Source: Bradyrhizobium sp. AZCC 1610 (GTDB lineage: Bacteria; Pseudomonadota; Alphaproteobacteria; Rhizobiales; Xanthobacteraceae). From it: 64,000 nucleotides of DNA. The notes under the pieces were generated by a model. That model was not told the origin of the DNA, made no database searches, and was given only the letters and a program-made list of their open reading frames with translations. The position numbers and the translations under genes are program-made. The DNA is taken from assembly GCF_036924515.1 (NCBI RefSeq), contig NZ_JAZHRR010000001.1, positions 2,079,001-2,143,000 on the forward strand. Direction: 5' to 3'. Positions within the stretch are counted from its first letter, which is position 1. Each line of letters opens with the position of its first letter. Shown piece after piece: positions 1 through 64,000 of the stretch.

Positions 1-177
1 GACGAAACCCTGCTGATCATCGACGGCGAATTGTCCTTTGAGAGCGAGTTGGGACTGAAGGTCTGCCGGCCTGGAGATCGTATACTGTTGCCGCAAGGCG
101 TACGTCACGCGTCCACGGCCGGCGTCGATGGTTGTATCTATCTTATCGCATTACGCCGGGTGTCCCAGCGCTCGTGA
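1..177 (+). CDS. cupin-domain protein, C-terminal part only
   Basis: The reading frame is open from the first base and stops at TGA 175-177, so the start lies outside the window. The 58 visible residues have the cupin pattern of a short beta strand, a G-E-L turn (LLIIDGELSF), a P-G-D turn (RPGDRILLP) and a H (GVRHAST) that fits the C-terminal cupin motif. Cupins of this size are often small metal-binding or sugar-binding proteins or the sensor part of a regulator. Nothing more specific can be said from the tail. The next gene starts about 110 bases downstream. Confidence 0.6.
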   Translation, partial: DETLLIIDGELSFESELGLKVCRPGDRILLPQGVRHASTAGVDGCIYLIALRRVSQRS

Positions 178-287
178 CGCGAACATTCGACGGGAGCATT
201 AGCGTCACGTCTAAGCGATAGTTGCTTCGCGGCGTTTGGTTCGCGCGGCGAGCACGAAGATCTTCACCGACTTCAATGGAGGCAAAC

Positions 288-1019
288 ATGCAGCAGCTCG
301 TAGAAAGCGAACATAGGATACCCGACGGATATAGGCAGGGTCCGTACGAACTCGAGGTGTTTCGCTCGGCCTCGAATATTCCCCAACACTGCTGGGGCGG
401 CATCATCGATCTGCTAAACGAGATCATCGCGACCAACTGGCGGATCGACACCCCCTGGTGGTCGCCCTCCGACACGCCCTTCCGGGAAGGATACGGCATT
501 GCGTTTGTCCGACACGACGATCAGATCGTCGGCTTCACAATTTGGCGCAGGCTTGTTGTCAATGATCGACCAACGATTAGTCGATCGGGAATCGAGCTCA
601 GGCCGGAGCATCAGGGCAAGGGACTGTTCGGCCTGCTGCTAAAGGGAGTGCTTGACGCCGAATTGTCGTCAGTTCTGGAGGGCGACGAGGTCTACTATTC
701 CTGGAGGACGCGTAATCCGGTTGCTTGGAGCGCACACGCCAAAGTCTGCACGCGGCTATTGCCTTCGCTGGTCGACGGCAATGACGACGGATCACTGCAG
801 GACGTCGCGCTCCAGATTGCAAATACCCTTTACCCGGACAGAGCTCTGGAGCTTCCGAACATGGTCATTCGCAACTCTTATCCGAACATCACCTACCACC
901 GCCAACCCTCATACGAAACCAATGGCGCATTGACTGAGAAGTTCAGGCGCCTCATTCCTGATACGGCGGACGCGATCTTTACTGTCGGGACAATCAGGAA
1001 ATCGGGCTCAGCCGCTTGA
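288..1019 (+). CDS. GNAT-family acetyltransferase-like protein
   Basis: A 243-residue protein when started at ATG 288, which has GGAGG at 278-282 five bases upstream; earlier in-frame starts (222, 276) lack such a site. The central part holds a strand ending in RSGIELRP followed by HQGKGLFGLLL, which matches the acetyl-CoA pyrophosphate loop (Q-x-x-G-x-G/A) of GNAT N-acetyltransferases. The region after it (EVYYSWRTRNPVAW) fits the following GNAT strand. The C-terminal 60 residues are not recognised. The stop overlaps the start of the MFS gene (TTGA), so the two are probably translated together and could modify and move the same compound. The acceptor substrate is unknown. Confidence 0.6.
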   Translation: MQQLVESEHRIPDGYRQGPYELEVFRSASNIPQHCWGGIIDLLNEIIATNWRIDTPWWSPSDTPFREGYGIAFVRHDDQIVGFTIWRRLVVNDRPTISRSGIELRPEHQGKGLFGLLLKGVLDAELSSVLEGDEVYYSWRTRNPVAWSAHAKVCTRLLPSLVDGNDDGSLQDVALQIANTLYPDRALELPNMVIRNSYPNITYHRQPSYETNGALTEKFRRLIPDTADAIFTVGTIRKSGSAA

Positions 1020-2299
1020 CATTGCATCGGGACCAGACGGTGCAACCCAAACCTCATGACGCCATCGCTCCGATTTCTCGGCGCGATCTTATCGCTTGGA
1101 CTTGCGTATCGAGCGCCTACGCCGTCGCTTTTTTGCAGCGCGTTTGCCCGCAGACCATCGTCGACGATCTGGCGCGCGATTTCGGCGTAGGTGCCGACGG
1201 ACTAGGGATCATCGCATCGGCGTACTTCATCGGCTACATGCTGATGCAGTTTCCCGCCGGCGTGCTGGTGGATACATACGGTGTCAGGAGGCTCGTCATC
1301 TGGAGTCTCGCAGCATCCTCCTCTGGAACCTTGCTGTTCGCCGCCGCCCCCAATGTCCCGATTGCATTTCTCGCGCGGCTTATCATCGCCTGCGGTGATG
1401 CGCTGATCTTCACGGCGCTCATCAAACTCGTAGCGCAGCAATTCCGGGAGCGCCAATTCGGGATCATGTCGGGCCTTTCGCAATTATCCGGCTACGCAGG
1501 TGGCGTCTTGGCGGCCACACCGCTTGCACTTACCGTGGCATGGATCGGCTGGCGCGCCAGCTTTGCGGGCATCGGCGTATTTTGCTTTTTCAACCTTGTT
1601 CTTGCTGCCTCCATCCTGCCGGTGCGAGTTTCGACGGCCAAGCCGCCGGTTCTCTCGGCCATCCTGTTTTCGGCATTGGCCGAGTTAAAGAGCCGAGAAA
1701 GCTGGGGATGTCTGCTGACATTTTCGTCGCATTTTGTTGCCGTCACGACCATCTCAGGCGTCTGGGGTGTTCCATTGCTGACGGACGCCTACGGACTGGA
1801 GCGGCAGCACGCCACGACCGCACTGGTGTTGTTTATGGTTGGCTGTATGGTCGGTTCTGTAGTGTTCGGGCACTTTGTGGACAGGATCCAATCTTTGGTG
1901 CGTGCGCACATCCTGATGTGCCTGCTTCGTTCGGGCTGCCTGGCTCTGCTGATACCGACAATCGGAACTGCTATCGGCCTCGAAGCGGTTTTCGGAGCGT
2001 TCGTGATCCTGGGCCTGGTGGCCGGAGGCATGACTCCCATGATTCTAAAGGCGGTGAGAAATATCTATTCCGTTGCGCGCCTCGGTACCGGCGCAGCCAT
2101 CAACACGACTTCAGCCGGATTGCTGACCGCGTCCCTGCAGCCAGTCCTAGGGTATGCTCTCAGCGCGAGCTGGAGTGGCATGCAACGAAATGGAGTCCCC
2201 GTCTATTCTGCGGCCGGATACAATGCCGTCGTTCTGATACTGGCATTCATCTCTCTTCTCGGAATCGCCGGGGTAATGCTCATGAGGCGGCGGATTTGA
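1016..2299 (+). CDS. MFS transporter
   Basis: About 427 residues with roughly twelve hydrophobic segments. The first loop after helix 2 reads PAGVLVDTYGVRRL, the MFS signature between helices 2 and 3 (G-x-x-x-D-x-x-G-x-R). The start is TTG 1016, overlapping the stop of the acetyltransferase gene by four bases. The N-terminal half includes the helix motif SAYFIGYMLMQFPAG seen in organic-acid and drug-type MFS carriers. The substrate cannot be read from the sequence. The coupling to an acetyltransferase suggests export or uptake of a compound that is acetylated, but this is inference. Confidence 0.8.
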   Translation: MTLHRDQTVQPKPHDAIAPISRRDLIAWTCVSSAYAVAFLQRVCPQTIVDDLARDFGVGADGLGIIASAYFIGYMLMQFPAGVLVDTYGVRRLVIWSLAASSSGTLLFAAAPNVPIAFLARLIIACGDALIFTALIKLVAQQFRERQFGIMSGLSQLSGYAGGVLAATPLALTVAWIGWRASFAGIGVFCFFNLVLAASILPVRVSTAKPPVLSAILFSALAELKSRESWGCLLTFSSHFVAVTTISGVWGVPLLTDAYGLERQHATTALVLFMVGCMVGSVVFGHFVDRIQSLVRAHILMCLLRSGCLALLIPTIGTAIGLEAVFGAFVILGLVAGGMTPMILKAVRNIYSVARLGTGAAINTTSAGLLTASLQPVLGYALSASWSGMQRNGVPVYSAAGYNAVVLILAFISLLGIAGVMLMRRRI

Positions 2300-2774
2300 T
2301 CCGTGGCACGCGCGATCGAGGTGGTTGAGCGCCTCACCGTGCAACAACGGCAGTAAATGTCTCCACGCAACAAGCGGGATGTTGGGTTCGCGGTCTGGCG
2401 TAGAAAAAGAAAGAACGGGGGATGTCGGTTCCCAACGTAGCACCGATCATCGCAAAAGACTTGGAGACCAGGCCGCCTGGTTAGTTCACCATTCCGCCGC
2501 CTCGCGCGCCTCGAGGATAGGTCCCTCGACCGGCACCGTGACAAATTTAGCTTGGCTTTCCCGCTGTGCAGACGGCCGCGTAAAGGTGCCTGCTCAACGT
2601 TCGGGAGCTATCGCCAAATTTTGGTGACGGCGGGGGCCGGTCAGGCGGCGGCGGTTTTGGGCTGACGGTCGGGATTTCGGTGACGGATTTTCGGTGACAG
2701 TGCATTTAACTTGCGTGTGATGCTCGCGAAGGCGTCTATTGCACCCCTGGACTGAGACACGCTAACTTCTGTGA

Positions 2775-2954
2775 CAGGCTCATTTCGAGGATGACCTGTG
2801 GCAGCAAGAGGAAAGATCCGTCAGCGAGAGTAGGTTAGAACAACAGGCGAAGGAATGCTGCGCTCACCTGTTGGAATCTATCGGCAACTTCACGGTGTTG
2901 AACTATGAAGAAGGTTTGCGCGAAGCCTTTAGCCGACGCGAACGTCAATCTTGA
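2775..2954 (+). pseudogene. coding remnant, family not recognised
   Basis: This frame is open for about 60 codons between two TGA codons and reads like real protein (ESIGNFTVLNYEEGLREAFS then RRERQS-stop), with a mixture of charged and hydrophobic residues unlike a shadow frame. There is no ATG, GTG or TTG with a ribosome site at its left end. I take it as the tail of a lost gene. The family is unknown. Confidence 0.25.
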
Positions 2955-2971
2955 CGACCTTCGGCAAGCGC

Positions 2972-3044
2972 AGGGCTTAGCCGAAGGCGTAATCGGCCGC
3001 TGCATCTCAACAAGACGGCGGATTACGCTTCGTTAATCCGCCCT
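2972..3044. repeat. palindromic dispersed repeat, copy 1
   Basis: The segment runs from AGGGCTTAGCCGAAGGCGT to GTTAATCCGCCCT and contains GGCGGATTACGCTTCGTTAATCCGCC. A second, better preserved copy lies at 4394-4479, in the same orientation and with the same internal layout (AGCCGAAGGCGTAAT, spacer with CTCRA, GCGGATTACGC). The two copies flank the desaturase gene. The left arm here is damaged (GGGCTTAG instead of GGGCGGATTAG). Confidence 0.75.
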
Positions 3045-3280
3045 TCGTGCTGCTTTCGAGCCAACGGGAACCCCGGTAACGCGGCGCCGCAGTCCTTGAC
3101 GTTACCCCGATTCGTGTCCATATGTCGGCCAGTCGACACTTGGCCGAACTGCTGGGCGCTTTGCCTTGCCAGTGACAGGCACGCACGTTTCAGACCCGTC
3201 TCCAAACATCGATCAACCGACGAAGGTGCCGATCCGTCGGTGTCTCGATCCTACGTGCACCGTCAGAAGGAAATATCTCT

Positions 3281-4360
3281 TTGCATAAGACAGCTGTGCA
3301 GTGCTCTAACAGGCAAGAGGGCGCTGACTTCATTCAACCTGCCTCTATTCAACCTCCTGATGGCGGCGATGACGTCCTCAACGCCCGGCGTTGGCAGCGC
3401 ATCCTGGCCAACTACAGCACCCCAAGCCGGCTGCGCAGCATTGCCGAGCTGGCGATCACGGCTTTGCCGCTCATCGTGTTGTGGGCCGCGGCCTGGTACA
3501 CGTTCTCCCTCGGCTATGCCTGGGCTTCGTTCCTGATCGCGGTTCCGGCTTCCGGCTTTCTGGTACGTCTGTTCATGATCCAGCACGACTGCGGTCATGG
3601 CACCTTTTTTTCCGGCCGTCTGGCGAATGACTGGGTCGGCCGCGTCCTTGGCGTGGTCACCTTCACGCCCTACGACTGTTGGCGCCGCTCGCATGCGATT
3701 CATCATGCCACCACCGGCAACCTCGATCGCCGCGGTATCGGCGATCTCGATACGCTGACCGTGCGCGAATACCGGGCCCTTTCCCGGTGGGGTCGTCTGA
3801 AATACCGTCTTTACCGCCACCCGCTGATCATGTTCGGGGTCGGACCAGCCTATCTGTTTCTTTTGCAACAGAGGCTTCCGGTCGGCCTCATGCGCAATGG
3901 CTGGCAGCCCTGGGCCAGCACAATGGCAACCAATCTCGCGATTGCCGGCATCGTCGCTGTGCTCACATGGTTTATCGGCATCAAGGCGGTCCTGCTCGTG
4001 CACCTTCCGATCATGCTTCTCGCCGCCACGACCGGCGTATGGCTGTTCTACGTGCAGCATCAATTCGAGCACACCATGTGGGACCGCGACGACAGCTGGG
4101 ACCTGCGTCAAGCCGCGCTGCACGGCAGCTCCCATTATGAACTGCCGGGGCTGCTACGCTGGTTCACGGCCAACATCGGTATTCACCACGTGCATCACCT
4201 CTCCAGTCGTATTCCCTATTACCGGCTGCCGCGCGTGCTGCGCGACCACCCGGAACTGCGCGACGTCGGCCGCATCACGCTGCTGCAGAGCTTTCAGTGT
4301 GTACGGCTGGTGTTATGGGACGAGGCGCAGCGCCGCCTGGTGTCGTTCCGGGAAATTTGA
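3281..4360 (+). CDS. membrane fatty acid desaturase
   Basis: A 359-residue integral membrane protein carrying the three histidine boxes of the acyl-lipid desaturase family: HDCGH at 102-106, HAIHH at 138-142 and HHVHH at 302-306. These bind the di-iron centre that introduces a double bond into fatty acyl chains of membrane lipids. Hydrophobic pairs surround residues 57-100 and 215-258, as expected. Start TTG 3281 has AAGGA nine bases upstream; no ATG gives a better fit. The box pattern resembles the omega-6/omega-3 (DesA/FAD2-like) branch, but the position of desaturation cannot be told. It stands alone between two palindromic repeats and is probably transcribed by itself. Confidence 0.85.
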   Translation: MHKTAVQCSNRQEGADFIQPASIQPPDGGDDVLNARRWQRILANYSTPSRLRSIAELAITALPLIVLWAAAWYTFSLGYAWASFLIAVPASGFLVRLFMIQHDCGHGTFFSGRLANDWVGRVLGVVTFTPYDCWRRSHAIHHATTGNLDRRGIGDLDTLTVREYRALSRWGRLKYRLYRHPLIMFGVGPAYLFLLQQRLPVGLMRNGWQPWASTMATNLAIAGIVAVLTWFIGIKAVLLVHLPIMLLAATTGVWLFYVQHQFEHTMWDRDDSWDLRQAALHGSSHYELPGLLRWFTANIGIHHVHHLSSRIPYYRLPRVLRDHPELRDVGRITLLQSFQCVRLVLWDEAQRRLVSFREI

Positions 4361-4393
4361 GGCGGGATCTCGCATAATCTCGAGATCGATTGC

Positions 4394-4479
4394 GCGTAGG
4401 GCGGATTAGCCGAAAGGCGTAATCCGTCGCTTCGTCTCGAATAAGATGGCGGATTACGCTGCGCTAATCCGCCCTACGC
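4394..4479. repeat. palindromic dispersed repeat, copy 2
   Basis: An 86-bp palindromic unit. The outer arms GCGTAGGGCGGATTAG and CTAATCCGCCCTACGC are perfect 16-base inverted repeats, and an inner pair GCGTAATCCG / CGGATTACGC adds a second stem. The form is that of a bacterial interspersed palindromic (REP/BIME-like) element. The related copy is at 2972-3044. It may also act as a transcript end behind the desaturase, but there is no T-run. Confidence 0.8.
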
Positions 4480-4563
4480 GGGACACCCCACGGCGGCAAA
4501 TATCAAGATTGAATAACGGCCGTTCGACATCGCATAATCCTCCGGTTATCAGGAGGAACGGCA

Positions 4564-5562
4564 ATGCAATTGCGGGTGTTTGGGCGTACGGGGATGCAGC
4601 TCTCGGTGCTGGGCTTCGGCTGCGGCGCAGTGGGCGGATTGATGGTGCGTGGCGATGCTGCCGACCAGGAGCGTACCATCGCACGTGCGATCGCCGCCGG
4701 CGTCAACTATTTCGACACAGCGGTGCAGTACGGCGATGGTGAATCGGAAAAGAATCTTGGCCGCGTTCTGCAAAAGCTGAAGCCGGCCAATGTGGCCGTC
4801 GGCACCAAGGTGCGGTTGCCGGCCAGCGAGACCGGCCGCATTGACGACGCGATCAGGACATCGCTCGAAGGCAGTCTGGCGCGGCTGCGTCTTGACCGGG
4901 TCGACATCCTTCATCTGCACAATCCGATTACCGAGAACGGCGGCGGGTCGGCGCTGAGCGTCCGGCAGGTGCTCGACGACGTGGCGCCGGCGTTCGAGCG
5001 GCTGCGTCAGCAGGGCAAGATTCGTTTCCTCGGCATGACGGCGCTCGGCGATACGGCGGCGCTGCATCAGGTGATCGATGCACGCGTGTTCGACAGCGCG
5101 CAGGTGGTCTACAACATGCTCAATCCATCCGCGGCCTGCGAATTGCCGGTGAACTATCCGGCGCAGGATTATGGACGATTGTTCGATTCGACGAAGGCCG
5201 CCGGCGTTGGCGTCGTGGGCATCCGCGTGCTGGCCGGCGGCGCGCTGTCGGGCTCAGCCGAGCGTCATCCGATTGCGGGGCCGGCGCCCGAGCCGATCGG
5301 GTCGGCGATGAGCTACGATGCCGATATCGATCGCGCGCGCCGCCTGATGCCGCTGGTAGAGGAGGGCTTCGCCACCAGCCTCACCGAAGCCGCCACGCGG
5401 TTTGCGCTGTCGCATCCGGCGATGGGCACGATCCTGGTCGGCATGGCGACGCCGCAGCAATTCGAGGACGCGCTCACCGCGGCCGAAAAAGGCCCGCTGC
5501 CGCAAGCCGCGCTCGACCGGCTGTCAGCACTGCGGCAGGCATTTTCCGGCGAGCCACGATGA
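4564..5562 (+). CDS. aldo/keto reductase
   Basis: A 332-residue protein with the NADPH-dependent aldo/keto reductase barrel. Visible catalytic pieces are NYFDTAVQYGDGESEKNLG (Asp and Tyr), VAVGTKVRL (Lys) and DILHLHNP (His). The start ATG 4564 follows AGGAGGAACGGCA, a strong ribosome site. The N-terminus (LRVFGRTGMQLSVLGFGCG) and the late VGMATPQQFEDAL match the YghZ/L-glyceraldehyde-type branch, which reduces or oxidises small aldehydes and sugars in the cytoplasm. The substrate is unknown. It is alone on its strand. Confidence 0.85.
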   Translation: MQLRVFGRTGMQLSVLGFGCGAVGGLMVRGDAADQERTIARAIAAGVNYFDTAVQYGDGESEKNLGRVLQKLKPANVAVGTKVRLPASETGRIDDAIRTSLEGSLARLRLDRVDILHLHNPITENGGGSALSVRQVLDDVAPAFERLRQQGKIRFLGMTALGDTAALHQVIDARVFDSAQVVYNMLNPSAACELPVNYPAQDYGRLFDSTKAAGVGVVGIRVLAGGALSGSAERHPIAGPAPEPIGSAMSYDADIDRARRLMPLVEEGFATSLTEAATRFALSHPAMGTILVGMATPQQFEDALTAAEKGPLPQAALDRLSALRQAFSGEPR

Positions 5563-5671
5563 TCGCCAATGGTTACCGACAGGGACTGATGGTGGGCACG
5601 GCGTGAAGAAGGCCTTTGCCCCCTTAAAAAGGTGCGTCGATCCTGCTGTCCGAATTCTGCAGCGCGGGTGC

Positions 5672-6031
5672 CTACCTGGCGTCGGGCTGCGGTGTAATCG
5701 CCGACAAGGTCGGGCGCTTATACGAATGCAGATCCTTTCGTCGAACGCCAAAATGGCAAATGACGGTATCGATGCTTTCATCTGGCCTTCGCAACCTTCG
5801 TCCATGCTGCGCCAGCCAGGCCTGTATCCTTACGATCGAAGCCCGGCCCAGCCCGCTGATCTCCGAAAGCTCACGCCGTGTGTGCAAGGATATGATCTCG
5901 GGAAGGAAAACGGTGCGATCCGAAGCGCATCGCACGACGAACGATGCGTACGGTGCATTCGTCATCAACTGAATGATCCTGTCCGGCAAATCCGCGCCGG
6001 AAGTGACGGCAACCTTGTTTGCTCTTGCCAT
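5672..6031 (-). CDS. small hypothetical protein with helix-hairpin-helix-like segment
   Basis: About 119 residues from ATG 6031; an upstream in-frame ATG at 6106 would add 25 residues. The middle reads LSEISGLGRASIVRIQAWLA then HGRRLRRPDESIDTVICHFG. The S-G-L-G-x-x-S-I-x-x-I segment looks like a helix-hairpin-helix of the kind found in RNA polymerase alpha C-terminal domains and DNA-repair proteins. I recall similar small proteins in Bradyrhizobium but cannot give a function. Amino acid composition is plausible for a real protein. The ribosome site is weak. Confidence 0.45.
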   Translation of the reverse strand: MARANKVAVTSGADLPDRIIQLMTNAPYASFVVRCASDRTVFLPEIISLHTRRELSEISGLGRASIVRIQAWLAQHGRRLRRPDESIDTVICHFGVRRKDLHSYKRPTLSAITPQPDAR

Positions 6032-6335
6032 ATGAAGCAGCTTGATCCTGAACACGATTAAGTCGGACGAATCTGAATCATTCCAAGTTTGCTCGCAACA
6101 ATACATGACCGCGTCAAATTATCACGCGTCATGAATGGATGGGTTCAGCGCACGCCGCACTTTAGAATTAGAACAATTAGAAATTCCTGCACCCAACTTG
6201 AAAGTTCGACTCGCGACGTTGCTCAGTCGCCACAGACGCAATCAGTCGTGCACGCACACCATCACCTTAGATGACTTCTACTCGCCCATTCCACTTGGGA
6301 AGTTAGAACGACTTCGTGGGAGTTGGGGTGAAAGT

Positions 6336-8681
6336 ATGACGTCTACGATTGCGACCGGAAATGTTGTGCGTGTTATTTCGTTGGGAGCAGTGAGCTATCT
6401 TGCACTCTCTCTGGATATTGCGAGCGGTCAGAAAGCATTCGCGCAGTCGAATTTGCCGCCCGTCACCGTCGATGCTCCAGGCCAGCAACGCATGCGGCCT
6501 GCGGCGCGGCGATCGCAGACATCAGCCTCGCGTGTCCAACGGCGCGTTGCCGCGCCGGCGCCTCGTCGTGTGGAGCCGGTTCCATATGTGACGCCCTCGA
6601 CCGGAGCTCTCGGTGCGCCGCCGGCTCCCTATGCTGGCGGACAAGTGGCGACGGGAGCCCGACTCGGATTTCTGGGCAATCGCGGCGTCATGAATACGCC
6701 GTTCAACCAGACCAGCTATACTGCGGAGCTGATCCAGAATCAGCAGGCGCGTACCGTCGGGGATGTCCTGTACAACGATCCCTCGGTTCGGATGAAGACG
6801 CCAGCCGGCAACGGCATCGACGGCTTCTACATCAGAGGCTTCTACCACGACAGCGGCGACTACGCCATGAACGGCCTCTATGGAATGGCGCCGTTCTATG
6901 CAACATCGGCCAACTACCTCGAACGTGTCGAGGTTCTGAAGGGGCCGGGCGTGCTGCTCACCGGCATGCCGCCTGCGGGTGCCATCGGTGGCAGCATCAA
7001 CCTGGTGACGAAGAGCGCGCCCGACTTCGACATCACACAGCTGACCGCTAGATATATATCCAAGTCCCAAGTCGGAGCGCTGGTCGATGTGGCGCGGCGC
7101 TACGGCGAGCACAAGGAATTCGGAATCCGGTTCAATGGCGGGGGAGGCGGCGGACAGACCGCGTTCGACCGGCAGACCGATGAGATCGGCAACGCCGTGC
7201 TCAATATGGACTACCGCGGCGAGCGTGTGCGCTTCTCCGCCGATCTCGGTTACCAGGCCGAGAATCTTTCGCCGCCGCTGCGGTTTCTGACGTTCAACAC
7301 CAGCCCTCCTTTTGCGACCAGCATAGCGGTTCCGCCGGCACCGGCGGCCGGCACCAATTACATGCCGGACTGGGCGTCGTGGAAACCGAGGGATACGTTC
7401 GCGATGGCGCGCGGCGAAGTCGATCTGACCGAGGCGGTCACTGCATATGGCGCGTTTGGATACCACAAGAGCGAGATCGACTTCATCTATGCGTCGCCGC
7501 GCATCACGAACGCCAACGGCAACTGGACGGCCATCCCGTTCAATGGGCGTGACGTCTATGACAATTATGCGGGTGAGGTCGGCGTTCGCGCCTCGGTCGA
7601 CACCGGGCCCGTCAACCACCTCCTGACTGTCAACTACTCGGCCTTCGATCGGGACTACAGCTCATTCGCCAAGGGAGGCGCAGCAGTCTCCTCGAATCTG
7701 TACAACCCGGTTCCGCTCCCCTTCCCGAACTTCGCCGCCGTCGCCCAAAATCTGCAAACCCAGACAAAGCTTACCAGTATCGGCATCGCCGACACGATGT
7801 CGATGTTCAACAACAGGCTTCAGTTCGTCGTTGGGGCCAGGCGGCAGACGGCGGGTGCGGAAAGCATCAACGCCTTGATCCCTGCCAACAACTCGCGCGT
7901 CGATGTTCCGACCTGGAGCCCCGGCTTTGCAGCAATCGTGAAGCCGCTGGAAAACGTCTCGCTCTATGCGAATTATATCGAAGGCCTCAAGGCGCCAGAA
8001 GTCGTCACCGGAGTCGCGACGTACTCGAACGTCGGAGATATCATTCCGCCCGCTCAGACCAAGCAGAAGGAAGCTGGCGTCAAGGTCGATATGGGCCACA
8101 TCACCTTCACGGCGAGCGTGTTCGATATCACCAGCCCGAACACGATGTCGGTCCCCGTGCCGGGAAAGATCTTGCCCGCAAGGCGACTTGCCGGCGAGCA
8201 GCGCAATCGCGGCGTCGAGTTGTATACCTTCGGCGAGGTGACGCCGACGTTCCGAGTGCTGGGCGGCGTGACTTTCATCGACGGCGAAGTGGTCAAGCAA
8301 TCGGTCTCGCTTCCGACTCTGGGGACCATTTTCAACTTCAACGGCAAGAAGCCCGTGGGTGTGTCGGAGTACAATGTCAATCTTGGCGCCGAATGGGACA
8401 CCCCTTTTCTGAACGGGTTCACGCTGACGGGCCGGGTTATCTACACCAGCGAGAGTTACGCCAACGATGCGAATACGCAGGAGTTGCCGGCGTGGACGCG
8501 GGTTGACCTCGGTGCGCGCTACACCTTCCTGTCACCCTGGAACGGCAAGCCGATCGTCGTTCGCGCCAATATCGAGAACGTCTTCAACGAGGCGTACTGG
8601 AACTCCTATCGCACGGTCAGCAGCGCCACATCCCTCGGCGCCCCGCGCACCTATCTCGTGTCGACGACGTTCAACTTCTGA
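6336..8681 (+). CDS. TonB-dependent siderophore receptor
   Basis: A 781-residue outer-membrane receptor from ATG 6336. The open frame extends upstream to 6135, but only this ATG gives a sensible signal peptide, with a likely cut near ASGQKAFA-Q at about residue 36. A proline/arginine-rich stretch follows, then the plug domain (QNQQARTVGDVLYNDPSVR, GFYIRGF, ERVEVLKGPGVLL, GGSINLVTK). A long beta barrel follows, ending in the typical terminal phenylalanine (YLVSTTFNF). Such receptors import ferric siderophores with TonB-ExbBD energy. Its downstream partners are a small membrane protein, a PepSY-TM protein and a DUF3325-like protein, the usual iron-uptake companions. Regulation by an iron repressor is likely, but no clear box was identified. 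Confidence 0.9.
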   Translation: MTSTIATGNVVRVISLGAVSYLALSLDIASGQKAFAQSNLPPVTVDAPGQQRMRPAARRSQTSASRVQRRVAAPAPRRVEPVPYVTPSTGALGAPPAPYAGGQVATGARLGFLGNRGVMNTPFNQTSYTAELIQNQQARTVGDVLYNDPSVRMKTPAGNGIDGFYIRGFYHDSGDYAMNGLYGMAPFYATSANYLERVEVLKGPGVLLTGMPPAGAIGGSINLVTKSAPDFDITQLTARYISKSQVGALVDVARRYGEHKEFGIRFNGGGGGGQTAFDRQTDEIGNAVLNMDYRGERVRFSADLGYQAENLSPPLRFLTFNTSPPFATSIAVPPAPAAGTNYMPDWASWKPRDTFAMARGEVDLTEAVTAYGAFGYHKSEIDFIYASPRITNANGNWTAIPFNGRDVYDNYAGEVGVRASVDTGPVNHLLTVNYSAFDRDYSSFAKGGAAVSSNLYNPVPLPFPNFAAVAQNLQTQTKLTSIGIADTMSMFNNRLQFVVGARRQTAGAESINALIPANNSRVDVPTWSPGFAAIVKPLENVSLYANYIEGLKAPEVVTGVATYSNVGDIIPPAQTKQKEAGVKVDMGHITFTASVFDITSPNTMSVPVPGKILPARRLAGEQRNRGVELYTFGEVTPTFRVLGGVTFIDGEVVKQSVSLPTLGTIFNFNGKKPVGVSEYNVNLGAEWDTPFLNGFTLTGRVIYTSESYANDANTQELPAWTRVDLGARYTFLSPWNGKPIVVRANIENVFNEAYWNSYRTVSSATSLGAPRTYLVSTTFNF

Positions 8682-8697
8682 GGGGAGGGAGCGCGAC

Positions 8698-9000
8698 TTG
8701 GCGGCGGCGAACTCCAGTGTTCCGGAACCGGGCCGCCTGCAGCCATGGCTACGGGCGTTGCTGGCCGGGCCCTGCGCGCTGGGGCTCACGGTTCTCATCA
8801 TCGCCGTGATGCCGTTCTGGGTGCCCAAAGGAAGCGGTGGAGTTGACCACATCGCGTTTCCGTTGTTCTTCATGCCGGCGATCTGGGCCGTTATCTTCTT
8901 CTATGCCTTGCTCGACCGGAGCCTCGGCCGCATCGCGATCGTCATGACGGTCATCGCCGTCATTCACCTGATCGCGTTGCGAGGTTTTCTGTTCGGCTGA
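8698..9000 (+). CDS. small inner-membrane protein of iron-uptake operon (DUF3649-like)
   Basis: A 100-residue protein from TTG 8698, with AGGGGAGGGAG (8681-8691) just upstream. Three hydrophobic helices are visible (LGLTVLIIAVMPFW, IAFPLFFMPAIWAVIFFYAL, IAIVMTVIAVIHLIALRGF). It begins 16 bases after the receptor stop and precedes the PepSY protein. That is the position taken by DUF3649-type proteins in siderophore operons. The family assignment rests mainly on place and topology. A role in releasing or reducing imported iron is inference. Confidence 0.6.
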   Translation: MAAANSSVPEPGRLQPWLRALLAGPCALGLTVLIIAVMPFWVPKGSGGVDHIAFPLFFMPAIWAVIFFYALLDRSLGRIAIVMTVIAVIHLIALRGFLFG

Positions 9001-9027
9001 GACGATCCCTCGACCCGCGGAGAAGCC

Positions 9028-10611
9028 GTGATCAACCTGAAGGCGCGCGAAACCAGGACGTTGGTGGCGGTCCACGGCTGGGCCGGCGCGGTGCTGGGCC
9101 TGCTGTTGTACGCCGTGATCGTTACCGGCACGGCCGCGGTGTTCGCGAACGAAATCAAGGCCTGGTCCGGCGGGCTGCTCGGCACGAGCGAGCCGCTGAG
9201 CCAGCCGCTCAATGCCGTGCTCGCGCGGCTGGAGGCGGAAACGCCCGAACAGTTCCGCGCGGATCTCGCCTTGCGGGCGACACCTGCCGGGAATGTGTTG
9301 GCGTTCTTTCATACCGACGAGACCATCAATGGCGCGCGCCGCGAGCGCGGGATCCTCTATACGATCGGGCCGGATGGCCGGGTCGTCTCGCGCGCCGAGG
9401 GCTACGGCAACGAGCTTGCGGCCAACGATCCGTATACGGCGCTCGGACGTTTCTACGTCGATCTGCACGTGCGGCTGCACGTGCCCAATCCATGGGGACT
9501 GATCCTCACCGGCATCCTCGGTCTCGCCATGCTGGTGGCGGCGGTCTCGGGCATTCTGATGCACCGGCACCTGTTCAGGGATGTTTTCATCCTGCGCGGA
9601 CGCGACCGGCTGGTGGGCCTGCGCGACCTGCATTCCGTCGCAGGCACCTGGACCCTGCCGCACGCGTTCGTGCTCGCGTTCACCGGCGCCTATCTCAGCT
9701 TCACCATCGCGGTTGCGCTACCGATGCTGGCGAAGATCGCCTTCAAGGGGGATGTGCGCGAGATGGTCACGACGCTCAATGGACTGCGCGCTGTCGACGC
9801 GCGTCCGGCGGTATCAGCCAATCTCGACGACATGCTGTCCGATGCGCGCAAGCGCGCCGACGCGCCGCTGCTGATTGCCGGGTGGGAAAACCGCGGCCGC
9901 GCCGATTCGCGTATCACGATATTTCCGGCGCCCAGGAGCGGCGATCTGACGGCGATGCGCCTGATCTACAACGGAGCAACCGGCGAACTGATCCGGGAGC
10001 GGCCGATCATCGGCATGAAGCCTTCGCTGGGAGCATCCTTGCTCGGTCTCATCAGCCCGGTTCACTTCGGCAATTTCGCCGGATGGTGGTCGCGCGCCGT
10101 GTGGTTCGCGCTTGGCGCGGCGAGCGCCTATGTGGCCTGGAGCGGATTGAATCTCTGGGTCCGGCGACGCGCCGACCAACGCGGCTGGCGCGCGCTCGGG
10201 CGGATGACGGCATGGGTCGGCGGCGGCCTCCCGTTTGCGATGGCGGCAGCGGCAGCGGCCTATTTCGTCAGCCTGCCATCGCTGACAACAGTGTTCTGGA
10301 CGCCGGCGGCCTTTCTGGCCGCTGCCGCGCTCGCCCTGGTCCCGGCACTGCGGATGCGCAGGATTGAGCGGGTCCCGCCGCTGCTGTTTGGCGCAACCGG
10401 CGTCCTGCTGATGGCGCTTCCGCTGCTACGTGCGGCGGCCGGCGGCCCAAATTGGCGCGCGGCGCTCGCGACCGGGCAGAGTGCGGTGCCGATCATGGAT
10501 TTCCTGGTCGTGCTCGGCGGCGTCGCGTGCGTCCTGTCCGCCACCACGGCATTGCGAACCCGCGAGCAGGCCACGTTCAATGCCGGCGCCTTCGTGCAGT
10601 CCGCCGAATGA
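9028..10611 (+). CDS. PepSY-associated transmembrane protein (iron-regulated)
   Basis: A 527-residue inner-membrane protein beginning at GTG 9028. The first helix follows VHGWAGAVLGLLLYAVIVTG, the hallmark start of PepSY-TM proteins. A periplasmic section, helix pairs with conserved histidines (GILMHRHLF, RDLHSVAGTW, PHAFVLAFTGAYLSF) and a C-terminal run of helices follow. These histidines suggest haem or metal binding and resemble ferric-reductase-like membrane proteins. The family is commonly found beside TonB-dependent siderophore receptors and is thought to help reduce or release iron. It overlaps the next gene by ATGA. Confidence 0.8.
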   Translation: MINLKARETRTLVAVHGWAGAVLGLLLYAVIVTGTAAVFANEIKAWSGGLLGTSEPLSQPLNAVLARLEAETPEQFRADLALRATPAGNVLAFFHTDETINGARRERGILYTIGPDGRVVSRAEGYGNELAANDPYTALGRFYVDLHVRLHVPNPWGLILTGILGLAMLVAAVSGILMHRHLFRDVFILRGRDRLVGLRDLHSVAGTWTLPHAFVLAFTGAYLSFTIAVALPMLAKIAFKGDVREMVTTLNGLRAVDARPAVSANLDDMLSDARKRADAPLLIAGWENRGRADSRITIFPAPRSGDLTAMRLIYNGATGELIRERPIIGMKPSLGASLLGLISPVHFGNFAGWWSRAVWFALGAASAYVAWSGLNLWVRRRADQRGWRALGRMTAWVGGGLPFAMAAAAAAYFVSLPSLTTVFWTPAAFLAAAALALVPALRMRRIERVPPLLFGATGVLLMALPLLRAAAGGPNWRAALATGQSAVPIMDFLVVLGGVACVLSATTALRTREQATFNAGAFVQSAE

Positions 10612-10877
10612 TGCTGCTCGGCTGGCTCGGCCTATCCGGCGCGCTCGTCAGCGCCGCCTGCATAGCGCTCCTTGCGGCGGTCGATCCGAAGCGTCGCGGC
10701 ATCGCTCCCGCGCGGCCCGGCTTGCGCGGGCTGCTCTTATCAGCAACGTTCATGCCCGGCCTCGCACTCGGCGTCGCCGGCCGCTGGAGCGATTTCCTGA
10801 TCTGGGTCGGCGCGGCCGCCATCCTCGGATGGGCGATCGCAGCGCTGGCCAACACGCGCCGAAGGCCTCGTCCGTAG
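10608..10877 (+). CDS. DUF3325-like small membrane protein
   Basis: An 89-residue protein starting at ATG 10608, overlapping the PepSY gene stop by four bases (ATGA), which implies translational coupling. Three hydrophobic segments are separated by a short basic loop (AVDPKRRGIAPAR). The terminal position after a PepSY-TM gene matches DUF3325 proteins. The function is unknown. It is the last gene of the iron-uptake unit, since the next gene lies on the other strand 14 bases away. Confidence 0.65.
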   Translation: MMLLGWLGLSGALVSAACIALLAAVDPKRRGIAPARPGLRGLLLSATFMPGLALGVAGRWSDFLIWVGAAAILGWAIAALANTRRRPRP

Positions 10878-10890
10878 GGCGGGCCAGACT

Positions 10891-11733
10891 TCAGGGGTAA
10901 CCAGCCCCCGCAATTTCCACATCGACCACGTCGATCCGCGATGACGATTTGCGTTGCCGGAGTTCTTCGTAGGACGTCGCAGCGCTCAGGCAGAACAGGG
11001 TTCGCCGTTCGGGCCCGCCGAGGACGCAGGCGAGGGCGCGGCGGCCGGGCACTTCTATCCGCTGCAGCTCGCGCCCGCCGGGGTCGAGGCGAATGAAGGC
11101 GTCTTCTTCGAAGGCTGCGACCCACACGGCGCCTTGCTGGTCAAGGCAGATGCCATCCGGAGATTTCATGCTTCCGAAGCGGCCACGAAACTTCAGGCTG
11201 CCGTCAGCCTCGATGTCATAATCGGCGAGGCATGCGCCATCCATTTCGGCCACGACGAGCCGGCGATGGTCGCTTGATACGGCAATGCCGTTGGGAAACC
11301 GCAGCCCGTCGGCGACCACGCGTGCCGCGCCGCCCGGCATCACCAAAATGATGCGGCCGGGAGCGCCGCGATCGGGCGGCGGCGGCATATCGAAGCCGAG
11401 ATCGCCGACATAGGCGCGGCCCAGCCCATCGATGATCATGTCGTCGATCGCGCCGGTGGCTATCCCGGAAAGATCCGCATAGAGCGAAAGCCGGCCGTCG
11501 GCACAGGTCATCAGGCGTTTGCGGTACATCGTCAGCACGACAAGCCGTCCGTCCGGCAGGATGCCTGTGCCGCAGGGCGTGTCGTCCTCGAATTTCGCAT
11601 GCTGCTCGCGCTCGCCGGACGGAGAGAGGCTGAGCAGCGTCCGCTCCATGCAGTCGACGAACCAGAGCCGGCCCGCATGCCAGCGGGGCCCCTCAAAGTA
11701 GCGTCCGCCATCAAGCACGCATCGCAGCTTCAT
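10891..11733 (-). CDS. SMP-30/gluconolactonase family protein
   Basis: A 280-residue protein of the six-bladed SMP-30/lactonase fold. Signature pieces are the N-terminal LDGGRYFEGPRWHAGRLWFVD (metal-binding Glu), FPNGIAVSSDHRRLVVAE, and the late MKSPDGICLDQQGAVWVA (metal-binding Asp). Members hydrolyse sugar lactones or related esters with a divalent metal in the cytoplasm. It ends convergently with the iron operon and starts three bases before the stop of the upstream quinone reductase gene (11737), so the two share a transcript. The substrate is unknown. Confidence 0.8.
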   Translation of the reverse strand: MKLRCVLDGGRYFEGPRWHAGRLWFVDCMERTLLSLSPSGEREQHAKFEDDTPCGTGILPDGRLVVLTMYRKRLMTCADGRLSLYADLSGIATGAIDDMIIDGLGRAYVGDLGFDMPPPPDRGAPGRIILVMPGGAARVVADGLRFPNGIAVSSDHRRLVVAEMDGACLADYDIEADGSLKFRGRFGSMKSPDGICLDQQGAVWVAAFEEDAFIRLDPGGRELQRIEVPGRRALACVLGGPERRTLFCLSAATSYEELRQRKSSSRIDVVDVEIAGAGYP

Positions 11734-11736
11734 CGG

Positions 11737-12705
11737 CTACAGCGTCACCACGATCTTGCCGAGGTGCTTGTTGGCTTCCATGTGCTCGAATGCCTTGCCG
11801 ATCTCGGCGAACGGATAGACCTGGTCGATCGGCAATTGCAGTTTTCGCGATTCCACCGCGCCCCAGATGTCCTTTCGGACCTCGTCAAAGATCTCGCGGA
11901 CTTCCTCGATGGTGCGGGTGCGGAAGGTGACGCCGATATAGTTGATGCGGCGGGCGGCGTGCAGGTCGAAATTGAAATCGGCATGGGTGCCGCCGAGCCG
12001 GCCGACATTGACGATGCGGCCCTTGACCTTGGTCGCGGCGAGATTCTGGTTTGCAACCTTGCCCGAAACCTGGTCGACGATCAGGTCGACGCCTTCGCCG
12101 CCGGTCGCCTTCAGCACCTGATCGACCCAGCCGGGATCGCTGGAATCGATCGCGAGATCGGCGCCGAATTCCTTCAGCCGGCCGCGGCGCATTGCGTCCG
12201 TGGACGAGCCGATCACGAGTTTTGCGCCCTTGAATTTTGCGATCTGCATCGCCATCAGGCCGACGCCGGAGCTGGCGCCCTGGATCAGGACGGTCTGGCC
12301 TTTCTGCAGCGCGCCGTTGGTCACAACCGCATTGTGCATGGTGGCGAGTGCGACGGGGAGGGTGGCGGCTTCCTCGAAATTCATGTTCGAGGGCGCGCGG
12401 AAAAGGCGTCCATGATCGGCCAGCGTGTATTCGGCAAACGCCGCGCCGCCCGAGCCCATGATCTTGTCGCCGACCTTGACGCCCTTGGCATCGGGGCCGA
12501 GTTCGGCGACTTCGCCGGCCCATTCCATGCCGAGCACGGTGCCGACGCCGCCGGCCGCGCCGTGCACATGGCCCTTGGTCATGCCGAGGTCGGCGCGGTT
12601 GAGGCCGCAGGCATGGACCTTGACCAGCACCTGTGTGCCCTTCGGCGAAGGTTTTGCAACCTCAGTGATTTCAGCGCCGTTGGCGCCGTAGACATAGGCT
12701 TTCAT
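11737..12705 (-). CDS. zinc-free NADPH:quinone oxidoreductase (MDR family)
   Basis: A 322-residue medium-chain dehydrogenase/reductase of the quinone reductase branch. It shows the start motif VKVHACGLNRADLGM, the nucleotide-binding stretch GQTVLIQGASSGVGLMAMQIAK and GGEGVDLIVDQVSG. The zinc-binding cysteines of alcohol dehydrogenases are absent, so it is probably an NADPH-dependent quinone or enone reductase. It lies between SMP-30 and nitronate monooxygenase genes on the same strand, with gaps of 3 and 32 bases, suggesting one operon for degradation or detoxification of a small organic compound. Confidence 0.85.
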   Translation of the reverse strand: MKAYVYGANGAEITEVAKPSPKGTQVLVKVHACGLNRADLGMTKGHVHGAAGGVGTVLGMEWAGEVAELGPDAKGVKVGDKIMGSGGAAFAEYTLADHGRLFRAPSNMNFEEAATLPVALATMHNAVVTNGALQKGQTVLIQGASSGVGLMAMQIAKFKGAKLVIGSSTDAMRRGRLKEFGADLAIDSSDPGWVDQVLKATGGEGVDLIVDQVSGKVANQNLAATKVKGRIVNVGRLGGTHADFNFDLHAARRINYIGVTFRTRTIEEVREIFDEVRKDIWGAVESRKLQLPIDQVYPFAEIGKAFEHMEANKHLGKIVVTL

Positions 12706-12737
12706 GGTCTCTTCTCTTTGTTGGAGGCGCAGGCCGT

Positions 12738-14061
<1,324 letters not shown>

Positions 14062-15276
14062 ATGAATGATCCCCGCAAGGTCGACATCTACGCAGCCGAA
14101 CACAAGCGCGACCCGTTTCCGTTCTATGCGTTTCTTCGCAGCGAGGCGCCGGTCTTCGAAGTTCGCGTACCCGTCCTGAAGCGGGCGTGGCTGATTACAC
14201 GTTACGATGATGTAGTCTTGTGCCTTCAAGACAGCGATAGGTTCGTCAAGAGCCCGCGCAATGCTGGGCTGAATTCGCCCAAGTCAATGCCGTGGTGGAC
14301 ACCGACAAGTCTCAGGACACTCTCGGAGAACATGCTGGACCTGGACGATCCCGCACATCGAAGGCTGCGGGCCCTCATCAACAAGGCGTTTAGTCGTGCA
14401 CGCATAGAGCAGTTACGAAACCGCACCGAAGTGCTGGCTGAGGGTCTCGTCGATCGGATGCGCGCAAAGTCGAAGCCCGACCTTATCGAGGATTTCGCGC
14501 TACCGGTTCCGTTGACCGTGATCTCGGAGCTGCTGGGCCTGCCCGAAGAGGCCCGGACAAGCTTTCGGAGGTGGACCAATGTTTTTCTCGGAGCGCGGTC
14601 GGAATTTCGCATGGCGCTCTCGCTGCCCTCGATCTTTGCATTGATGCGATATTTGCGGCGCCTCGTTGCTGCGCGCCGCCGCGCCCCGAAGGATGATCTC
14701 ATATCCGCGCTGATCGCCGTGGAGGAGGGTGGCGACCGGCTGAGCGAGAGCGAGCTCATCGCCATGTTGGTGCTTCTGATCATCGCCGGCCACGAGACGA
14801 CCGTGAACCTCATCGGGTCCGGAACGCTGGCGCTGATGGAGAATCCGCGCGAGAAGGAGCGCCTCCTTGGGGATTTTTCGCTGCTTGGGTCCGCGGTCGA
14901 GGAATTGTTGCGCTTCACGGCGCCCGTTGAGACCGCAACGGAGCGATATGCGGCCCAGGACGTTGACATGCACGGCACCAGGATCAGGCGCGGCGATGTT
15001 ATTTTTCCCGTCATTGCCTCCGCCAACCGGGATGCTCAGAAATTCGCGGAGCCCGATCGGCTGGACGTTGCCCGCAAGCCCAATCCGCATCTTGCGTTTG
15101 GAGATGGCGTTCACTTTTGCGTCGGCTCGCATCTGGCGAAGATGGAGGCCGAGATCGCGTTCGGTTGCCTGCTGAGACACCTGCCTGAGTTGAGTCTCGC
15201 CTGTTCTGCTCACGAACTGCAATGGCGGGCCGCGCCGGTCGTTCGTGGCCTCAAGTCGTTGCCGGTCATCACGTAG
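14062..15276 (+). CDS. cytochrome P450
   Basis: A 404-residue soluble bacterial P450 from ATG 14062. An upstream in-frame ATG at 13999 would add 21 hydrophobic residues that are not typical. Seen directly: the I-helix oxygen-binding motif AGHETT at 242-247, the ExxR salt bridge in EELLR near 281-284, and the haem loop FGDGVHFCVGSHLAKME with Cys353 as the haem ligand. The early LDDPAHRRLRALINKAF is typical of CYP107/CYP109-like bacterial forms. The redox partners are not beside it and the substrate is unknown. It is convergent with the methyltransferase gene. Confidence 0.9.
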   Translation: MNDPRKVDIYAAEHKRDPFPFYAFLRSEAPVFEVRVPVLKRAWLITRYDDVVLCLQDSDRFVKSPRNAGLNSPKSMPWWTPTSLRTLSENMLDLDDPAHRRLRALINKAFSRARIEQLRNRTEVLAEGLVDRMRAKSKPDLIEDFALPVPLTVISELLGLPEEARTSFRRWTNVFLGARSEFRMALSLPSIFALMRYLRRLVAARRRAPKDDLISALIAVEEGGDRLSESELIAMLVLLIIAGHETTVNLIGSGTLALMENPREKERLLGDFSLLGSAVEELLRFTAPVETATERYAAQDVDMHGTRIRRGDVIFPVIASANRDAQKFAEPDRLDVARKPNPHLAFGDGVHFCVGSHLAKMEAEIAFGCLLRHLPELSLACSAHELQWRAAPVVRGLKSLPVIT

Positions 15277-15371
15277 TCGTTGTTGCACCGGAAGACCCGC
15301 CGGGTTTTCACCGCCAAGAACCCGCACGGTTGCTCAACAGCGGACAAAATTTCGAACTGGCGATATCCGAG

Positions 15372-16013
15372 TCAGTGGCGTTTGGGTGCTCGAAGTGCGT
15401 ACAGTCTTTGGTAAATCATCGACTCGGGTATCCAATCAAGCAAGGTGTGTCCAAGCGGCAGCTTGATCAGGCGAGCGATAATTCTGGATGAAGGCGGATG
15501 CCAATAAACCGACAGGTTATAAAATTTAAGGGGAGTGAACCCCAGAGTCGTGAACTCGTGCATCAATCGCTTATGACTGAAGTGCCTTCTGTAGTCCACA
15601 ATTGGACCCGAGAGCAGAAGTATTTTGTCAGGGTGTTCTTTGGCAACTTTCTCCAAAAACGCTCCCTGCTCTTGAAAGGACAGATAGTAGACGCATTCGA
15701 GGGCCGCGATCACGTCGTAACCCTCGAATGACGATTGTAAAAAATCAGCGCATTCAAATCTGGCATTTGGCAGGTTCAGCGATTTAGCGCGAGCAATCGC
15801 TACATCGCTTATGTCGATGCCAACCACGGATCGTGCTTTGCCAAAAATTGCGTGGGTCAAGTGGCCTTCGCCACAACCGAGCTCAAGAACGGATTTGTTC
15901 CGGATGAATCGCTTCAGACATCGGCGCAGGACCTTGTCCCTGAATCGCGCGTGGGAAATATGCCAGGGGTCGGGGGCCGCGTAATAGAGATTGAAATCTG
16001 TAGCCGTTCGCAT
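15372..16013 (-). CDS. class I SAM-dependent methyltransferase (NodS-like fold)
   Basis: About 213 residues from ATG 16013; a TTG at 16061 is an alternative start adding 16 residues. SAM-binding motif I is clear (SVLELGCGEGHLTHAIFG), then VVGIDISDVAIARAK, and the post-I strand ends in ECADFLQ. The opening YYAAPDPWHISHARFRDKVL resembles NodS-type and other small-molecule N-methyltransferases in rhizobia. The acceptor is unknown and no nod genes are nearby, so a nodulation role is not supported. It is transcribed towards the P450 and stops 95 bases from it. Confidence 0.75.
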   Translation of the reverse strand: MRTATDFNLYYAAPDPWHISHARFRDKVLRRCLKRFIRNKSVLELGCGEGHLTHAIFGKARSVVGIDISDVAIARAKSLNLPNARFECADFLQSSFEGYDVIAALECVYYLSFQEQGAFLEKVAKEHPDKILLLSGPIVDYRRHFSHKRLMHEFTTLGFTPLKFYNLSVYWHPPSSRIIARLIKLPLGHTLLDWIPESMIYQRLYALRAPKRH

Positions 16014-16064
16014 CGCCGGTTTCCGCTGCGTGCCTGGTTGAAAAGCAAGCGCTCTTCGCAACGC

Positions 16065-16421
16065 CTAGTGCGCTACCACCCTTTCGTGCCATCGCGCTTC
16101 GAAAGTATCAGAGTCTTTCAGTGCCCGGGCTTGCGCGTCCAATGGATTGCCGGGCTTCTCCATGACAACGCTTTGAGCTTCTCTGTTGGAAGCGGGTTGC
16201 GCGGATGCTCCCTTGGGCCATTCCAACAACGATTTCGAAAGCATGGGCTGGCCTTCGTACCAGCACTTTCGTCCGTCAATAAGACGATAGGACCACCAAC
16301 GCCCGTGCGGATTTGATGGTGCTGCGGCGCTGCATTGTTGTTTGGCCTGCGCGGTTGGCGTCCCAACTGGCAGGAGCGTAGCAATCCAGGCGGCCAAGGC
16401 GATTGATGGCAGTTTCCTCAT
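16065..16421 (-). CDS. small secreted protein with conserved aromatic motif
   Basis: A 118-residue protein with a signal peptide (MRKLPSIALAAWIATLLP, cut likely after AQA near residue 26). The mature part carries GRWWSYRLIDGRKCWYEG, an aromatic and cysteine-containing motif that recurs in short periplasmic proteins of Bradyrhizobium; this recollection is from general knowledge. The rest is low in structure. Its ATG overlaps the stop of the upstream 62-residue gene (ATGA), so translation is coupled. The function is unknown. Confidence 0.6.
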   Translation of the reverse strand: MRKLPSIALAAWIATLLPVGTPTAQAKQQCSAAAPSNPHGRWWSYRLIDGRKCWYEGQPMLSKSLLEWPKGASAQPASNREAQSVVMEKPGNPLDAQARALKDSDTFEARWHERVVAH

Positions 16422-16606
16422 TTGCGCACTGAGAGACTGCTCTGTTGCTGCAAGCGGCTTACAGCAACTACCAAATCGGGGCGTTCGAGAACTTCCACCA
16501 GCTTGTCGAGGATACGCTCATCGTTCTGCGGCCGGGGCCGAAGGTATTCTTCCAGTATGAGTTGCGCTTCGTTAATCGCCTGAAGAGCCAATTGTTGATC
16601 AGTCAT
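16418..16606 (-). CDS. small helical hypothetical protein (62 aa)
   Basis: Begins at ATG 16606 with GGGGAAGAAGAG directly upstream, a good ribosome site; the frame stays open far upstream but without a site. The product is acidic and helical (LALQAINEAQLILEEYLRP, NDERILDKLVEVLERPDLV) with no signal or membrane segment. The layout suggests a small regulatory or chaperone-like protein, but no family was recognised. The stop shares bases with the start of the secreted protein gene. Confidence 0.55.
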   Translation of the reverse strand: MTDQQLALQAINEAQLILEEYLRPRPQNDERILDKLVEVLERPDLVVAVSRLQQQSSLSVRK

Positions 16607-16875
16607 CTCTTCTTCCCCATCAAAGAAATGCCGTGCAGCCGGGAAAAGAAGCAAGAAATCAAGCCGCCTTTTGGGAGATATCCCCGCTTTTTTGGAGTAC
16701 CCGATCAATTTTTGTTTCAATGCGGAAGGCCCCCAGTGCCCAATCACGGCGCTTCCTGGTTCCACCCGCTTTCTCGGCACGAGGCCCTGTCTCCGCGTCG
16801 GCAGACCCGTCCGGCCGGGCATTACCGCCGAAGCTACCCCACAGGAGGCGTTCTTGGGGGTTACCACCTGCCACC

Positions 16876-18063
16876 CTATGACGCGCGGTTGAGAAAGATC
16901 GGCAGCCCGCGCTTGTTGCCGTAGATGGGGCGGTAGCGCTCCGTGTTGTACGTGTTGGCGACGTCCAATTTGCGCGGCCCGAGCTTGGCGTCAGGGATGC
17001 GCACGAGGTCGTAGCGCCCCTCCACCAGCGCCGACATGCGGCCGGTCTTGCCTTCCAGGATGGCATCGTAGGCCATGTTACCGAAAGTCAGGGCCACGAG
17101 CTTGTCCATGAAGTCCGGATTGCCAGATCGCAGGTCGTAGGTGAGGTCAGACGTGATCGTCTCCTCGCCGACGCGCCGCTTGATCTCGTCGGCGAACGAT
17201 TCCGCCACGCTCGCCTTCTTGCGATGGCCGTAGGCATCGGGCTCGCCGTATTCCTGCACCTCGTAGCCCTCCCACGCGGCGCCCTCGCTGAGCACGACGA
17301 GCGCGTAGTTGCTTGGGTTGGCGCGCTTCTCCTCGACGAGCAACTGGATCAGCTTGTCGAGATCGAACTTGTACTCCGGTATGACGCACCGTATCGAGGT
17401 GGCGTACGCGGTGTAGAGCGCCGTAAATCCGGCATCGCGGCCAAAGACGCGGAAAATGCCGATTCGCTCGTGCGATCCGACAGTGGTGCGCTGCCGCTGG
17501 ATGGCGTCGCTGGCGCGGGTGATCGCGGTCGAGAAGCCGATGCAGTACTCGGTGTTGCGGACGTCGTTGTCCATCGTCTTCGGGATGGCGATGATCTTGA
17601 CGCCGAGATCGTTGAGCCTGGCTGCATAACTGAGCGTGTCGTCGCCGCCGATGGCGATCAGATGGTCGATGCCGAGCCCCGAGAGGTTCGCCAGCACCTG
17701 GCCGGTGACGTCCCACGTCCTGGTTGCGATGCCGCCCTTGGTGCTGAGCGAGGCTGGAAAGTCGTTGCTGACGAGGTGATCTGGCAGCTTCTTCATCTTG
17801 GACGGATTGGTGCGGCTCGAGTGCAGCACGGTGCCGCCGCTCCGGTCTATAGTGCGTGTGTTGTCACGGTTCAACGGGATGATGTAGTGGGACCTGCTGG
17901 CCGGGTCCTCGAGGTTCACGTGCGTGAGGGCCTCCCAACCACGGCGGAGGCCGACGACCTCGATGTCGTTCTCGCTGCCGCGATATGTCACGCTCTTGAT
18001 GACGGCGTTGAGACCGGGAACGTCGCCGCCGCCCGTGAGAATGCCGATGCGCCTTTTTGCCAT
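16876..18063 (-). CDS. pfp: 6-phosphofructokinase, pyrophosphate-type signature
   Basis: A 395-residue phosphofructokinase from ATG 18063, preceded by GAGGTGGGT; a GTG at 18069 is less likely. The active-site loops are GILTGGGDVPGLNAVI (8-23), IAIGGDDTLSYAARL with GGDDT at 139-143, and PKTMDND at 161-167. In this family ATP-using enzymes have GGDG and PGTIDND, whereas GGDD plus PKT marks pyrophosphate users. The enzyme is therefore predicted to interconvert fructose 6-phosphate and fructose 1,6-bisphosphate reversibly with PPi. It lies 21 bases downstream of a class V fructose bisphosphate aldolase/phosphatase, probably in one operon. The phosphate-donor call is inference from these residues. 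Confidence 0.85.
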   Translation of the reverse strand: MAKRRIGILTGGGDVPGLNAVIKSVTYRGSENDIEVVGLRRGWEALTHVNLEDPASRSHYIIPLNRDNTRTIDRSGGTVLHSSRTNPSKMKKLPDHLVSNDFPASLSTKGGIATRTWDVTGQVLANLSGLGIDHLIAIGGDDTLSYAARLNDLGVKIIAIPKTMDNDVRNTEYCIGFSTAITRASDAIQRQRTTVGSHERIGIFRVFGRDAGFTALYTAYATSIRCVIPEYKFDLDKLIQLLVEEKRANPSNYALVVLSEGAAWEGYEVQEYGEPDAYGHRKKASVAESFADEIKRRVGEETITSDLTYDLRSGNPDFMDKLVALTFGNMAYDAILEGKTGRMSALVEGRYDLVRIPDAKLGPRKLDVANTYNTERYRPIYGNKRGLPIFLNRAS

Positions 18064-18084
18064 ACCCACCTCGCAGGCGGTCCG

Positions 18085-19230
18085 TTACTCGGCCGCTTCC
18101 GGCTTGCGCTCCTTGCGCACCTGAAAGCGCTTCAGCAGTGAAGACACGGTGTCGCGGAAGCCACCATACTCCAGCTCGGAATAGGGCAGCATCGCGGCTC
18201 CGGACCAACCCTGGCTGCGCATCTCGATGGCCTTGCGCTGGGCGCGCCGGCGGACCTCGTCCCACGCCGGGTTGTCGAAGAAATCGGTAAAGGACTCCGA
18301 AAAACGGCCGTCCTTGTCGATCGAAAAGCCGGTGCAGGAAACGATCGGGAGGCAGTACATGCCTGTCACCGGTGTGTTAATTGGCACAGGCATGAGCGGC
18401 ATCACGTGCGAGCCGCGCGCATCGCCGCCTACGAAGTGCGCCTTCGCGAGCGGCGAGACGATTTCTTCGGGCGCCGGGAAAATCCCCTGGTTCCTGACGA
18501 TCGCGACCGGATCGTCCTTGCCGGTGTACTTGCCTGCGATCGCGTGAAGACGCTGCGCCGAAACGGCGACGGCGACCTCGCCATGGGTCCGGGAAACGAT
18601 GCGATCAATGCCAAAGCGCTCGTTGTCGCGGAGCAGCGCGGCAATGTGGTAGCCATCCGCGGGCGCGTCGAGTTCGATCACGCTGTCGCCGGCCGTGTTG
18701 TCCATGTCGATGACATGGAAACGGAATCCCTTGATCATCGGGGGCAGCATCAGCCCGGCGCAATACATGGGATCGGCAAAGGCGAGGTAGAGCGGCAGGT
18801 TGTAGGCGCCGGGGCCGCATTTGTCGGCGGCGAACACCATGAAGGACTCCGCAGGTCTCGCGCCCGAGAGGCTGTGGTCGAAGCTGAGCTCGGCGACGCC
18901 CGGGCCGGCGCCACGGACGTTTCCGGACGGTGCGTCGACGAGAAGATCCTGGCCGGCGCCATAAAGCCCGGAGGTTTTCGCGACCGAGGTGGCCGCGAGG
19001 AACGCCTTCCAGGCAAGTTGATGCACCTCGGAGCTCCCTTCGCCCCGTGTGTGCGTCATGATGATCGCAATGTCGTCGCCGGTGTGGCAGACGAAAGCGT
19101 CGATCAGCAGGCCATCGCAGATCGCCTTCGCGACCGCGCCCTCGACAGCCGCCATCATGCGTGTAGACGGTTTCGTGTGGCCGCCAACGGAGCCTATGTC
19201 AGCCTTGATGACCGAAAGGGTGAGTCTCAT
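18085..19230 (-). CDS. fbp: class V fructose-1,6-bisphosphate aldolase/phosphatase
   Basis: A 381-residue protein from ATG 19230, behind GGAGGGAACGCTC; an upstream start at 19305 adds 25 unrelated residues. The N-terminus TLSVIKADIGSVGGHTKPS is the signature of the archaeal-type bifunctional FBP aldolase/phosphatase. Further family stretches are LIDAFVCHTGDDIAIIMTH, DKCGPGAYNLPLYLAFADP, GFRFHVIDMD and GGDARGSHVMPLMPV. The enzyme condenses triose phosphates and removes the 1-phosphate, giving a one-way gluconeogenic step; it needs Mg. The family is mainly archaeal and in deep bacterial lines, with scattered alphaproteobacterial members. It heads a two-gene unit with the PPi-type phosphofructokinase. 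Confidence 0.9.
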   Translation of the reverse strand: MRLTLSVIKADIGSVGGHTKPSTRMMAAVEGAVAKAICDGLLIDAFVCHTGDDIAIIMTHTRGEGSSEVHQLAWKAFLAATSVAKTSGLYGAGQDLLVDAPSGNVRGAGPGVAELSFDHSLSGARPAESFMVFAADKCGPGAYNLPLYLAFADPMYCAGLMLPPMIKGFRFHVIDMDNTAGDSVIELDAPADGYHIAALLRDNERFGIDRIVSRTHGEVAVAVSAQRLHAIAGKYTGKDDPVAIVRNQGIFPAPEEIVSPLAKAHFVGGDARGSHVMPLMPVPINTPVTGMYCLPIVSCTGFSIDKDGRFSESFTDFFDNPAWDEVRRRAQRKAIEMRSQGWSGAAMLPYSELEYGGFRDTVSSLLKRFQVRKERKPEAAE

Positions 19231-19464
19231 GAGCGTTCCCTCCGCCAGCGCAACGCAGCGCCTCGGCGTCCGCGCTTGCTGCGCCGGGGCGACGGCGCTG
19301 CTCATTTCCGCGAAAAAGAACGTCTAAGATTCCGTTCGGTTCCACAAATGCCCTTCTCGAAAGGCTCGGGCTCATCCGGTAGCCGGGATCATCGATCACC
19401 GTAAAGATCATGCCAGAAGCGATGGGATACCAGCGCCGCCATTTGCTGCGTACGAGCCCGCTAT

Positions 19465-19534
19465 TTGGCACTTTTCGGAAGCGGGGCGGTTTCCGACCTG
19501 AGTCCGGAATGCGCGCCAAAGCGGAACATCGGCG
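19465..19534. repeat. dispersed repeat R, copy 1
   Basis: A segment of about 70 bp from TTGGCACTTTTCGGAAGCGG to GCGGAACATCGGCG. Related copies occur at 21243-21309 and 26895-26963. All three share GGAAGYGGGG, GTCCGAC (TTCCGAC here), AGTCCG, ATGCGCGCC and CATCGGC in the same order. Each copy sits just beyond the 3' end of a minus-strand gene or gene fragment. It has no coding sense and weak internal symmetry (GCGCGCC). Confidence 0.7.
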
Positions 19535-19568
19535 TATTCGCGCCCGCCACTGGCGGCCTCACTGCATT

Positions 19569-21125
19569 TCATTCGCTCATCTCGCCGTGCAGTTCCGCTT
19601 TGAAACCGTCCGTATTTTCAAAGTTCACCGTCACCTTGTCGCCGTCGAAGCTCAACGTCCACGTCTGGATTTCTCCGCGTCCCAGGATCCGCCGCTCCAT
19701 CGCAAAGGTGCGTTCGTTGATCCAGCGTCCCTTGGCGGCGTTTATCCCGTAAAGCGCCGGAGGGCTCTTGCGATAGAACCCGTCAAGCCCGACCAGTCCG
19801 GTAAATCGGTCGGTGGGCCGCTCCGCCTTGCCGGTATAGGTGGTGATCACCCACGACGAATCCGAATCGAGAAAATTCAACGTGAAACTCTTCACGCGAA
19901 GCTCGTTGTCGGTGAATTGATAGGCCTTTCCCGAAACCGTCTTGGCCAGTTCCGGCGCGCCGGCGACAGCGGTCGGCTTTTCTGTCGCAGCCTGGCGCGT
20001 CGCGTTGGTCAGCAACGTGCTCGCAATGGGGTCGGCGGGCAAAGGCTTGTCCGATTTGACCGCTTTGGAAATGTCGTCGATCAGCCCGGAGATCGAATAA
20101 AACTCGTTGTCCCGCAAGACGCCGGTCATGACGGCGACGATATCCTGTTTCGGAATGATCAGGATCAGTTGTGAATGACGGCCGCGCGCCATATAGGCTC
20201 CCTTGTCGGGAAGCGACCACCATAGATTTGCATAATGAAATCCATTGGTGGCGGCAATCTTGCCCTCCTTCGATCGTTCGACCCATGAGGAGGGAATGAT
20301 CTGCTTTCTCTCCCACATTCCGTTGCGAAGGTAGAGATAACCAATTCTCGCCATGTCATGCGGTGAAAGGAAAAGTCCGGCCTCTCCAATCGTGACGCCC
20401 TGCGCATCGACGGCTCCCCATTTGGCGCTCTTGATGCCAAGCGGTTCGAACAGCTCCTTCTTCGCGAAATCGAATGCGTTCTGCCCGGACTTCCTGTTGA
20501 TCAGCGCGGACAGCAGATAGGGGTTGCCGCCATTGTAATTGAACTTGGCGCCGGGCGCGCCTGCCATCGGCTGGTTGAGCACGAAGGCGGTACGATCAGG
20601 ACTTTTGAACATCCGCATGAGCGTCTCGTCGGGGGTGTAAAACCGCTCCACCCACTCGATGCCCGAGGTCATGTCGAGAAGGCTCTGAACCGTCATCGCC
20701 GTTTTTCGGTCATCGACATTCTGAATTTCCTTGTCGGAAAACAGATCGATGACCGGATGGTCGACGCTATCAAGGCCGCCCTTTTGCAACTGGATCGCGG
20801 TCAGCGTGCCAACCACGCTCTTGGTGACCGATCTCAGATCGTGGCTGATGCCGGGGACGTAGGGAGCGTAGTAGGCTTCAGCCACGATCCTTCCATGCCG
20901 GATGATCATGAGGCTGTCTTGCTTGTAGGTGCCCACGGTCTCTATCAGCCGGGCAAGGCTGGCCGAGTCCATGCCTTGCTCTTCAGGGGTCGAAACAGGC
21001 CACGATTTCGTCGGCCAGACTTCCTGCAGATCCTGACCATCGGTCGCGCCAATTGCCGCATTGTATCCAGCAAGGCACTGAAACCCCGCAACCAGTGCGG
21101 CAATGGCCACCATTCGGAGACGCAT
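19569..21125 (-). CDS. serine hydrolase, class C beta-lactamase family
   Basis: A 518-residue protein from ATG 21125, with GGGAGGATGTCG upstream; the ATG at 21140 lies inside that site. A signal peptide spans about residues 1-27 (ending YNAAIGA-T). The catalytic SxxK is SVTK at 99-102 and the YxN-type motif is NYNGG at 196-200. A GRHSQ segment lies where the third (KTG-like) box is expected. A C-terminal beta domain of about 120 residues (SFTLNFLDSDSSWVITTYTG) follows. The family includes esterases, D-aminopeptidases and class C beta-lactamases, acting in the periplasm. The extra domain argues for an esterase/peptidase rather than a resistance enzyme. Confidence 0.8.
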   Translation of the reverse strand: MRLRMVAIAALVAGFQCLAGYNAAIGATDGQDLQEVWPTKSWPVSTPEEQGMDSASLARLIETVGTYKQDSLMIIRHGRIVAEAYYAPYVPGISHDLRSVTKSVVGTLTAIQLQKGGLDSVDHPVIDLFSDKEIQNVDDRKTAMTVQSLLDMTSGIEWVERFYTPDETLMRMFKSPDRTAFVLNQPMAGAPGAKFNYNGGNPYLLSALINRKSGQNAFDFAKKELFEPLGIKSAKWGAVDAQGVTIGEAGLFLSPHDMARIGYLYLRNGMWERKQIIPSSWVERSKEGKIAATNGFHYANLWWSLPDKGAYMARGRHSQLILIIPKQDIVAVMTGVLRDNEFYSISGLIDDISKAVKSDKPLPADPIASTLLTNATRQAATEKPTAVAGAPELAKTVSGKAYQFTDNELRVKSFTLNFLDSDSSWVITTYTGKAERPTDRFTGLVGLDGFYRKSPPALYGINAAKGRWINERTFAMERRILGRGEIQTWTLSFDGDKVTVNFENTDGFKAELHGEMSE

Positions 21126-21242
21126 TCGACATCCTCCCATCGACGCCCGTTACGGTGCGTCAGCAGTCACAGACGCGGCAATCATAGATTGAAAGCGTAA
21201 CGGGATCGAGCCCCGGGAGCGCCTAACTGCCGGTTTTGGGGG

Positions 21243-21502
21243 CTTTTGGGAAGTGGGGGCAGCGTCCGACGTCAGTCCGTCATGCGCGCCCAAGGCGCAC
21301 ATCGGCCGATCAATCCGGATGAATGGGTTACGCCACAGGTTGAGGCGCCGCCGCCTACTGCCTGAACTCGTTGGTCAATTCGCCAATGCCGTCGATCGCG
21401 ACCGTCACCGTGTTGACCGGCTCCTTCATGACGCCGATGCCGACCGATGTGCCGCAGGCGATTAGATCGCCGGGCAGGAGCGTCATGTTGTGCGAGATCT
21501 TC
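21243..21502. repeat. left copy of a ~260-bp direct repeat (FAH 3' end plus repeat R)
   Basis: This segment matches 26895-27159 along its length in the same orientation: first repeat R, then a spacer, then the last ~49 codons of a fumarylacetoacetate hydrolase gene. Long identical runs are visible, for example over the stretch from GCGACCGTCACC to GGCTCCTTCATGACGCC and on to CGATGTGCCGCAGGCGAT. The two copies differ by scattered substitutions and a few indels, so the duplication is not recent. They bracket about 5.4 kb of accessory genes. Confidence 0.85.
21355..21502 (-). pseudogene. fragment of fumarylacetoacetate hydrolase gene (3' end)
   Basis: On the minus strand this reads the C-terminal ~49 codons of the complete gene at 27013-27801 (GDLIACGTSVGIGVMKEPVN, then NEFRQ-stop at 21355). 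It stops matching just upstream at 21502, where unrelated sequence begins. It has no start and cannot encode an enzyme. It is the coding part of the direct repeat. Confidence 0.85.
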
Positions 21503-21545
21503 ATCGTCCGGCGCTCGTCGCGTTAACTGACGATATTTCAGAATC

Positions 21546-21731
21546 TCAATTCCGCTGCGCAACTTTGACATCGCGAATTGCCAGATGAAGGCTGATCGTG
21601 CCCACAATGACGGGAAGTAGTCCCACGAGTATCCAAGCCAAATGCGAGCCAGCGCCGATCGTGCCGGCGGCAATCCAAATTCCAAAGGCGATGATACCTA
21701 CCGAAATTGAGAGCGAGAATGCGTCATTCAT
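21546..21731 (-). CDS. small two-helix membrane protein
   Basis: A 61-residue protein from ATG 21731, with GGAGGTCATC immediately upstream. Two hydrophobic helices are evident (SISVGIIAFGIWIAAGTIG and LAWILVGLLPVIVGTISLHLAI) with a short basic tail. No family is recognised. It starts 44 bases beyond the break of the FAH fragment, inside the block bounded by direct repeats. Confidence 0.55.
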   Translation of the reverse strand: MNDAFSLSISVGIIAFGIWIAAGTIGAGSHLAWILVGLLPVIVGTISLHLAIRDVKVAQRN

Positions 21732-21893
21732 GATGACCTCCAAAGGCCTATGCCTGTCGGATGAATGCCAGCCTGTCGTCAAGTTTCGGCATCAACCCGG
21801 GCCCGCCACTCAACCTCATCTGCCAGCTCGCAAAGGCAGGGCAGGCAGGCATGTCGTGGCTTTGTCGTCCGCCGTCTCCGGCTCGGCAGGGTC

Positions 21894-22112
21894 CTAAGAA
21901 CCGCCTCTGGCGGGGAATAGCTTGTCTGTGGAACGATCGAGCCGCTTATCGGAGCCTTGCGCCCCGTTTAGATGACCGACGAGTTCGCCGGAAAGCCGAT
22001 AGATATTGATGCCTTTTAGATTGTAAAGTTTTTGGCCCTTAAGGTCGAAGATGGCCGTACCGTCCGCCACCCCGACGTGGATGCCATTGCTATTGAAAAT
22101 GTTGCCGCTCAT
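21894..22112 (-). CDS. small hypothetical protein with strand-turn repeats
   Basis: A 72-residue protein from ATG 22112, with GGAGGTCAGTC upstream. The sequence alternates short hydrophobic strands and glycine turns (GTAIFDLKGQKLYNLKGINI then YRLSGELVGHL), giving a repeating D-L-K-G / N-L-K-G / R-L-S-G pattern that suggests a small beta structure. I recall similar short proteins in Bradyrhizobium genomes but know no function. The upstream region of both this gene and the one at 21546 has the same CTCC-rich ribosome site. Confidence 0.55.
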   Translation of the reverse strand: MSGNIFNSNGIHVGVADGTAIFDLKGQKLYNLKGINIYRLSGELVGHLNGAQGSDKRLDRSTDKLFPARGGS

Positions 22113-22255
22113 GACTGACCTCCAGGCGAGGCTTCCGAACCAAGCTGCGCTTGTTGGACCCAGATAGCGAGACAATTCGGGCGCCGCGCCGGACACTTTG
22201 GGTGTATCCCGACGACCATCGCCAAGGCCAACCGAGGCAATTTAGCCCGGAGGCT

Positions 22256-22359
22256 TTAATATTCACCCGTGAGAAGCTTTGTGACCTCCGGCAATTTAAG
22301 GGGTCTGTTAGATCGCAGTCGACGCAGCGGAACTCGCGTCCTCCCGTTTTCACGGGCAT
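22256..22359 (-). pseudogene. frameshifted small CxxC protein
   Basis: From ATG 22359 the frame reads MPVKTGGREFRCVDCDLTDP, resembling a small zinc-ribbon-like protein common in rhizobia. If one C is restored in the CCCC run at 22301-22304, the product continues as LKLPEVTKLLTGEY and stops at 22256. In the given sequence the frame instead runs into unrelated residues. It is either a decayed gene or a base lost in a homopolymer during sequencing. Only one CxxC pair is left. Confidence 0.4.
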
Positions 22360-22556
22360 AATCGACCAAAGCGGACACGGACCTTTTGGCAACCTATCAA
22401 GTCAACATCTCTGACTTATGGTTCGCCCGTCGCTGATGATGTAGTTTGACACGCGTTGACGCACGCAACGTTGTGGCGCGCAGCTTCAATCTAGTTTCCA
22501 CACTGACCGCGCATGGCGATTTGCGTCTCTTGCTGCACAGCTTGGGAGGAGCTCGC

Positions 22557-23015
22557 ATGAACAAATTGCTGCTAACGGCGACCTGTTTGATTGCACTCTC
22601 GATTCCGGCAATGGCGCAAAATACTGAGGTCCGGGTGATGCCCGATACGCTCACATGGAAGGATAATCCGGCCTTTCCGAAGGGCGTTCAGATTGCCACC
22701 TTGGTCGGTGATCCCACGAAAGCGGGCGAGGTCATCGTCTTACGCATCAAGTTTCCACCTAACTTCCAAATGCCTCCGCATACTCATCCCTATTCCGAAG
22801 TTGTCACAGTCATAAGTGGTGACGTCGGCACTAGCCATGGTGAAAAATTCGAAAAGAAGGGTGATCTCCTAAAGCCAGGCTCGTTATGGGTGTATCCCGC
22901 AAAACACCCGCATTACGCTTGGACCGGAAGCGAGGAAGGGATACTTCAAGTTCAATTTACCGGCCCAGGTGGCATCGATTACATCAATCCGGCTGACGAT
23001 CCGCGCAAACAGTAG
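22557..23015 (+). CDS. secreted cupin-domain protein
   Basis: A 152-residue protein from ATG 22557, with GGGAGGA just upstream. The signal peptide ends near PAMA-Q (residue 21). The cupin core reads FQMPPHTHPYSEVVTVISGD (metal-binding H-x-H and E) with a second histidine in YPAKHPHYAWTG. Proteins of this type are small periplasmic beta barrels, often with unknown ligand, sometimes annotated as ChrR-like anti-sigma or dioxygenase relatives. It is followed 67 bases later by another small secreted protein on the same strand. Confidence 0.7.
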   Translation: MNKLLLTATCLIALSIPAMAQNTEVRVMPDTLTWKDNPAFPKGVQIATLVGDPTKAGEVIVLRIKFPPNFQMPPHTHPYSEVVTVISGDVGTSHGEKFEKKGDLLKPGSLWVYPAKHPHYAWTGSEEGILQVQFTGPGGIDYINPADDPRKQ

Positions 23016-23082
23016 CCGCCCGCATTGCAAGAGGCCGTCTCACGCGGACACTTTTCTGTCCGGTATTCCAAGGGAGGATGTC

Positions 23083-23559
23083 ATGCGGTCTTCTCCAAAA
23101 GTAGCGAGCGCAGCACTTGCCCTGTGCATGGTGTTGTTATCGTTTGGCTCCAGCGCTTTGGTCGAGCCGAAAGCGAACGCGGAGGTGGCGGCGGCGACCT
23201 CGGCATGGGGGCAGGCTATTGGCGAAAGCGATCCCGAAAAGGTGTTACCGTTCTATTCGGATGATGCCGTGCTCTGGGGCACGCTGTCGCCGACCGTGCG
23301 CTCCGACCGGGCGGCGCTGCGAGACTATTTCGTGACCGCCTTCAAGGTTCTGCCCGGCCTCAAGGTCGCCTTCGGCGATCAGCTGATCCGCGTGTACGGG
23401 AATGCGGCGGTCAATACCGGCTACTATACGTTCTCCTACGTCAAGGATGGCGAGACGAAGAGCTTGCCCGCGCGCTACAGCTTCACCTACGTCAAGAACG
23501 GCGAGCGTTGGCTGATCGTCGACCACCATTCCTCGGCCATGCCATCAACCCCGAGATAG
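23083..23559 (+). CDS. secreted SnoaL-like/DUF4440 protein
   Basis: A 158-residue protein from ATG 23083, behind AGGGAGGATGTC. A signal peptide covers roughly residues 1-30. The rest matches the NTF2-like fold used by SgcJ/EcaC and CaMKII-association-domain proteins (WGQAIGESDPEKVLPFYSDD then AVLWGTLSPTVRSDRAALRD, and late GERWLIVDHHSSAMP). Such proteins bind small hydrophobic ligands or act as isomerase-like or unknown-function subunits. It probably shares a transcript with the upstream cupin. No catalytic residues can be assigned with confidence. Confidence 0.7.
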   Translation: MRSSPKVASAALALCMVLLSFGSSALVEPKANAEVAAATSAWGQAIGESDPEKVLPFYSDDAVLWGTLSPTVRSDRAALRDYFVTAFKVLPGLKVAFGDQLIRVYGNAAVNTGYYTFSYVKDGETKSLPARYSFTYVKNGERWLIVDHHSSAMPSTPR

Positions 23560-23767
23560 CCCACCAGGTTGTCGATTGGTGACACCCGTAGGGCTCAGCT
23601 GCGGCGCGTTCGTGGCTATCTGTTCGTCCGGACTTGGCCTGAAGCCGCCGATCTGCGAAACCATCGCTACTGGACGAGAGGCGAACCAGGTTCGTACCGT
23701 CACGTCACTTCCGTGACTGACACGTTTCGGACTTGGCACTCGCGATCGGCGATGTCTGTTCATCGGG

Positions 23768-23988
23768 GGATTGTGTTGAAAAAGTCCTTTTTCGTTGATG
23801 ACTGAAAATTCTCAGGACCGCTGGTGCGTCTCTCTCGCTGCGGGGTGAGGGACCACATCAATTATCGCAAAAATGATCGCTGGCCCTCGTATCGATTCTA
23901 CAGAACCTAGCAGTGACTGAAATCGCCAATGCGCTACATTTGCGAGATTTTAGGAGTCCCGCGATTTTCGAGTTTTTCAACACAATCC
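23768..23988. mobile_element. MITE-like element or IS remnant with terminal inverted repeats
   Basis: Both ends carry the same 19-base inverted repeat: GGATTGTGTTGAAAAAGTC at 23768-23786 and its complement at 23970-23988 (GAGTTTTTCAACACAATCC), 18 of 19 bases matching. The 221-bp unit has no open frame of useful length. TGTTGAAAAA-type ends are seen on several rhizobial insertion sequences, so this is probably a non-autonomous derivative. Target duplication is not clear; GGGG flanks both sides. Confidence 0.65.
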
Positions 23989-24110
23989 GGGGTAAAGCGG
24001 AAATCGCTCCTGACCGCGCCGAAGTCTGAAAATGACCCCATTGCGGACTTCACCCCCGACCTGACTGGCGGGAGCGGGGCCTCGGGCAAGACAATGACAC
24101 CTCTGAGATC

Positions 24111-25199
24111 TCACGGTGTTATCCATAGACTAACGTGCAGCCCGCACATCGACAAGATTATCGTCGCGGCAACGGCGGCGCCGACCCCGATGATTGGCCA
24201 GGCAACCGTGCTGGCCGTTGTGATCGAAACGCCATGGGACAGGAGCGCACCTCTTAAGCCGCAGGCCAGATGAATGAACAGCGCCCAAACCGCCAGCGAG
24301 TAGTGCGGGATGAGCCTCACATTCCAGGCATCGTGCAGCAGACCGGTCGGCGCGCCGGACGCAAAGAGAAAATCGGTGTCGACCTTCATCACCATGCGTC
24401 CCAAGACGAAGACGGCAATTATATGTGACACGATGTACAGAGCCAGATATATGCCGGCTGTCGTTTGCAGAGTTGCGAACAGATCCGCCTTGACACGCAT
24501 GCGCACCCCCCACAGGGCAAGTCCGCTCGCGATCTGAAAGATGAACAGGGTGACGAGCAATGGCTGGACAGTGTCCGTGCGGTAGACATGCCGCAATGTC
24601 TGCAACACCATCTTGTGCACATCGACGTCCCATATCGCCGTTAGATGGTTGGCGATGTGTGGTGCCAGGAAGATCGCCAGAATGATAACGGCGGATATTC
24701 CATGAGCCGTCCGAAGCGCCGGCGATAGCACACGGTGAGATTCGCGCTCTGCTGCTTCGTTCGCCTGGCTGCGGGTGAAGATCAGAATTGCCGCAGCGAT
24801 CCATATTATCGCCCACAAGACATAATCACCGTTGGTGACGCCGGCGATGTAAAAGGCAACACCGATGAGCGTGAACAGTGGCGGACTGGCGACGGCCAGG
24901 TGAGCCGTGATGCGTCCGACACGCGACAGCGATCGATCGGCACTCCAACCGAGCTGATAGGCGATGACGAACCCAACAACGGGAACGCCATAGCAGAGGA
25001 TCAGGGAACCGCCGACAGTGACCGCACCCAACAGCCATTCGCCCGGTTCGTGAGCACTGCCAACGAGACCGAAGCTCCGATTCAACGCCAACAGCGCCAC
25101 CGGGTAAGAGAGTGCGGCGACAGCAGGTATGGTGCACACGTATGGGCACCACCGCCCCTGAAGCGGCGCAATGACATGATCGTGGGCGCTGAGAACCAT
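24111..25199 (-). CDS. polytopic membrane protein, cytochrome b-like
   Basis: A 362-residue protein from ATG 25199, with GAGGAGGTCCG upstream. About nine hydrophobic helices are present. Several histidines sit in or beside helices (RTAHGISAVIILAIF, FLAPHIANHLTAIWD, LRHVYRTD, LYIVSHIIAVF, IPHYSLAVWALFIHLACG). The second half recalls the di-haem membrane anchor of succinate dehydrogenase/fumarate reductase, so haem binding is possible. No known family could be named with confidence. It is divergent from the MocR-type regulator gene, 136 bases apart, the usual arrangement of a regulator and its target. Confidence 0.6.
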   Translation of the reverse strand: MVLSAHDHVIAPLQGRWCPYVCTIPAVAALSYPVALLALNRSFGLVGSAHEPGEWLLGAVTVGGSLILCYGVPVVGFVIAYQLGWSADRSLSRVGRITAHLAVASPPLFTLIGVAFYIAGVTNGDYVLWAIIWIAAAILIFTRSQANEAAERESHRVLSPALRTAHGISAVIILAIFLAPHIANHLTAIWDVDVHKMVLQTLRHVYRTDTVQPLLVTLFIFQIASGLALWGVRMRVKADLFATLQTTAGIYLALYIVSHIIAVFVLGRMVMKVDTDFLFASGAPTGLLHDAWNVRLIPHYSLAVWALFIHLACGLRGALLSHGVSITTASTVAWPIIGVGAAVAATIILSMCGLHVSLWITP

Positions 25200-25335
25200 C
25201 GGACCTCCTCGATTCTCGCCGGTGCAAGGGAACTCGGTCGAGGGCTGCCTTCTTGAATACGAAATGCGCACAAGTGGATTTCGTCGGTGGACCATTTTTG
25301 AGTTTTTTCATGGTCCATTTTGACCTGGAGGCATC

Positions 25336-26832
25336 ATGTCGAAGCGGTCGCGCTCACAAGATGTCGCACTCGGGGCGTGCCCACACGGCCAAGCCACATT
25401 TCGTTGGCTTACCGAACAACTCGGTGCGGCCATGCTGGATGGAAGGTTGACTGCCGGCACGCCGTTACCGTCCTCGCGCGACCTTGCGCGCCAATACGGT
25501 ATCGCGCGCGGAACGGTGGTTAGGGCGTTCAGGCAGCTACAGGCCGAAGGCTTCATCTCAAGCAAGGTCGGCGCTGGCACCTTTGTCTCGGCGAGAGTGC
25601 CCGATCAACGGAGCTTCGAAGCGCACAAGCCGGTGATCGCAGAAAGCGGAAAGCCGAAACTCGGCTTCTCTGCGCGCGGTCAAACGATGACTACCACGTG
25701 CTTTCCGCTGAAACCGATTGCAAGAGTCGGTGTTGCTTTCCGTGCTTATCAACCCGATCTAGAAGCGTTCCCGCTCGCCCTCTGGTCGCGGATTGCAGCT
25801 CGCCGGCAACGCCTCGCCCGCAAGGAGCTGCTCGGGGTTGGAGATCCTCTCGGTTATCGGCCGCTCCGAGAAGCGGTGGCCGCCTATCTCGGTTCGGCAC
25901 GCGGTGTCGTCTGCGATGCCGATCAGGTCGTTATCGTTTCAAGCGTTCAGCAGGCGCTCGACTTGGCATCACGCTTATTGCTCAACACCAATGACCCGGT
26001 GTGGATCGAGGATCCCGGATTTCCCGGGGCGCGCCTCGTCCTCGAAGCGGCGGAGTTGAAGCCCGTTCCAGTTCCAGTTGATTCTCGTGGGATAGATGTC
26101 GCAGCCGGCCAGCGCTTGTGTTCAGCTGCGCGGATGGCATATGTCACGCCGGCGCATCAAGTACCTCTCGGCAGTCGCCTCTCTCTGGAACGCCGGTTGA
26201 CTCTGCTGGAATGGGCGCATCGACAAGGATCCTGGATTTTCGAGGACGATTACGACAGCGAATTCCGTTACGACGGCAGCCCATTCGCTGCACTCAAAAG
26301 CTTGGACAGGTATGGGGTCGTTCTCTACTCGGGATCTTTCAGTAAGATGCTCTTTCCCGCATTGCGCTTGGCTTACTTGGTGGTCCCACCGGCGCTCGTC
26401 GACGGCTTCGCGGCTGCCCGATCGATTGTGGACCGTTTTCCCCCGACTTTCGGACAAGCCGTGCTGTGTGATTTTGTCGTTGAAGGCCATTTTGCAAGGC
26501 ACCTCCGGTCCATGCGCGAGCTTTATGGCTCTCGCCTGATGGCGCTGCGAGAAGGCGTCCGCCGGCTTTCCGGAATCCTTAAGCTCGCACCCGAATCCGC
26601 AGGATTGGAGATTGTTGCGTGGTTGCCCTCGGAGATCGATGATCGGGCTGCTGTCAATGCTGCTGCGCAGCGCAGCGTCGAGGTGCGGGCGCTTTCAAGC
26701 TACATTGTCAAGCGATCCGCCCCGAACGGGCTCGTTCTTGGCTTTGCGGCTGTCGACGTCACCCGCATCGACGTGGGGCTAGGTCAACTTGCCGAAGCCT
26801 TGGGTAAGGTCGCGAAGCGTCAGCTGACCTGA
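25336..26832 (+). CDS. MocR/PdxR-type GntR transcription regulator with aminotransferase domain
   Basis: A 498-residue fusion. Residues about 20-85 form a GntR winged helix (LTAGTPLPSSRDLARQYGIA, RGTVVRAFRQLQAEGFISS). The rest is a fold-type I aminotransferase domain with the PLP lysine in SGSFSKMLFPALRLAYLV and an aspartate in FEDDYDSEFRYDG. MocR proteins use PLP as effector and control neighbouring genes in vitamin B6, GABA or amino acid pathways. Start ATG 25336 follows TGGAGGCATC (site GGAGG). Its divergent neighbour is a membrane protein, the best target candidate. Confidence 0.9.
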   Translation: MSKRSRSQDVALGACPHGQATFRWLTEQLGAAMLDGRLTAGTPLPSSRDLARQYGIARGTVVRAFRQLQAEGFISSKVGAGTFVSARVPDQRSFEAHKPVIAESGKPKLGFSARGQTMTTTCFPLKPIARVGVAFRAYQPDLEAFPLALWSRIAARRQRLARKELLGVGDPLGYRPLREAVAAYLGSARGVVCDADQVVIVSSVQQALDLASRLLLNTNDPVWIEDPGFPGARLVLEAAELKPVPVPVDSRGIDVAAGQRLCSAARMAYVTPAHQVPLGSRLSLERRLTLLEWAHRQGSWIFEDDYDSEFRYDGSPFAALKSLDRYGVVLYSGSFSKMLFPALRLAYLVVPPALVDGFAAARSIVDRFPPTFGQAVLCDFVVEGHFARHLRSMRELYGSRLMALREGVRRLSGILKLAPESAGLEIVAWLPSEIDDRAAVNAAAQRSVEVRALSSYIVKRSAPNGLVLGFAAVDVTRIDVGLGQLAEALGKVAKRQLT

Positions 26833-26894
26833 ACGAATTGCCCAGTCTGTTGTCCAAGCTCTTAGCGCGGGTCATGGGACAACTAGCGCCGCTC

Positions 26895-27159
26895 TTGGCA
26901 CTATTCGGAAGTGGGGCGGTGTCCGACTAGAGTCCGCAATGCGCGCCAAAGCGGACATCGGCCGCCCGATCCGAATTAATGAGTTCACGCCATGCGTTTC
27001 AGGCGCTGGCGCCTACTGCCTGAACTCGTTGGTCAGCTCGCCGATGCCGTCGATTGCGACCGTCACCGTGTTGACCGGCTCCTTCATGACGCCGATGCCG
27101 ACCGATGTGCCGCAGGCGATCAGATCGCCGGGCAGCAGCGTCATGTCGTGCGAGATCTT
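26895..27159. repeat. right copy of the ~260-bp direct repeat
   Basis: Contains repeat R (26895-26963) followed by the 3' end of the complete FAH gene, matching 21243-21502. It is the source copy, since here the gene part continues into a full-length reading frame. Together the copies flank the 21.5-26.9 kb block. Confidence 0.85.
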
Positions 27160-27801
27160 GCTGACGAGCTCTTGGGCGCTGAAGATCATGTCTGATATGG
27201 GATAGTTCTGGCGTTCGGCGCCGTTGAGGATCGTGCGCACCACGAGGCTTGCCGGATCGATCCCTGCGGTGATGACGGGGCCGAACGGCCCGTAGCCGTC
27301 AAAACCCTTGGCGCGCGCCCACTGGGCGAAAGTGGCGTCGCGGTTGAGGATGTCGTTGGCGGTGACGTCGTTGACGCAGGTGTAGCCGAAGATGAAGTCG
27401 TCGGCTTCGTCTGCGGAAACGTTGGTGCAGGGCTTTCCGATGACGATGCCGAGTTCGCCCTCATAGGTGGTCTTGCCGTCATAGGAGACGGGACGTTCGA
27501 TTACCGCGCCCGGCCCGGTGACGCTGGTGGTGGCCTTCAGGAGATACAAGGGCTCGGCCGGCTCCGGCTGTTGCAGCTTGGCGGCGAGCGCATGAAAATT
27601 GTTCCAGAGCGCGACGATCTTGGTCGGCTCGGTCGGCGCCAGCACCTCGACGTCGCCGAGCGCCAGGATTTGTCCGCTCGGCTTCGAGCTACCGAACATG
27701 CTGCCGTCATGCACTGATATACCTGATGGCGTGAGCACGCCGAAGCCGGTCTTACCCCGGTAACGGAAGCGAACCCAGTTGGTCACGTTACGCTGCAGCA
27801 T
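27013..27801 (-). CDS. fumarylacetoacetate hydrolase family protein
   Basis: A 262-residue protein from ATG 27801, which overlaps the stop of the upstream ketopantoate reductase-like gene by ATGA-type overlap. Family marks are the metal-binding YEGELGIVIGKPC, the strand GYTCVNDVTANDI, then AKGFDGYGPFGPVI and the end segment LLPGDLIACGTSVGIGVMK. Members are Mg-dependent hydrolases, decarboxylases or hydratases that cleave or tautomerise beta-diketo acids, such as 5-oxopent-3-ene-tricarboxylate. The partner reductase suggests a small keto-acid pathway. The last 49 codons are duplicated at 21355-21502. Confidence 0.85.
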   Translation of the reverse strand: MLQRNVTNWVRFRYRGKTGFGVLTPSGISVHDGSMFGSSKPSGQILALGDVEVLAPTEPTKIVALWNNFHALAAKLQQPEPAEPLYLLKATTSVTGPGAVIERPVSYDGKTTYEGELGIVIGKPCTNVSADEADDFIFGYTCVNDVTANDILNRDATFAQWARAKGFDGYGPFGPVITAGIDPASLVVRTILNGAERQNYPISDMIFSAQELVSKISHDMTLLPGDLIACGTSVGIGVMKEPVNTVTVAIDGIGELTNEFRQ

Positions 27802-28823
27802 CACGCCACCGCCGGAATTTTTGCTTCCGGCGCCGGAAGCACGGTTCCGTCGTAGAGGCCGGCGATCTTGGCGCGCTGCGCGACCAGCGCCAGCACCGCA
27901 TCCAGCGACGGCGTCGGTATCCTGGTCAGCCGTCCCATTTCCTGAACCACGGTCACCAGCGGATCGATTTCCATCGGACGGCTGCGCTCGAGATCCTGCA
28001 GCATCGAGGTCTTGTGCGCGCCGACCTTGCGCGCGCCCTCGATGCGCCGCTCGACATCGACGCGGAATTTGACGCCGAAGGATTCGGCGATCGCCTGCGC
28101 CTCCAGCATGATCGCCTTCGACAGCGCGCGGGTGGGGGGATCGGAGCAGATCACGTCGAGGGTGGCATGCGTGAGCGCGCTGACCGGGTTGAGGCAGACA
28201 TTGCCCCACAGCTTGAGCCAGATCTCGTCGCGAATGCGGTCGAGAACGGGGGCCTGCATGCCGGCCTTGGTGAACACTTCCGAAAGCCGCTGGACGTCCT
28301 CGGTGATCTCGCCGGAGGGCTCGCCGAGCGGGAAGCGGTCGCCATAGACGTGACGAATCACGCCGGGCGCCTCGATCTCGGTGGCGGGGTAGACGATGCA
28401 GCCGATCGCGCGCTGCGGCGTCAGTTCGCGCCACTGCCGTCCGCCGGGATCGATGCTCTCCAGCGTCGAGCCCTCAAGGGCGCCGCCATGCTTGTAGAAG
28501 TACCAGTAGGGGATGCCGTTGACGGCGGTGACGACGCGAGTCTGCGGCCCGAGCAGCGGCTGCATCTGCTCCAGCACGCCGGTGATCGAGTGCGCCTTCA
28601 GGCAGATGATGACGAAATCCTGCACCCCGAGTTCGGCCGGGTTGTCGGTGCAGCGCGGATGCACCACGCGCTCTTCGTCACCGATCAGGAGCTTGAGCCC
28701 ATTGGCGCGCATGGCCGCGAGATGCGCGCCGCGCGCCACCAGGCCGACATCGACGCCCGCGCGCGCGAGTTGCACACCGATATAGCCGCCGATCGCGCCG
28801 GCGCCGTAGATACAGATTTTCAT
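27801..28823 (-). CDS. 2-dehydropantoate 2-reductase family (ApbA/PanE) protein
   Basis: A 340-residue NADP-binding reductase. The N-terminus KICIYGAGAIGGYIGVQLAR is the Rossmann G-x-G-x-x-G motif of the ketopantoate reductase family. Later parts include VVTAVNGIPYWYF, LKLWGNVCLNPVSALTHATLD (family catalytic Lys/Asn region) and the helical C-terminal domain. True PanE makes pantoate for coenzyme A, but many paralogues act on other 2-keto acids. Here it is fused in operon with a FAH-family enzyme, so a catabolic role is more likely than vitamin synthesis. A second paralogue is at 48567-49628. Confidence 0.85.
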   Translation of the reverse strand: MKICIYGAGAIGGYIGVQLARAGVDVGLVARGAHLAAMRANGLKLLIGDEERVVHPRCTDNPAELGVQDFVIICLKAHSITGVLEQMQPLLGPQTRVVTAVNGIPYWYFYKHGGALEGSTLESIDPGGRQWRELTPQRAIGCIVYPATEIEAPGVIRHVYGDRFPLGEPSGEITEDVQRLSEVFTKAGMQAPVLDRIRDEIWLKLWGNVCLNPVSALTHATLDVICSDPPTRALSKAIMLEAQAIAESFGVKFRVDVERRIEGARKVGAHKTSMLQDLERSRPMEIDPLVTVVQEMGRLTRIPTPSLDAVLALVAQRAKIAGLYDGTVLPAPEAKIPAVA

Positions 28824-28915
28824 GGGATCTTTCGGTGGTTGATGATCGAGCGTCAGCGTTGCGCCGGTGCTGAGTTCATGTCAGGCCGGCGCGTTGGAGC
28901 TGCTGAGGTTCCCTG

Positions 28916-29347
28916 TCAAGCCGACGCGGCCAGCTTGAAGGGCGTTGCTTCGTCGTCGAACGCGTTGAAGATATCGCGAATGCTGATGACGCCGATCAGG
29001 CTGTAATTGTCGATCACAGGCACGTGGCGGATGTGGTGCTTGCTCATGAGGTGACGGACATGCTCGAGCGTATCCGTCGATGTGCAGGAGACGAGCTGTT
29101 GCACTGAAATAAATTGCGAAACGCGCATATTCACCCCGGCCGCGCCGTGCTCGGCGATGGCGCGCACCACGTCACGTTCGGTGAACATGCCGACCGCCGT
29201 GTTGCCCTCGGTGCGGACCACATCCTTGACGACCAGCGCGCTGATATTGCTGGAGCGCATCAGTTGCGCTGCAATGGCGACGGTCTCGTTCATGCGAACC
29301 GTTGCGACACGGGCGACTTTCTTGCGCAGAATATCTCCGACTTGCAT
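28916..29347 (-). CDS. two-CBS-domain protein of the oxalate regulon
   Basis: A 143-residue protein made of two CBS domains. The first is around residues 10-65 (IAAQLMRSSNISALVVKD, GMFTERDVVRAI) and the second around 75-135 (VRHLMSKHHIRHVPVIDNYS, LIGVISIRDIFNAF). Stand-alone CBS pairs bind adenine nucleotides and sense energy or nucleotide state. ATG 29347 is preceded by GGAGGTCGCC. A copy of the regulon palindrome lies 34 bases upstream of the start (29382-29398), which places this gene under the same control as oxlT, oxc and frc. Its target protein is not known. Confidence 0.85.
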   Translation of the reverse strand: MQVGDILRKKVARVATVRMNETVAIAAQLMRSSNISALVVKDVVRTEGNTAVGMFTERDVVRAIAEHGAAGVNMRVSQFISVQQLVSCTSTDTLEHVRHLMSKHHIRHVPVIDNYSLIGVISIRDIFNAFDDEATPFKLAASA

Positions 29348-29381
29348 GGCGACCTCCTTGGGTGAAGCATTACCTCAAGTC

Positions 29382-29398
29382 TGGTATACATAATGCCA
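29382..29398 (-). promoter_or_regulatory. oxalate-regulon operator, site a (CBS gene)
   Basis: TGGTATACATAATGCCA, the 17-bp palindrome TGGYAT-N5-ATRCCA. On the minus strand a TTGACA -35 box (29401-29406) precedes it by two bases. A weak -10 (CAGACT) follows 17 bases after the -35, so the palindrome fills the promoter spacer. Binding here would block RNA polymerase. Confidence 0.75.
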
Positions 29399-29556
29399 AT
29401 TGTCAACACGCCTGGCGGTGGAAATCTTTCGCCGGGATGGAGATAAATAGGCAGTATTACTGACGTTCTTGAGGTGCAGCATCTCAGCTGCAGGAGGGTG
29501 AGCCGCCCCTGCAGCGGTTCGGAAAACGCTCAGGTATACCAGAGGCCGTCCAGGCA

Positions 29557-29592
29557 AAAGAAAACGCGCCCATCCCGGAGGATGAGCGCGCT
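29557..29592 (-). terminator. intrinsic terminator after oxlT
   Basis: An 11-bp stem with one mismatch (CGCGCCCATCC / GGATGAGCGCG) and a four-base loop. On the minus strand a TTTTCTTTT run follows the stem, downstream of the oxlT stop at 29620. Confidence 0.8.
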
Positions 29593-29619
29593 TGTTTCGA
29601 ACAACCAATCCGGTTCGGA

Positions 29620-30915
29620 TCAGGCCGCCATCTGCGATTTGGCGACCACCGTTTTGCGCCACGGCTTGAGCACCGTGATCGCCAGCAGCGAGGCCAGGAT
29701 ATTCGCACCGGCCGCGATGATGAACACGTTGTCCCAATTGCCCGAAGACTGCTGCATGTAGTTCGCCACCGGCACCAGCAGCGCCGCCGTACCCTTTGCC
29801 GTATAGAGCAGGCCGGCATTGGTGGTCGCGAACTTCGAACCGAAGGTATCGGTGCAGGTCGAGGGGAAGAGGGAGTAGATCTCGCCCCAGGCAAAGAACA
29901 CGAAGCCCGACAGCAGCACAAACCACACCGGATCGTGGCCCAGCATGTAGAGGCCCCAGATGCCGATGCCTTCCATGCCGAACGCGATGAACATGGTGTT
30001 CTCGCGGCCGATCATGTCCGAGATCCAGCCGAAGAAGGGGCGGGTCAGGCCGTTGAGGACGCGATCGATGGTGGCGGCGAACGTCACTGCCGTCATCGTC
30101 ACCGCCATCAGCGTGACCGGCACGCTGTCGACCTTCCAGTCGACGGCGATCGGCTTGAGGTTGGCGGTGACCATCAATCCGCCGGCGCCGACGATCACGA
30201 ACATGAAATACATCAGCCAGAAGATCGGCTGGCGGATCACCTCGGTCGGCTGATAATTGCGGCGGGTCTGGATGATGTTGGCGTTCTGCGTCACCGCGGG
30301 CACTTGTCCGGTTTTCGGCGAGAACAGGAAGAAGGCGAGGATCACGATGATGATGCCCTGTCCGAGACCGAAATAGAGGAAGGTGGTCTGGAAGCCGGAG
30401 TCCTTGATCATCGCCTGGATCGGCGCGACCGTCAGCGCCGAGCCCGCGCCGAATCCGGCGGCGGTGATGCCGGCGGCGAGGCCGCGCTTGTCGGGAAACC
30501 ATTTCAGCGCGTTGCCGACGCAGGTGCCGTACACGCCACCGGCGCCAATGCCGGCGATGATCATGCCGAGATAGAAGCCGTTGAGGGTGGTCGCCTGGGC
30601 GTTGATCGCCCATCCGATGGCGCAGAGGATGCCGCCGACGAGCACGACGATGCGCGGGCCGTATTTATCGACGAACCATCCCTCGACCGGCACCAGCCAG
30701 GTCTCGAACAGCACGAAAAGCGTAAATGCCCACTGGATCGACGCGCGATCCCATCCGAATTTCTTCTGGATGTCGGGGACGAAGAAAGTCCAACCATATT
30801 GATAATTGGCGATCATCACCATCGCGGCGACGCCGATGGCCAATTGGGTCCAGCGATAGGCATCGCTGACTCGGGCCGCCGCGACGGGGGCCGCTCCTTG
30901 CACTGTGTCCGTCAT
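29620..30915 (-). CDS. oxlT: oxalate:formate antiporter-like MFS transporter
   Basis: A 431-residue MFS carrier from ATG 30915, with GGAGGAAAA upstream; an earlier in-frame start at 30990 falls across the promoter. Twelve helices are apparent. OxlT-type features are the first helix followed by YQYGWTFFVPDIQKKFGW, the glycine-rich IIAGIGAGGVYGTCVGNALK, and VLNGLTRPFFGWISDMIGREN in the central loop. OxlT brings oxalate into the cell in exchange for formate, the end product of oxalyl-CoA decarboxylation, and so helps proton-motive force. It lies in the same regulon as oxc and frc, which supports the substrate call. A palindrome lies 50 bases upstream. Confidence 0.85.
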   Translation of the reverse strand: MTDTVQGAAPVAAARVSDAYRWTQLAIGVAAMVMIANYQYGWTFFVPDIQKKFGWDRASIQWAFTLFVLFETWLVPVEGWFVDKYGPRIVVLVGGILCAIGWAINAQATTLNGFYLGMIIAGIGAGGVYGTCVGNALKWFPDKRGLAAGITAAGFGAGSALTVAPIQAMIKDSGFQTTFLYFGLGQGIIIVILAFFLFSPKTGQVPAVTQNANIIQTRRNYQPTEVIRQPIFWLMYFMFVIVGAGGLMVTANLKPIAVDWKVDSVPVTLMAVTMTAVTFAATIDRVLNGLTRPFFGWISDMIGRENTMFIAFGMEGIGIWGLYMLGHDPVWFVLLSGFVFFAWGEIYSLFPSTCTDTFGSKFATTNAGLLYTAKGTAALLVPVANYMQQSSGNWDNVFIIAAGANILASLLAITVLKPWRKTVVAKSQMAA

Positions 30916-30965
30916 TTTTCCTCCAAGGGGCTGTTCTATCGGTACCCGACAGCTCCATGAAAGTC

Positions 30966-30982
30966 TGGTATATGTTATGCCA
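30966..30982 (-). promoter_or_regulatory. oxalate-regulon operator, site b (oxlT)
   Basis: TGGTATATGTTATGCCA, matching the shared palindrome. The -35-like TTGTCT (30985-30990, minus strand) is two bases away. The -10-like CAGACT is at the same spacing as in site a. Confidence 0.75.
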
Positions 30983-31047
30983 GTAGACAAGAGAAAATTT
31001 TACACAGGCTGTGAAAATTTCGATTTCCGCAGAAGTGCTGTGAGCAC

Positions 31048-31077
31048 AAAAAGGCCGCGCAGTTTGCGCGGCCTTTT
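31048..31077 (-). terminator. intrinsic terminator after tctA
   Basis: A perfect 12-base inverted repeat AAAAGGCCGCGC / GCGCGGCCTTTT around a five-base loop, with a T5 run on the minus strand. It lies 38 bases beyond the tctA stop and isolates the transporter operon from the oxlT promoter. Confidence 0.85.
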
Positions 31078-31114
31078 CTCCCGGAAGCCTAACTAAATCG
31101 TTGTTTCGCCGCGG

Positions 31115-32635
31115 TTAAGCGACACTGCCGCCCGGCCCGGCGACCATACTCCGCAAGCGGGTATAGCCTTCCTGGATGACCGACCAGAACAGTGCGATCA
31201 AGCCCAGGATCATGATCGTGCTGACGAGCGGGTTGGAAAGGAATATGCCAAACGAACCCTGGGATCCCAGAAGCGACTGCCGGAAGGCCTCTTCCGCCTT
31301 GTCGCCGAGCACGATGGCCAGCACCAGCGGGGCGAGGGGATAATTGCACTTCTTGAGCAGATAGCCGACCACGCCGAACACCAGCATCAGCATGACGTCA
31401 AACGTAGAGCTGTGGACCGAATAGGCGCCGATCGCGCAGAGCACCAGGATCAGCGGTGCAATGATGCTGAAGGGCACGCGCAGGATCGCCGCGAAAATCG
31501 GCACGCAAGTCAGCACGACAATCAGGCCGACGAGGTTGCCGAGATACATCGAGGCGATCAGGCCCCAGACGAATTCCTTCTGTTCGACGAACAGCATGGG
31601 TCCGGGTTGCAGACCCCAGATCAACAGGCCGCCCAGCAACACCGCAGCCGTCGGCGAGCCGGGCACGCCGAGCGAGAGCATCGGAAGCAAGGCCGCGGTG
31701 CCCGCGGCGTGGGCCGCGGTTTCCGGCGCGACCACACCTTCGATCTCGCCTTTGCCGAAGTTCTTGCCGTTCTTCGCCACGCGCTTGGCGATGCCGTAAC
31801 TCATGAACGAGGCCGGAGTAGCGCCCGCCGGCGTGATGCCCATCCAGCAGCCGATGAAGCAGGAGCGCAACGAGGTCATCCAGTATTTTGGCAATTCCTT
31901 CCAGGTCTGCAGCACGACCCGCAAGTTGATCTTGGCCTTGCCGCCGCGGAAGGCGAGCCCTTCCTCCATGGTCAGAAGGATTTCACCAATGCCGAACAGC
32001 CCGATCACGGCAATGAGGAAGTCGAAGCCGTTGAGCAGATGGGTGACGCCGAACGTCAGCCGCAACTGCCCGGTGATGGAATCAAGCCCTACAGCGGCGA
32101 GCGCAAAGCCGATCATCATCGCCGCGATGGTCTTGAACGGCGGCTCCTTGCTTAGGCCCACGAAGCTGCAGAATGCGAGGAAATACACCGCGAATTTTTC
32201 CGCTGGGCCAAATTGCAGCGCAAAGCTGGCGACCAGGGGAGCGACCAGCGTGATCATGATCACGGCGAACAGCGCGCCGACGAAGGATGAGGTGAAGGCG
32301 GCGGTCAGTGCCTCGCCGGCCTTGCCCTGCTGTGCCATCGGATAGCCGTCGAACGTCGTGGCTACCGACCACGGTTCTCCGGGTATGTTGAAGAGAATTG
32401 AGGTGATCGCGCCGCCGAACAGCGCACCCCAATAGATGCACGACAACATGATGATGGCCGACGTCGGCGACATGCTGAATGTCAGCGGCAGCAGGATGGC
32501 AACGCCATTGGCGCCGCCCAGTCCCGGAAGCACGCCGATGATGACACCGAGCACGATGCCGAGAACCATCAGCATGATGTTGTACGGCTGCAGCGCGACC
32601 GCAAAGCCGTGAAACAGATTGACGAGTTCTTCCAT
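31115..32635 (-). CDS. tctA: tripartite tricarboxylate transporter large permease TctA
   Basis: A 506-residue protein with about eleven to twelve hydrophobic helices, from ATG 32635 (an upstream in-frame start at 32683 overlaps tctB). Signature stretches are GVLPGLGGANGVAILLPLTF near residue 40 and, in the second half, KNGKNFGKGEIEGVVAPETA then AHAAGTAALLPMLSLGVPGS. In this family two such repeats form the transport path. It works with TctB and the periplasmic receptor TctC to import carboxylates with a sodium or proton gradient. It is the last gene of tctCBA and is followed by a terminator. Confidence 0.9.
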   Translation of the reverse strand: MEELVNLFHGFAVALQPYNIMLMVLGIVLGVIIGVLPGLGGANGVAILLPLTFSMSPTSAIIMLSCIYWGALFGGAITSILFNIPGEPWSVATTFDGYPMAQQGKAGEALTAAFTSSFVGALFAVIMITLVAPLVASFALQFGPAEKFAVYFLAFCSFVGLSKEPPFKTIAAMMIGFALAAVGLDSITGQLRLTFGVTHLLNGFDFLIAVIGLFGIGEILLTMEEGLAFRGGKAKINLRVVLQTWKELPKYWMTSLRSCFIGCWMGITPAGATPASFMSYGIAKRVAKNGKNFGKGEIEGVVAPETAAHAAGTAALLPMLSLGVPGSPTAAVLLGGLLIWGLQPGPMLFVEQKEFVWGLIASMYLGNLVGLIVVLTCVPIFAAILRVPFSIIAPLILVLCAIGAYSVHSSTFDVMLMLVFGVVGYLLKKCNYPLAPLVLAIVLGDKAEEAFRQSLLGSQGSFGIFLSNPLVSTIMILGLIALFWSVIQEGYTRLRSMVAGPGGSVA

Positions 32636-32667
32636 CCCGATAATCCAATCCTGACTGTGCGTCGTTG

Positions 32668-33165
32668 TTACAGATCGAGCCACTCTTCGACTGGTCCCTT
32701 TGGAAGCGGGACCATGAACCAGCGCTCGAAAATGAAGTAGGTGGCGATGGGCATACCGAACGCGACCGCCAGGACGACGATCCAGTTGTATTTACCCAGC
32801 CATCGCATGAACCATGCGATGAAGACGATCGAGGCGACGTACAGCCCGATGAACGGCATGGAGCCGACATAGATGGCCGTGGGAATAACGACGCTCAGAA
32901 CCTGACGAAGCTGTCCCCATTCCGCGAACAGGCCGTCATTGTCTTCGCGCAGCCCGTGCCACAGATTGATTCCGCTCGAAACGAGGATGAAGATTCCGAT
33001 ATAGAACGGAAAGAACCCGGCGCGGGGTCCTTCGGGACCCCAGTTGATTCCCGCCTTGACGCTGCCCAAGATCACGATCACTCCAAACAGAGCGATCGCT
33101 AGCGTGACGCCTGCTTCCACGAGTTTGTGGGTCGGGCCGGTATTGCTCGAACTTCCTGTTGTCAT
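32668..33165 (-). CDS. tctB: tripartite tricarboxylate transporter small permease TctB
   Basis: A 165-residue membrane protein with four helices, matching the DUF1468/TctB family (PRAGFFPFYIGIFILVSSGI near the start; YVASIVFIAWFMRWLGKYNW later). It sits between tctC and tctA, 32 bases upstream of tctA. TctB is the small permease subunit needed by TctA. No separate promoter is evident. Confidence 0.85.
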   Translation of the reverse strand: MTTGSSSNTGPTHKLVEAGVTLAIALFGVIVILGSVKAGINWGPEGPRAGFFPFYIGIFILVSSGINLWHGLREDNDGLFAEWGQLRQVLSVVIPTAIYVGSMPFIGLYVASIVFIAWFMRWLGKYNWIVVLAVAFGMPIATYFIFERWFMVPLPKGPVEEWLDL

Positions 33166-33250
33166 CGAAACTCCGTGCGGAATCGAGCCTGCGGTACCAG
33201 AGCCCGCCGTCTGCGTTGCTATTCCAGTTCAGTCGATCAGTGCTTTTCGG

Positions 33251-34261
33251 TCAGTTTCCCGGCGCGAGGAAACCGGCGTCTTTCATCAAGACCTGGTGAC
33301 GCTTGTCCTCGACCTCGACCCATTTGGCGTAGTCGGCGCCGGTCAGGAAGGTCGTGTTGAACGCACCGCTTTTCATGAATTCCTGCCACTCCGGAGTGGC
33401 GCGAACCTTCTTGAACAGCTCGACATAGTATTCGACCTGATCCTTGGTGGCCCTGGGCGACATGAAGATGCCGCGCAGCATCAGGTATTCCATGTCGAGA
33501 CCTTCCGACTTGCAGGTCGGAATGTCCTTCCAGGCCTTGCCGTCGGCGATCGGCTCGTCATAGGCCATGCGCTGTGCGTCGAACACGCAGAGCGGGCGCA
33601 GCTTGCCGCCACGCCATTGCGCGACCGCCTCGATCGGATTGTTGACGGTCGAATCGACGTGATTGCCGACGAGCTGAACGGCGACTTCTCCGCCGCCCTT
33701 GTACGGGATGTAGGTGAAGCGGGCGCCGGTGGCCTTTTCGACGGCAACCGTAATGATCTGGTCTTCCTGTTTCGAACCGGTGCCGCCCATCTTGATGCTG
33801 CCGGCGGGAGCGGCCTTCACCGCATCGACGTAATCCTTCACCGTCTTGTACGGCTTGTCGGCGTTGACCCAGAGCACGAATTCGTCGAGCGCCAGCATGG
33901 CGACCGGCGTGAGATCCTTCCAACTGAACGGAATTCCAGTGGCGAGCGGAGTCGTGAAGAGGTTGGAGAGCGTGATGATGATCTTGTGCGGATTGCCGCC
34001 CGATCCCTTGACGTCGAGGAAGCCTTCGCCGCCGGCGCCGCCCGACTTGTTGATGACGACCAGCGGCTGCTTCATCAGATTGTGCTTGGTGACAATGCCC
34101 TGGATGGTGCGCGCCATCTGATCGGCGCCGCCGCCGGTACCGGCGGGAATGATGAATTCAACGGGGCGCACCGGTTCCCATGCGGCAGTCGCAGGAGCTG
34201 CGATTCCGCTGGCGCACAATGCAGCAATCGTCCCGAACGCAAGATATGCAGAACGCTTCAT
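33251..34261 (-). CDS. tctC: tripartite tricarboxylate transporter receptor TctC
   Basis: A 336-residue periplasmic binding protein with a signal peptide ending near PATA-A (residue 27). The TctC fold is seen in RPVEFIIPAGTGGGADQMAR, PLVVINKSGGAGGEGFLDVK and FTYIPYKGGGEVAVQLVGNH. The aspartate/threonine region that contacts the carboxylate is present (KMGGTGSKQEDQ). The ligand is not shown by sequence; the shared operator with oxalate genes makes oxalate or a related dicarboxylate plausible. The promoter-like operator is 351 bases upstream, leaving a long leader. Confidence 0.85.
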   Translation of the reverse strand: MKRSAYLAFGTIAALCASGIAAPATAAWEPVRPVEFIIPAGTGGGADQMARTIQGIVTKHNLMKQPLVVINKSGGAGGEGFLDVKGSGGNPHKIIITLSNLFTTPLATGIPFSWKDLTPVAMLALDEFVLWVNADKPYKTVKDYVDAVKAAPAGSIKMGGTGSKQEDQIITVAVEKATGARFTYIPYKGGGEVAVQLVGNHVDSTVNNPIEAVAQWRGGKLRPLCVFDAQRMAYDEPIADGKAWKDIPTCKSEGLDMEYLMLRGIFMSPRATKDQVEYYVELFKKVRATPEWQEFMKSGAFNTTFLTGADYAKWVEVEDKRHQVLMKDAGFLAPGN

Positions 34262-34340
34262 TTGGTTTCACTCCCGTCGAACTATGGTTACGCCGGTCTT
34301 TGCCGACTTTTAATTTCATCCCGATCAACCTTGTCGGGTA

Positions 34341-34378
34341 TTCATGCACTCATGATCGCTTCATGCACTCATGATCGT
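34341..34378. repeat. tandem 19-bp repeat in the tctC leader
   Basis: Two adjacent copies of TTCATGCACTCATGATCG plus C or T (34341-34359 and 34360-34378), 80 bases upstream of tctC and within its presumed untranslated leader. Each unit holds the palindrome ATCATGAT-like core TCATGA. The role is unknown. Confidence 0.8.
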
Positions 34379-34612
34379 CCTGCTGCAATGGTTTGCCCAT
34401 CGCAGTCAGTTCCAAGCTTGAATTGTACGAGGGTCCCGTTGGAGCGGCATCCGCTCCTTTCGGCCAATGGCAAATTGCGATGCGCAAGAAAAGGGAAGCA
34501 TGCATGCACTGCCCGTCCTCCGCCACATCGCGTTTCGCTGTCCCTTGCGGACTGCACGGCCTATCCCCCCAATGTGCGCTCATGCTTCTTGGGCGTGAGC
34601 TTTTAAGTATTC

Positions 34613-34629
34613 TTGTATATGATATGCCA
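34613..34629 (-). promoter_or_regulatory. oxalate-regulon operator, site c (upstream of tctCBA)
   Basis: TTGTATATGATATGCCA, one mismatch from the consensus half-site. On the minus strand TTGCAC (34632-34637) lies two bases before it and AAGAAT follows at -10 spacing. The direction points to tctC, 351 bases away. Confidence 0.7.
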
Positions 34630-34710
34630 CAGTGCAAATGGTTTTTGCTTCCGATTGCCGCACTGGCCAATTTGTCGCAGATGGGCAGTTTCTCAGCAAT
34701 CGGTTTGCGG

Positions 34711-34743
34711 CAAATGAAAATGGCCCCGGAAACCGGGGCCATT
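34711..34743 (-). terminator. intrinsic terminator after the 45-residue gene
   Basis: An 11-bp perfect stem (AATGGCCCCGG / CCGGGGCCATT) with a three-base loop. TTTTCATTT follows on the minus strand. It lies 73 bases beyond the stop at 34816, so the small gene forms its own transcription unit. Confidence 0.8.
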
Positions 34744-34815
34744 GACCGAAACATTGGTGGAAGGTCGCTCCGCAGCGTGCGCGGATCCGCGCGCCAGATG
34801 CTGCGAAATAAAGCG

Positions 34816-34953
34816 TCAGAGACCAAAATAGGGGAGGTCGCCGTTGCGGACGGCGATACGGCTGCTCGCGGTCAGAAGGCGGTCGATCAAGGCCATCAGG
34901 CGGCCGAACAGGGTGCTGGAGGGAAGGAGGCCGAGGGATGCAGTCTTGGACAT
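34816..34953 (-). CDS. 45-residue protein of the oxalate regulon
   Basis: Starts at ATG 34953 with AGGGGAC seven bases upstream and stops at TGA 34816. The product begins MSKTASLGLLPSSTLFG and continues with an amphipathic stretch (RLMALIDRLLTASSRIA) and a polar end (VRNGDLPYFGL). Third codon positions are strongly GC-biased, as in neighbouring true genes. It is framed by an operator-containing promoter (site d, 57 bases upstream) and its own terminator, strong evidence for a real single-gene unit. It has no signal peptide or long hydrophobic helix. The function is unknown; a small membrane-associated or enzyme-binding peptide acting in oxalate use is a guess. Confidence 0.65.
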   Translation of the reverse strand: MSKTASLGLLPSSTLFGRLMALIDRLLTASSRIAVRNGDLPYFGL

Positions 34954-35010
34954 GGATGTCCCCTTTTTCTGAAGTGGCGGAGCAGTTCCGCCTTTTGATC
35001 AAGGGGATTT

Positions 35011-35027
35011 TTGTATACCAGATACCA
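35011..35027 (-). promoter_or_regulatory. oxalate-regulon operator, site d (45-residue gene)
   Basis: TTGTATACCAGATACCA, one mismatch from TGGYAT-N5-ATRCCA. The TTGTTG box (35030-35035, minus strand) lies two bases before it and AAAAAT follows 17 bases after the box. The layout is the same as at sites a, b and c. Confidence 0.7.
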
Positions 35028-35102
35028 ATCAACAATGGGTTTGTTTGCATAGCAGCAATCGAACGTTTGCAATGCAGCAAACTCACCGCTGGCATTCCAA
35101 AT

Positions 35103-35130
35103 AAAAAGGCCGCCGGAACCCGGCGGCCTT
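35103..35130 (-). terminator. intrinsic terminator after frc
   Basis: An 11-bp perfect stem (AAGGCCGCCGG / CCGGCGGCCTT), a three-base loop and T5 on the minus strand, 22 bases after the frc stop. It closes the gntR-oxc-frc transcript. Confidence 0.85.
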
Positions 35131-35152
35131 GTATTCCAGATTACAACGCGGC

Positions 35153-36430
35153 TTACTCCGCCGCCTGCTTGCGCGGCGGCTCGAGCGCGCCGGAATCGTG
35201 GATCTCAGCTACCTGGTGGTCTGAGAAGCCGAGAACCTGACGCAGGATCTCATCGGTATGCTCGCCGAGCAGCGGCGACCTTGTCACCTCGCTCGGGCTG
35301 TCCGACAGCTTGATCGGATTGCCGACCGAGATGTACTTGCCGCGGGTCGGGTGATCGACCTCGACCACCGTGCCGGTCGCGCGCAGCGACTGGTCCTCGA
35401 TGATCTCCTTCATGGACAGGATCGGGCCGCAGGGGATGTCGTCCTTGTTGAGGATCTCCATCGCCTCGAACTTTGTCTTGGTCATCGTCCACTGCTCAAT
35501 GCGCGCGAAGATTTCGTTGAGCCGCGACAACCGGGCCGGCGGCTTGGCGTAATCCGGATGGGTCTTCCAGCCGGGTTCGCCGATCACGTCGCAGATCTTC
35601 TCCCACACCGGCGCTTGGGTGATGAAGTAGAGGTAGGCGTTGGGATCGGTCTCCCAGCCCTTGCACTTGACGATGCGGCCGGGCTGGCCGCCGCCGGAAT
35701 CATTGCCGGCGCGCGGCACGGCTTCGCCGAACGGAATGCCTTCGCCGTACTGGCTGTATTCCTTCAGCGGACCATGGGCGAGGCGCTGCTGATCGCGCAG
35801 CTTGACGCGGGCGAGATTGAGCACACCGTCCTGCATCGCGGCGGTGACCTTCTGGCCCTGACCGGTCATGGTGCGCTGATAGAGCGCGGTGACGATGCCG
35901 AGCGCCAGATGCAGGCCGGTGCCGCTGTCGCCGATCTGCGCGCCGGTGACGAGCGGCAGCCCGTCGCGAAAGCCGGTGGTCGAGGCCGCGCCGCCAGTGC
36001 ACTGCGCTACGTTCTCATACACCTTGCAGTCTTCGTAAGGTCCGGGACCAAATCCCTTGATCGAGGCCACGATCATCTTCGGGTTGAGGCTGTGGATCTT
36101 CTCCCAGGGGAAGCCCATGCGGTCGAGCACGCCGGGGCCGAAGTTCTCCACCAGCACGTCACAGGTCTTGATCAGCGCGGTCAGGACTTCCTTGCCCTTC
36201 GGGTTCTTGGTGTCGAGCGTGATCGAGCGCTTGTTGTGGTTGAGCATGGTGAAATACAGGCTGTCCACATTGGGAATGTCCTGCAACTGGCCACGCGTGA
36301 TGTCGCCGACGCCGGGGCGCTCGACCTTGATCACGTCTGCGCCGAACCAGGCCAGCAATTGCGTGCAGGTCGGGCCCGACTGAACGTGGGTGAAATCAAG
36401 AATGCGAACGCCCTTGAGCGCCTTTGTCAT
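35153..36430 (-). CDS. frc: formyl-CoA:oxalate CoA-transferase
   Basis: A 425-residue class III CoA transferase, close to the usual 428. It moves CoA from formyl-CoA to oxalate, giving oxalyl-CoA for the decarboxylase. Key parts are the N-terminal [20 protein letters not shown], the catalytic Asp in [32 protein letters not shown], and the glycine loop [20 protein letters not shown] that guards the active site in true formyl-CoA transferases. This loop and the WETDPNAY run separate it from related carnitine-type enzymes. It follows oxc by 63 bases on the same strand and is closed by a terminator. Confidence 0.95.
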
Positions 36431-36493
36431 CGTCTTTGCTCCGTACTGTGTCTGTCTGCCCTGCGCGTGCAGGATGAAACGGGTTGAAGTCGG

Positions 36494-38224
36494 CTATTTC
36501 TTTTTCAGAACGCTTTGCGGATTGAGGTTGCCGATGCGGCCGCTCTCGGAACCGGCCGCCGGATCGATCACGGCGTTGATGAGCGTCGGCTTACCGGAAT
36601 CCATCGCTGCGTTGACGGCGCGCTTGAGCTCGTCGGGCGAGGTGGCGTTGATGCCGACGCCGCCGAACGCTTCCATCATCTTGTCGTAGCGCGAGCCCTT
36701 GACGAACACCGTCGTCGCCGGATCCGAACCGCCCGAATTGACGTCGGTGCCGCGATAGATGCCGTCATTGTTGAAGATGACGATGCAGACCGGAAGCTGG
36801 TAGCGGCAGATGGTCTCGATCTCCATGCCGGAGAAACCGAAGGCCGAGTCGCCCTCGATCGCGAGCACCGGCTTGCCGGTCTCGACGGCGGCTGCGATCG
36901 AATAGCCCATGCCGATGCCCATCACGCCCCAGGTGCCGACGTCGAGCCGCTTGCGCGGCTTGTACATGTCGATGACGCCGCGGGCGAGGTCGAGCGTATT
37001 GGCGCCTTCGTTGACCAGGATGGCGTCGGGCCGCTCCTTGATGATGGTGCGCAGTGCGCCGAGCGCGCCGTGATAATCCATCGGCGAGGCGTTGCTCATC
37101 AGCTTCGGCGCCATCTTGGCGACGTTGTCGTCACGCTTCTTGTTGACGGTGTTGACCCAGTCGGCGGGTGCTGCCGGCCAGCTGCCGCCCATGCCCTCGA
37201 GCAGCGCGGAGACGCAGGAGCCGACATCGCCGACCACCGGGGCCACGATCTCGACGTTGGAATCCATTTCCTTCGGCTCGATATCGATCTGGATGAATTT
37301 CTTCGGCGCATCGCCCCAGGTCTTGCCCTTGCCGTGCGACAGCAGCCAGTTGAGGCGGGCGCCGATCAGCATCACGACGTCGGCGTCCTTCAGCACCGTC
37401 GAGCGCGCCGCACCGGCCGACTGCGCATGCGTGTCGGGCAACAGGCCCTTGGCCATGCTCATCTGGAGGAACGGTACGCCAGTCTTTTCGACGAAGGCGC
37501 GGATCTCGTCGTCGGCCTGTGCATAGGCTGCGCCCTTGCCGAGGATGATGAGGGGGCGCTTGGCACCCTTGAGCACGTCGAGCGCGCGCTTGACGGCTGA
37601 CGGGGCAGGGATCTGGGCGGGCGCTGCGTCGATCACCTTCACCAGCGACTTCGCGCCGGCAGCCGCGTCCATCACCTGGCCGAAAAGTTTTGCGGGCAGG
37701 TCGAGATAAACGCCGCCCGGGCGGCCAGAGACGGCGGCACGGATCGCGCGCGCCAGGCCAATGCCGATGTCGGCGGCGTGCAGGACGCGGAAGGCCGCCT
37801 TGCAGAGCGGCTTGGCGATCGCAAGCTGGTCCATTTCTTCATAGTCGCCCTGCTGCAGGTCGACGATCTCGCGTTCGGAGGAGCCCGAAATCAGGATCAT
37901 CGGGAAGCAGTTGGTGGTGGCGTGGGCCAGCGCCGTGAGGCCATTGAGGAAGCCCGGCGCGGACACGGTGAGACAGACGCCGGGCTTCTTGGTCAAAAAG
38001 CCGGCAATGGAGGCGGCGTAGCCGGCATTCTGCTCGTGGCGGAACGAGAGCACGCGAATGCCCTCGGCCTGCATCATGCGTCCAAGATCCGTGATCGGGA
38101 TGCCCGGCACACCATAGATGGTGTTGATGCCGTTGAGCTTGAGCGCATCGATGACGAGATGAAAGCCATCCGTCAGCTCTTGCTCGATGCCCGGTGCTTC
38201 GGACTTGGTCGCGGTATTCAGCAT
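36494..38224 (-). CDS. oxc: oxalyl-CoA decarboxylase
   Basis: A 576-residue ThDP enzyme that converts oxalyl-CoA to formyl-CoA and CO2. ATG 38224 is preferred, because AGGGAG lies nine bases upstream; ATG 38233 touches that site. The catalytic ThDP glutamate is Glu64 in [11 protein letters not shown]. The ThDP/Mg motif is [16 protein letters not shown] to FNNDGIYRG near residue 450-480. The ADP-activator and CoA-binding regions are in place and length matches the 565-580 family range. It is flanked by the regulator gene (65 bases) and frc (63 bases), all minus strand, giving a gntR-oxc-frc operon. Confidence 0.95.
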
Positions 38225-38289
38225 GGGCTTCATCTCCCTGATCGTTTGTTTCGGACGATTTTTCGTCGTCTTCTGCTGCGAAGTTACGT

Positions 38290-39021
38290 CTAGCTAAACA
38301 GTTCCTGCCCGTGAGCCTCGACGTAGGCGGCAAGGCCCAGCGTGTGGTCGCGTGCGCGTTTCTCGGCGAGTTCGGTGTCGCGTGCTTCCAGCGCTTCGAT
38401 GATGCCCAGATGCTCGGGCAGCGAGGTCGCGGTGCGATCTTTCCGCCCGATGGTCAGTTGCCGGTAGCCGCGCACGTGCAGCAGGATATCGTTGGTCATG
38501 TCGACCAGCACCGGCGACTCCGACAGCGAGATCAGCGCCTGATGGAACGCTATATTGGCCTTGGAGTATTCCTCGACATGATCCTGCGGCAGCCGGTCCT
38601 TGCTAAAATCCTTGAAGAAATCGCGCAGTGCCGTGATGTCCTTCTTGCGTGCGGTGGTCGTGATCAGGCGTGCGGCCATGCTCTCGAGCGCGGCCCAGGC
38701 GCGGATCATGTCGACGATCTCGGTCTTGGTGCGGCGGACCACAATGATGCCGCGACGCGGCACGGTTTTGACGAAGCCATCCTGTTCCAGCATCGCTATG
38801 GCTTCGCGAATAGGGGTGCGGCTGACGCCGAGGCGTTCGGACAGCGCGCGCTCGTCGAGCATCACCTGCTCGGGCGTCGCATAGATGTCCATCTTGAGAA
38901 TGGCTTCCTTCAAGGCCTCGTAGGCCTTGTTCTTGAAGCTCGTCTCGGGCGCAATCCGGACGATTGTAATATCAGCCTCAGCCATGACAGGCGGCGCCTT
39001 GGTTTGTTTACGTGCGGGCAC
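38290..39021 (-). CDS. GntR/FCD-family regulator, probable oxalate-regulon repressor
   Basis: A 243-residue protein from GTG 39021, with GGGAGGAGACGAGTC just upstream; ATG 38985 would lose the site. The winged helix spans about residues 30-95 ([54 protein letters not shown]). The FCD effector domain follows, with metal-binding-type histidines ([42 protein letters not shown]). FCD regulators usually bind organic acids. It is first in the oxc-frc operon and its own promoter carries the palindrome (site e), so autoregulation is expected. It is the best candidate to bind all six sites. Confidence 0.9.
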
Positions 39022-39082
39022 GACTCGTCTCCTCCCTGTTTTTGGAGACGTCTTCTTAGCAGAAGAAACACCCGAATATTTT

Positions 39083-39099
39083 TGGCATACCAAATACCA
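39083..39099 (-). promoter_or_regulatory. oxalate-regulon operator, site e (gntR-oxc-frc)
   Basis: TGGCATACCAAATACCA, consensus in both half-sites. TTGACA on the minus strand (39103-39108) lies three bases before it. It is 61 bases from the regulator start. Confidence 0.8.
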
Positions 39100-39163
39100 G
39101 GATGTCAAGATGCCCGTGTTTTCGATGTTTCTGCGCGATAGTTTGTCTTGACAATCTGATCTC

Positions 39164-39180
39164 TGGCATACCAAATGCCA
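39164..39180 (+). promoter_or_regulatory. oxalate-regulon operator, site f (acyl-CoA synthetase)
   Basis: TGGCATACCAAATGCCA, the most symmetrical copy. On the plus strand TTGACA (39148-39153) lies ten bases before it, so here the palindrome covers the -10 region. It is 25 bases from the ATG at 39206. Confidence 0.8.
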
Positions 39181-39205
39181 TAAAACTAGCCCCAGGAGGA
39201 AGCCT

Positions 39206-41372
39206 ATGTCAAATTCTGCAGATGCGGCCCGCAAGATCGCCGAGCCCAGCGCCCACCAGGCTGTCCGCCGGGTGCTCGATATGGTGAAAGCCGAGAAGCG
39301 CACCAGTCTGACCGCGCCGGAAGGCAAACTGGTGTGCGACGCCTACGGCATCCCGGTTCCGCAGGAAGGCGTGGCGAAGTCCGCCGCCGAGGCCGCCAAG
39401 CTCGCGTCCGCCATGGGTTTCCCGGTGGTGATGAAAATCGTCTCGCCGGACATTCTCCACAAGACCGAAGCCGGCGGCGTCGTGGTCGCGCGTCAAAACC
39501 GCGGCCGATGCGGAAAAGACCTACGAGACCATCCTCGCCAACGCCAGGAAGTATAAGGCTGACGCCAAGATCGAGGGCATCCAGGTCCAGCAGATGCTGG
39601 CCGGCGGCACCGAGGTCATCGTCGGCTCCATCACCGACGGCTCGTTCGGCAAGCTGGTGGCGTTCGGCCTCGGCGGCGTGCTGGTCGAAGTGTTGAAGGA
39701 CATCACCTTCCGCCTCGCGCCCGCCACCAAGGACGATGCCCTGTCGATGCTCGACGGCATCCAGGCCCATGACATGCTCAAGGGCGTGCGCGGCGGCGAT
39801 CCGGTCTCTCGCGATGCGCTGGCCGACATCATCGTCAAGGTGTCGCAGCTCGTCAGCGATTTCCCCGAAATCGTCGAACTCGATCTCAACCCGGTGTTCG
39901 CCACCAAGAAGGACGCGATTGCCGCCGACGTCCGCATCGTCGTCGACTTCGACTACAAGCCGCGCCCGGCGCCGCGCCCGACCGATGAAATCGTCGCAGC
40001 AATGAACCGCATCATGCAGCCGGTGGGCGTGGCCGTGATCGGCGCCTCCGCCGAGGACGGCAAGATCGGCAACTCCGTGATGAAGAACCTGATCAACGGC
40101 GGCTACAAGGGCGAGATCTATCCGATCCATCCCAAGGCCGCAGAAATCCTGGGCTACAAGGCTTACAAGAGCGTCAAGGACGTCCCCGGCGTGATCGACA
40201 CGGCGGTGTTCGCGATCCCCGCGAAGTTCGTTGCAGGCGCGCTGGTCGAATGCGGCGAAAAGAAAATTCCAGGCGCGGTTCTGATTCCGTCGGGCTTTGC
40301 CGAAGCGGGTGCCCCCGAATTGCAGGCCGAGATCGTCGAAGTCGGCAAGAAGTACAACATCCGCCTGATGGGGCCGAACATCTACGGCTTCTATTATACG
40401 CCCGCCAATCTCTGCGCCACGTTCTGCACCGCCTACGACGTCAAGGGTTCGGCGGCGCTGTCGTCGCAGTCCGGCGGCATCGGCATGGCGATCATCGGCT
40501 TCTCGCGCTCGGCCAAGATGGGCGTCTCCGCGATCGTCGGCCTCGGCAACAAGTCCGACATCGACGAGGACGATCTGCTCGCCTTCTTCGAGCAGGATCC
40601 GAACACCGCGATCATCGCGCAGCACTGCGAAGACTTAAAGGACGGCCGCGCCTTTGCGGAAGCCGCCAAGCGCGTCTCCAAGAAGAAGCCGGTGGTGGTG
40701 CTGAAGGCGGGCCGCACATCGGCCGGTGCGAAGGCTGCCTCGTCGCATACCGGCGCGCTCGCCGGCAATGACAAGATCTACGAAGACGTATTCGCTCAGT
40801 CCGGCGTGATCCGTGCCCGGTCCTTGCGGCAATTGCTCGAATTCGCCCGCGGCGTGCCGGTGCTGCCGACGCCGAAGGGCGAGAACATCCTGATCATCAC
40901 CGGTGCGGGCGGTTCGGGCGTGCTGCTCTCGGACTCGGTTGTGGATAACGGCCTGTCGCTGATGACGATGCCGCCGGATCTTGACGCCGCGTTCCGCAAA
41001 TTCATCCCGCCGTTCGGTGCGGCCGGAAATCCTGTGGATATCACCGGCGGCGAGCCGCCGATCACCTACGTCAACACCGTGAAGCTCGGCCTGTCGGACG
41101 AGCGGATCCATTCGCTGATCCTCGGCTACTGGCACACCATCGTGACGCCGCCGATGGTATTCGCCCGCAACATGGTCGAGGTGAAGAAGGAGATGGAGGC
41201 CAAGGGTTTCGTCAAACCGATCGTTGCCTCGCTCGCCGGCGACGTCGAGGTCGAGGAAGCCGCCGAGTATCTCTACCAGAACGGCATCCCGGCCTATGCC
41301 TATTCGACCGAACTGCCGGTCGAGGTGCTGGGCGCCAAGTACAAGTGGGCGCGCGGCGCGGGCCTGCTCTGA
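39206..41372 (+). pseudogene. NDP-forming acyl-CoA synthetase gene with one-base frameshift
   Basis: The first 96 codons (ATG 39206, site CAGGAGGAAGC) read the start of an ATP-grasp domain (EGKLVCDAYGIPVP, GFPVVMKIVSPDILHKTEAGG). Near 39488-39494 the frame shifts by one extra base (GTCGCGCGTC where GTCGGCGTC would give VGVKTAADAEKT). It then continues without a break to 41372 as the rest of the ATP-grasp, CoA-binding and ligase domains (VAVIGASAEDGKIGNSVMKN, SSQSGGIGMAI, SSHTGALAGND). Rejoined, it is about 722 residues, the length of fused acetyl-CoA synthetase (ADP-forming) proteins. In isolation the pieces occupy 39206-39556 and about 39490-41372. It is either a fresh mutation or a sequencing error. 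Operator f places it in the oxalate regulon. Confidence 0.8.
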
Positions 41373-41384
41373 GTTAGACGATCG

Positions 41385-41420
41385 ATGCCGCTTCGGTTCG
41401 CCGAAGCGGCATTTTCTTTT
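41385..41420 (+). terminator. intrinsic terminator after the acyl-CoA synthetase gene
   Basis: A 12-base perfect inverted repeat ATGCCGCTTCGG / CCGAAGCGGCAT with a TTCG loop, then TTTCTTTT. It begins 13 bases after the stop. The preserved terminator and promoter suggest the unit is still transcribed. Confidence 0.85.
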
Positions 41421-41493
41421 GACGCTCGACAAGAAGCGAAATTGCCAGGAATTCAGCGGCTCACGGTCTGATACCCGATAGAGGCAGGTCGCG

Positions 41494-42345
41494 ATGAAGC
41501 GAAACGTGATCCGGCGCAAACCGGTCGAGCCGAAATCCGGCGCCGACAATGATTCCGATCCCAGGGATGGCGGCGTCCAGTCGGTTGACCGCGCGCTCTC
41601 CATCATCGAAGTGCTGGCCGAAGACGACGAGGGCTATCGGCTGACCGATCTCGCGGTTCGCACGGGGTTGTCGACCTCGACCGTGCACCGCCTGCTGGCG
41701 ACGCTGGAGAAGCGCCGCTTCGTTCAGTTCGACCGTACCGAATCAAAATGGCATGTCGGCGCGCAGAGCTTTGCGGTCGGTGCGACCTTCACCCGCCGCC
41801 GCAACTTCACGGCGCAGGCGATGCCTTATTTGCGCAAGCTGCGGGATCTTACCCGCGAAACCGCCAATCTCGCCGTGGTCGACGACGAATCCATCATCGT
41901 CCTGACCCGCATGGAAAGCCGCGAGATCATGCGCTCGCTGACCAAGGTCGGGGGCCGCGTCGCCATGGTCGCTTCCGGCGTCGGCAAGGCCGTGCTCGCC
42001 ACCTATTCCGATGCGGACGTCAACGCGATCATCTGCCGCCAGGGCATGCCGCGCCTGACGGAGAAGTCGATCGTGCGGCCGGGCGAGCTGTTCCGGGAGC
42101 TCGAGGCGATCCGGCGCCAGGGCTATGCGGTCGACGATGAGGAGGCGCGCATGGGGCTGCGCTGCGTCGCCGCCGTCGTCTACAGCGACTGCAGCGAGCC
42201 GCTGGCGGCGATTTCCGTCTCCGGCATGACCTCGCGCGTCACCGAGGAGCGTGTGCCCGAGCTCGGAAAAATCGTGCGCGACGTCGCGGCGGAGCTGACG
42301 GTTGCGCTCGGTGGCGTGATGCCAGAGGCGAAATCGCTCACATGA
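41494..42345 (+). CDS. IclR-family transcription regulator
   Basis: A 283-residue protein with an N-terminal helix-turn-helix (VDRALSIIEVLAEDDEGYRL, TDLAVRTGLSTSTVHRLLAT) and the IclR effector domain (ANLAVVDDESIIVLTRMES, ASGVGKAVLATYSD, GYAVDDEEARMGLRCVAAVV). IclR proteins control degradation of aromatics, glyoxylate and related acids. It lies directly after the oxalate regulon but behind a terminator and without the 17-bp palindrome. A role in oxalate or glyoxylate control is possible but not shown. It has a short arginine-rich N-terminal extension. Confidence 0.9.
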   Translation: MKRNVIRRKPVEPKSGADNDSDPRDGGVQSVDRALSIIEVLAEDDEGYRLTDLAVRTGLSTSTVHRLLATLEKRRFVQFDRTESKWHVGAQSFAVGATFTRRRNFTAQAMPYLRKLRDLTRETANLAVVDDESIIVLTRMESREIMRSLTKVGGRVAMVASGVGKAVLATYSDADVNAIICRQGMPRLTEKSIVRPGELFRELEAIRRQGYAVDDEEARMGLRCVAAVVYSDCSEPLAAISVSGMTSRVTEERVPELGKIVRDVAAELTVALGGVMPEAKSLT

Positions 42346-42391
42346 AGAGCGTCGGTCTCGGATCTTCGCTGTACTCGAATGGTGAGCGCTG

Positions 42392-42652
42392 TCAGCGCCT
42401 GCCGACTCGATTGACGGGACCGCCACGATTCATCGGTGTTCCACGCCGGACTCCGACACCTACGGCGCCGACGCCGGGGGTCACCACCACGGCTCGCGCG
42501 ACAGGCCGCGGCCGCAGCACCACGCCGGGCCTTACGATGCACCCGGCAGGATACGAAACGTATTGGCAGTAAACTACGGCACTGGCCTGCTCGGTACTTG
42601 CGGCCATGAACCCAGCTATCAGCAGCGCCGACAACGTGATCGAAAGCTTCAT
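42392..42652 (-). CDS. small secreted glycine/valine-rich protein
   Basis: An 86-residue protein from ATG 42652 (site GAAGGACGCC); ATG 42688 also has GGAGG and would add 12 residues before the signal peptide. The signal peptide ends near QASA-V. The mature part starts VVYCQYVSYPAGCIVRPGVV (two cysteines) and ends in a repetitive arginine/glycine tail (GVGVRRGTPMNRGGPVNRVG). Similar short periplasmic or surface proteins are common in Bradyrhizobium, function unknown. It converges with the IclR gene. Confidence 0.55.
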   Translation of the reverse strand: MKLSITLSALLIAGFMAASTEQASAVVYCQYVSYPAGCIVRPGVVLRPRPVARAVVVTPGVGAVGVGVRRGTPMNRGGPVNRVGRR

Positions 42653-43012
42653 TTGGCGTCCTTCGAGATATCTCGTCGTCCGTTTCATGGATGGCCTCCA
42701 TTTTTGCGGCCTGCATCCGCAAATCCCGACGGTGCAGAACTTCGCACCTTCGCCGAAGCTACAGTCCATGCGCGCGGAGGGCTATGCAAAATACGACAAA
42801 CTAACCTGGGAGGGAATCGCCGCAGCGAATAAGCGGCAGCGTGACTGCCCTAACTGATTTGGCATTGTGGGCTTCCAAGCGGTTTGGAGAAAGCCTACCA
42901 TCGCGTTAGGTGAAAATTTGTTGAGGGCATCACTGACTCCGACAGCTTTGACCAGATGATGCACCGATCGGATGTCCCTGACGAGATAACTCACCGAGAT
43001 CGTGGGGGGCTG

Positions 43013-44271
43013 ATGCTGTTCCGTTTGTTCTCCATCTCCGGAGCCGCGCTGGCTTTCGTTTGTGCCGCAAGCGTGTTTGCCACGACGGTCGCGGCAGAAG
43101 ATGCAACCACGGATATCGGCACGCTCGACAGGGAGAGCGCCGATAAGGCGTTCCCCACCAAGCCGTCTTACTCGCCGTATGCGGGGCGCAATTTCCCGAC
43201 ACGGCCCTACTTCGGCGACACGCACACGCACACATCGTTCTCAATGGACGCTGGTGCGTTCGGTGCTCGGCTCGGCCCAAAGGACGCGTATCGCTTTGGC
43301 AAGGGCGAGGAAGTTATCGCATCCAGCGGACAACGCGCGAAACTTTCGCGTCCGCTGGATTTCATGGTGGTGACGGACCATTCGGACGGCATGGGCTTTT
43401 TCCCGCAACTGATCGGGGGCGATCCCGGCCTGCTGGCGACGCCGCAGGGCCGGAAGTGGTACGACGAGATCAATTCCGGCAAGGGCGCGCAGGCCGCCAT
43501 CGATATCATTACCAGCTTCGGCAAGGGGCAAATGCCCAAGGGCTTCCCGACGCCGGGGACGCCGGCCTATCGCAGCGCCTGGCGCGAAACGATCAAGGCG
43601 GCGGAAGAAGCCAATGAACCCGGCCGCTTCACTGCTTTCATCGGCTATGAGTGGACCTCGAACGCTGGCGGCAACAACCTTCATCGAAATATCATTTGGC
43701 GCGACAACGGAGCCAAGGCGAGTCTCATCGAACCTTTCACCACGCTGCCGCCGTTGGGCAGCCCAAATCCTCGCGACCTCTGGAAGTGGATGGCGATGGT
43801 TGAGGAAAAAACCGGCGCGGAGATTTGAACAACGCGCCAAACGGAAAGTCGCCTTCATTCCTTGTCGCCGCCTTGAAGGATCCGATCGGCGCAAACCTGG
43901 ACCGGATCCAGGTCATCAAGGGCTGGGTCGGAAAGGACGGCCAGACGCAAGAGCGAATTTACGACGTCGCGGTATCCGGAGGCCGCAAGATCGATGCCGA
44001 CGGCCGCAGCAGAACAGCCGTCGGCAACACGGTCGATGTCGCCAACGCGACATGGACCAACACGATCGGCGCGGGCGAGATGATCACGGTCTGGAAGGAT
44101 CCCGACTTCGATCCGGCGCTGCGCGCCTTCTACTATGTGCGCGTGATCGAAATTCCGACGCCGCGCTGGACGGCCTATGACGCAAAATACTTCGGTATCA
44201 AAATGCCGGCTGAAGCCGCGATGACGACCACCGAACGCGCTTATACTTCGCCGATATGGTACACGCCTTGA
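43013..44271 (+). pseudogene. DUF3604 protein gene with internal deletion
   Basis: The first part (ATG 43013 to TGA 43828) has a signal peptide and the DUF3604 N-terminal half (RPYFGDTHTHTSFSMDAGAF, FMVVTDHSDGMGFFPQLIGG, FIGYEWTSNAGGNNLHRNII). It ends abruptly at EEKTGAEI. The second part, in another frame (about 43828-44271), is the family's C-terminal end (NGKSPSFLVAALKDPIGANL to AYTSPIWYTP). Family members are about 600-700 residues, so roughly 200-250 codons in the middle are missing. The remaining ends match well, so the loss looks like one deletion. The downstream isomerase gene overlaps the end, as in intact clusters. Confidence 0.8.
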
Positions 44272-45131
44272 TTTCTCGGCTGCTGAGAGAGCCATTACTC
44301 CAGTTTCTCGCGCTTGGCGCGATGCTGTTCGGGCTCCACGGCTTGGTCGGCAAGCAAAGCGCGGAGGCGCCCGAGAAGATCGTGGTTTCCGCCTCGCGGA
44401 TCGCCAATCTCGGGGACGGATTCGCGCGGACGTGGCGACGGCCGCCGAGCGAGCAGGAACTGCAGGGCCTGATTGAAGACTACATCCGCGACGAGGTCTT
44501 CTATCGCGAGGGCAGGGCGGCCGGACTGGACCGCGACGACGCCGTCATTCGCCGCCGCGTGCGGCAGAAGATGGAATTTCTCGCCGAGGACATGTCCGTA
44601 CCAGAGCCGAATGATGAGCAGCTTGCGGCCTATCTCGCGTCCAATCCAGAGCGCTTCAGAGCCGACGACCATCTCACATTCCGTCACGTCTTCCTGAGTG
44701 CTACGCGACGCCAAAATACCATCGACAGCGATAGCAAGCAGGTTGCGAGCATCCTGGCTGGCGCCGACGCAGCTGTAGATGCGACGGCACTCGGCGATCC
44801 CTTCCTGCTTGGCGAGGAGTTTCGTGGCGTCTCGGCAACGAAGGTAATGAACCAATTTGGTGAAAGGTTTGCCAAGCGGATACTCGCTATGGAAGAGGGC
44901 CGCTGGCAGGGACCGGTTGCTTCGGGCTTTGGGCAGCATTTCGTCTTTATCAGCGAACGAGTGCCGGGCGGCCTGCCACCGCTCGATGATATCCGGCCAG
45001 CCGTCCGCCGGGAGTGGGCGAACACGCGACGCCTTGAGGCGGAACAGAAGCGTTATGCCTCGTTGCGGGGGCGTTACGAAATCGTGGTGGAGGCGCCTCG
45101 GGAAAAAGCGGCGGAGGCCGCCAGCCGATGA
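44256..45131 (+). CDS. PpiC/SurA-type peptidyl-prolyl isomerase
   Basis: A 291-residue protein with an N-terminal membrane anchor (LLQFLALGAMLFGLHGLV), a helical SurA-like part (ELQGLIEDYIRDEVFYREGR, RRVRQKMEFLAEDM) and a parvulin-like C-terminal half (LTFRHVFLSATRRQ, MEEGRWQGPVASGFGQHFVF). It is probably a periplasmic folding helper. It starts inside the end of the DUF3604 gene and overlaps the HupE-like gene by ATGA. The cluster DUF3604-isomerase-HupE recurs in other bacteria to my knowledge, so the isomerase may fold one of its neighbours. Confidence 0.8.
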   Translation: MVHALISRLLREPLLQFLALGAMLFGLHGLVGKQSAEAPEKIVVSASRIANLGDGFARTWRRPPSEQELQGLIEDYIRDEVFYREGRAAGLDRDDAVIRRRVRQKMEFLAEDMSVPEPNDEQLAAYLASNPERFRADDHLTFRHVFLSATRRQNTIDSDSKQVASILAGADAAVDATALGDPFLLGEEFRGVSATKVMNQFGERFAKRILAMEEGRWQGPVASGFGQHFVFISERVPGGLPPLDDIRPAVRREWANTRRLEAEQKRYASLRGRYEIVVEAPREKAAEAASR

Positions 45132-46150
45132 ATCGCTTCCGTTTTCTCTTTGCTGTTCTGACGGTGCTGCTGGCGCAGCCGGCGATCTCGGATGAACTGC
45201 GGCCGGGCTATCTTGAGGTGCGCCAGACCAGCCCCGACGCCTATAATCTGCTTTTCAAGATTCCCGCGCGGGGGGAGGACTTGCGGCTCGCGATCTACGT
45301 CAAACTGCCCGAGGGCACTCAAGATGTAGCGCCGCCGCGGGCGTCATTTAGCGAGGGGGCCTATGTCGAACGCCGCAGCATTCGGCGGGATGGAGGGCTC
45401 GCAGGGCAGGCCGTATCCATTGAGGGCCTGTCGGCCACATCGACTGATGTACTGGTTCGGATCGAAAGCCTTGCCGGCGCAGTACAGACCGAGCGGCTTT
45501 CCCCGACGAAGACGACGTTCATTGTTCAGGCCACGCCAGGCGCGGGCGAGGTGGCTGCAACTTATCTGCGCCTTGGCGTCGAACACATTCTGTTCGGCTT
45601 CGATCACCTGCTGTTTGTGCTGGCGCTGGTGATCCTCGTTCGAGGCTGGGCCCGCGTCGCCCTTACAGTGACGGCATTCACCATCGCGCACAGCATTACG
45701 CTTGCCGCGGCGACGCTCGGTTTCGTGAACGTGCCCGGTCCGCCTGTTGAAGCAACCATAGCGCTTAGCATTGTGCTTGTTTCGGTCGAGATTCTAAATG
45801 CGCGCCGCGGAAAGCCGAGTCTGACGACGCGTATGCCGTGGCTGGTCGCCTTCAGCTTTGGACTTTTGCACGGTTTCGGCTTCGCCGGGGCGCTGGCGGA
45901 GGTCGGATTACCTCAACATGCGATCCCCGTTGCGCTGCTGTTTTTCAATATTGGGGTGGAGGTCGGGCAGCTTATCTTTGTCGCCGCAGTCTTGTCGGCA
46001 ATTTCGCTATTGCGCTACACAGCGTCCCGACTATTGGAACCTGCGCCCTTACAGCGCGCACTTGACCGGCTCGATGTGACGGTCGGCTACGCCATAGGCG
46101 TCGTGGCGGCCTACTGGCTGGTTGAGCGAACGACCGCCTTCTTCGCATAG
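45128..46150 (+). CDS. HupE/UreJ-family membrane protein
   Basis: A 340-residue protein: signal peptide, a periplasmic beta part of about 150 residues, then six helices. The family mark is LRLGVEHILFGFDHLLFVLA near residue 150, with GFGFAGALAEVGLP later and several helix histidines (FTIAHSITLAAA, LLHGFGFAG). HupE/UreJ proteins are nickel or cobalt permeases in hydrogenase and urease operons, but long members with a periplasmic domain are of unknown role. There are no hydrogenase or urease genes here. It is coupled to the isomerase gene. Confidence 0.75.
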   Translation: MNRFRFLFAVLTVLLAQPAISDELRPGYLEVRQTSPDAYNLLFKIPARGEDLRLAIYVKLPEGTQDVAPPRASFSEGAYVERRSIRRDGGLAGQAVSIEGLSATSTDVLVRIESLAGAVQTERLSPTKTTFIVQATPGAGEVAATYLRLGVEHILFGFDHLLFVLALVILVRGWARVALTVTAFTIAHSITLAAATLGFVNVPGPPVEATIALSIVLVSVEILNARRGKPSLTTRMPWLVAFSFGLLHGFGFAGALAEVGLPQHAIPVALLFFNIGVEVGQLIFVAAVLSAISLLRYTASRLLEPAPLQRALDRLDVTVGYAIGVVAAYWLVERTTAFFA

Positions 46151-46286
46151 TTTGCGGTCCGTCATTGCCCGCCAAGGGAAATTAGCTCTGGCGGCGAGAG
46201 CCCCGACATCGCTATATCCATCCATCGCTGCCCACGGCGCGGCTTCGAGGGACGATGTCCTCCGATTCAACGATTGGGGAAAAGTC

Positions 46287-47051
46287 ATGCCTTCTGAAAC
46301 TCGCTCGCCCCGTCTCGCTGTTCTGATCGATGCCGACAATGCGTCCGCAAAGATTGCGGACGGGTTGTTCGAGGAGATTGCCAAGATCGGGGAGGCCAGC
46401 GTTCGCCGTATCTACGGCGACTTCTCCAATGCCCGATCCAAGGGCTGGTCCGACATTCTGTCGAAACATGCCATCATACCCCAGCAGCAGTTCGCCTATA
46501 CGACCGGAAAGAATGCGTCCGACATAACCCTCGTCATTGACGCGATGGACCTGCTTCACAGCGGTCGGTTCGACGGATTCTGTCTGGTATCTTCCGACAG
46601 CGATTTTACGCGACTTGCCGCCCGCATCCGGGAGCACGGCGTCGATGTGTTCGGGTTCGGCGCGCAGAAGACGCCGGAAAGCTTCAGGCAGGCCTGCCGA
46701 AGATTCTTCTATACCGAGAACCTGCTTGGCGGCACGGCCAACATTCAGGATGCCGCCTCGAAGTCGCAGCCGCTGCAATCCCCTGATGAAGCCACCTCCA
46801 TCATCAAGAAGGTCATCGCCCAGATGGAAAGCGAAGACGGGTGGGTCGATCTTGGGGAGGTCGGAAAACGGATTACCAACCTGGCCCCCGATTTCGATTC
46901 GAGGACCTTCGGCTCCCGCAAGCTGAGCGACCTCGTGCGAAAGACAAATTCTTTCGAGATCGAGCCCAAGGGCGGAGCCATGCGAATTCGGATCAAGCCG
47001 CCGGCCGGATCACCGCCGAAGACGCGAACCGCTCGAAAACCTGCGGGCTGA
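46287..47051 (+). CDS. NYN-domain ribonuclease-like protein with OST-HTH domain
   Basis: A 254-residue protein from ATG 46287 (upstream GGGGAAAAGTC). The N-terminal 150 residues form a PIN-like NYN domain with the acidic residues in AVLIDADNASA, YGDFSN, DITLVIDAMDLLHSG and LVSSDSDFTRLA. The C-terminal 70 residues (ATSIIKKVIAQMESEDGWVD, LGEVGKRITNLAPDFDSRTF) match the OST-HTH/LOTUS RNA-binding domain. This pairing (LabA/DUF88 type) suggests an RNA-cleaving or RNA-binding enzyme. The target is unknown. It has a basic, proline-rich tail. Confidence 0.85.
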   Translation: MPSETRSPRLAVLIDADNASAKIADGLFEEIAKIGEASVRRIYGDFSNARSKGWSDILSKHAIIPQQQFAYTTGKNASDITLVIDAMDLLHSGRFDGFCLVSSDSDFTRLAARIREHGVDVFGFGAQKTPESFRQACRRFFYTENLLGGTANIQDAASKSQPLQSPDEATSIIKKVIAQMESEDGWVDLGEVGKRITNLAPDFDSRTFGSRKLSDLVRKTNSFEIEPKGGAMRIRIKPPAGSPPKTRTARKPAG

Positions 47052-47135
47052 GTAACCGAAGGCTGTCTCAGCCCAGACCGCAACGAGCGCGGCCACAAGC
47101 CATCCATGATTAAGCGCATGGCACGGGCCCGCTTT

Positions 47136-47210
47136 TGTGAAGGTTTGCGGACGCCGGCCCCGGAGTCCGCGGCGCCACCTTCATGGGGCCGGCATCCGAA
47201 AACCTTCACA
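47136..47210. repeat. long inverted repeat downstream of the NYN gene
   Basis: Two 26-base arms beginning TGTGAAGGTTT and ending GCCGGCCCC (47136-47161 and 47185-47210, the second inverted) differ at only about three positions. They flank a 23-base spacer. The RNA would form a very stable hairpin. There is no T-run, so it is more likely an interspersed palindrome or RNA-stabilising hairpin than a simple terminator. Confidence 0.7.
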
Positions 47211-47350
47211 TGGACGGACATTGAGCGGTCACGCTGACATCCACTAGCGGTCATCCTTACCGACTACTGCCGATCACGGCGAACGTGCTCAACCGATAGT
47301 TGCGCAGATGACCGAAAAAGGGTTAGCTTCGCCGAATTTGGGAGAGCGCG

Positions 47351-48412
47351 ATGACGCAACCGATTCCAGAAGCGATCCAGGCTGAGCGTCTCACCGCGGC
47401 ACTCCGCCGAACTGGCGTGCTTGGCGAGGCTCACGTCAGCGATGTCACGGTCGAAAGCTCCCGCGATACCATCCTCTCTCGAATTATTCGGGTACGCTTG
47501 ATGTACAGTGTACCGACCGACGACGCCCCACACTCCCTCATCTTCAAGACTTGTCACCCTGATCGCGTCGGAGATGCGCTGCATGCCGGCCGTCAGGAGG
47601 TCGCGTTTTATGATCAGATTGCGCCACTGATGGTGACCAACATAGTGCCTCGCTGTTTCGAGGCGTATCGCGATGCAGAGACGAGCGCGTGGCATCTCCT
47701 CCTTGAGGACCTCACAGAAACCCACGCCGTTCCGACGCAGTGGCCGCTGCCGCCCACAAGGCAGCAATGTGGAGCAATCGTTCGAGCGCACGCTCGCCTC
47801 CATGCTTCTTGGTGGGACAGCCCGCGACTCGGTGTCTCCGTAGGGACGTGGCTCGATCCCGAGGCCATGGATCGGCAGATGCAGCTTGTCGCGAACGACT
47901 TCCAACGTTTTGCTGATCGCGCGGGTGACCTACTGTCACGCGAGCGGCGCCGGCTCTATGAACAATTGCTCGGCTCTGCACCTCGTCTGCTTCAGCGCTA
48001 TCACTCCCATCGAAACTTTACGATCACCCAAGGCGACGCGCATGTTTGGAATACGTTTTTGCCGCGAGACCATCAGTCCGACGATGCTCGACTGTTCGAC
48101 TGGGACAGCTGGCGCCTCGATGTCGCATCGCGGGACCTTGCCTACATGATCGCGATGCACTGGTATCCTGACCGTCGACAAGCGATGGAACGTTCACTTC
48201 TCGACGAATACCACGAGACGCTGGTTGCTCACGGGGTCCAGGGCTACGATCGACATGTGCTCGAAGCCGATTATCGATTGTCGGTGCTTTGGCAAATTAC
48301 GACGCCCGTGTGGCAAGCTGTGAACAATATCCCCGCCGTGATCTGGTGGAATGGTCTTGAACGCATCATGCTTGCCGTCGATGATCTCGATTGCAGGTCG
48401 CTACTTACCTGA
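47351..48412 (+). CDS. kinase-like phosphotransferase (CHK/APH fold)
   Basis: A 353-residue protein from ATG 47351, with GGGAGAGCGCG upstream. The catalytic loop is FTITQGDAHVWNTFLP and the metal-binding loop LFDWDSWRLDV, the pattern of aminoglycoside phosphotransferase and CHK-type small-molecule kinases. The early WHLLLEDLTETH fits the hinge of the same fold. The substrate is unknown. It stands alone, with a strong inverted repeat between it and the NYN gene. Confidence 0.75.
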   Translation: MTQPIPEAIQAERLTAALRRTGVLGEAHVSDVTVESSRDTILSRIIRVRLMYSVPTDDAPHSLIFKTCHPDRVGDALHAGRQEVAFYDQIAPLMVTNIVPRCFEAYRDAETSAWHLLLEDLTETHAVPTQWPLPPTRQQCGAIVRAHARLHASWWDSPRLGVSVGTWLDPEAMDRQMQLVANDFQRFADRAGDLLSRERRRLYEQLLGSAPRLLQRYHSHRNFTITQGDAHVWNTFLPRDHQSDDARLFDWDSWRLDVASRDLAYMIAMHWYPDRRQAMERSLLDEYHETLVAHGVQGYDRHVLEADYRLSVLWQITTPVWQAVNNIPAVIWWNGLERIMLAVDDLDCRSLLT

Positions 48413-48566
48413 ACCCAGTCCGAATTTGGTCAGAAGCTCACCTCTTGGGAATGACCGCTTTTGGTGGCGGACGGTTGGCAGGGCCTCTCGATCCGCTAGA
48501 CTGTCCTGCAACGGATGAGCGGACGCGGTTGCGTCGTCTGCCGCTAAGAAAATGTCGGGGGGAAGC

Positions 48567-49628
48567 ATGGGCCGAAAGATCGCGATCGTCGGAGCGGGCG
48601 CCGTCGGCGGGTATGCCGGTGCCCATATGGTGCAGGCGGGCGAGGATGTCACGTTCATCGATCCCTGGCCCGAGCATGTCGAGCACATGAGGAAGCACGG
48701 GCTGCGCGTCACGCACGCCATGGACATCTCGGAATTCCAGGTTCCGGTGCGCGCGCTCCACGTCACGGACGCGCAGCAGCTCGCCAAGGAGAAGCCGGTC
48801 GAGATCGCCTTCGTCTGCATGAAGTCCTACGACACGGCCTGGGCCACCATGCTGATCCAGCAATATTTGGCGGCGGACGGCTATGTCGTGTCGCTGCAGA
48901 ACTGCATGAACGAGGAGACGATTGCCGGCATTGTCGGCTGGGGCAAGACGCTGGGCTGCATTGCCAGCAGCATCACGGTGAACCTGCCGGAGGCCGGCCA
49001 CATCCACCGCGGCGCCGGCAAGGGCGGGGCGGCGCATACCGTATTCCGCGCGGGCGAAGTGCACGGCCGCATCACGCCGCGGGCGGAAGAGGTCTGCCGC
49101 CTGGTCGGCTACTCCGACAGCGCTAAAGTGACGGACAATCTCTGGGGCGAGCGCTGGTCGAAACTGGTCGCCAATGTCATGGGCAACGGGCTCTCCGCCT
49201 GCACCGGCCTGCCTGGCGGGGAAATCCTGCAAAGCGAGCCGCTGCGCCGTTTTTCCACGCGGCTAGGGAGCGAAGCGATCCGCGTCGGACAGGCGCAGGG
49301 CTATCAACTGGAGGAGATCCTGCATCTGCCGCCGGAGACGATCGCGCGCGCCGGCGAAGGCGACGCGGCCGCGATGCGCGTCTGCGACGAGCAGCGTTTC
49401 AAGGATGCCAAGCGCACATCGTCCCAGCAGCGTCCCTCGATGGGGCAGGACATGCAGAAAGGCCGGCGCACCGAGATCGAATTCCTCAACGGTTTGGTGG
49501 TACGCGAGGGCGAGAAGGTCGGCATTTCCTGCGCCGCAAATGCCGCGCTGACGGATATCGTCAAGCGGGTGGAGCGTGGCGAGTTGAGTCCAGATCCGCG
49601 GCACATCACCGAACTGCGGCTGAACTGA
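48567..49628 (+). CDS. ketopantoate reductase-family oxidoreductase, second paralogue
   Basis: A 353-residue protein from ATG 48567, behind GGGGGAAGC; ATG 48552 has no separate site. The Rossmann start is RKIAIVGAGAVGGYAGAHMV. Family parts are EIAFVCMKSYDTAWATML, VSLQNCMNEETIAGIVGW and GERWSKLVANVMGNGLSACT. It is longer than PanE at the C-terminal domain and only distantly similar to the copy at 27801-28823. The role may be reduction of a different 2-keto acid. It has no operon partner. Confidence 0.8.
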   Translation: MGRKIAIVGAGAVGGYAGAHMVQAGEDVTFIDPWPEHVEHMRKHGLRVTHAMDISEFQVPVRALHVTDAQQLAKEKPVEIAFVCMKSYDTAWATMLIQQYLAADGYVVSLQNCMNEETIAGIVGWGKTLGCIASSITVNLPEAGHIHRGAGKGGAAHTVFRAGEVHGRITPRAEEVCRLVGYSDSAKVTDNLWGERWSKLVANVMGNGLSACTGLPGGEILQSEPLRRFSTRLGSEAIRVGQAQGYQLEEILHLPPETIARAGEGDAAAMRVCDEQRFKDAKRTSSQQRPSMGQDMQKGRRTEIEFLNGLVVREGEKVGISCAANAALTDIVKRVERGELSPDPRHITELRLN

Positions 49629-49664
49629 GCCGGACGTGCGTCGGCAGCTTCGCTGGCGCGTCGC

Positions 49665-51083
49665 CTAGTTGACGGGCCCGCCATGACCTAAATGTTCAGT
49701 ATCTGGCTCCGCTGGCTTCACCCCGGTCATCCGGTTGACCATGATTGTTACGAGCCAAAGAACGACGCCCACCGCGAGCAGGACACCGGCGACGTGGTAC
49801 TGAACAATGGCTCGGCCGGTCCAGGGACCCGTGAGGAAAGCGCAAAACACAGCCCCCAGGATCGGCAGAATAGTTGGCGTGCGGAAATGCTGGTGATCCA
49901 CACGATCGCGCCGAAGCACCAGGACCGCGACATTCACCACCGTGAAAACGCATAACAGGAGAAGCGCGGTGGTGCCTCCGAGCGCCGGCACCTCACCGAC
50001 AAACGTGATCAGGGCAAATGCCAGCAACGTCGTGAAGCCAATGGCGACATAAGGCGTCCGCCGCGTCTCGTGTACTTTGCCAAGCGGTGCCGGAAGCACA
50101 TGCTCGCGGCTCATGCCATACACAAGGCGGCTCGCCATCAGCATATTGATGAGAGCGCTATTGGCCACGGCAAACATGGTGATGAATCCAAAGATCCAAA
50201 GTGGAAAATTTGGCGCGCCTTGTTGGACCACCTTCAGAAGCGGTGTCTCGCCTTCGGCCAATTGCTCCGGCGCCACCAGCGTGATTGCCGAGATCGAGAC
50301 AAGAACATAGATGAGACCTGTAATCACAAGGCCGGTAAGCAAGACCCTTGGAAAGTGACGGCTTGGATCCTTGCATTCCTCGGCCATATTGACCGAATCC
50401 TCGAAGCCTACCATGGCAAAGAATGCGAGCGTGGTCGCGGCAATCACCGGCCAGAACATGCTGCCGTCCGCGGTCGAACGAAACTGAATGATTCGCGAGA
50501 CATCGCCTTGGCCCAACCCGATCGCCCAAAGGCCGATTACGATAATAATCAACAGCCCCGTCAGCTCCACACAGGTGAGGACGACGTTAGCCTTCACACT
50601 TTCGCCGACGCCGCGGAAATTGACCGCAGCAACGATTGCCATGAAAACGAGACCAGTGACCGTAATGGCAAAGCCCGACAGATTGAGCCCCATCGCATTC
50701 GACATGTTCGCGGCGAAAGCCCGGGATGCAGTCGATGCCGAGGTGATACCTGAGCACATCACCGCAAATGCAACGATGAACGTGACAAAATGGATGCCAA
50801 AAGCTTTGTGGGTGTAGAGAGCCGCGCCCGCGGCTTTCGGATATTTCGTGACCAGCTCGAGATAGCTGAACGCGGTCACGAGGGCGACCACAAACGCAAC
50901 CACAAAAGGCAGCCATACAATGCCGCCGACTTGCTTCGCCACCTGGCCCGTGAGCGCGTAGATTCCGGTGCCGAGAATATCGCCGACGATGAACAGCAAG
51001 AGCAGCCAGGGCCCCATGACCCTACGAAGGCTGGGTTCAGCACCGCTTGATAGAGTGCCAGCGTTCATTGGGACATCGGTCAT
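49665..51083 (-). CDS. APC-family amino acid permease
   Basis: A 472-residue membrane protein from ATG 51083, with GAGG upstream. About twelve helices are present. The first helix motif LLLFIVGDILGTGIYALTGQ is typical of the APC superfamily, followed by FSYLELVTKYPKAAGAALYT. FFAMVGFEDSVNMAEECKDP resembles the helix 6 unwound region of cationic amino acid and YfnA/CAT-like permeases. It likely imports an amino acid with protons. It is convergent with the reductase gene on its left. Confidence 0.85.
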   Translation of the reverse strand: MTDVPMNAGTLSSGAEPSLRRVMGPWLLLLFIVGDILGTGIYALTGQVAKQVGGIVWLPFVVAFVVALVTAFSYLELVTKYPKAAGAALYTHKAFGIHFVTFIVAFAVMCSGITSASTASRAFAANMSNAMGLNLSGFAITVTGLVFMAIVAAVNFRGVGESVKANVVLTCVELTGLLIIIVIGLWAIGLGQGDVSRIIQFRSTADGSMFWPVIAATTLAFFAMVGFEDSVNMAEECKDPSRHFPRVLLTGLVITGLIYVLVSISAITLVAPEQLAEGETPLLKVVQQGAPNFPLWIFGFITMFAVANSALINMLMASRLVYGMSREHVLPAPLGKVHETRRTPYVAIGFTTLLAFALITFVGEVPALGGTTALLLLCVFTVVNVAVLVLRRDRVDHQHFRTPTILPILGAVFCAFLTGPWTGRAIVQYHVAGVLLAVGVVLWLVTIMVNRMTGVKPAEPDTEHLGHGGPVN

Positions 51084-51445
51084 GGCACGCCTCTTTATTA
51101 TCGGTGACGCAAGTGCAGTGTATGGGCAGTTGAAACCCTTGTGCAATAGCGGCTTCCGGAACGCTATGAGGCGGCCTTACTCACCAATCCGCAGCTCGCT
51201 GCCGCGATCAGGAAGACGCCTGCTCGAACCGTTCAAGCTGCACGGTTACGGCTTCCCAGTGATTGGGCAATGGGCCAGCGAATTAGCTGAAATTGCGGAA
51301 CAATTTCCAGTTGCGGGCATTCAGTTCGCGTGCGTTCCGGTTCGCGGTACAGACGGCATGGAGGCGGGCTTGGTCGACACGTCTGCCGTGAGGCCGGTTA
51401 CCCTGCGAGCTGGTTGGCGCGATGCGGTCCCACAGGAGGACAACC
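51084..51445. other. intergenic region without recognised features
   Basis: The region separates the minus-strand permease gene from the plus-strand small secreted protein gene. It should hold both promoters. An open frame reads through the right half but has no start with a ribosome site and no family features. Confidence 0.4.
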
Positions 51446-51697
51446 ATGCGATTGATCACATCGACTGCGATACTGATCCTATCGGTGCTTCCTGCGCTCG
51501 CCGATCGCGCGGTCACTGAAGACGAGCGCGCAAAGCTTGTCGCTGCGGTCCAGGCGGAGGGATGTTTAGGCGGCAAGCTCGAGATGGATGAAGACGACCA
51601 GCAGTTTGAGGTCGATGACGCCGTCTGCGCGGACGGCAAGAAGTATGATCTCAAGTTTGATATGCAAATGCGCATGAAACGAAAGAATCTGGACTGA
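51446..51697 (+). CDS. small secreted PepSY-like protein
   Basis: An 83-residue protein from ATG 51446, with CAGGAGGACAACC upstream. The signal peptide ends near PALA-D (residue 19). The mature part has two cysteines (AVQAEGCLGGKLEMDEDDQQ and DDAVCADGKKYDL) and reads like the PepSY-type small periplasmic domain: a helix, then two strands ending in KYDLKFD. The function is unknown. It is expressed singly. Confidence 0.6.
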   Translation: MRLITSTAILILSVLPALADRAVTEDERAKLVAAVQAEGCLGGKLEMDEDDQQFEVDDAVCADGKKYDLKFDMQMRMKRKNLD

Positions 51698-51796
51698 GTT
51701 CCGACGCGCATGCGTTATTACGAGCCAGCGGGGTCGGGCGAATGCAACCCGATGACAGATTCGGCGACGCAATCCATTTCGCCGCGCCGTGACGCA

Positions 51797-52201
51797 TCAG
51801 ATGCGGACGACTGGACCCGCCAATGTGATGACAACGACATACAGCACGAAGGCTGCGATCGAAGCGAGGGCAAGGGCTAATCCGCCGCCGACCGACAGCC
51901 GTTCGAGTTCGACGGTTTGGCCACCACTGAGATAGCGCTGCAGTGCAAACAGCAGAAACGGGATCCCGATCAGAAAAGATTGCAGATATATAGCGAGGCC
52001 GAGGCCAACCAGTACCCCGATCCAGCCTGCGATCAGTGCCGACTTCCGGCTCACCGAGCCAATGAGCGCGTTGAGGATCAGTCCGCCATCGAGGGGATAG
52101 ATCGGCAACAGGTTGGCTGCATTGACGACGGCGAACATCTCCACCGCCTGCCTTAGTTGAGTTTCGCCGGTTGCGCGATACAGGGGAACGGACCAATCCA
52201 C
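51797..52201 (-). pseudogene. truncated site-2 protease (M50) fragment
   Basis: A 134-residue membrane fragment whose N-terminal part has VNAANLLPIYPLDGGLILNA, the second metal-binding motif of M50 site-2 proteases (N-x-x-P-x-x-x-x-D-G). Four hydrophobic helices follow. The HExxH helix that should lie about 100 residues earlier is missing and there is no room for it before 52330. The gene has lost its front and cannot be an active protease. Whether the piece is still expressed is unknown. Confidence 0.6.
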
Positions 52202-52472
52202 GACTTCCCAACCAAGACATTCGCAATTTCTTCAGCCGACCCTGATGCAACGTTAGCATGTATTGTCGCCTAGCAAAGCAGTTAGCTTGTCTGTGCAGCG
52301 ATATCTCTGATGTGTGGCGTGTTTCCATCCCGTGATGGCGTCAACCAATTGATTTATCGTGTCTTTCGTCAATCCCTTCCACTCCGCGGGAAATAAAATC
52401 AGCCGCGTTGAGATCGCACGTCGCCGCCGCGAAGATCGCAGCCAGAGCGAACAGAGTTGAGCGAGGCGCGAC

Positions 52473-54272
<1,800 letters not shown>

Positions 54273-54289
54273 ATCGAGGAGAGTAGATC

Positions 54290-55075
54290 GTGCCGAAATT
54301 TGCCGCCAATCTCACCATGCTGTTCGGCGAGCAGCCGTTCCTCGATCGCTTCGCCGCCGCCAAGGCCGCCGGCTTCAGCGGGGTGGAATATCTGTTCCCC
54401 TATGATTTCGACAAAGCCGAACTGCGCGAGCAATTGCACCAGCACGGCCTGACCCAGGTGCTGCACAATCTTCCCGCGGGCAACTGGGGGGCGGGTGAGC
54501 GGGGCATCGCCATTTTGCCTGACCGGGTCGACGAATTCCGCGATGGCGTCGCGCGCGCCATCGACTACGCCAAGGCGCTCGATTGCCGTCAGCTCAACTG
54601 CCTCGTCGGCATCATGCCTGACGGCGCTGATACCACCGATCTCAACGAGGTATTGGTAGGCAATCTGCGCTTCGCGGCGGAGGCACTTGGCAGGGAGGGG
54701 ATCAAGCTTCTGATCGAACCGATCAACACGATCGACATCCCGGGCTTCTTTCTGAACCGGACCGAGCAGGCGCTTCAGATCATTGCGGACGTGCGTTCGA
54801 GCAATTTGTTCGTGCAATACGACATCTACCATATGCAGGTGATGGAGGGCGACATTGCGCGCACCTTGCAAAAACATCTGCCGCGCATCGCCCATGTCCA
54901 GCTTGCCGACAATCCCGGCCGCAATGAGCCGGGTACGGGCGAGATCAACTATCCCTTCCTGTTTCGCCATCTCGACGCTATTGGTTATCGCGGCTGGATC
55001 GGGTGCGAATACAAGCCGAGGACGACGACGGTCGAAGGCCTCGGTTGGCACGCCGCGCTGACGGCCGATACTTGA
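54290..55075 (+). CDS. hyi: hydroxypyruvate isomerase
   Basis: A 261-residue TIM-barrel enzyme from GTG 54290, behind GAGGAGAG. It interconverts hydroxypyruvate and tartronate semialdehyde. Matching parts are PKFAANLTMLFGEQPFLDRF at the start, LIEPINTIDIPGFFLNRTEQ in the middle with metal-binding Glu, and FVQYDIYHMQVMEGDI with Asp and His. GEINYPFLFRHLD and GCEYKP close the barrel. It sits between gcl and the reductase gene, as in Escherichia coli and many alphaproteobacteria. Confidence 0.9.
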   Translation: MPKFAANLTMLFGEQPFLDRFAAAKAAGFSGVEYLFPYDFDKAELREQLHQHGLTQVLHNLPAGNWGAGERGIAILPDRVDEFRDGVARAIDYAKALDCRQLNCLVGIMPDGADTTDLNEVLVGNLRFAAEALGREGIKLLIEPINTIDIPGFFLNRTEQALQIIADVRSSNLFVQYDIYHMQVMEGDIARTLQKHLPRIAHVQLADNPGRNEPGTGEINYPFLFRHLDAIGYRGWIGCEYKPRTTTVEGLGWHAALTADT

Positions 55076-55109
55076 ACAAGAAGCAAGAAAAGACAAAGGG
55101 GAGTTTGAA

Positions 55110-55997
55110 ATGATCGATATCGGCTTCATCGGCCTCGGCACAATGGGGCGCCCGATGGCCGGCCATCTTCAGGCCGCCGGGCATCGCCTGTTCCTGCACG
55201 ATGTCGCGCCGATTGCAGCGGAGCTGGTCGCTGCCGGCGGCGTGGTCTGCAAATCGAGCAAGGAGGTCGCCGAGAAGGCGAACGTTGTCATCATCATGGT
55301 GCCGGATACGCCGCATGTGGAAGCGGTGTTGTTCGGGCAGGATGGCGTCGCGGCCGGGCTGTCGAAGGGGCAGATCGTCGTCGACATGAGCTCGATCTCG
55401 CCGCTCGCCACCAAAGAGTTTGCAAAGAAAGTAGAGGCACTCGGCGCCGATTATCTCGATGCGCCGGTTTCGGGCGGCGAGGTCGGCGCCAAGGCGGCGA
55501 GCCTAACCATCATGGTCGGCGGGCCGGAGCGCGCGTTCAACACCATGAAGCCGGTGTTCGACAAGATGGGCAAGAACGTCACGTTGGTTGGCGCCAATGG
55601 CGACGGACAGACCACCAAGGTAGCCAACCAGATCATCGTGGCGCTGACGATCGAGGCGGTCGGCGAGGCGCTGCTGTTCGCGTCGAAGGCCGGAGCGGAT
55701 CCGGCGCTGGTGCGGCAGGCGCTGATGGGCGGCTTTGCATCGTCGCGAATTCTCGAAGTGCATGGCGAGCGCATGGTGAAGCGCAACTTCGAACCGGGCT
55801 TCAGAATTGAGTTGCACCAGAAGGATCTCAACCTGGCATTGGAGGGCGCGCGTGCGCTGGGCATCTCCTTGCCGAGCACAGCGGTCGCCCAGCAATTGTT
55901 CAGTTCCTGTGCCGCCCATGGCGGCAAGGCGTGGGACCACTCGGGAATGGTCCGCGCGCTGGAAATGATGGCGAACCACCAGGTCGCAAAAGGCTGA
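55110..55997 (+). CDS. glxR: tartronate semialdehyde reductase
   Basis: A 295-residue beta-hydroxyacid dehydrogenase using NADH or NADPH to reduce tartronate semialdehyde to glycerate. It shows IGFIGLGTMGRPMAGHLQAA (Rossmann and family signature), substrate motif DAPVSGGEVGAKAASLTIMV, and catalytic Lys in GQTTKVANQIIVALT. The C-terminal helix motif RIELHQKDLNLALEGARA is normal. It ends the gcl-hyi-glxR unit, with a ribosome site AAAGGGGAG before ATG 55110. The symbol is by context; garR is the near-identical paralogue in other bacteria. Confidence 0.9.
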   Translation: MIDIGFIGLGTMGRPMAGHLQAAGHRLFLHDVAPIAAELVAAGGVVCKSSKEVAEKANVVIIMVPDTPHVEAVLFGQDGVAAGLSKGQIVVDMSSISPLATKEFAKKVEALGADYLDAPVSGGEVGAKAASLTIMVGGPERAFNTMKPVFDKMGKNVTLVGANGDGQTTKVANQIIVALTIEAVGEALLFASKAGADPALVRQALMGGFASSRILEVHGERMVKRNFEPGFRIELHQKDLNLALEGARALGISLPSTAVAQQLFSSCAAHGGKAWDHSGMVRALEMMANHQVAKG

Positions 55998-56140
55998 ATC
56001 TGAATCTCCAAGACCGGAACTCGCCTGTGACTGGAACCGCGTCGAAATTTCGGCGCGGTCCTTTTTGCTGCCGCATTGGAACCGGAACCTTGTCACGCTT
56101 CCAGCGGTTGAGACGCATCGTCAATTTACTGGAGGATGCG

Positions 56141-56524
56141 ATGAATAATCGTTTGGCCGTTTCTCTGATCGCTGCCGCGCTGCTGGTGCCGGGCGCGGCA
56201 TTTGCCCAGTCGACCACCGCCAGAGGCGCGGCGGACGGTGCCGCCGCAGGCGGCGAAGTGGGTGGCCCGGTCGGCGCAATCGTCGGCGGCACCGTGGGTG
56301 CCGCGGTCGGCGCAGCCGTGGAAATCCCGAACGCCGTGATCAATTCGATTCCGCGCGATCGTTCTGTCGTGGTTCGTGAAGAGGTGGTGGTGGGCGAGCC
56401 GCTGCCGCCGGCCGTCGCACTGCGCACAGTGCCGCGGCACACTGAATACCGCTATGCCGTCATCAATGATCGCCGTGTGATCGTGGAGCCGCGCACCCGC
56501 AGGGTCGTCCGGATACTCGACTAA
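56141..56524 (+). CDS. DUF1236-type secreted protein
   Basis: A 127-residue protein from ATG 56141 with GGAGGATGCG upstream. The signal peptide ends near AAFA-Q (residue 22). A glycine/alanine-rich stretch (EVGGPVGAIVGGTVGAAVGA) resembles a membrane-inserting glycine zipper. The C-terminal part (HTEYRYAVINDRRVIVEPRT, RRVVRILD) is the DUF1236 domain common in rhizobia. The function is unknown. It is followed by a strong terminator. Confidence 0.75.
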   Translation: MNNRLAVSLIAAALLVPGAAFAQSTTARGAADGAAAGGEVGGPVGAIVGGTVGAAVGAAVEIPNAVINSIPRDRSVVVREEVVVGEPLPPAVALRTVPRHTEYRYAVINDRRVIVEPRTRRVVRILD

Positions 56525-56549
56525 CGAACGCACCATCCAGGCAGGCAAG

Positions 56550-56581
56550 TCCTCGCGGGCCTTCGTCCCGCGGGGATTTTT
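56550..56581 (+). terminator. intrinsic terminator after the DUF1236 gene
   Basis: A ten-base stem (TCCTCGCGGG / CCCGCGGGGA) with a seven-base loop, then TTTTT. It lies 25 bases after the stop at 56524 and points away from the convergent VanZ gene. Confidence 0.8.
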
Positions 56582-56587
56582 GTTGCG

Positions 56588-56941
56588 TTAGGGCAGCGAT
56601 CGCTGGGTTCGCCTGATCGTCCAGTCGAAAGCCGCAGCAGCGGCAAGGCCGAGGGATGCCGCCAGCGCGTCGACCACAAAGTCCTCCATCCGTGCGTGCC
56701 GGCCCGGCGCCAGGAACTGCAGCATTTCGATCAGGCCAGTGAAGGCGATGACACAGGCCGCCGTCTGCAACCGGTTGCGCGTGTGGGCCAGTCCGAATGC
56801 CAATCCCAGCAGCACAAAGGCGAGCGCGTGCTCGCCATTCTGTCCCAAGGTTGAGTGTGGCCGCTGTTCCGCCGGTCCGAGCGTCGCAAAGGCGATGGCG
56901 GCGGCAAGGCCCCAGGCGAATAGTCGAAGGGTGATCGTCAT
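56588..56941 (-). CDS. VanZ-family membrane protein
   Basis: A 117-residue membrane protein with four helices. VanZ-type pieces are ATLGPAEQRP, NGEHALAFVLLGLAFGLA and the acidic loop LIEMLQFLAPGRHARMEDFV (E, R and D of the family core). The fold is shared with teicoplanin-resistance VanZ, but single VanZ-like proteins in Gram-negative bacteria are of unknown function. It converges with the DUF1236 gene and is separated by the terminator. Confidence 0.75.
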   Translation of the reverse strand: MTITLRLFAWGLAAAIAFATLGPAEQRPHSTLGQNGEHALAFVLLGLAFGLAHTRNRLQTAACVIAFTGLIEMLQFLAPGRHARMEDFVVDALAASLGLAAAAAFDWTIRRTQRSLP

Positions 56942-57017
56942 CGCGGTGGCATAGCACGATTTATGTGCTGGATACCCCCATGCGCGCGAACCGGCGATGC
57001 CTGTGGTTAACTGCCCT

Positions 57018-57644
57018 TCAGAGCGGCTCCCGTACGCCCATACCGTGCATGAAGCGCTCCCGGATTTGTACGGGGTCGCGGCGGGTGGTGCCTGTGCCCG
57101 GCTTGTCGTCGATGCGCACGCCGATCAGCCTCGGGCCTGCGGCCGACAAGGACGCTTCGATCAGGCGCTCGAAATCGTCCTCGTCCGCCGCCCAACTGCT
57201 GTTGGTGAGCCCGCTCGCGACAGCGATGGCGACGATGTCGGCGACGGCGGCCCCCGGTGTCGGTTGCGCGCCGGTGATCTGATAGATGCCGTTGTCCATC
57301 ACCACCATGGTGAGGTTCTTCGGCGCCAGCGTCGCAATCGTCGTCAGCGAACCCAGCTGCATCAACAGCGAGCCGTCGCCTTCGAGCGCAAATATCCGCC
57401 GGTCCGGCTGCGCCAGCGCCACGCCAAGTGCGATCGGAAAGGCGAGGCCCATGCTGCCGAGCATGTAGAAATTCTGTGGCCGGTGGCCGGCGGCCCACAG
57501 GTCGAAATTGGTATTGCCGATGCCGCCGATCACGGCTTCCTCGTGCTTCAGCTTCGCAATCAGCCGCGAGGTGAGATCGAAGCGGTTCATGACCTTGGTG
57601 TTGCGGGCCGGGGTGTCTTTGGCGCTGTTCATGAGATCGCTCAC
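57018..57644 (-). CDS. ThDP-binding subunit of a split decarboxylase (sulfopyruvate decarboxylase beta-like)
   Basis: A 208-residue protein holding the C-terminal ThDP fold: NFDLWAAGHRPQNFYMLGSM, the Mg/ThDP motif ALEGDGSLLMQLGSLTTIAT and MVVMDNGIYQITGAQPTPGA. It resembles ComE or the C-terminal half of phosphonopyruvate decarboxylase. The GTG start 57644 overlaps the stop of the partner gene by four bases (GTGA); ATG 57632 is the alternative. It needs the upstream subunit, which supplies the pyrimidine-binding domain. The actual 2-keto acid substrate is unknown, since no sulfonate or phosphonate genes are near. Confidence 0.8.
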   Translation of the reverse strand: MSDLMNSAKDTPARNTKVMNRFDLTSRLIAKLKHEEAVIGGIGNTNFDLWAAGHRPQNFYMLGSMGLAFPIALGVALAQPDRRIFALEGDGSLLMQLGSLTTIATLAPKNLTMVVMDNGIYQITGAQPTPGAAVADIVAIAVASGLTNSSWAADEDDFERLIEASLSAAGPRLIGVRIDDKPGTGTTRRDPVQIRERFMHGMGVREPL

Positions 57645-58195
57645 TTGTCGAAGACTTTGCCGCCGGTCAAAAGCGGCGAGAGGATCAGCGCCACCGGCGC
57701 CTGGGTCGTGATGGCCTGCTTGATGGAGCGGTCGACGATGAATTCGAACTCATCGAGCCGTGTGGCGGTGTGGTGCTCCATGGCGAGCGAATCCAGCACC
57801 GGGCGCATGGTGCGGCAGACCAGCGACTGGCCATAGTTGAATTCGCCGAGCGTGCCGCGCTCAGAGACGAACATGATCAGCGGGATCTGATAGGGGATCG
57901 CCAGCGACGCCAGCACGTTCGCGAGCGTGGCAAATCCCGAAGTCTGCATCAGCACCGCGCCGCGCATGCCGCCCATCCAGGCGCCTGAAATGATGCCGAC
58001 CGCTTCCTCCTCGCGCGCGGTGGGGAAGGTCGTGAAAAAGGGGTCGGCGTGCAGGTTCTTGATCAGCGTCGTCAGGACGCGATCGGGCACGTAGGGGACC
58101 AGGCGGATATCGTTGCGCTTGAGGGTTTGCAGCACGATGCCGTGCCAGCTCTTCTCAGATGTTTCGGGCGAGGTTTTTTCCTCCGCAACCGCCAT
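57641..58195 (-). CDS. PYR subunit of the split ThDP decarboxylase (sulfopyruvate decarboxylase alpha-like)
   Basis: A 184-residue protein from ATG 58195, with GGGAGATCAAA upstream; ATG 58210 is an alternative lacking a site. It is the N-terminal ThDP (PYR) domain: LVPYVPDRVLTTLIKNLHAD, the catalytic Glu in FPTAREEEAVGIISGAWMGG, and GAVLMQTSGFATLANVLASL. This resembles ComD. Two-subunit enzymes of this kind include sulfopyruvate and phosphonopyruvate decarboxylases. Overlap with the following gene by GTGA couples synthesis of the two subunits. The product would be a 2-substituted aldehyde. Confidence 0.8.
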   Translation of the reverse strand: MAVAEEKTSPETSEKSWHGIVLQTLKRNDIRLVPYVPDRVLTTLIKNLHADPFFTTFPTAREEEAVGIISGAWMGGMRGAVLMQTSGFATLANVLASLAIPYQIPLIMFVSERGTLGEFNYGQSLVCRTMRPVLDSLAMEHHTATRLDEFEFIVDRSIKQAITTQAPVALILSPLLTGGKVFDK

Positions 58196-58371
58196 TTTGA
58201 TCTCCCTCATCCGCGCCGATTATTCGTCGGCTTTCATTCTTGGAGCGGCGAAACTTGACGCCGTCGGCGAGATTGTCAACATGTTCCGATCGTATCCTGC
58301 TCTGCGCCGCGCGCCGCTACATCGGGTATGCGACGATATGAGATAAGCAAGAAAAGATACCGGGAGGGGCA

Positions 58372-58461
58372 ATGGCTGGATATATCCGAAATGCTGCCAA
58401 CGCGGCGGCGCTTGCCGCGGCCGCTGCGCCGCGGGCACTTCCGCTAAGACCTGTTACCTGA
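58372..58461 (+). CDS. candidate 29-residue alanine-rich microprotein
   Basis: ATG 58372 lies five bases after GGGAGG, an excellent ribosome site. The product reads MAGYIRNAANAAALAAAAAP and continues RALPLRPVT before TGA 58459. It is alanine-rich and would form one helix. It stands 73 bases before the 2-hydroxyacid dehydrogenase gene and could be a leader or a chance frame with a good site. Confidence 0.3.
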   Translation: MAGYIRNAANAAALAAAAAPRALPLRPVT

Positions 58462-58534
58462 CCATGGCCGCCAGCGGCCCTCCCGCCAAACCAGTCAAGC
58501 CCTACGCTCTTCGAACTGAAAGTTGTCAAGGAAA

Positions 58535-59584
58535 ATGACCGTCAACAACAAGCGCGTGTTCTACGTCAAATATCTCGCCCACGAGATCTATATCGATATC
58601 CTCAAAGCCCGCCCGGATGTGAGGCTCGACCGGCTGGAAAACGAAAGTCCCGACGCGGTCGCAGCGCCGATTCTGGCGGCGGCGCATGCCTATCAGGTCG
58701 GAGCGGCCCGCGACGAAATCGCCAGGCATTTCCATGTCGACAAGGATTTGCTGAGGCGGGCGCCGAACCTCCTGATCGTGTCTTCGAACGGCGCGGGCTT
58801 CGATCCCGTAGATGTCGATGCCTGCACGGCGGCGGGCGTGCTCGTCGTCAATCAATCCGGCGGCAACGCCAATTCTGTCGCCGAGCATGCGTTGGGGATG
58901 ATGCTGACGCTGTCCAAGCGCATCCTCGAATCCGACCGCGCGCTGCGCCGCCAGGCCAATGTCAATCGCAACGCGCTGATCGGCAACGAAGCGCAGGGCA
59001 AGACCATCGGCATCGTCGGCATCGGTAATGTCGGCCGCCGTATCGCAGAGCTCTGCAACGGCCTGCTGCATATGAAGGTGATTGCCTACGATCCTTATCT
59101 GACCGCGGAAGAAATCGCCGCCCGCGGCGGCGAAAAGGTTGAGCTTCACGATCTGATGCGCCGCTCGGATTTTGTCTCGATCTCATGCCCCCTGACCAAG
59201 GACAATCGCCGCATGATCGGCGCCCGCGAGTTCGCGCTGATGCAGCCGCACGCATTTTTCATCACCACCGCGCGCGGCTTCATTCACGATGAGGAAGCGC
59301 TGTACGAGGCGTTGCGCGACAAGCGGATTGCGGGCGCCGGCCTCGACGTCTGGGACAAGGAGCCGCCGCCGCCGGAACATCCGCTGCTGCAGTTCGACAA
59401 TGTGCTGGCCAGCCCGCACACGGCGGGTGTGACAAAGGAAGCGCGGGTGAACATGGGCAGGATCGCTGCCGAACAGATTCTCGATGCGCTCGACGGCAAG
59501 CGCCCGCCGCGCGTCGTCAATCCCGAGGTGTGGCCCGACTACGTGAAGCGCTTCGAGCGCGCGTTCGGATTTGCGCCGAAATAG
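58535..59584 (+). CDS. D-isomer-specific 2-hydroxyacid dehydrogenase
   Basis: A 349-residue protein from ATG 58535, preceded by AAGGAAA; TTG 58523 is an alternative. The Rossmann motif is KTIGIVGIGNVGRRIAELC. The catalytic set is seen as FITTARGFIHDEEAL (Arg), AGAGLDVWDKEPPPPEHPLL (Glu) and LASPHTAGVTKEARVNM (His). Family members reduce 2-keto acids such as hydroxypyruvate, glyoxylate or phosphonopyruvate-like compounds with NAD(P)H. It is divergent from the split ThDP decarboxylase and followed by an alpha/beta hydrolase, so a shared small pathway is possible. Confidence 0.9.
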   Translation: MTVNNKRVFYVKYLAHEIYIDILKARPDVRLDRLENESPDAVAAPILAAAHAYQVGAARDEIARHFHVDKDLLRRAPNLLIVSSNGAGFDPVDVDACTAAGVLVVNQSGGNANSVAEHALGMMLTLSKRILESDRALRRQANVNRNALIGNEAQGKTIGIVGIGNVGRRIAELCNGLLHMKVIAYDPYLTAEEIAARGGEKVELHDLMRRSDFVSISCPLTKDNRRMIGAREFALMQPHAFFITTARGFIHDEEALYEALRDKRIAGAGLDVWDKEPPPPEHPLLQFDNVLASPHTAGVTKEARVNMGRIAAEQILDALDGKRPPRVVNPEVWPDYVKRFERAFGFAPK

Positions 59585-59614
59585 GCCATCACCTCCGCGA
59601 GAGACGATCCCACG

Positions 59615-60481
59615 ATGGCCGAACCGGCAGACCGCTTTTATGAATCCCAGGGGCTGCGGTTGCACTATGTCGACTGGGGCAACGAAACCGCGCCGCCCCT
59701 GATCCTGGTCCATGGCGGACTCGACCATTGCCGCAACTGGGATGCGATCGCGCGGGAATTGCAGCCGCATTTCCATATCATCGCCCCGGATCTGCGCGGG
59801 CACGGCGATTCCGAATGGGCGAAAGGAAGCAGCTACAGCCTGACCGACAATGTCTATGACCTCACCCGGCTGATGCGTTTTGCGGCGCTGCAGGACGCGG
59901 CGATTGTCGGCCACTCGATGGGCGGTATGGTCGCGTTGGCCTATGCCGGCTCCTATCCGGAGAGGGTATCGCGCCTCGTCGTGCTGGATGGCGCTTTCCT
60001 GTCGGGCTCGCAGCCTGCGCCGATCGCCGAGCAGATGTCGCGCTGGATCGACCAGCTCGACCGTATCTCGGAGTATCAACCGAGCGCGTTCCGCACGATC
60101 GATGAGGCGGCGAAGCGATTGTCGGCGCGCAACAAGCGGCTGACACCGGCGCTGACGCTTCATCTGGCCCGGCACGGCGTTCGGAAGGGCGCTGACGGCC
60201 TCTATCGCTGGAAGTTCGATCATTATCAGCGGGCGAGGGCGCCGTATCGGCTGTCGGTGGATGACTATGCCGCCTTGTGGTCGCGCATTGCCTGTCCCAC
60301 CCTGTTGATGTGGGGCGACGAAAGCTTTCTGCCCGATCCCGAGGCCGCGGGACTGCTCGCGCATTTCAAGCAAGCTGAACTGCAGAAGATCGCGGGCGCC
60401 GGACATTGGCTCCATCATGACCGGCTCGACGTGGTCCTGGCGTCGCTACGGCGGTTTCTCGATGCGCCGCAGCCTGCATAA
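59615..60481 (+). CDS. alpha/beta hydrolase
   Basis: A 288-residue protein with the alpha/beta hydrolase core: oxyanion motif LILVHGGLDHCRNW, nucleophile in AAIVGHSMGGMVALAYAGSY (Ser), acid residue in LLMWGDESFLPDPEA and catalytic His in GAGHWLHHD. It is likely an esterase or lactonase or a C-C bond hydrolase in the cytoplasm; there is no signal peptide. It starts 31 bases after the 2-hydroxyacid dehydrogenase on the same strand, in one transcript. The substrate is unknown. Confidence 0.85.
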   Translation: MAEPADRFYESQGLRLHYVDWGNETAPPLILVHGGLDHCRNWDAIARELQPHFHIIAPDLRGHGDSEWAKGSSYSLTDNVYDLTRLMRFAALQDAAIVGHSMGGMVALAYAGSYPERVSRLVVLDGAFLSGSQPAPIAEQMSRWIDQLDRISEYQPSAFRTIDEAAKRLSARNKRLTPALTLHLARHGVRKGADGLYRWKFDHYQRARAPYRLSVDDYAALWSRIACPTLLMWGDESFLPDPEAAGLLAHFKQAELQKIAGAGHWLHHDRLDVVLASLRRFLDAPQPA

Positions 60482-60835
60482 ACCGGAGTGGTGCAAGAAT
60501 GCCGGATCACCGGGTTATGAGCCCAAATCCGGGAGAAGATTTCATCCGCCGGCAGGTCGATCGGGGCAATAATTTCACTGCCGAAGGACGCCTGGACGTA
60601 GCGTGCATTGCTATTTTCCCCGGGATCTCGACTAGTTGGCGGCTTGAGACCATTTTCCGTGTGCGCCCTTGTTCCATCGGCGCCCATGGAAGATGTCAGA
60701 TGCGACAGGTTCGTTCATTTCTGCGCAACGCCCCGTCCCGGATCGGACGCCGGCTGGCCCAGATCGTCGCCATCGCCGCCGCCAGCCTGCCGGCCGCCGG
60801 CGCTTAAGTCGCGTCCTTACTTCTCCGACACTACC
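60482..60835. other. intergenic region between convergent genes
   Basis: The stretch lies between the alpha/beta hydrolase (plus) and the class III aminotransferase (minus). A 35-codon frame at about 60701-60805 with an alanine-rich end was considered but lacks support. No repeat, operator or clear terminator was found. Confidence 0.4.
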
Positions 60836-62113
60836 TTATACTTCCGCCAGCGCCTGATCGAGCGCCTCGACGAGCAGGTCGGCATGTTCAGTGCCAAACA
60901 CCAGCGGCGGACGGATCTTGAGGACGTTGGCGTGCGGTCCGGCCGAACTGATCAGCACGCGCCGTTCACGCAGCAAGTTCACGATCCGCGCGGTCTCCGC
61001 TGTGGCAGGCGCGCCTGCCGGTCCGCCGTGCCGCAGCTCGACGCCGACGAACAGGCCGGCTCCACGCACTTCGGCAATCAACGCGTGCCGCGCCTGCAGC
61101 TCGATGAGCAGCTTGATCAGATAGGCGCCGGTACGTTGCGCGTTCTCCATCAGCCGCTCGGACTCGATCACGTCGAGCACCGCAATCCCGGCGGCAGCCG
61201 AAACCGGGTTGCCGCCGAAGGTGTTGAAATAGCGCGATCGCCGGCCAAACTCCGCCAGTAGCTCTGGCCGTGCCGCCATCCCTGCGACCGGATGTCCGTT
61301 TCCCATCGGTTTGCCCATGGTGACGAGATCGGGCACGAGGCCGTGGCGGGCAAAGCCCCACATCCCTCCGCCGCAGCGGCCGAAGCCGGGCTGCACTTCG
61401 TCGGCGATGAACAGCGCGCCGGCCGCCCTCACGGCTTCGACTGCGGGGCGCAGAAAGCCGGGCGGATCGGCGAACACGCCGTCGCTGGAAAAAATGGTAT
61501 CGACCAGAAGCGCCGCCGGACGGATGCCGCTCCTCTTCATGTCGACCAATGCGTCGCTGACGTGACCGGCAAAGACTTCACCGGCGTTTGCGGCCGAACC
61601 CGGCGCCGACACCAGCCGCACGTGACTTGCTTCCGGAAGCGGAAGTCCGAGCGAGGGAGATAGTTCGGCCAGCGCGCTGGTGACGCCGTGATAGGCGTTT
61701 GCCGTGACGATGAAGCCGGTGCCACCGGTGCAGGTCCGCGCGACGCGCAAAGCGAGATCGTTGGCCTCGCTGCCGGTGCAGGTGAACATGACGTGACCGA
61801 TCCCGGGCGGAAACGTCGCGAGCAATTTTTCCGCGAAGTCGAGCACGGTCTCGTGCAGGTAGCGCGTATGGGTGTTGAGCACGGCGGCCTGCCGCGCAAT
61901 CGCCCGCACGACGTGCGGGTGGCAGTGCCCGACGGATGCAACATTGTTGTAGGCGTCCAGGTAGCGATGACCGGCGGCGTCGTAGAGCCAGACGCCTTCA
62001 CCACGCACAAACTGGACCGGCTGGTCGTAGAACAGCCGGTACGCCGGCCCGAGCAGCCGGCTTCGCCGCGCGATCATGTCTTGTGTCGAAATGGCCTCAT
62101 CGGCGGCGGACAT
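60836..62113 (-). CDS. class III aminotransferase
   Basis: A 425-residue PLP enzyme from ATG 62113, with GGAGTAGAGAG upstream; an earlier frame start at 62209 would overlap the kinase gene. It has YLDAYNNVASVGHCHPHVVR, FTCTGSEANDLALRVARTCT, AGALFIADEVQPGFGRCGGG (Asp) and the PLP lysine in LVTMGKPMGNGHPVAGM. The sequence resembles the AGXT2L/ethanolamine-phosphate phospho-lyase and hydroxylysine-phosphate lyase branch, which act with a kinase partner. Here the kinase gene lies four bases upstream on the same strand, fitting that pair. The actual substrate is unproved. Confidence 0.85.
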   Translation of the reverse strand: MSAADEAISTQDMIARRSRLLGPAYRLFYDQPVQFVRGEGVWLYDAAGHRYLDAYNNVASVGHCHPHVVRAIARQAAVLNTHTRYLHETVLDFAEKLLATFPPGIGHVMFTCTGSEANDLALRVARTCTGGTGFIVTANAYHGVTSALAELSPSLGLPLPEASHVRLVSAPGSAANAGEVFAGHVSDALVDMKRSGIRPAALLVDTIFSSDGVFADPPGFLRPAVEAVRAAGALFIADEVQPGFGRCGGGMWGFARHGLVPDLVTMGKPMGNGHPVAGMAARPELLAEFGRRSRYFNTFGGNPVSAAAGIAVLDVIESERLMENAQRTGAYLIKLLIELQARHALIAEVRGAGLFVGVELRHGGPAGAPATAETARIVNLLRERRVLISSAGPHANVLKIRPPLVFGTEHADLLVEALDQALAEV

Positions 62114-62117
62114 CTCT

Positions 62118-63194
62118 CTACTCCACATCGCATGCGCGTTGGATCTGAAAGGCGACCTGGTCTCGCGACAGCGTCGCCATGCGCCGCAGCCGCGCCCAGG
62201 CCGCGGCATTGTTGCGCAGAATGTAGTTCCGGTTAGCAGGATAACGGGCGGCTCGCCAACTGCTGATCACGACCGTCATGGCCATGCGCGTCGCGATCAG
62301 GTCGAACAGCACGCTGAATTCGGCCGCCTCGAGCGGCAGCACGGCATGATAGGCCGCGATCATCTCGCAGGCCGGCGCAAGCGGATCTTCGTCATCGGCC
62401 ACCTGATACGCTGCCGCGATCGCAAGGTCGTTGACCCGCGCTGTGCAGGTGAGATCGCCGAAATCGATGATCCCGGCAACGCCGGCATGGGTTTCGGGGT
62501 CGACGACAACGTTATGCGGGTTCAGGTCGTTATGGACGGGCTGGTTCGGCAACTGCGGCAGTATCGGCAGGGCGTGGCTTTCGAAGCCGCCGAGAACATC
62601 CTCAACCAGACCGCGCCGCTCGCCCGGGACGGCGTCGATCAGCGGCCGCAGTTCGGCGGCGTGCTGAAGATCCCAGAGCAATTTGTGACTGGCGGCGCCA
62701 TGGCTGAAATCGGAAAGACCGCGCGCGAGCCTTGCGGCGCATCGGCCGAGATCATGCCGCAGCGCCGTCGACCCTGCGACCGCATGCATCGGGGTTCCCG
62801 CGAGATACGACAACAGGCGCACAACCCGGCTCGAGCCGTCATCGAACGCAACATCAAGCTCCGTCATGCCGTTGCGCGCCGGAAAGATGCGCGGGACCGG
62901 CAGGCCGGGGTCTGCGGCCGCGAGGTGGAGCAGGGCCTCCGTCTGCAAGTTGGTCACCGCGCGGTCTTCCGCAGGGTTGGCGATCTTCAGGACATATTCA
63001 CGGCCACTCAGCGCGCGCAGCCGAAAGTTTTGATCGCGCTCGCTGTCGAGCCGGTGCACGGCTGATATCAGGCCGTAGTGCTCGGCCGCCAGTCGTTGGA
63101 CCAGCGCTTCCGGGATGGCGGATGCGGCGCGCAGGGTGTTGATCGGGTGAGCGGCAATCGTCGCAGCAGACGAGGCCGGCACTAGAGTATCCAT
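62118..63194 (-). CDS. hydroxylysine kinase-like phosphotransferase (APH fold)
   Basis: A 358-residue protein with the aminoglycoside-phosphotransferase fold. Visible are the nucleotide-binding lysine (REYVLKIANPAEDRA), catalytic loop QPVHNDLNPHNVVVDPE and metal loop AGIIDFGDLTCTARVNDLAI. The branch fits hydroxylysine kinase (AGPHD1-like), which phosphorylates an amino alcohol before a class III lyase acts. Both enzymes sit next to each other here, four bases apart. It is preceded by the GhrA-type reductase gene nine bases upstream. Confidence 0.8.
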   Translation of the reverse strand: MDTLVPASSAATIAAHPINTLRAASAIPEALVQRLAAEHYGLISAVHRLDSERDQNFRLRALSGREYVLKIANPAEDRAVTNLQTEALLHLAAADPGLPVPRIFPARNGMTELDVAFDDGSSRVVRLLSYLAGTPMHAVAGSTALRHDLGRCAARLARGLSDFSHGAASHKLLWDLQHAAELRPLIDAVPGERRGLVEDVLGGFESHALPILPQLPNQPVHNDLNPHNVVVDPETHAGVAGIIDFGDLTCTARVNDLAIAAAYQVADDEDPLAPACEMIAAYHAVLPLEAAEFSVLFDLIATRMAMTVVISSWRAARYPANRNYILRNNAAAWARLRRMATLSRDQVAFQIQRACDVE

Positions 63195-63203
63195 TGGCGT
63201 CGC

Positions 63204-64000
63204 TCAGTAGCCGCGTTCGCGGTCGATGGAGTGAGGTGGGCGCCGGCCGGCGCGTATCGCTTCCGCCGTCGCGCGAAACGTCGCTCCGATGGCTCCCACG
63301 CTCACTTCGCTGGCATCGTGCGGCGTGACGACAATGCGGGGATGTCGCCAGAACGGATGCCGCGGCGCCAATGGTTCGGCCGAGAACACGTCGAGTGCTG
63401 CGCCGGCAAGCTGGCCGCTCTCCAGCGCCGTAAGCAAGTCGGCTTCGACCAGATGCTCGCCGCGGCCGACCTGGATCAGGTAGCCGCCACGATACATTCG
63501 GGCGAACGTCTTGCGGTTGAGGATACCCTTTGTCTCCGGCGTCAGCGGCAGCAGGTTCACGAGAACCTCGGTCTGGCCGAGCATGGCATCGAGGCCTGCA
63601 GCGCCATCGAAGCCGCGGATGCCTTGCGGCGCAGGCTTTGCGGTTCGGCTCCACGCCAAGACGGGGAAACCAAGCAAAGCGAGATCGGCGGCGACCCTAC
63701 GGCCGATCTCGCCAAAGCCTAGAATGCCGACCGGCACGTCCTGCGCCCGGCGCAGGCCAAGACGCTGCCAGCGTTCCTCGCGCTGCTGCGCCTGATACGT
63801 CGCAAGGCGCCGCTGATGCCCAATCACGTGCCAGGCAACGAAGCCCGACATCATCTGCGCCTGCGCAGGGTCGACGACACGGATCACGTCGACTTCGGGG
63901 CGAAGGCTGGGGCACGCCAGAATATTGTCGACACCGGCGCCGATCGAGCAGACCGCCTGCAGATTGGGATAGCGTTCGAATGCGTCATCCGGAGGATGCC
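63204..64000 (-). CDS. ghrA: glyoxylate/hydroxypyruvate reductase A-type dehydrogenase, N-terminus cut
   Basis: The minus-strand frame runs open to the right edge of the window, so the N-terminus is missing. From the edge it reads YPNLQAVCSIGAGVDNILAC then VIRVVDPAQAQMMSGFVAWH, the GhrA-type catalytic domain. The Rossmann core is VGILGFGEIGRRVAADLALL. The catalytic set is LIQVGRGEHLVEADLL (Arg), ALDVFSAEPLAPRHPFWRHP (Glu) and VVTPHDASEVS (His). GhrA reduces glyoxylate and hydroxypyruvate. It lies upstream of the kinase and aminotransferase on the same strand with a gap of nine bases. Confidence 0.8.
   Translation of the reverse strand, partial: HPPDDAFERYPNLQAVCSIGAGVDNILACPSLRPEVDVIRVVDPAQAQMMSGFVAWHVIGHQRRLATYQAQQREERWQRLGLRRAQDVPVGILGFGEIGRRVAADLALLGFPVLAWSRTAKPAPQGIRGFDGAAGLDAMLGQTEVLVNLLPLTPETKGILNRKTFARMYRGGYLIQVGRGEHLVEADLLTALESGQLAGAALDVFSAEPLAPRHPFWRHPRIVVTPHDASEVSVGAIGATFRATAEAIRAGRRPPHSIDRERGY

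Follow-up and report, generated by a model that had tools for sequence, protein, structure and literature searches.

A conserved palindrome precedes the oxalate genes of Bradyrhizobium-like soil bacteria and probably marks a single regulatory switch

Oxalate is abundant in soil and in plants, and a link has been drawn between its use in Bradyrhizobium and growth on arabinose; are the genes for its uptake and breakdown run by one switch, and which genes would that switch command? We address this question in a 64,000-nucleotide stretch of the Bradyrhizobium sp. AZCC 1610 genome (the window). A single conserved operator, if true, would give the pathway's gene list; it would also suggest oxalate as the substrate of a TTT transporter that otherwise has none assigned, offer roles for a CBS-PanE pair and a family of 45-residue proteins, and point to succinyl-CoA as the CoA donor in oxalate assimilation. 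No description of a GntR regulator of oxc-frc was recognised among the titles and abstract openings listed by searches of open-licence PMC papers. For B. diazoefficiens, PMC5996035 reports that the cytoplasmic fraction contains more Frc and Oxc on arabinose than on mannitol.

The core enzymes, the transporters and the regulator lie together on the minus strand:
36494..38233, minus strand: oxc, oxalyl-CoA decarboxylase (TIGR03254, 1025 bits against a cut-off of 739)
35153..36430, minus strand: frc, formyl-CoA:oxalate CoA-transferase (TIGR03253, 743 bits against a cut-off of 504)
29620..30915, minus strand: oxlT, oxalate/formate antiporter (TIGR04259, 657 bits against a cut-off of 335)
33251..34261, minus strand: tctC, TTT substrate-binding protein (PF03401)
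32668..33165, minus strand: tctB (PF07331)
31115..32683, minus strand: tctA open reading frame (PF01970), with an internal ATG at 32635 as the likelier start
38290..39021, minus strand: GntR/FCD regulator of 243 residues, most likely with a GTG start (PF00392 and PF07729)

The oxlT start most likely lies at 30915, and its TIGR04259 score was obtained from a start at 30918, one codon longer. With oxc and frc both above their equivalog cut-offs, the locus belongs to the oxalate catabolic pathway. The gene identities given in the earlier note hold, by Pfam for TctA, TctB, TctC, the CBS protein and the FCD-GntR protein, and by TIGR cut-offs for OxlT, Frc and Oxc. The frc-oxc-oxlT catabolism known from Oxalobacter and Bradyrhizobium diazoefficiens is represented by the same three genes, each above its NCBIfam cut-off; in contrast to that trio, here tctCBA, cbs-panE, acs, the 45-residue protein gene, fds and sucCD share the predicted operator. 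That the set is wider than oxc-frc-oxlT, with tctCBA, cbs and acs belonging to it, had been claimed before and is borne out, and the sequences support a regulon that probably extends beyond that earlier list to panE, fdsGB-fdsA and sucCD.

The predicted operator is the palindrome TGGYAT-N5-ATRCCA, whose TGGYAT half-sites are 11 bp apart, or one helical turn. A pattern scan of the window recovered all six copies that had been described, four of them exact and two with a single mismatch (TTG for TGG in one half):
29382..29398, minus strand: predicted operator before cbs-panE, exact, with TTGACA 2 bases upstream
30966..30982, minus strand: predicted operator before oxlT, exact
34613..34629, minus strand: predicted operator before tctCBA, one mismatch, 352 bp from the tctC start
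35011..35027, minus strand: predicted operator before the 45-residue gene, one mismatch
39083..39099, minus strand: predicted operator before gntR-oxc-frc, in the divergent gntR/acs region, exact
39164..39180, plus strand: predicted operator before acs, exact

The spacing reported for a TTGNNN box is likewise present in the sequence: read in gene direction, the box stands 2 bases before the palindrome at 29382, 30966, 34613 and 35011 and 3 bases before it at 39083, while the site at 39164 has a TTGACA 10 bases upstream of it. Across all 7.75 Mb of the genome there are six exact matches, four of them within the window, and no exact match to the reversed pattern. Base composition predicts 0.55–0.84 exact palindromes per genome at 66–62% GC; since the GC content of the window is only 61.3%, the chance expectation is slightly higher, still about one. 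When up to two mismatches are allowed the window contains 17 matches, where chance would give 4.77 (sd 2.30; maximum 11 in 100 shuffles). The shuffles and the reversed-pattern controls rule out chance palindromes.

The earlier reading depended on the sites being kept in relatives, and they are. Eighty oxc loci (1.588 Mb) contain 168 exact palindromes against none for the reversed control, and in the window's genus every one of the 98 genomes sampled carries 2–10 sites (607 in total, against 35 for the control). Within the oxc loci an exact site precedes 21 of 23 cbs genes and 18 of 33 oxlT genes (with a one-mismatch site at a further 11), and a site with at most one mismatch precedes 21 of 36 tctC genes. 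Upstream of gntR genes near oxc the site is exact in 57 of 78 cases and has one mismatch in 11; it is exact upstream of 55 of 56 acs genes, in a region usually common to gntR. The distance from TTG to the site is exactly 2 bases in 22 of 22 cbs, 29 of 30 oxlT and 19 of 22 tctC genes. The commonest centre of the palindrome, TTGGT (68 of 168), yields an overlapping TGGTATRCCA. Conservation thins in two genera, g28 and partly g40, where just one or two exact sites are left, and in Skermanella no site with at most one mismatch was found, although the operon is present. Since one palindrome precedes a gene set that looks fitted to oxalate uptake and breakdown, the pathway is probably under one common switch in these Bradyrhizobium-like soil bacteria.

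Which protein reads the sites? The local regulator belongs to the FCD (FadR) subfamily of the GntR family, with an N-terminal GntR winged helix (PF00392, 47.9 bits against a cut-off of 27) and a C-terminal FCD domain (PF07729, 79.5 bits against 24.3); it reaches no NCBIfam equivalog cut-off. FCD metal sites consist of Asp/Asn-x3-His plus two further His, and N156, H160, H204 and H226, invariant across 35 aligned GntR/FCD sequences, are presumably the metal-binding residues of this protein. The regulator's own promoter carries the palindrome, which places gntR in a local, predicted autoregulated regulon. LldR, PdhR and GlcC likewise combine GntR and FCD domains, are encoded beside their target operons, and have a short inverted repeat as their site, including one in their own promoters. 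The FCD-GntR operator consensus is TNGTNNNACNA; compared by eye the 17-bp pattern is unlike this consensus and is longer, and the target set differs from those of LldR, PdhR and GlcC in being the oxalate pathway, at three genome loci.

The proposal that the local GntR/FCD protein is the regulator is favoured by co-occurrence across 149 family members, in raw counts that ignore kinship between genomes. On this measure there are 1–8 sites (mean 4.57) in each of the 37 genomes where GntR has a close match, and an average of 0.29 in the 28 where it has none, seven of these having one or two. Within genus g20, the one genome with gntR has 5 sites, and the five that lack it have 0, 0, 0, 0 and 1. 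An exact site is found in all 56 oxc loci whose gntR reaches at least 56% identity, and is absent from 16 of the 22 whose gntR has 46–54% (45 for two). Where the sites lie, how well they are conserved and how they co-occur with the regulator can all be read directly from the genome sequences.

Of the other two exact sites in the genome, one precedes fdsGB-fdsA, which encodes an NAD-type formate dehydrogenase, and one precedes sucCD, which encodes succinyl-CoA synthetase. Among 30 same-genus fds loci the site is exact in 17, has one mismatch in seven, and is not found at one mismatch or fewer in six; sucC has an exact site in 29 of 30 cases, and the second sucC of the exception has one 225 bp upstream. 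The operator lies on the housekeeping mdh-sucCDA region in the window's genus, two g26 genomes and one g20 genome. These distant sites might be read by some other FCD-GntR protein of like DNA preference, so that the oxalate regulon ends at the cluster. Thirty-eight candidate GntR relatives are seen in this genome at first look, and the few sites in seven genomes without a GntR match would fit such a reader, as would the 9 of 22 gntR-bearing genomes that show no site at sucC and yielded no second sucC (for one of these nine just 161 bp of upstream sequence was available). Of the 10 genomes in that set that have fds, 3 lack a convincing site there. We consider this unlikely, however: among eight genomes without gntR, none has a sucC site at fewer than three mismatches and none an fds match, and in all 7 cases with a second sucC in the oxalate cluster, the housekeeping copy lacks the site. 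Furthermore, clusters uniting gntR, oxc, sucCD and fds exist, in the order gntR-oxc-frc-acs-sucC-sucD-fdsGB-fdhF-iclR in Skermanella and in versions of their own in Azospirillum and Paracoccus; the order acs-sucC-sucD-gntR occurs in two Bosea, in Mesorhizobium, and in L094 and G200.

Very probably a single oxalate regulon has this palindrome as its operator and the GntR/FCD protein encoded beside oxc as its repressor, and the cluster, fds and sucCD are switched on when that repressor lets go; binding, repression and the ligand we infer. The protein would bind as a dimer within the promoters and shut them, until oxalate, or a CoA thioester derived from it, releases the protein. Uptake by oxlT and the TTT transporter tctCBA, CoA transfer by frc, decarboxylation by oxc, and the panE-type reductase together with the CBS protein would then be switched on, and acs, the 45-residue protein and gntR itself would belong to the same regulon, as would the distant fdsGB-fdsA and sucCD, for formate oxidation and CoA-thioester supply. 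Also unlikely, and slightly more so than another FCD-GntR reader of the distant sites, is that GntR activates at the palindromes; some regulators of the same subfamily activate, and GlcC is called an activator in passages of PMC11323563. Against this stands the geometry, in which the site begins 2 bases past a -35-like TTG at cbs, oxlT and tctC and, at fds, 5 bases past TATAAT, so that a bound dimer would be expected to block polymerase. Least probable of all is that an IclR-type protein encoded after acs (41494–42345) binds the palindrome: IclR-family operators can resemble TGG...CCA palindromes, iclR (at least 55% identity) is present in 35 of 80 oxc loci, all 35 with exact sites, and absent from all 18 loci without exact sites, genomes with iclR average 5.75 sites against 4.0 without, and IclR genes close the Skermanella and Azospirillum clusters, but an iclR orthologue (at least 70%; 1e-60) was found in just 12 of the 37 close-GntR genomes, the other 25 still have 1–8 sites (mean 4.0), in 27 of the 80 loci gntR and exact sites occur with no iclR in the locus, and none has sites without gntR. 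Over the 149 family members, site number follows the local GntR/FCD gene more closely than the neighbouring iclR.

The remaining members of the predicted GntR/FCD regulon are the following:
28916..29347, minus strand: CBS-pair protein of 143 residues (PF00571, two stretches)
27801..28823, minus strand: panE-like reductase, candidate oxalyl-CoA reductase and second gene of the cbs unit (PF02558/PF08546)
39206..41372, plus strand: acs, NDP-forming acyl-CoA synthetase (Pfam), in two frames, 39206–39556 and 39594–41372
34816..34953, minus strand: 45-residue protein, present in 32 relatives

The panE gene (27801–28823) lies directly downstream of cbs, beyond the interval covered by the earlier note. 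In each of the 23 same-genus genomes where it was found, it follows a cbs gene preceded by the operator (22 exact, one with one mismatch); 8 of 31 genomes gave no panE match, and panE is not behind cbs in 14 of the 20 oxc loci with enough sequence to tell. By family, and by its position after the operator and cbs, PanE is a candidate oxalyl-CoA reductase. In Methylobacterium extorquens the enzyme that reduces oxalyl-CoA is PanE2. In both systems the oxalate genes are accompanied by a formate dehydrogenase and a reductase of panE type, PanE here being a candidate for the role. The M. extorquens reduction (Schneider 2012), cited in PMC3720670, yields glyoxylate.

Metabolic roles for the added genes are likewise inferred. 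As a guess, sucCD and acs could supply CoA thioester, replacing what is lost when oxalyl-CoA is reduced or hydrolysed rather than recycled by frc. More broadly, it is conceivable, though we lean slightly against it, that these alphaproteobacteria couple oxalate use to succinyl-CoA, that the oxalate repressor commands sucCD through an operator on housekeeping mdh-sucCDA or through a second sucCD in the cluster, that succinyl-CoA or acs recharges the CoA thioester drained by cbs-panE, and that the unnamed 45-residue family joins the programme. Passages of PMC3720670 report no detectable product from succinyl-CoA plus oxalate with YfdE (E. coli) or UctC (Acetobacter); a Bradyrhizobium enzyme in this role would therefore need to be different, unless acs and sucCD act otherwise. 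The acs gene is frameshifted here, the frame changing before 39594; of 55 relatives, 54 have an unbroken frame of 709 codons or more, and the remaining one is cut off by a contig end. A second close acs in place of the frameshifted copy was rejected, the other two matches in the genome being 32% and 28% identical. As for fds, passages of PMC5996035 describe B. diazoefficiens blr2316 as a NuoF-like protein found in arabinose cells only; because PMC4070659 lists another set (bll3135–bll3137), we do not assign blr2316 to the fds operon.

The operator is loosely kept at the 45-residue gene: among 32 genes within oxc loci the site has one mismatch in five and two in 27 (the reversed control gives none at up to two mismatches), and both the half-site and the TTG spacing vary. 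None of 14 members matched a Pfam family at E values of up to 10, and kinship with DUF1127 was rejected on that search; none of the 120 relatives listed, of 2338 in the database, carries a functional name. Codon-position bias is moderate (substitutions 0.245, 0.200 and 0.365 at positions 1, 2 and 3; 30 equal-length sequences). A spurious reading frame is ruled out by the kept length, 45 residues in 30 of 32 relatives and 47 in the other two, and by the GL with which 31 of the 32 end.

As the earlier note had it, six copies of the palindrome TGGYAT-N5-ATRCCA lie in the oxalate cluster; those at 29382, 30966, 39083 and 39164 are exact, and those at 34613 and 35011 carry one mismatch. The spacing that it gave between a TTGNNN box and the palindrome (two bases at four sites, three at a fifth) is correct when the sequence is inspected in the direction of the genes. 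With up to two mismatches allowed, the window holds 17 matches versus 4.77 expected, and none of 100 shuffles reaches 17. The surrounding genome is a single 7.75 Mb contig, and its Oxc is 97–99% identical to the nearest proteins from named genomes, all Bradyrhizobium (first four among the matches listed).

The expectation that such sites would recur near oxc homologues of related genomes was borne out. Eighty named loci (the best 80 of 592, at most 10 kb on each flank), a sample biased to Hyphomicrobiales because only close Oxc proteins were taken, contain 168 exact sites over a total of 1.588 Mb and not one copy of the reversed pattern. None of the exact sites in these loci falls within a protein match of a cluster gene, gntR and oxlT matches being excluded since their query contained leader sequence. 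Counting the best site upstream of each gene in these loci, we found exact copies before cbs (21/23), acs (55/56) and gntR (57/78, plus 11 with one mismatch), the upstream windows of gntR and acs often including the same two sites. The oxlT gene has an exact site in 18 and a one-mismatch site in 11 of 33 cases, and tctC in 10 and 11 of 36; the 45-residue gene has one mismatch in 5/32 and two in 27/32, and for panE, which mostly stands second in its unit, the count of exact sites is 1/9. Reversed controls for all genes reached two mismatches in three cases in total and never fewer. Where the promoter has a site with no more than two mismatches, a −35-like TTG stands exactly two bases upstream of it for cbs (22/22), oxlT (29/30) and tctC (19/22), against a TTG background of 1.15% per position; for the 45-residue gene it lies one base upstream in 13/32, two bases in 1/32 and is absent in 18/32. 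In loci L020 (19000-20388), L021 (19666-21009) and L053 (18822-20132) a second MFS gene, oxlT-like by eye, has a one-mismatch site upstream, TGGGATATAGTATACCA or TGGAATATAATATACCA.

The unit headed by cbs includes a further gene in the window:

27801-28823, panE, immediately behind cbs

A panE match is present in 23 of 31 genomes of the genus, and in all 23 it lies behind a CBS gene, the operator standing before both (22 exact, one with one mismatch). Of the 20 oxc loci (among the 80) that extend far enough to show it, only 6 have panE behind cbs, and in Mesorhizobium locus L084 an exact site precedes panE itself. The window has a second panE/ApbA-type reductase at 48552-49628. Within flanks that stop at 10 kb or the contig end, tctA is found in 35 and oxlT in 34 of the 80 loci; 13 loci have both, 22 have tctA only, 21 oxlT only and 24 have neither. 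This distribution supports the view that the TTT system probably carries oxalate in those lineages that have no oxlT close by.

The sites follow the GntR/FCD protein. An exact site is present in 56/56 oxc loci whose gntR is at least 56% identical to the window's and in 6/22 with lower identity; the 18 loci lacking one comprise 16 with a gntR of 45–54% identity and two without gntR. Across 149 genomes of the family, grouped by best GntR match, exact sites average 4.57 per genome (range 1–8) at 80% identity or more (37 genomes), 3.38 at 57–59% (8 genomes), 0.66 at 47–56% (76 genomes) and 0.29 where there is no match at 1e-50 (28 genomes); the reversed pattern averages 0.04–0.22 across these groups. 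The same is seen within two genera of this sample: in g20, five genomes without gntR have 0, 0, 0, 0 and 1 sites and one with it has 5, and in g40 the one genome lacking it has 0 sites and the rest have 1–6. One genome, G146, has two close gntR copies (C1:2192635 and C1:5943156, 89% and 84% identical to the window's) and only two exact sites. The iclR gene after acs is the other candidate. Exact sites occur in 35/35 oxc loci with iclR, iclR occurs in 0/18 loci without sites, and among the 37 genomes whose best GntR match reaches 80%, those with iclR average 5.75 sites. Twelve of these 37 have an iclR match of at least 70% identity; the other 25 average 4.0 sites (range 1–8), and 27/80 oxc loci have sites and gntR with iclR absent. 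Thus iclR is a frequent companion of the sites and is not required. Among the papers listed by our literature searches, none deals with the regulator.

The genome has two further exact sites, one about 47 bp upstream of an FdsGB fusion, behind which lies FdsA (formate dehydrogenase alpha; TIGR01591, 718 bits versus 666), and one between mdh and sucC-sucD-sucA. In the genus, 30 fds loci have an exact site (17), a one-mismatch site (7) or none at up to one mismatch (6), and at sucC an exact copy precedes the start codon by 69–76 bp in 29/30 loci. Only G015 departs from this: it carries a second sucC, whose exact site lies 225 bp upstream; near 4125 of its locus L196 this second gene and an iclR-like gene, similar by eye to the window's post-acs iclR, are divergently oriented. 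In a comparison of 30 chosen genomes, the eight without gntR have no sucC site with fewer than three mismatches (0/8), and none of them carries fds (0/8). Of the 22 with gntR, four have a sucC site (three exact, one with one mismatch), seven a second copy of sucC no more than about 10 kb from gntR, one (G206) a second sucC on a different contig, and one (G200) an only sucC that adjoins gntR behind acs; nine have no sucC site, second sucC or sucC beside gntR. At 7494-16199 of the G200 locus (L198), acs, sucC, sucD and gntR are consecutive, with panE nearby on the opposite strand. Ten of the 22 have fds, seven with an exact site. Counted independently of the motif, 8 of the 80 oxc loci include sucC and 10 include fdsGB.

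Gene order in plasmid regions of other genera (6 of 29 plasmid records found) lends independent support to fds and sucCD belonging with the oxc genes. Skermanella rosea pSR-1 is annotated as gntR, oxc, frc, acetate--CoA ligase family protein, sucC, sucD, NAD(P)H-dependent oxidoreductase subunit E (which shares 68% identity with FdsGB of the window genome), fdhF and iclR, and Skermanella mucosa has the same order as far as sucD, where the record ends; neither region has a site at up to one mismatch. Azospirillum ramasamyi has gntR-oxc-frc-sucC-sucD-iclR, and A. brasilense has gntR-oxc, an FdsGB-like gene, fdhF and iclR with frc close by, each with one one-mismatch site upstream of gntR. Paracoccus alcaliphilus has oxlT, acs, two sucCD-like pairs and gntR-oxc-frc, with three exact sites, one between sucC and gntR; Methylobacterium bullatum also has three.

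In published data on B. diazoefficiens, the cytoplasmic fraction contains more Frc and Oxc during growth on arabinose than on mannitol, and Oxc in the membrane fraction shows no difference (PMC5996035). One helical turn separates the half-sites of the palindrome, in keeping with a single dimer occupying it. In the promoters examined, the site overlies the spacer or the start region, and a dimer bound there should therefore block them. Residues N156, H160, H204 and H226 are invariant in 35 GntR sequences, which would be compatible with an FCD pocket that binds a carboxylate ligand through a metal ion. Release of the putative repressor would open the oxalate pathway, in which sucCD and acs may serve CoA supply.

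Pfam and NCBIfam models assign CBS, OxlT, TctA, TctB, TctC, Frc, Oxc, the GntR/FCD regulator and the NDP-forming acyl-CoA synthetase; the 45-residue ORF matches no model of either. It is conserved near oxc, with a start common to 32 relatives, its length in 30/32, and an NGDLPRFGL-like C-terminal end whose final GL is kept in 31/32. A profile search with it gave 2338 proteins at E ≤0.01, with no name beyond hypothetical protein among the matches listed (120 of 2338). The window's acs is split across two frames, 39206-39556 and 39594-41372, by a real mutation or a sequencing error; 54 of 55 relatives have a single open frame of at least 709 codons, the remaining one being cut by a contig end, and the frameshift is absent from all 54 with a complete gene. 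ORF 42956-43828, which covers only positions 2–214 of the 591-position DUF3604 model, is possibly another interrupted gene. At 46122-47051, downstream of HupE/UreJ-like and PPIC-type genes, an NYN domain is fused to OST-HTH/LOTUS.
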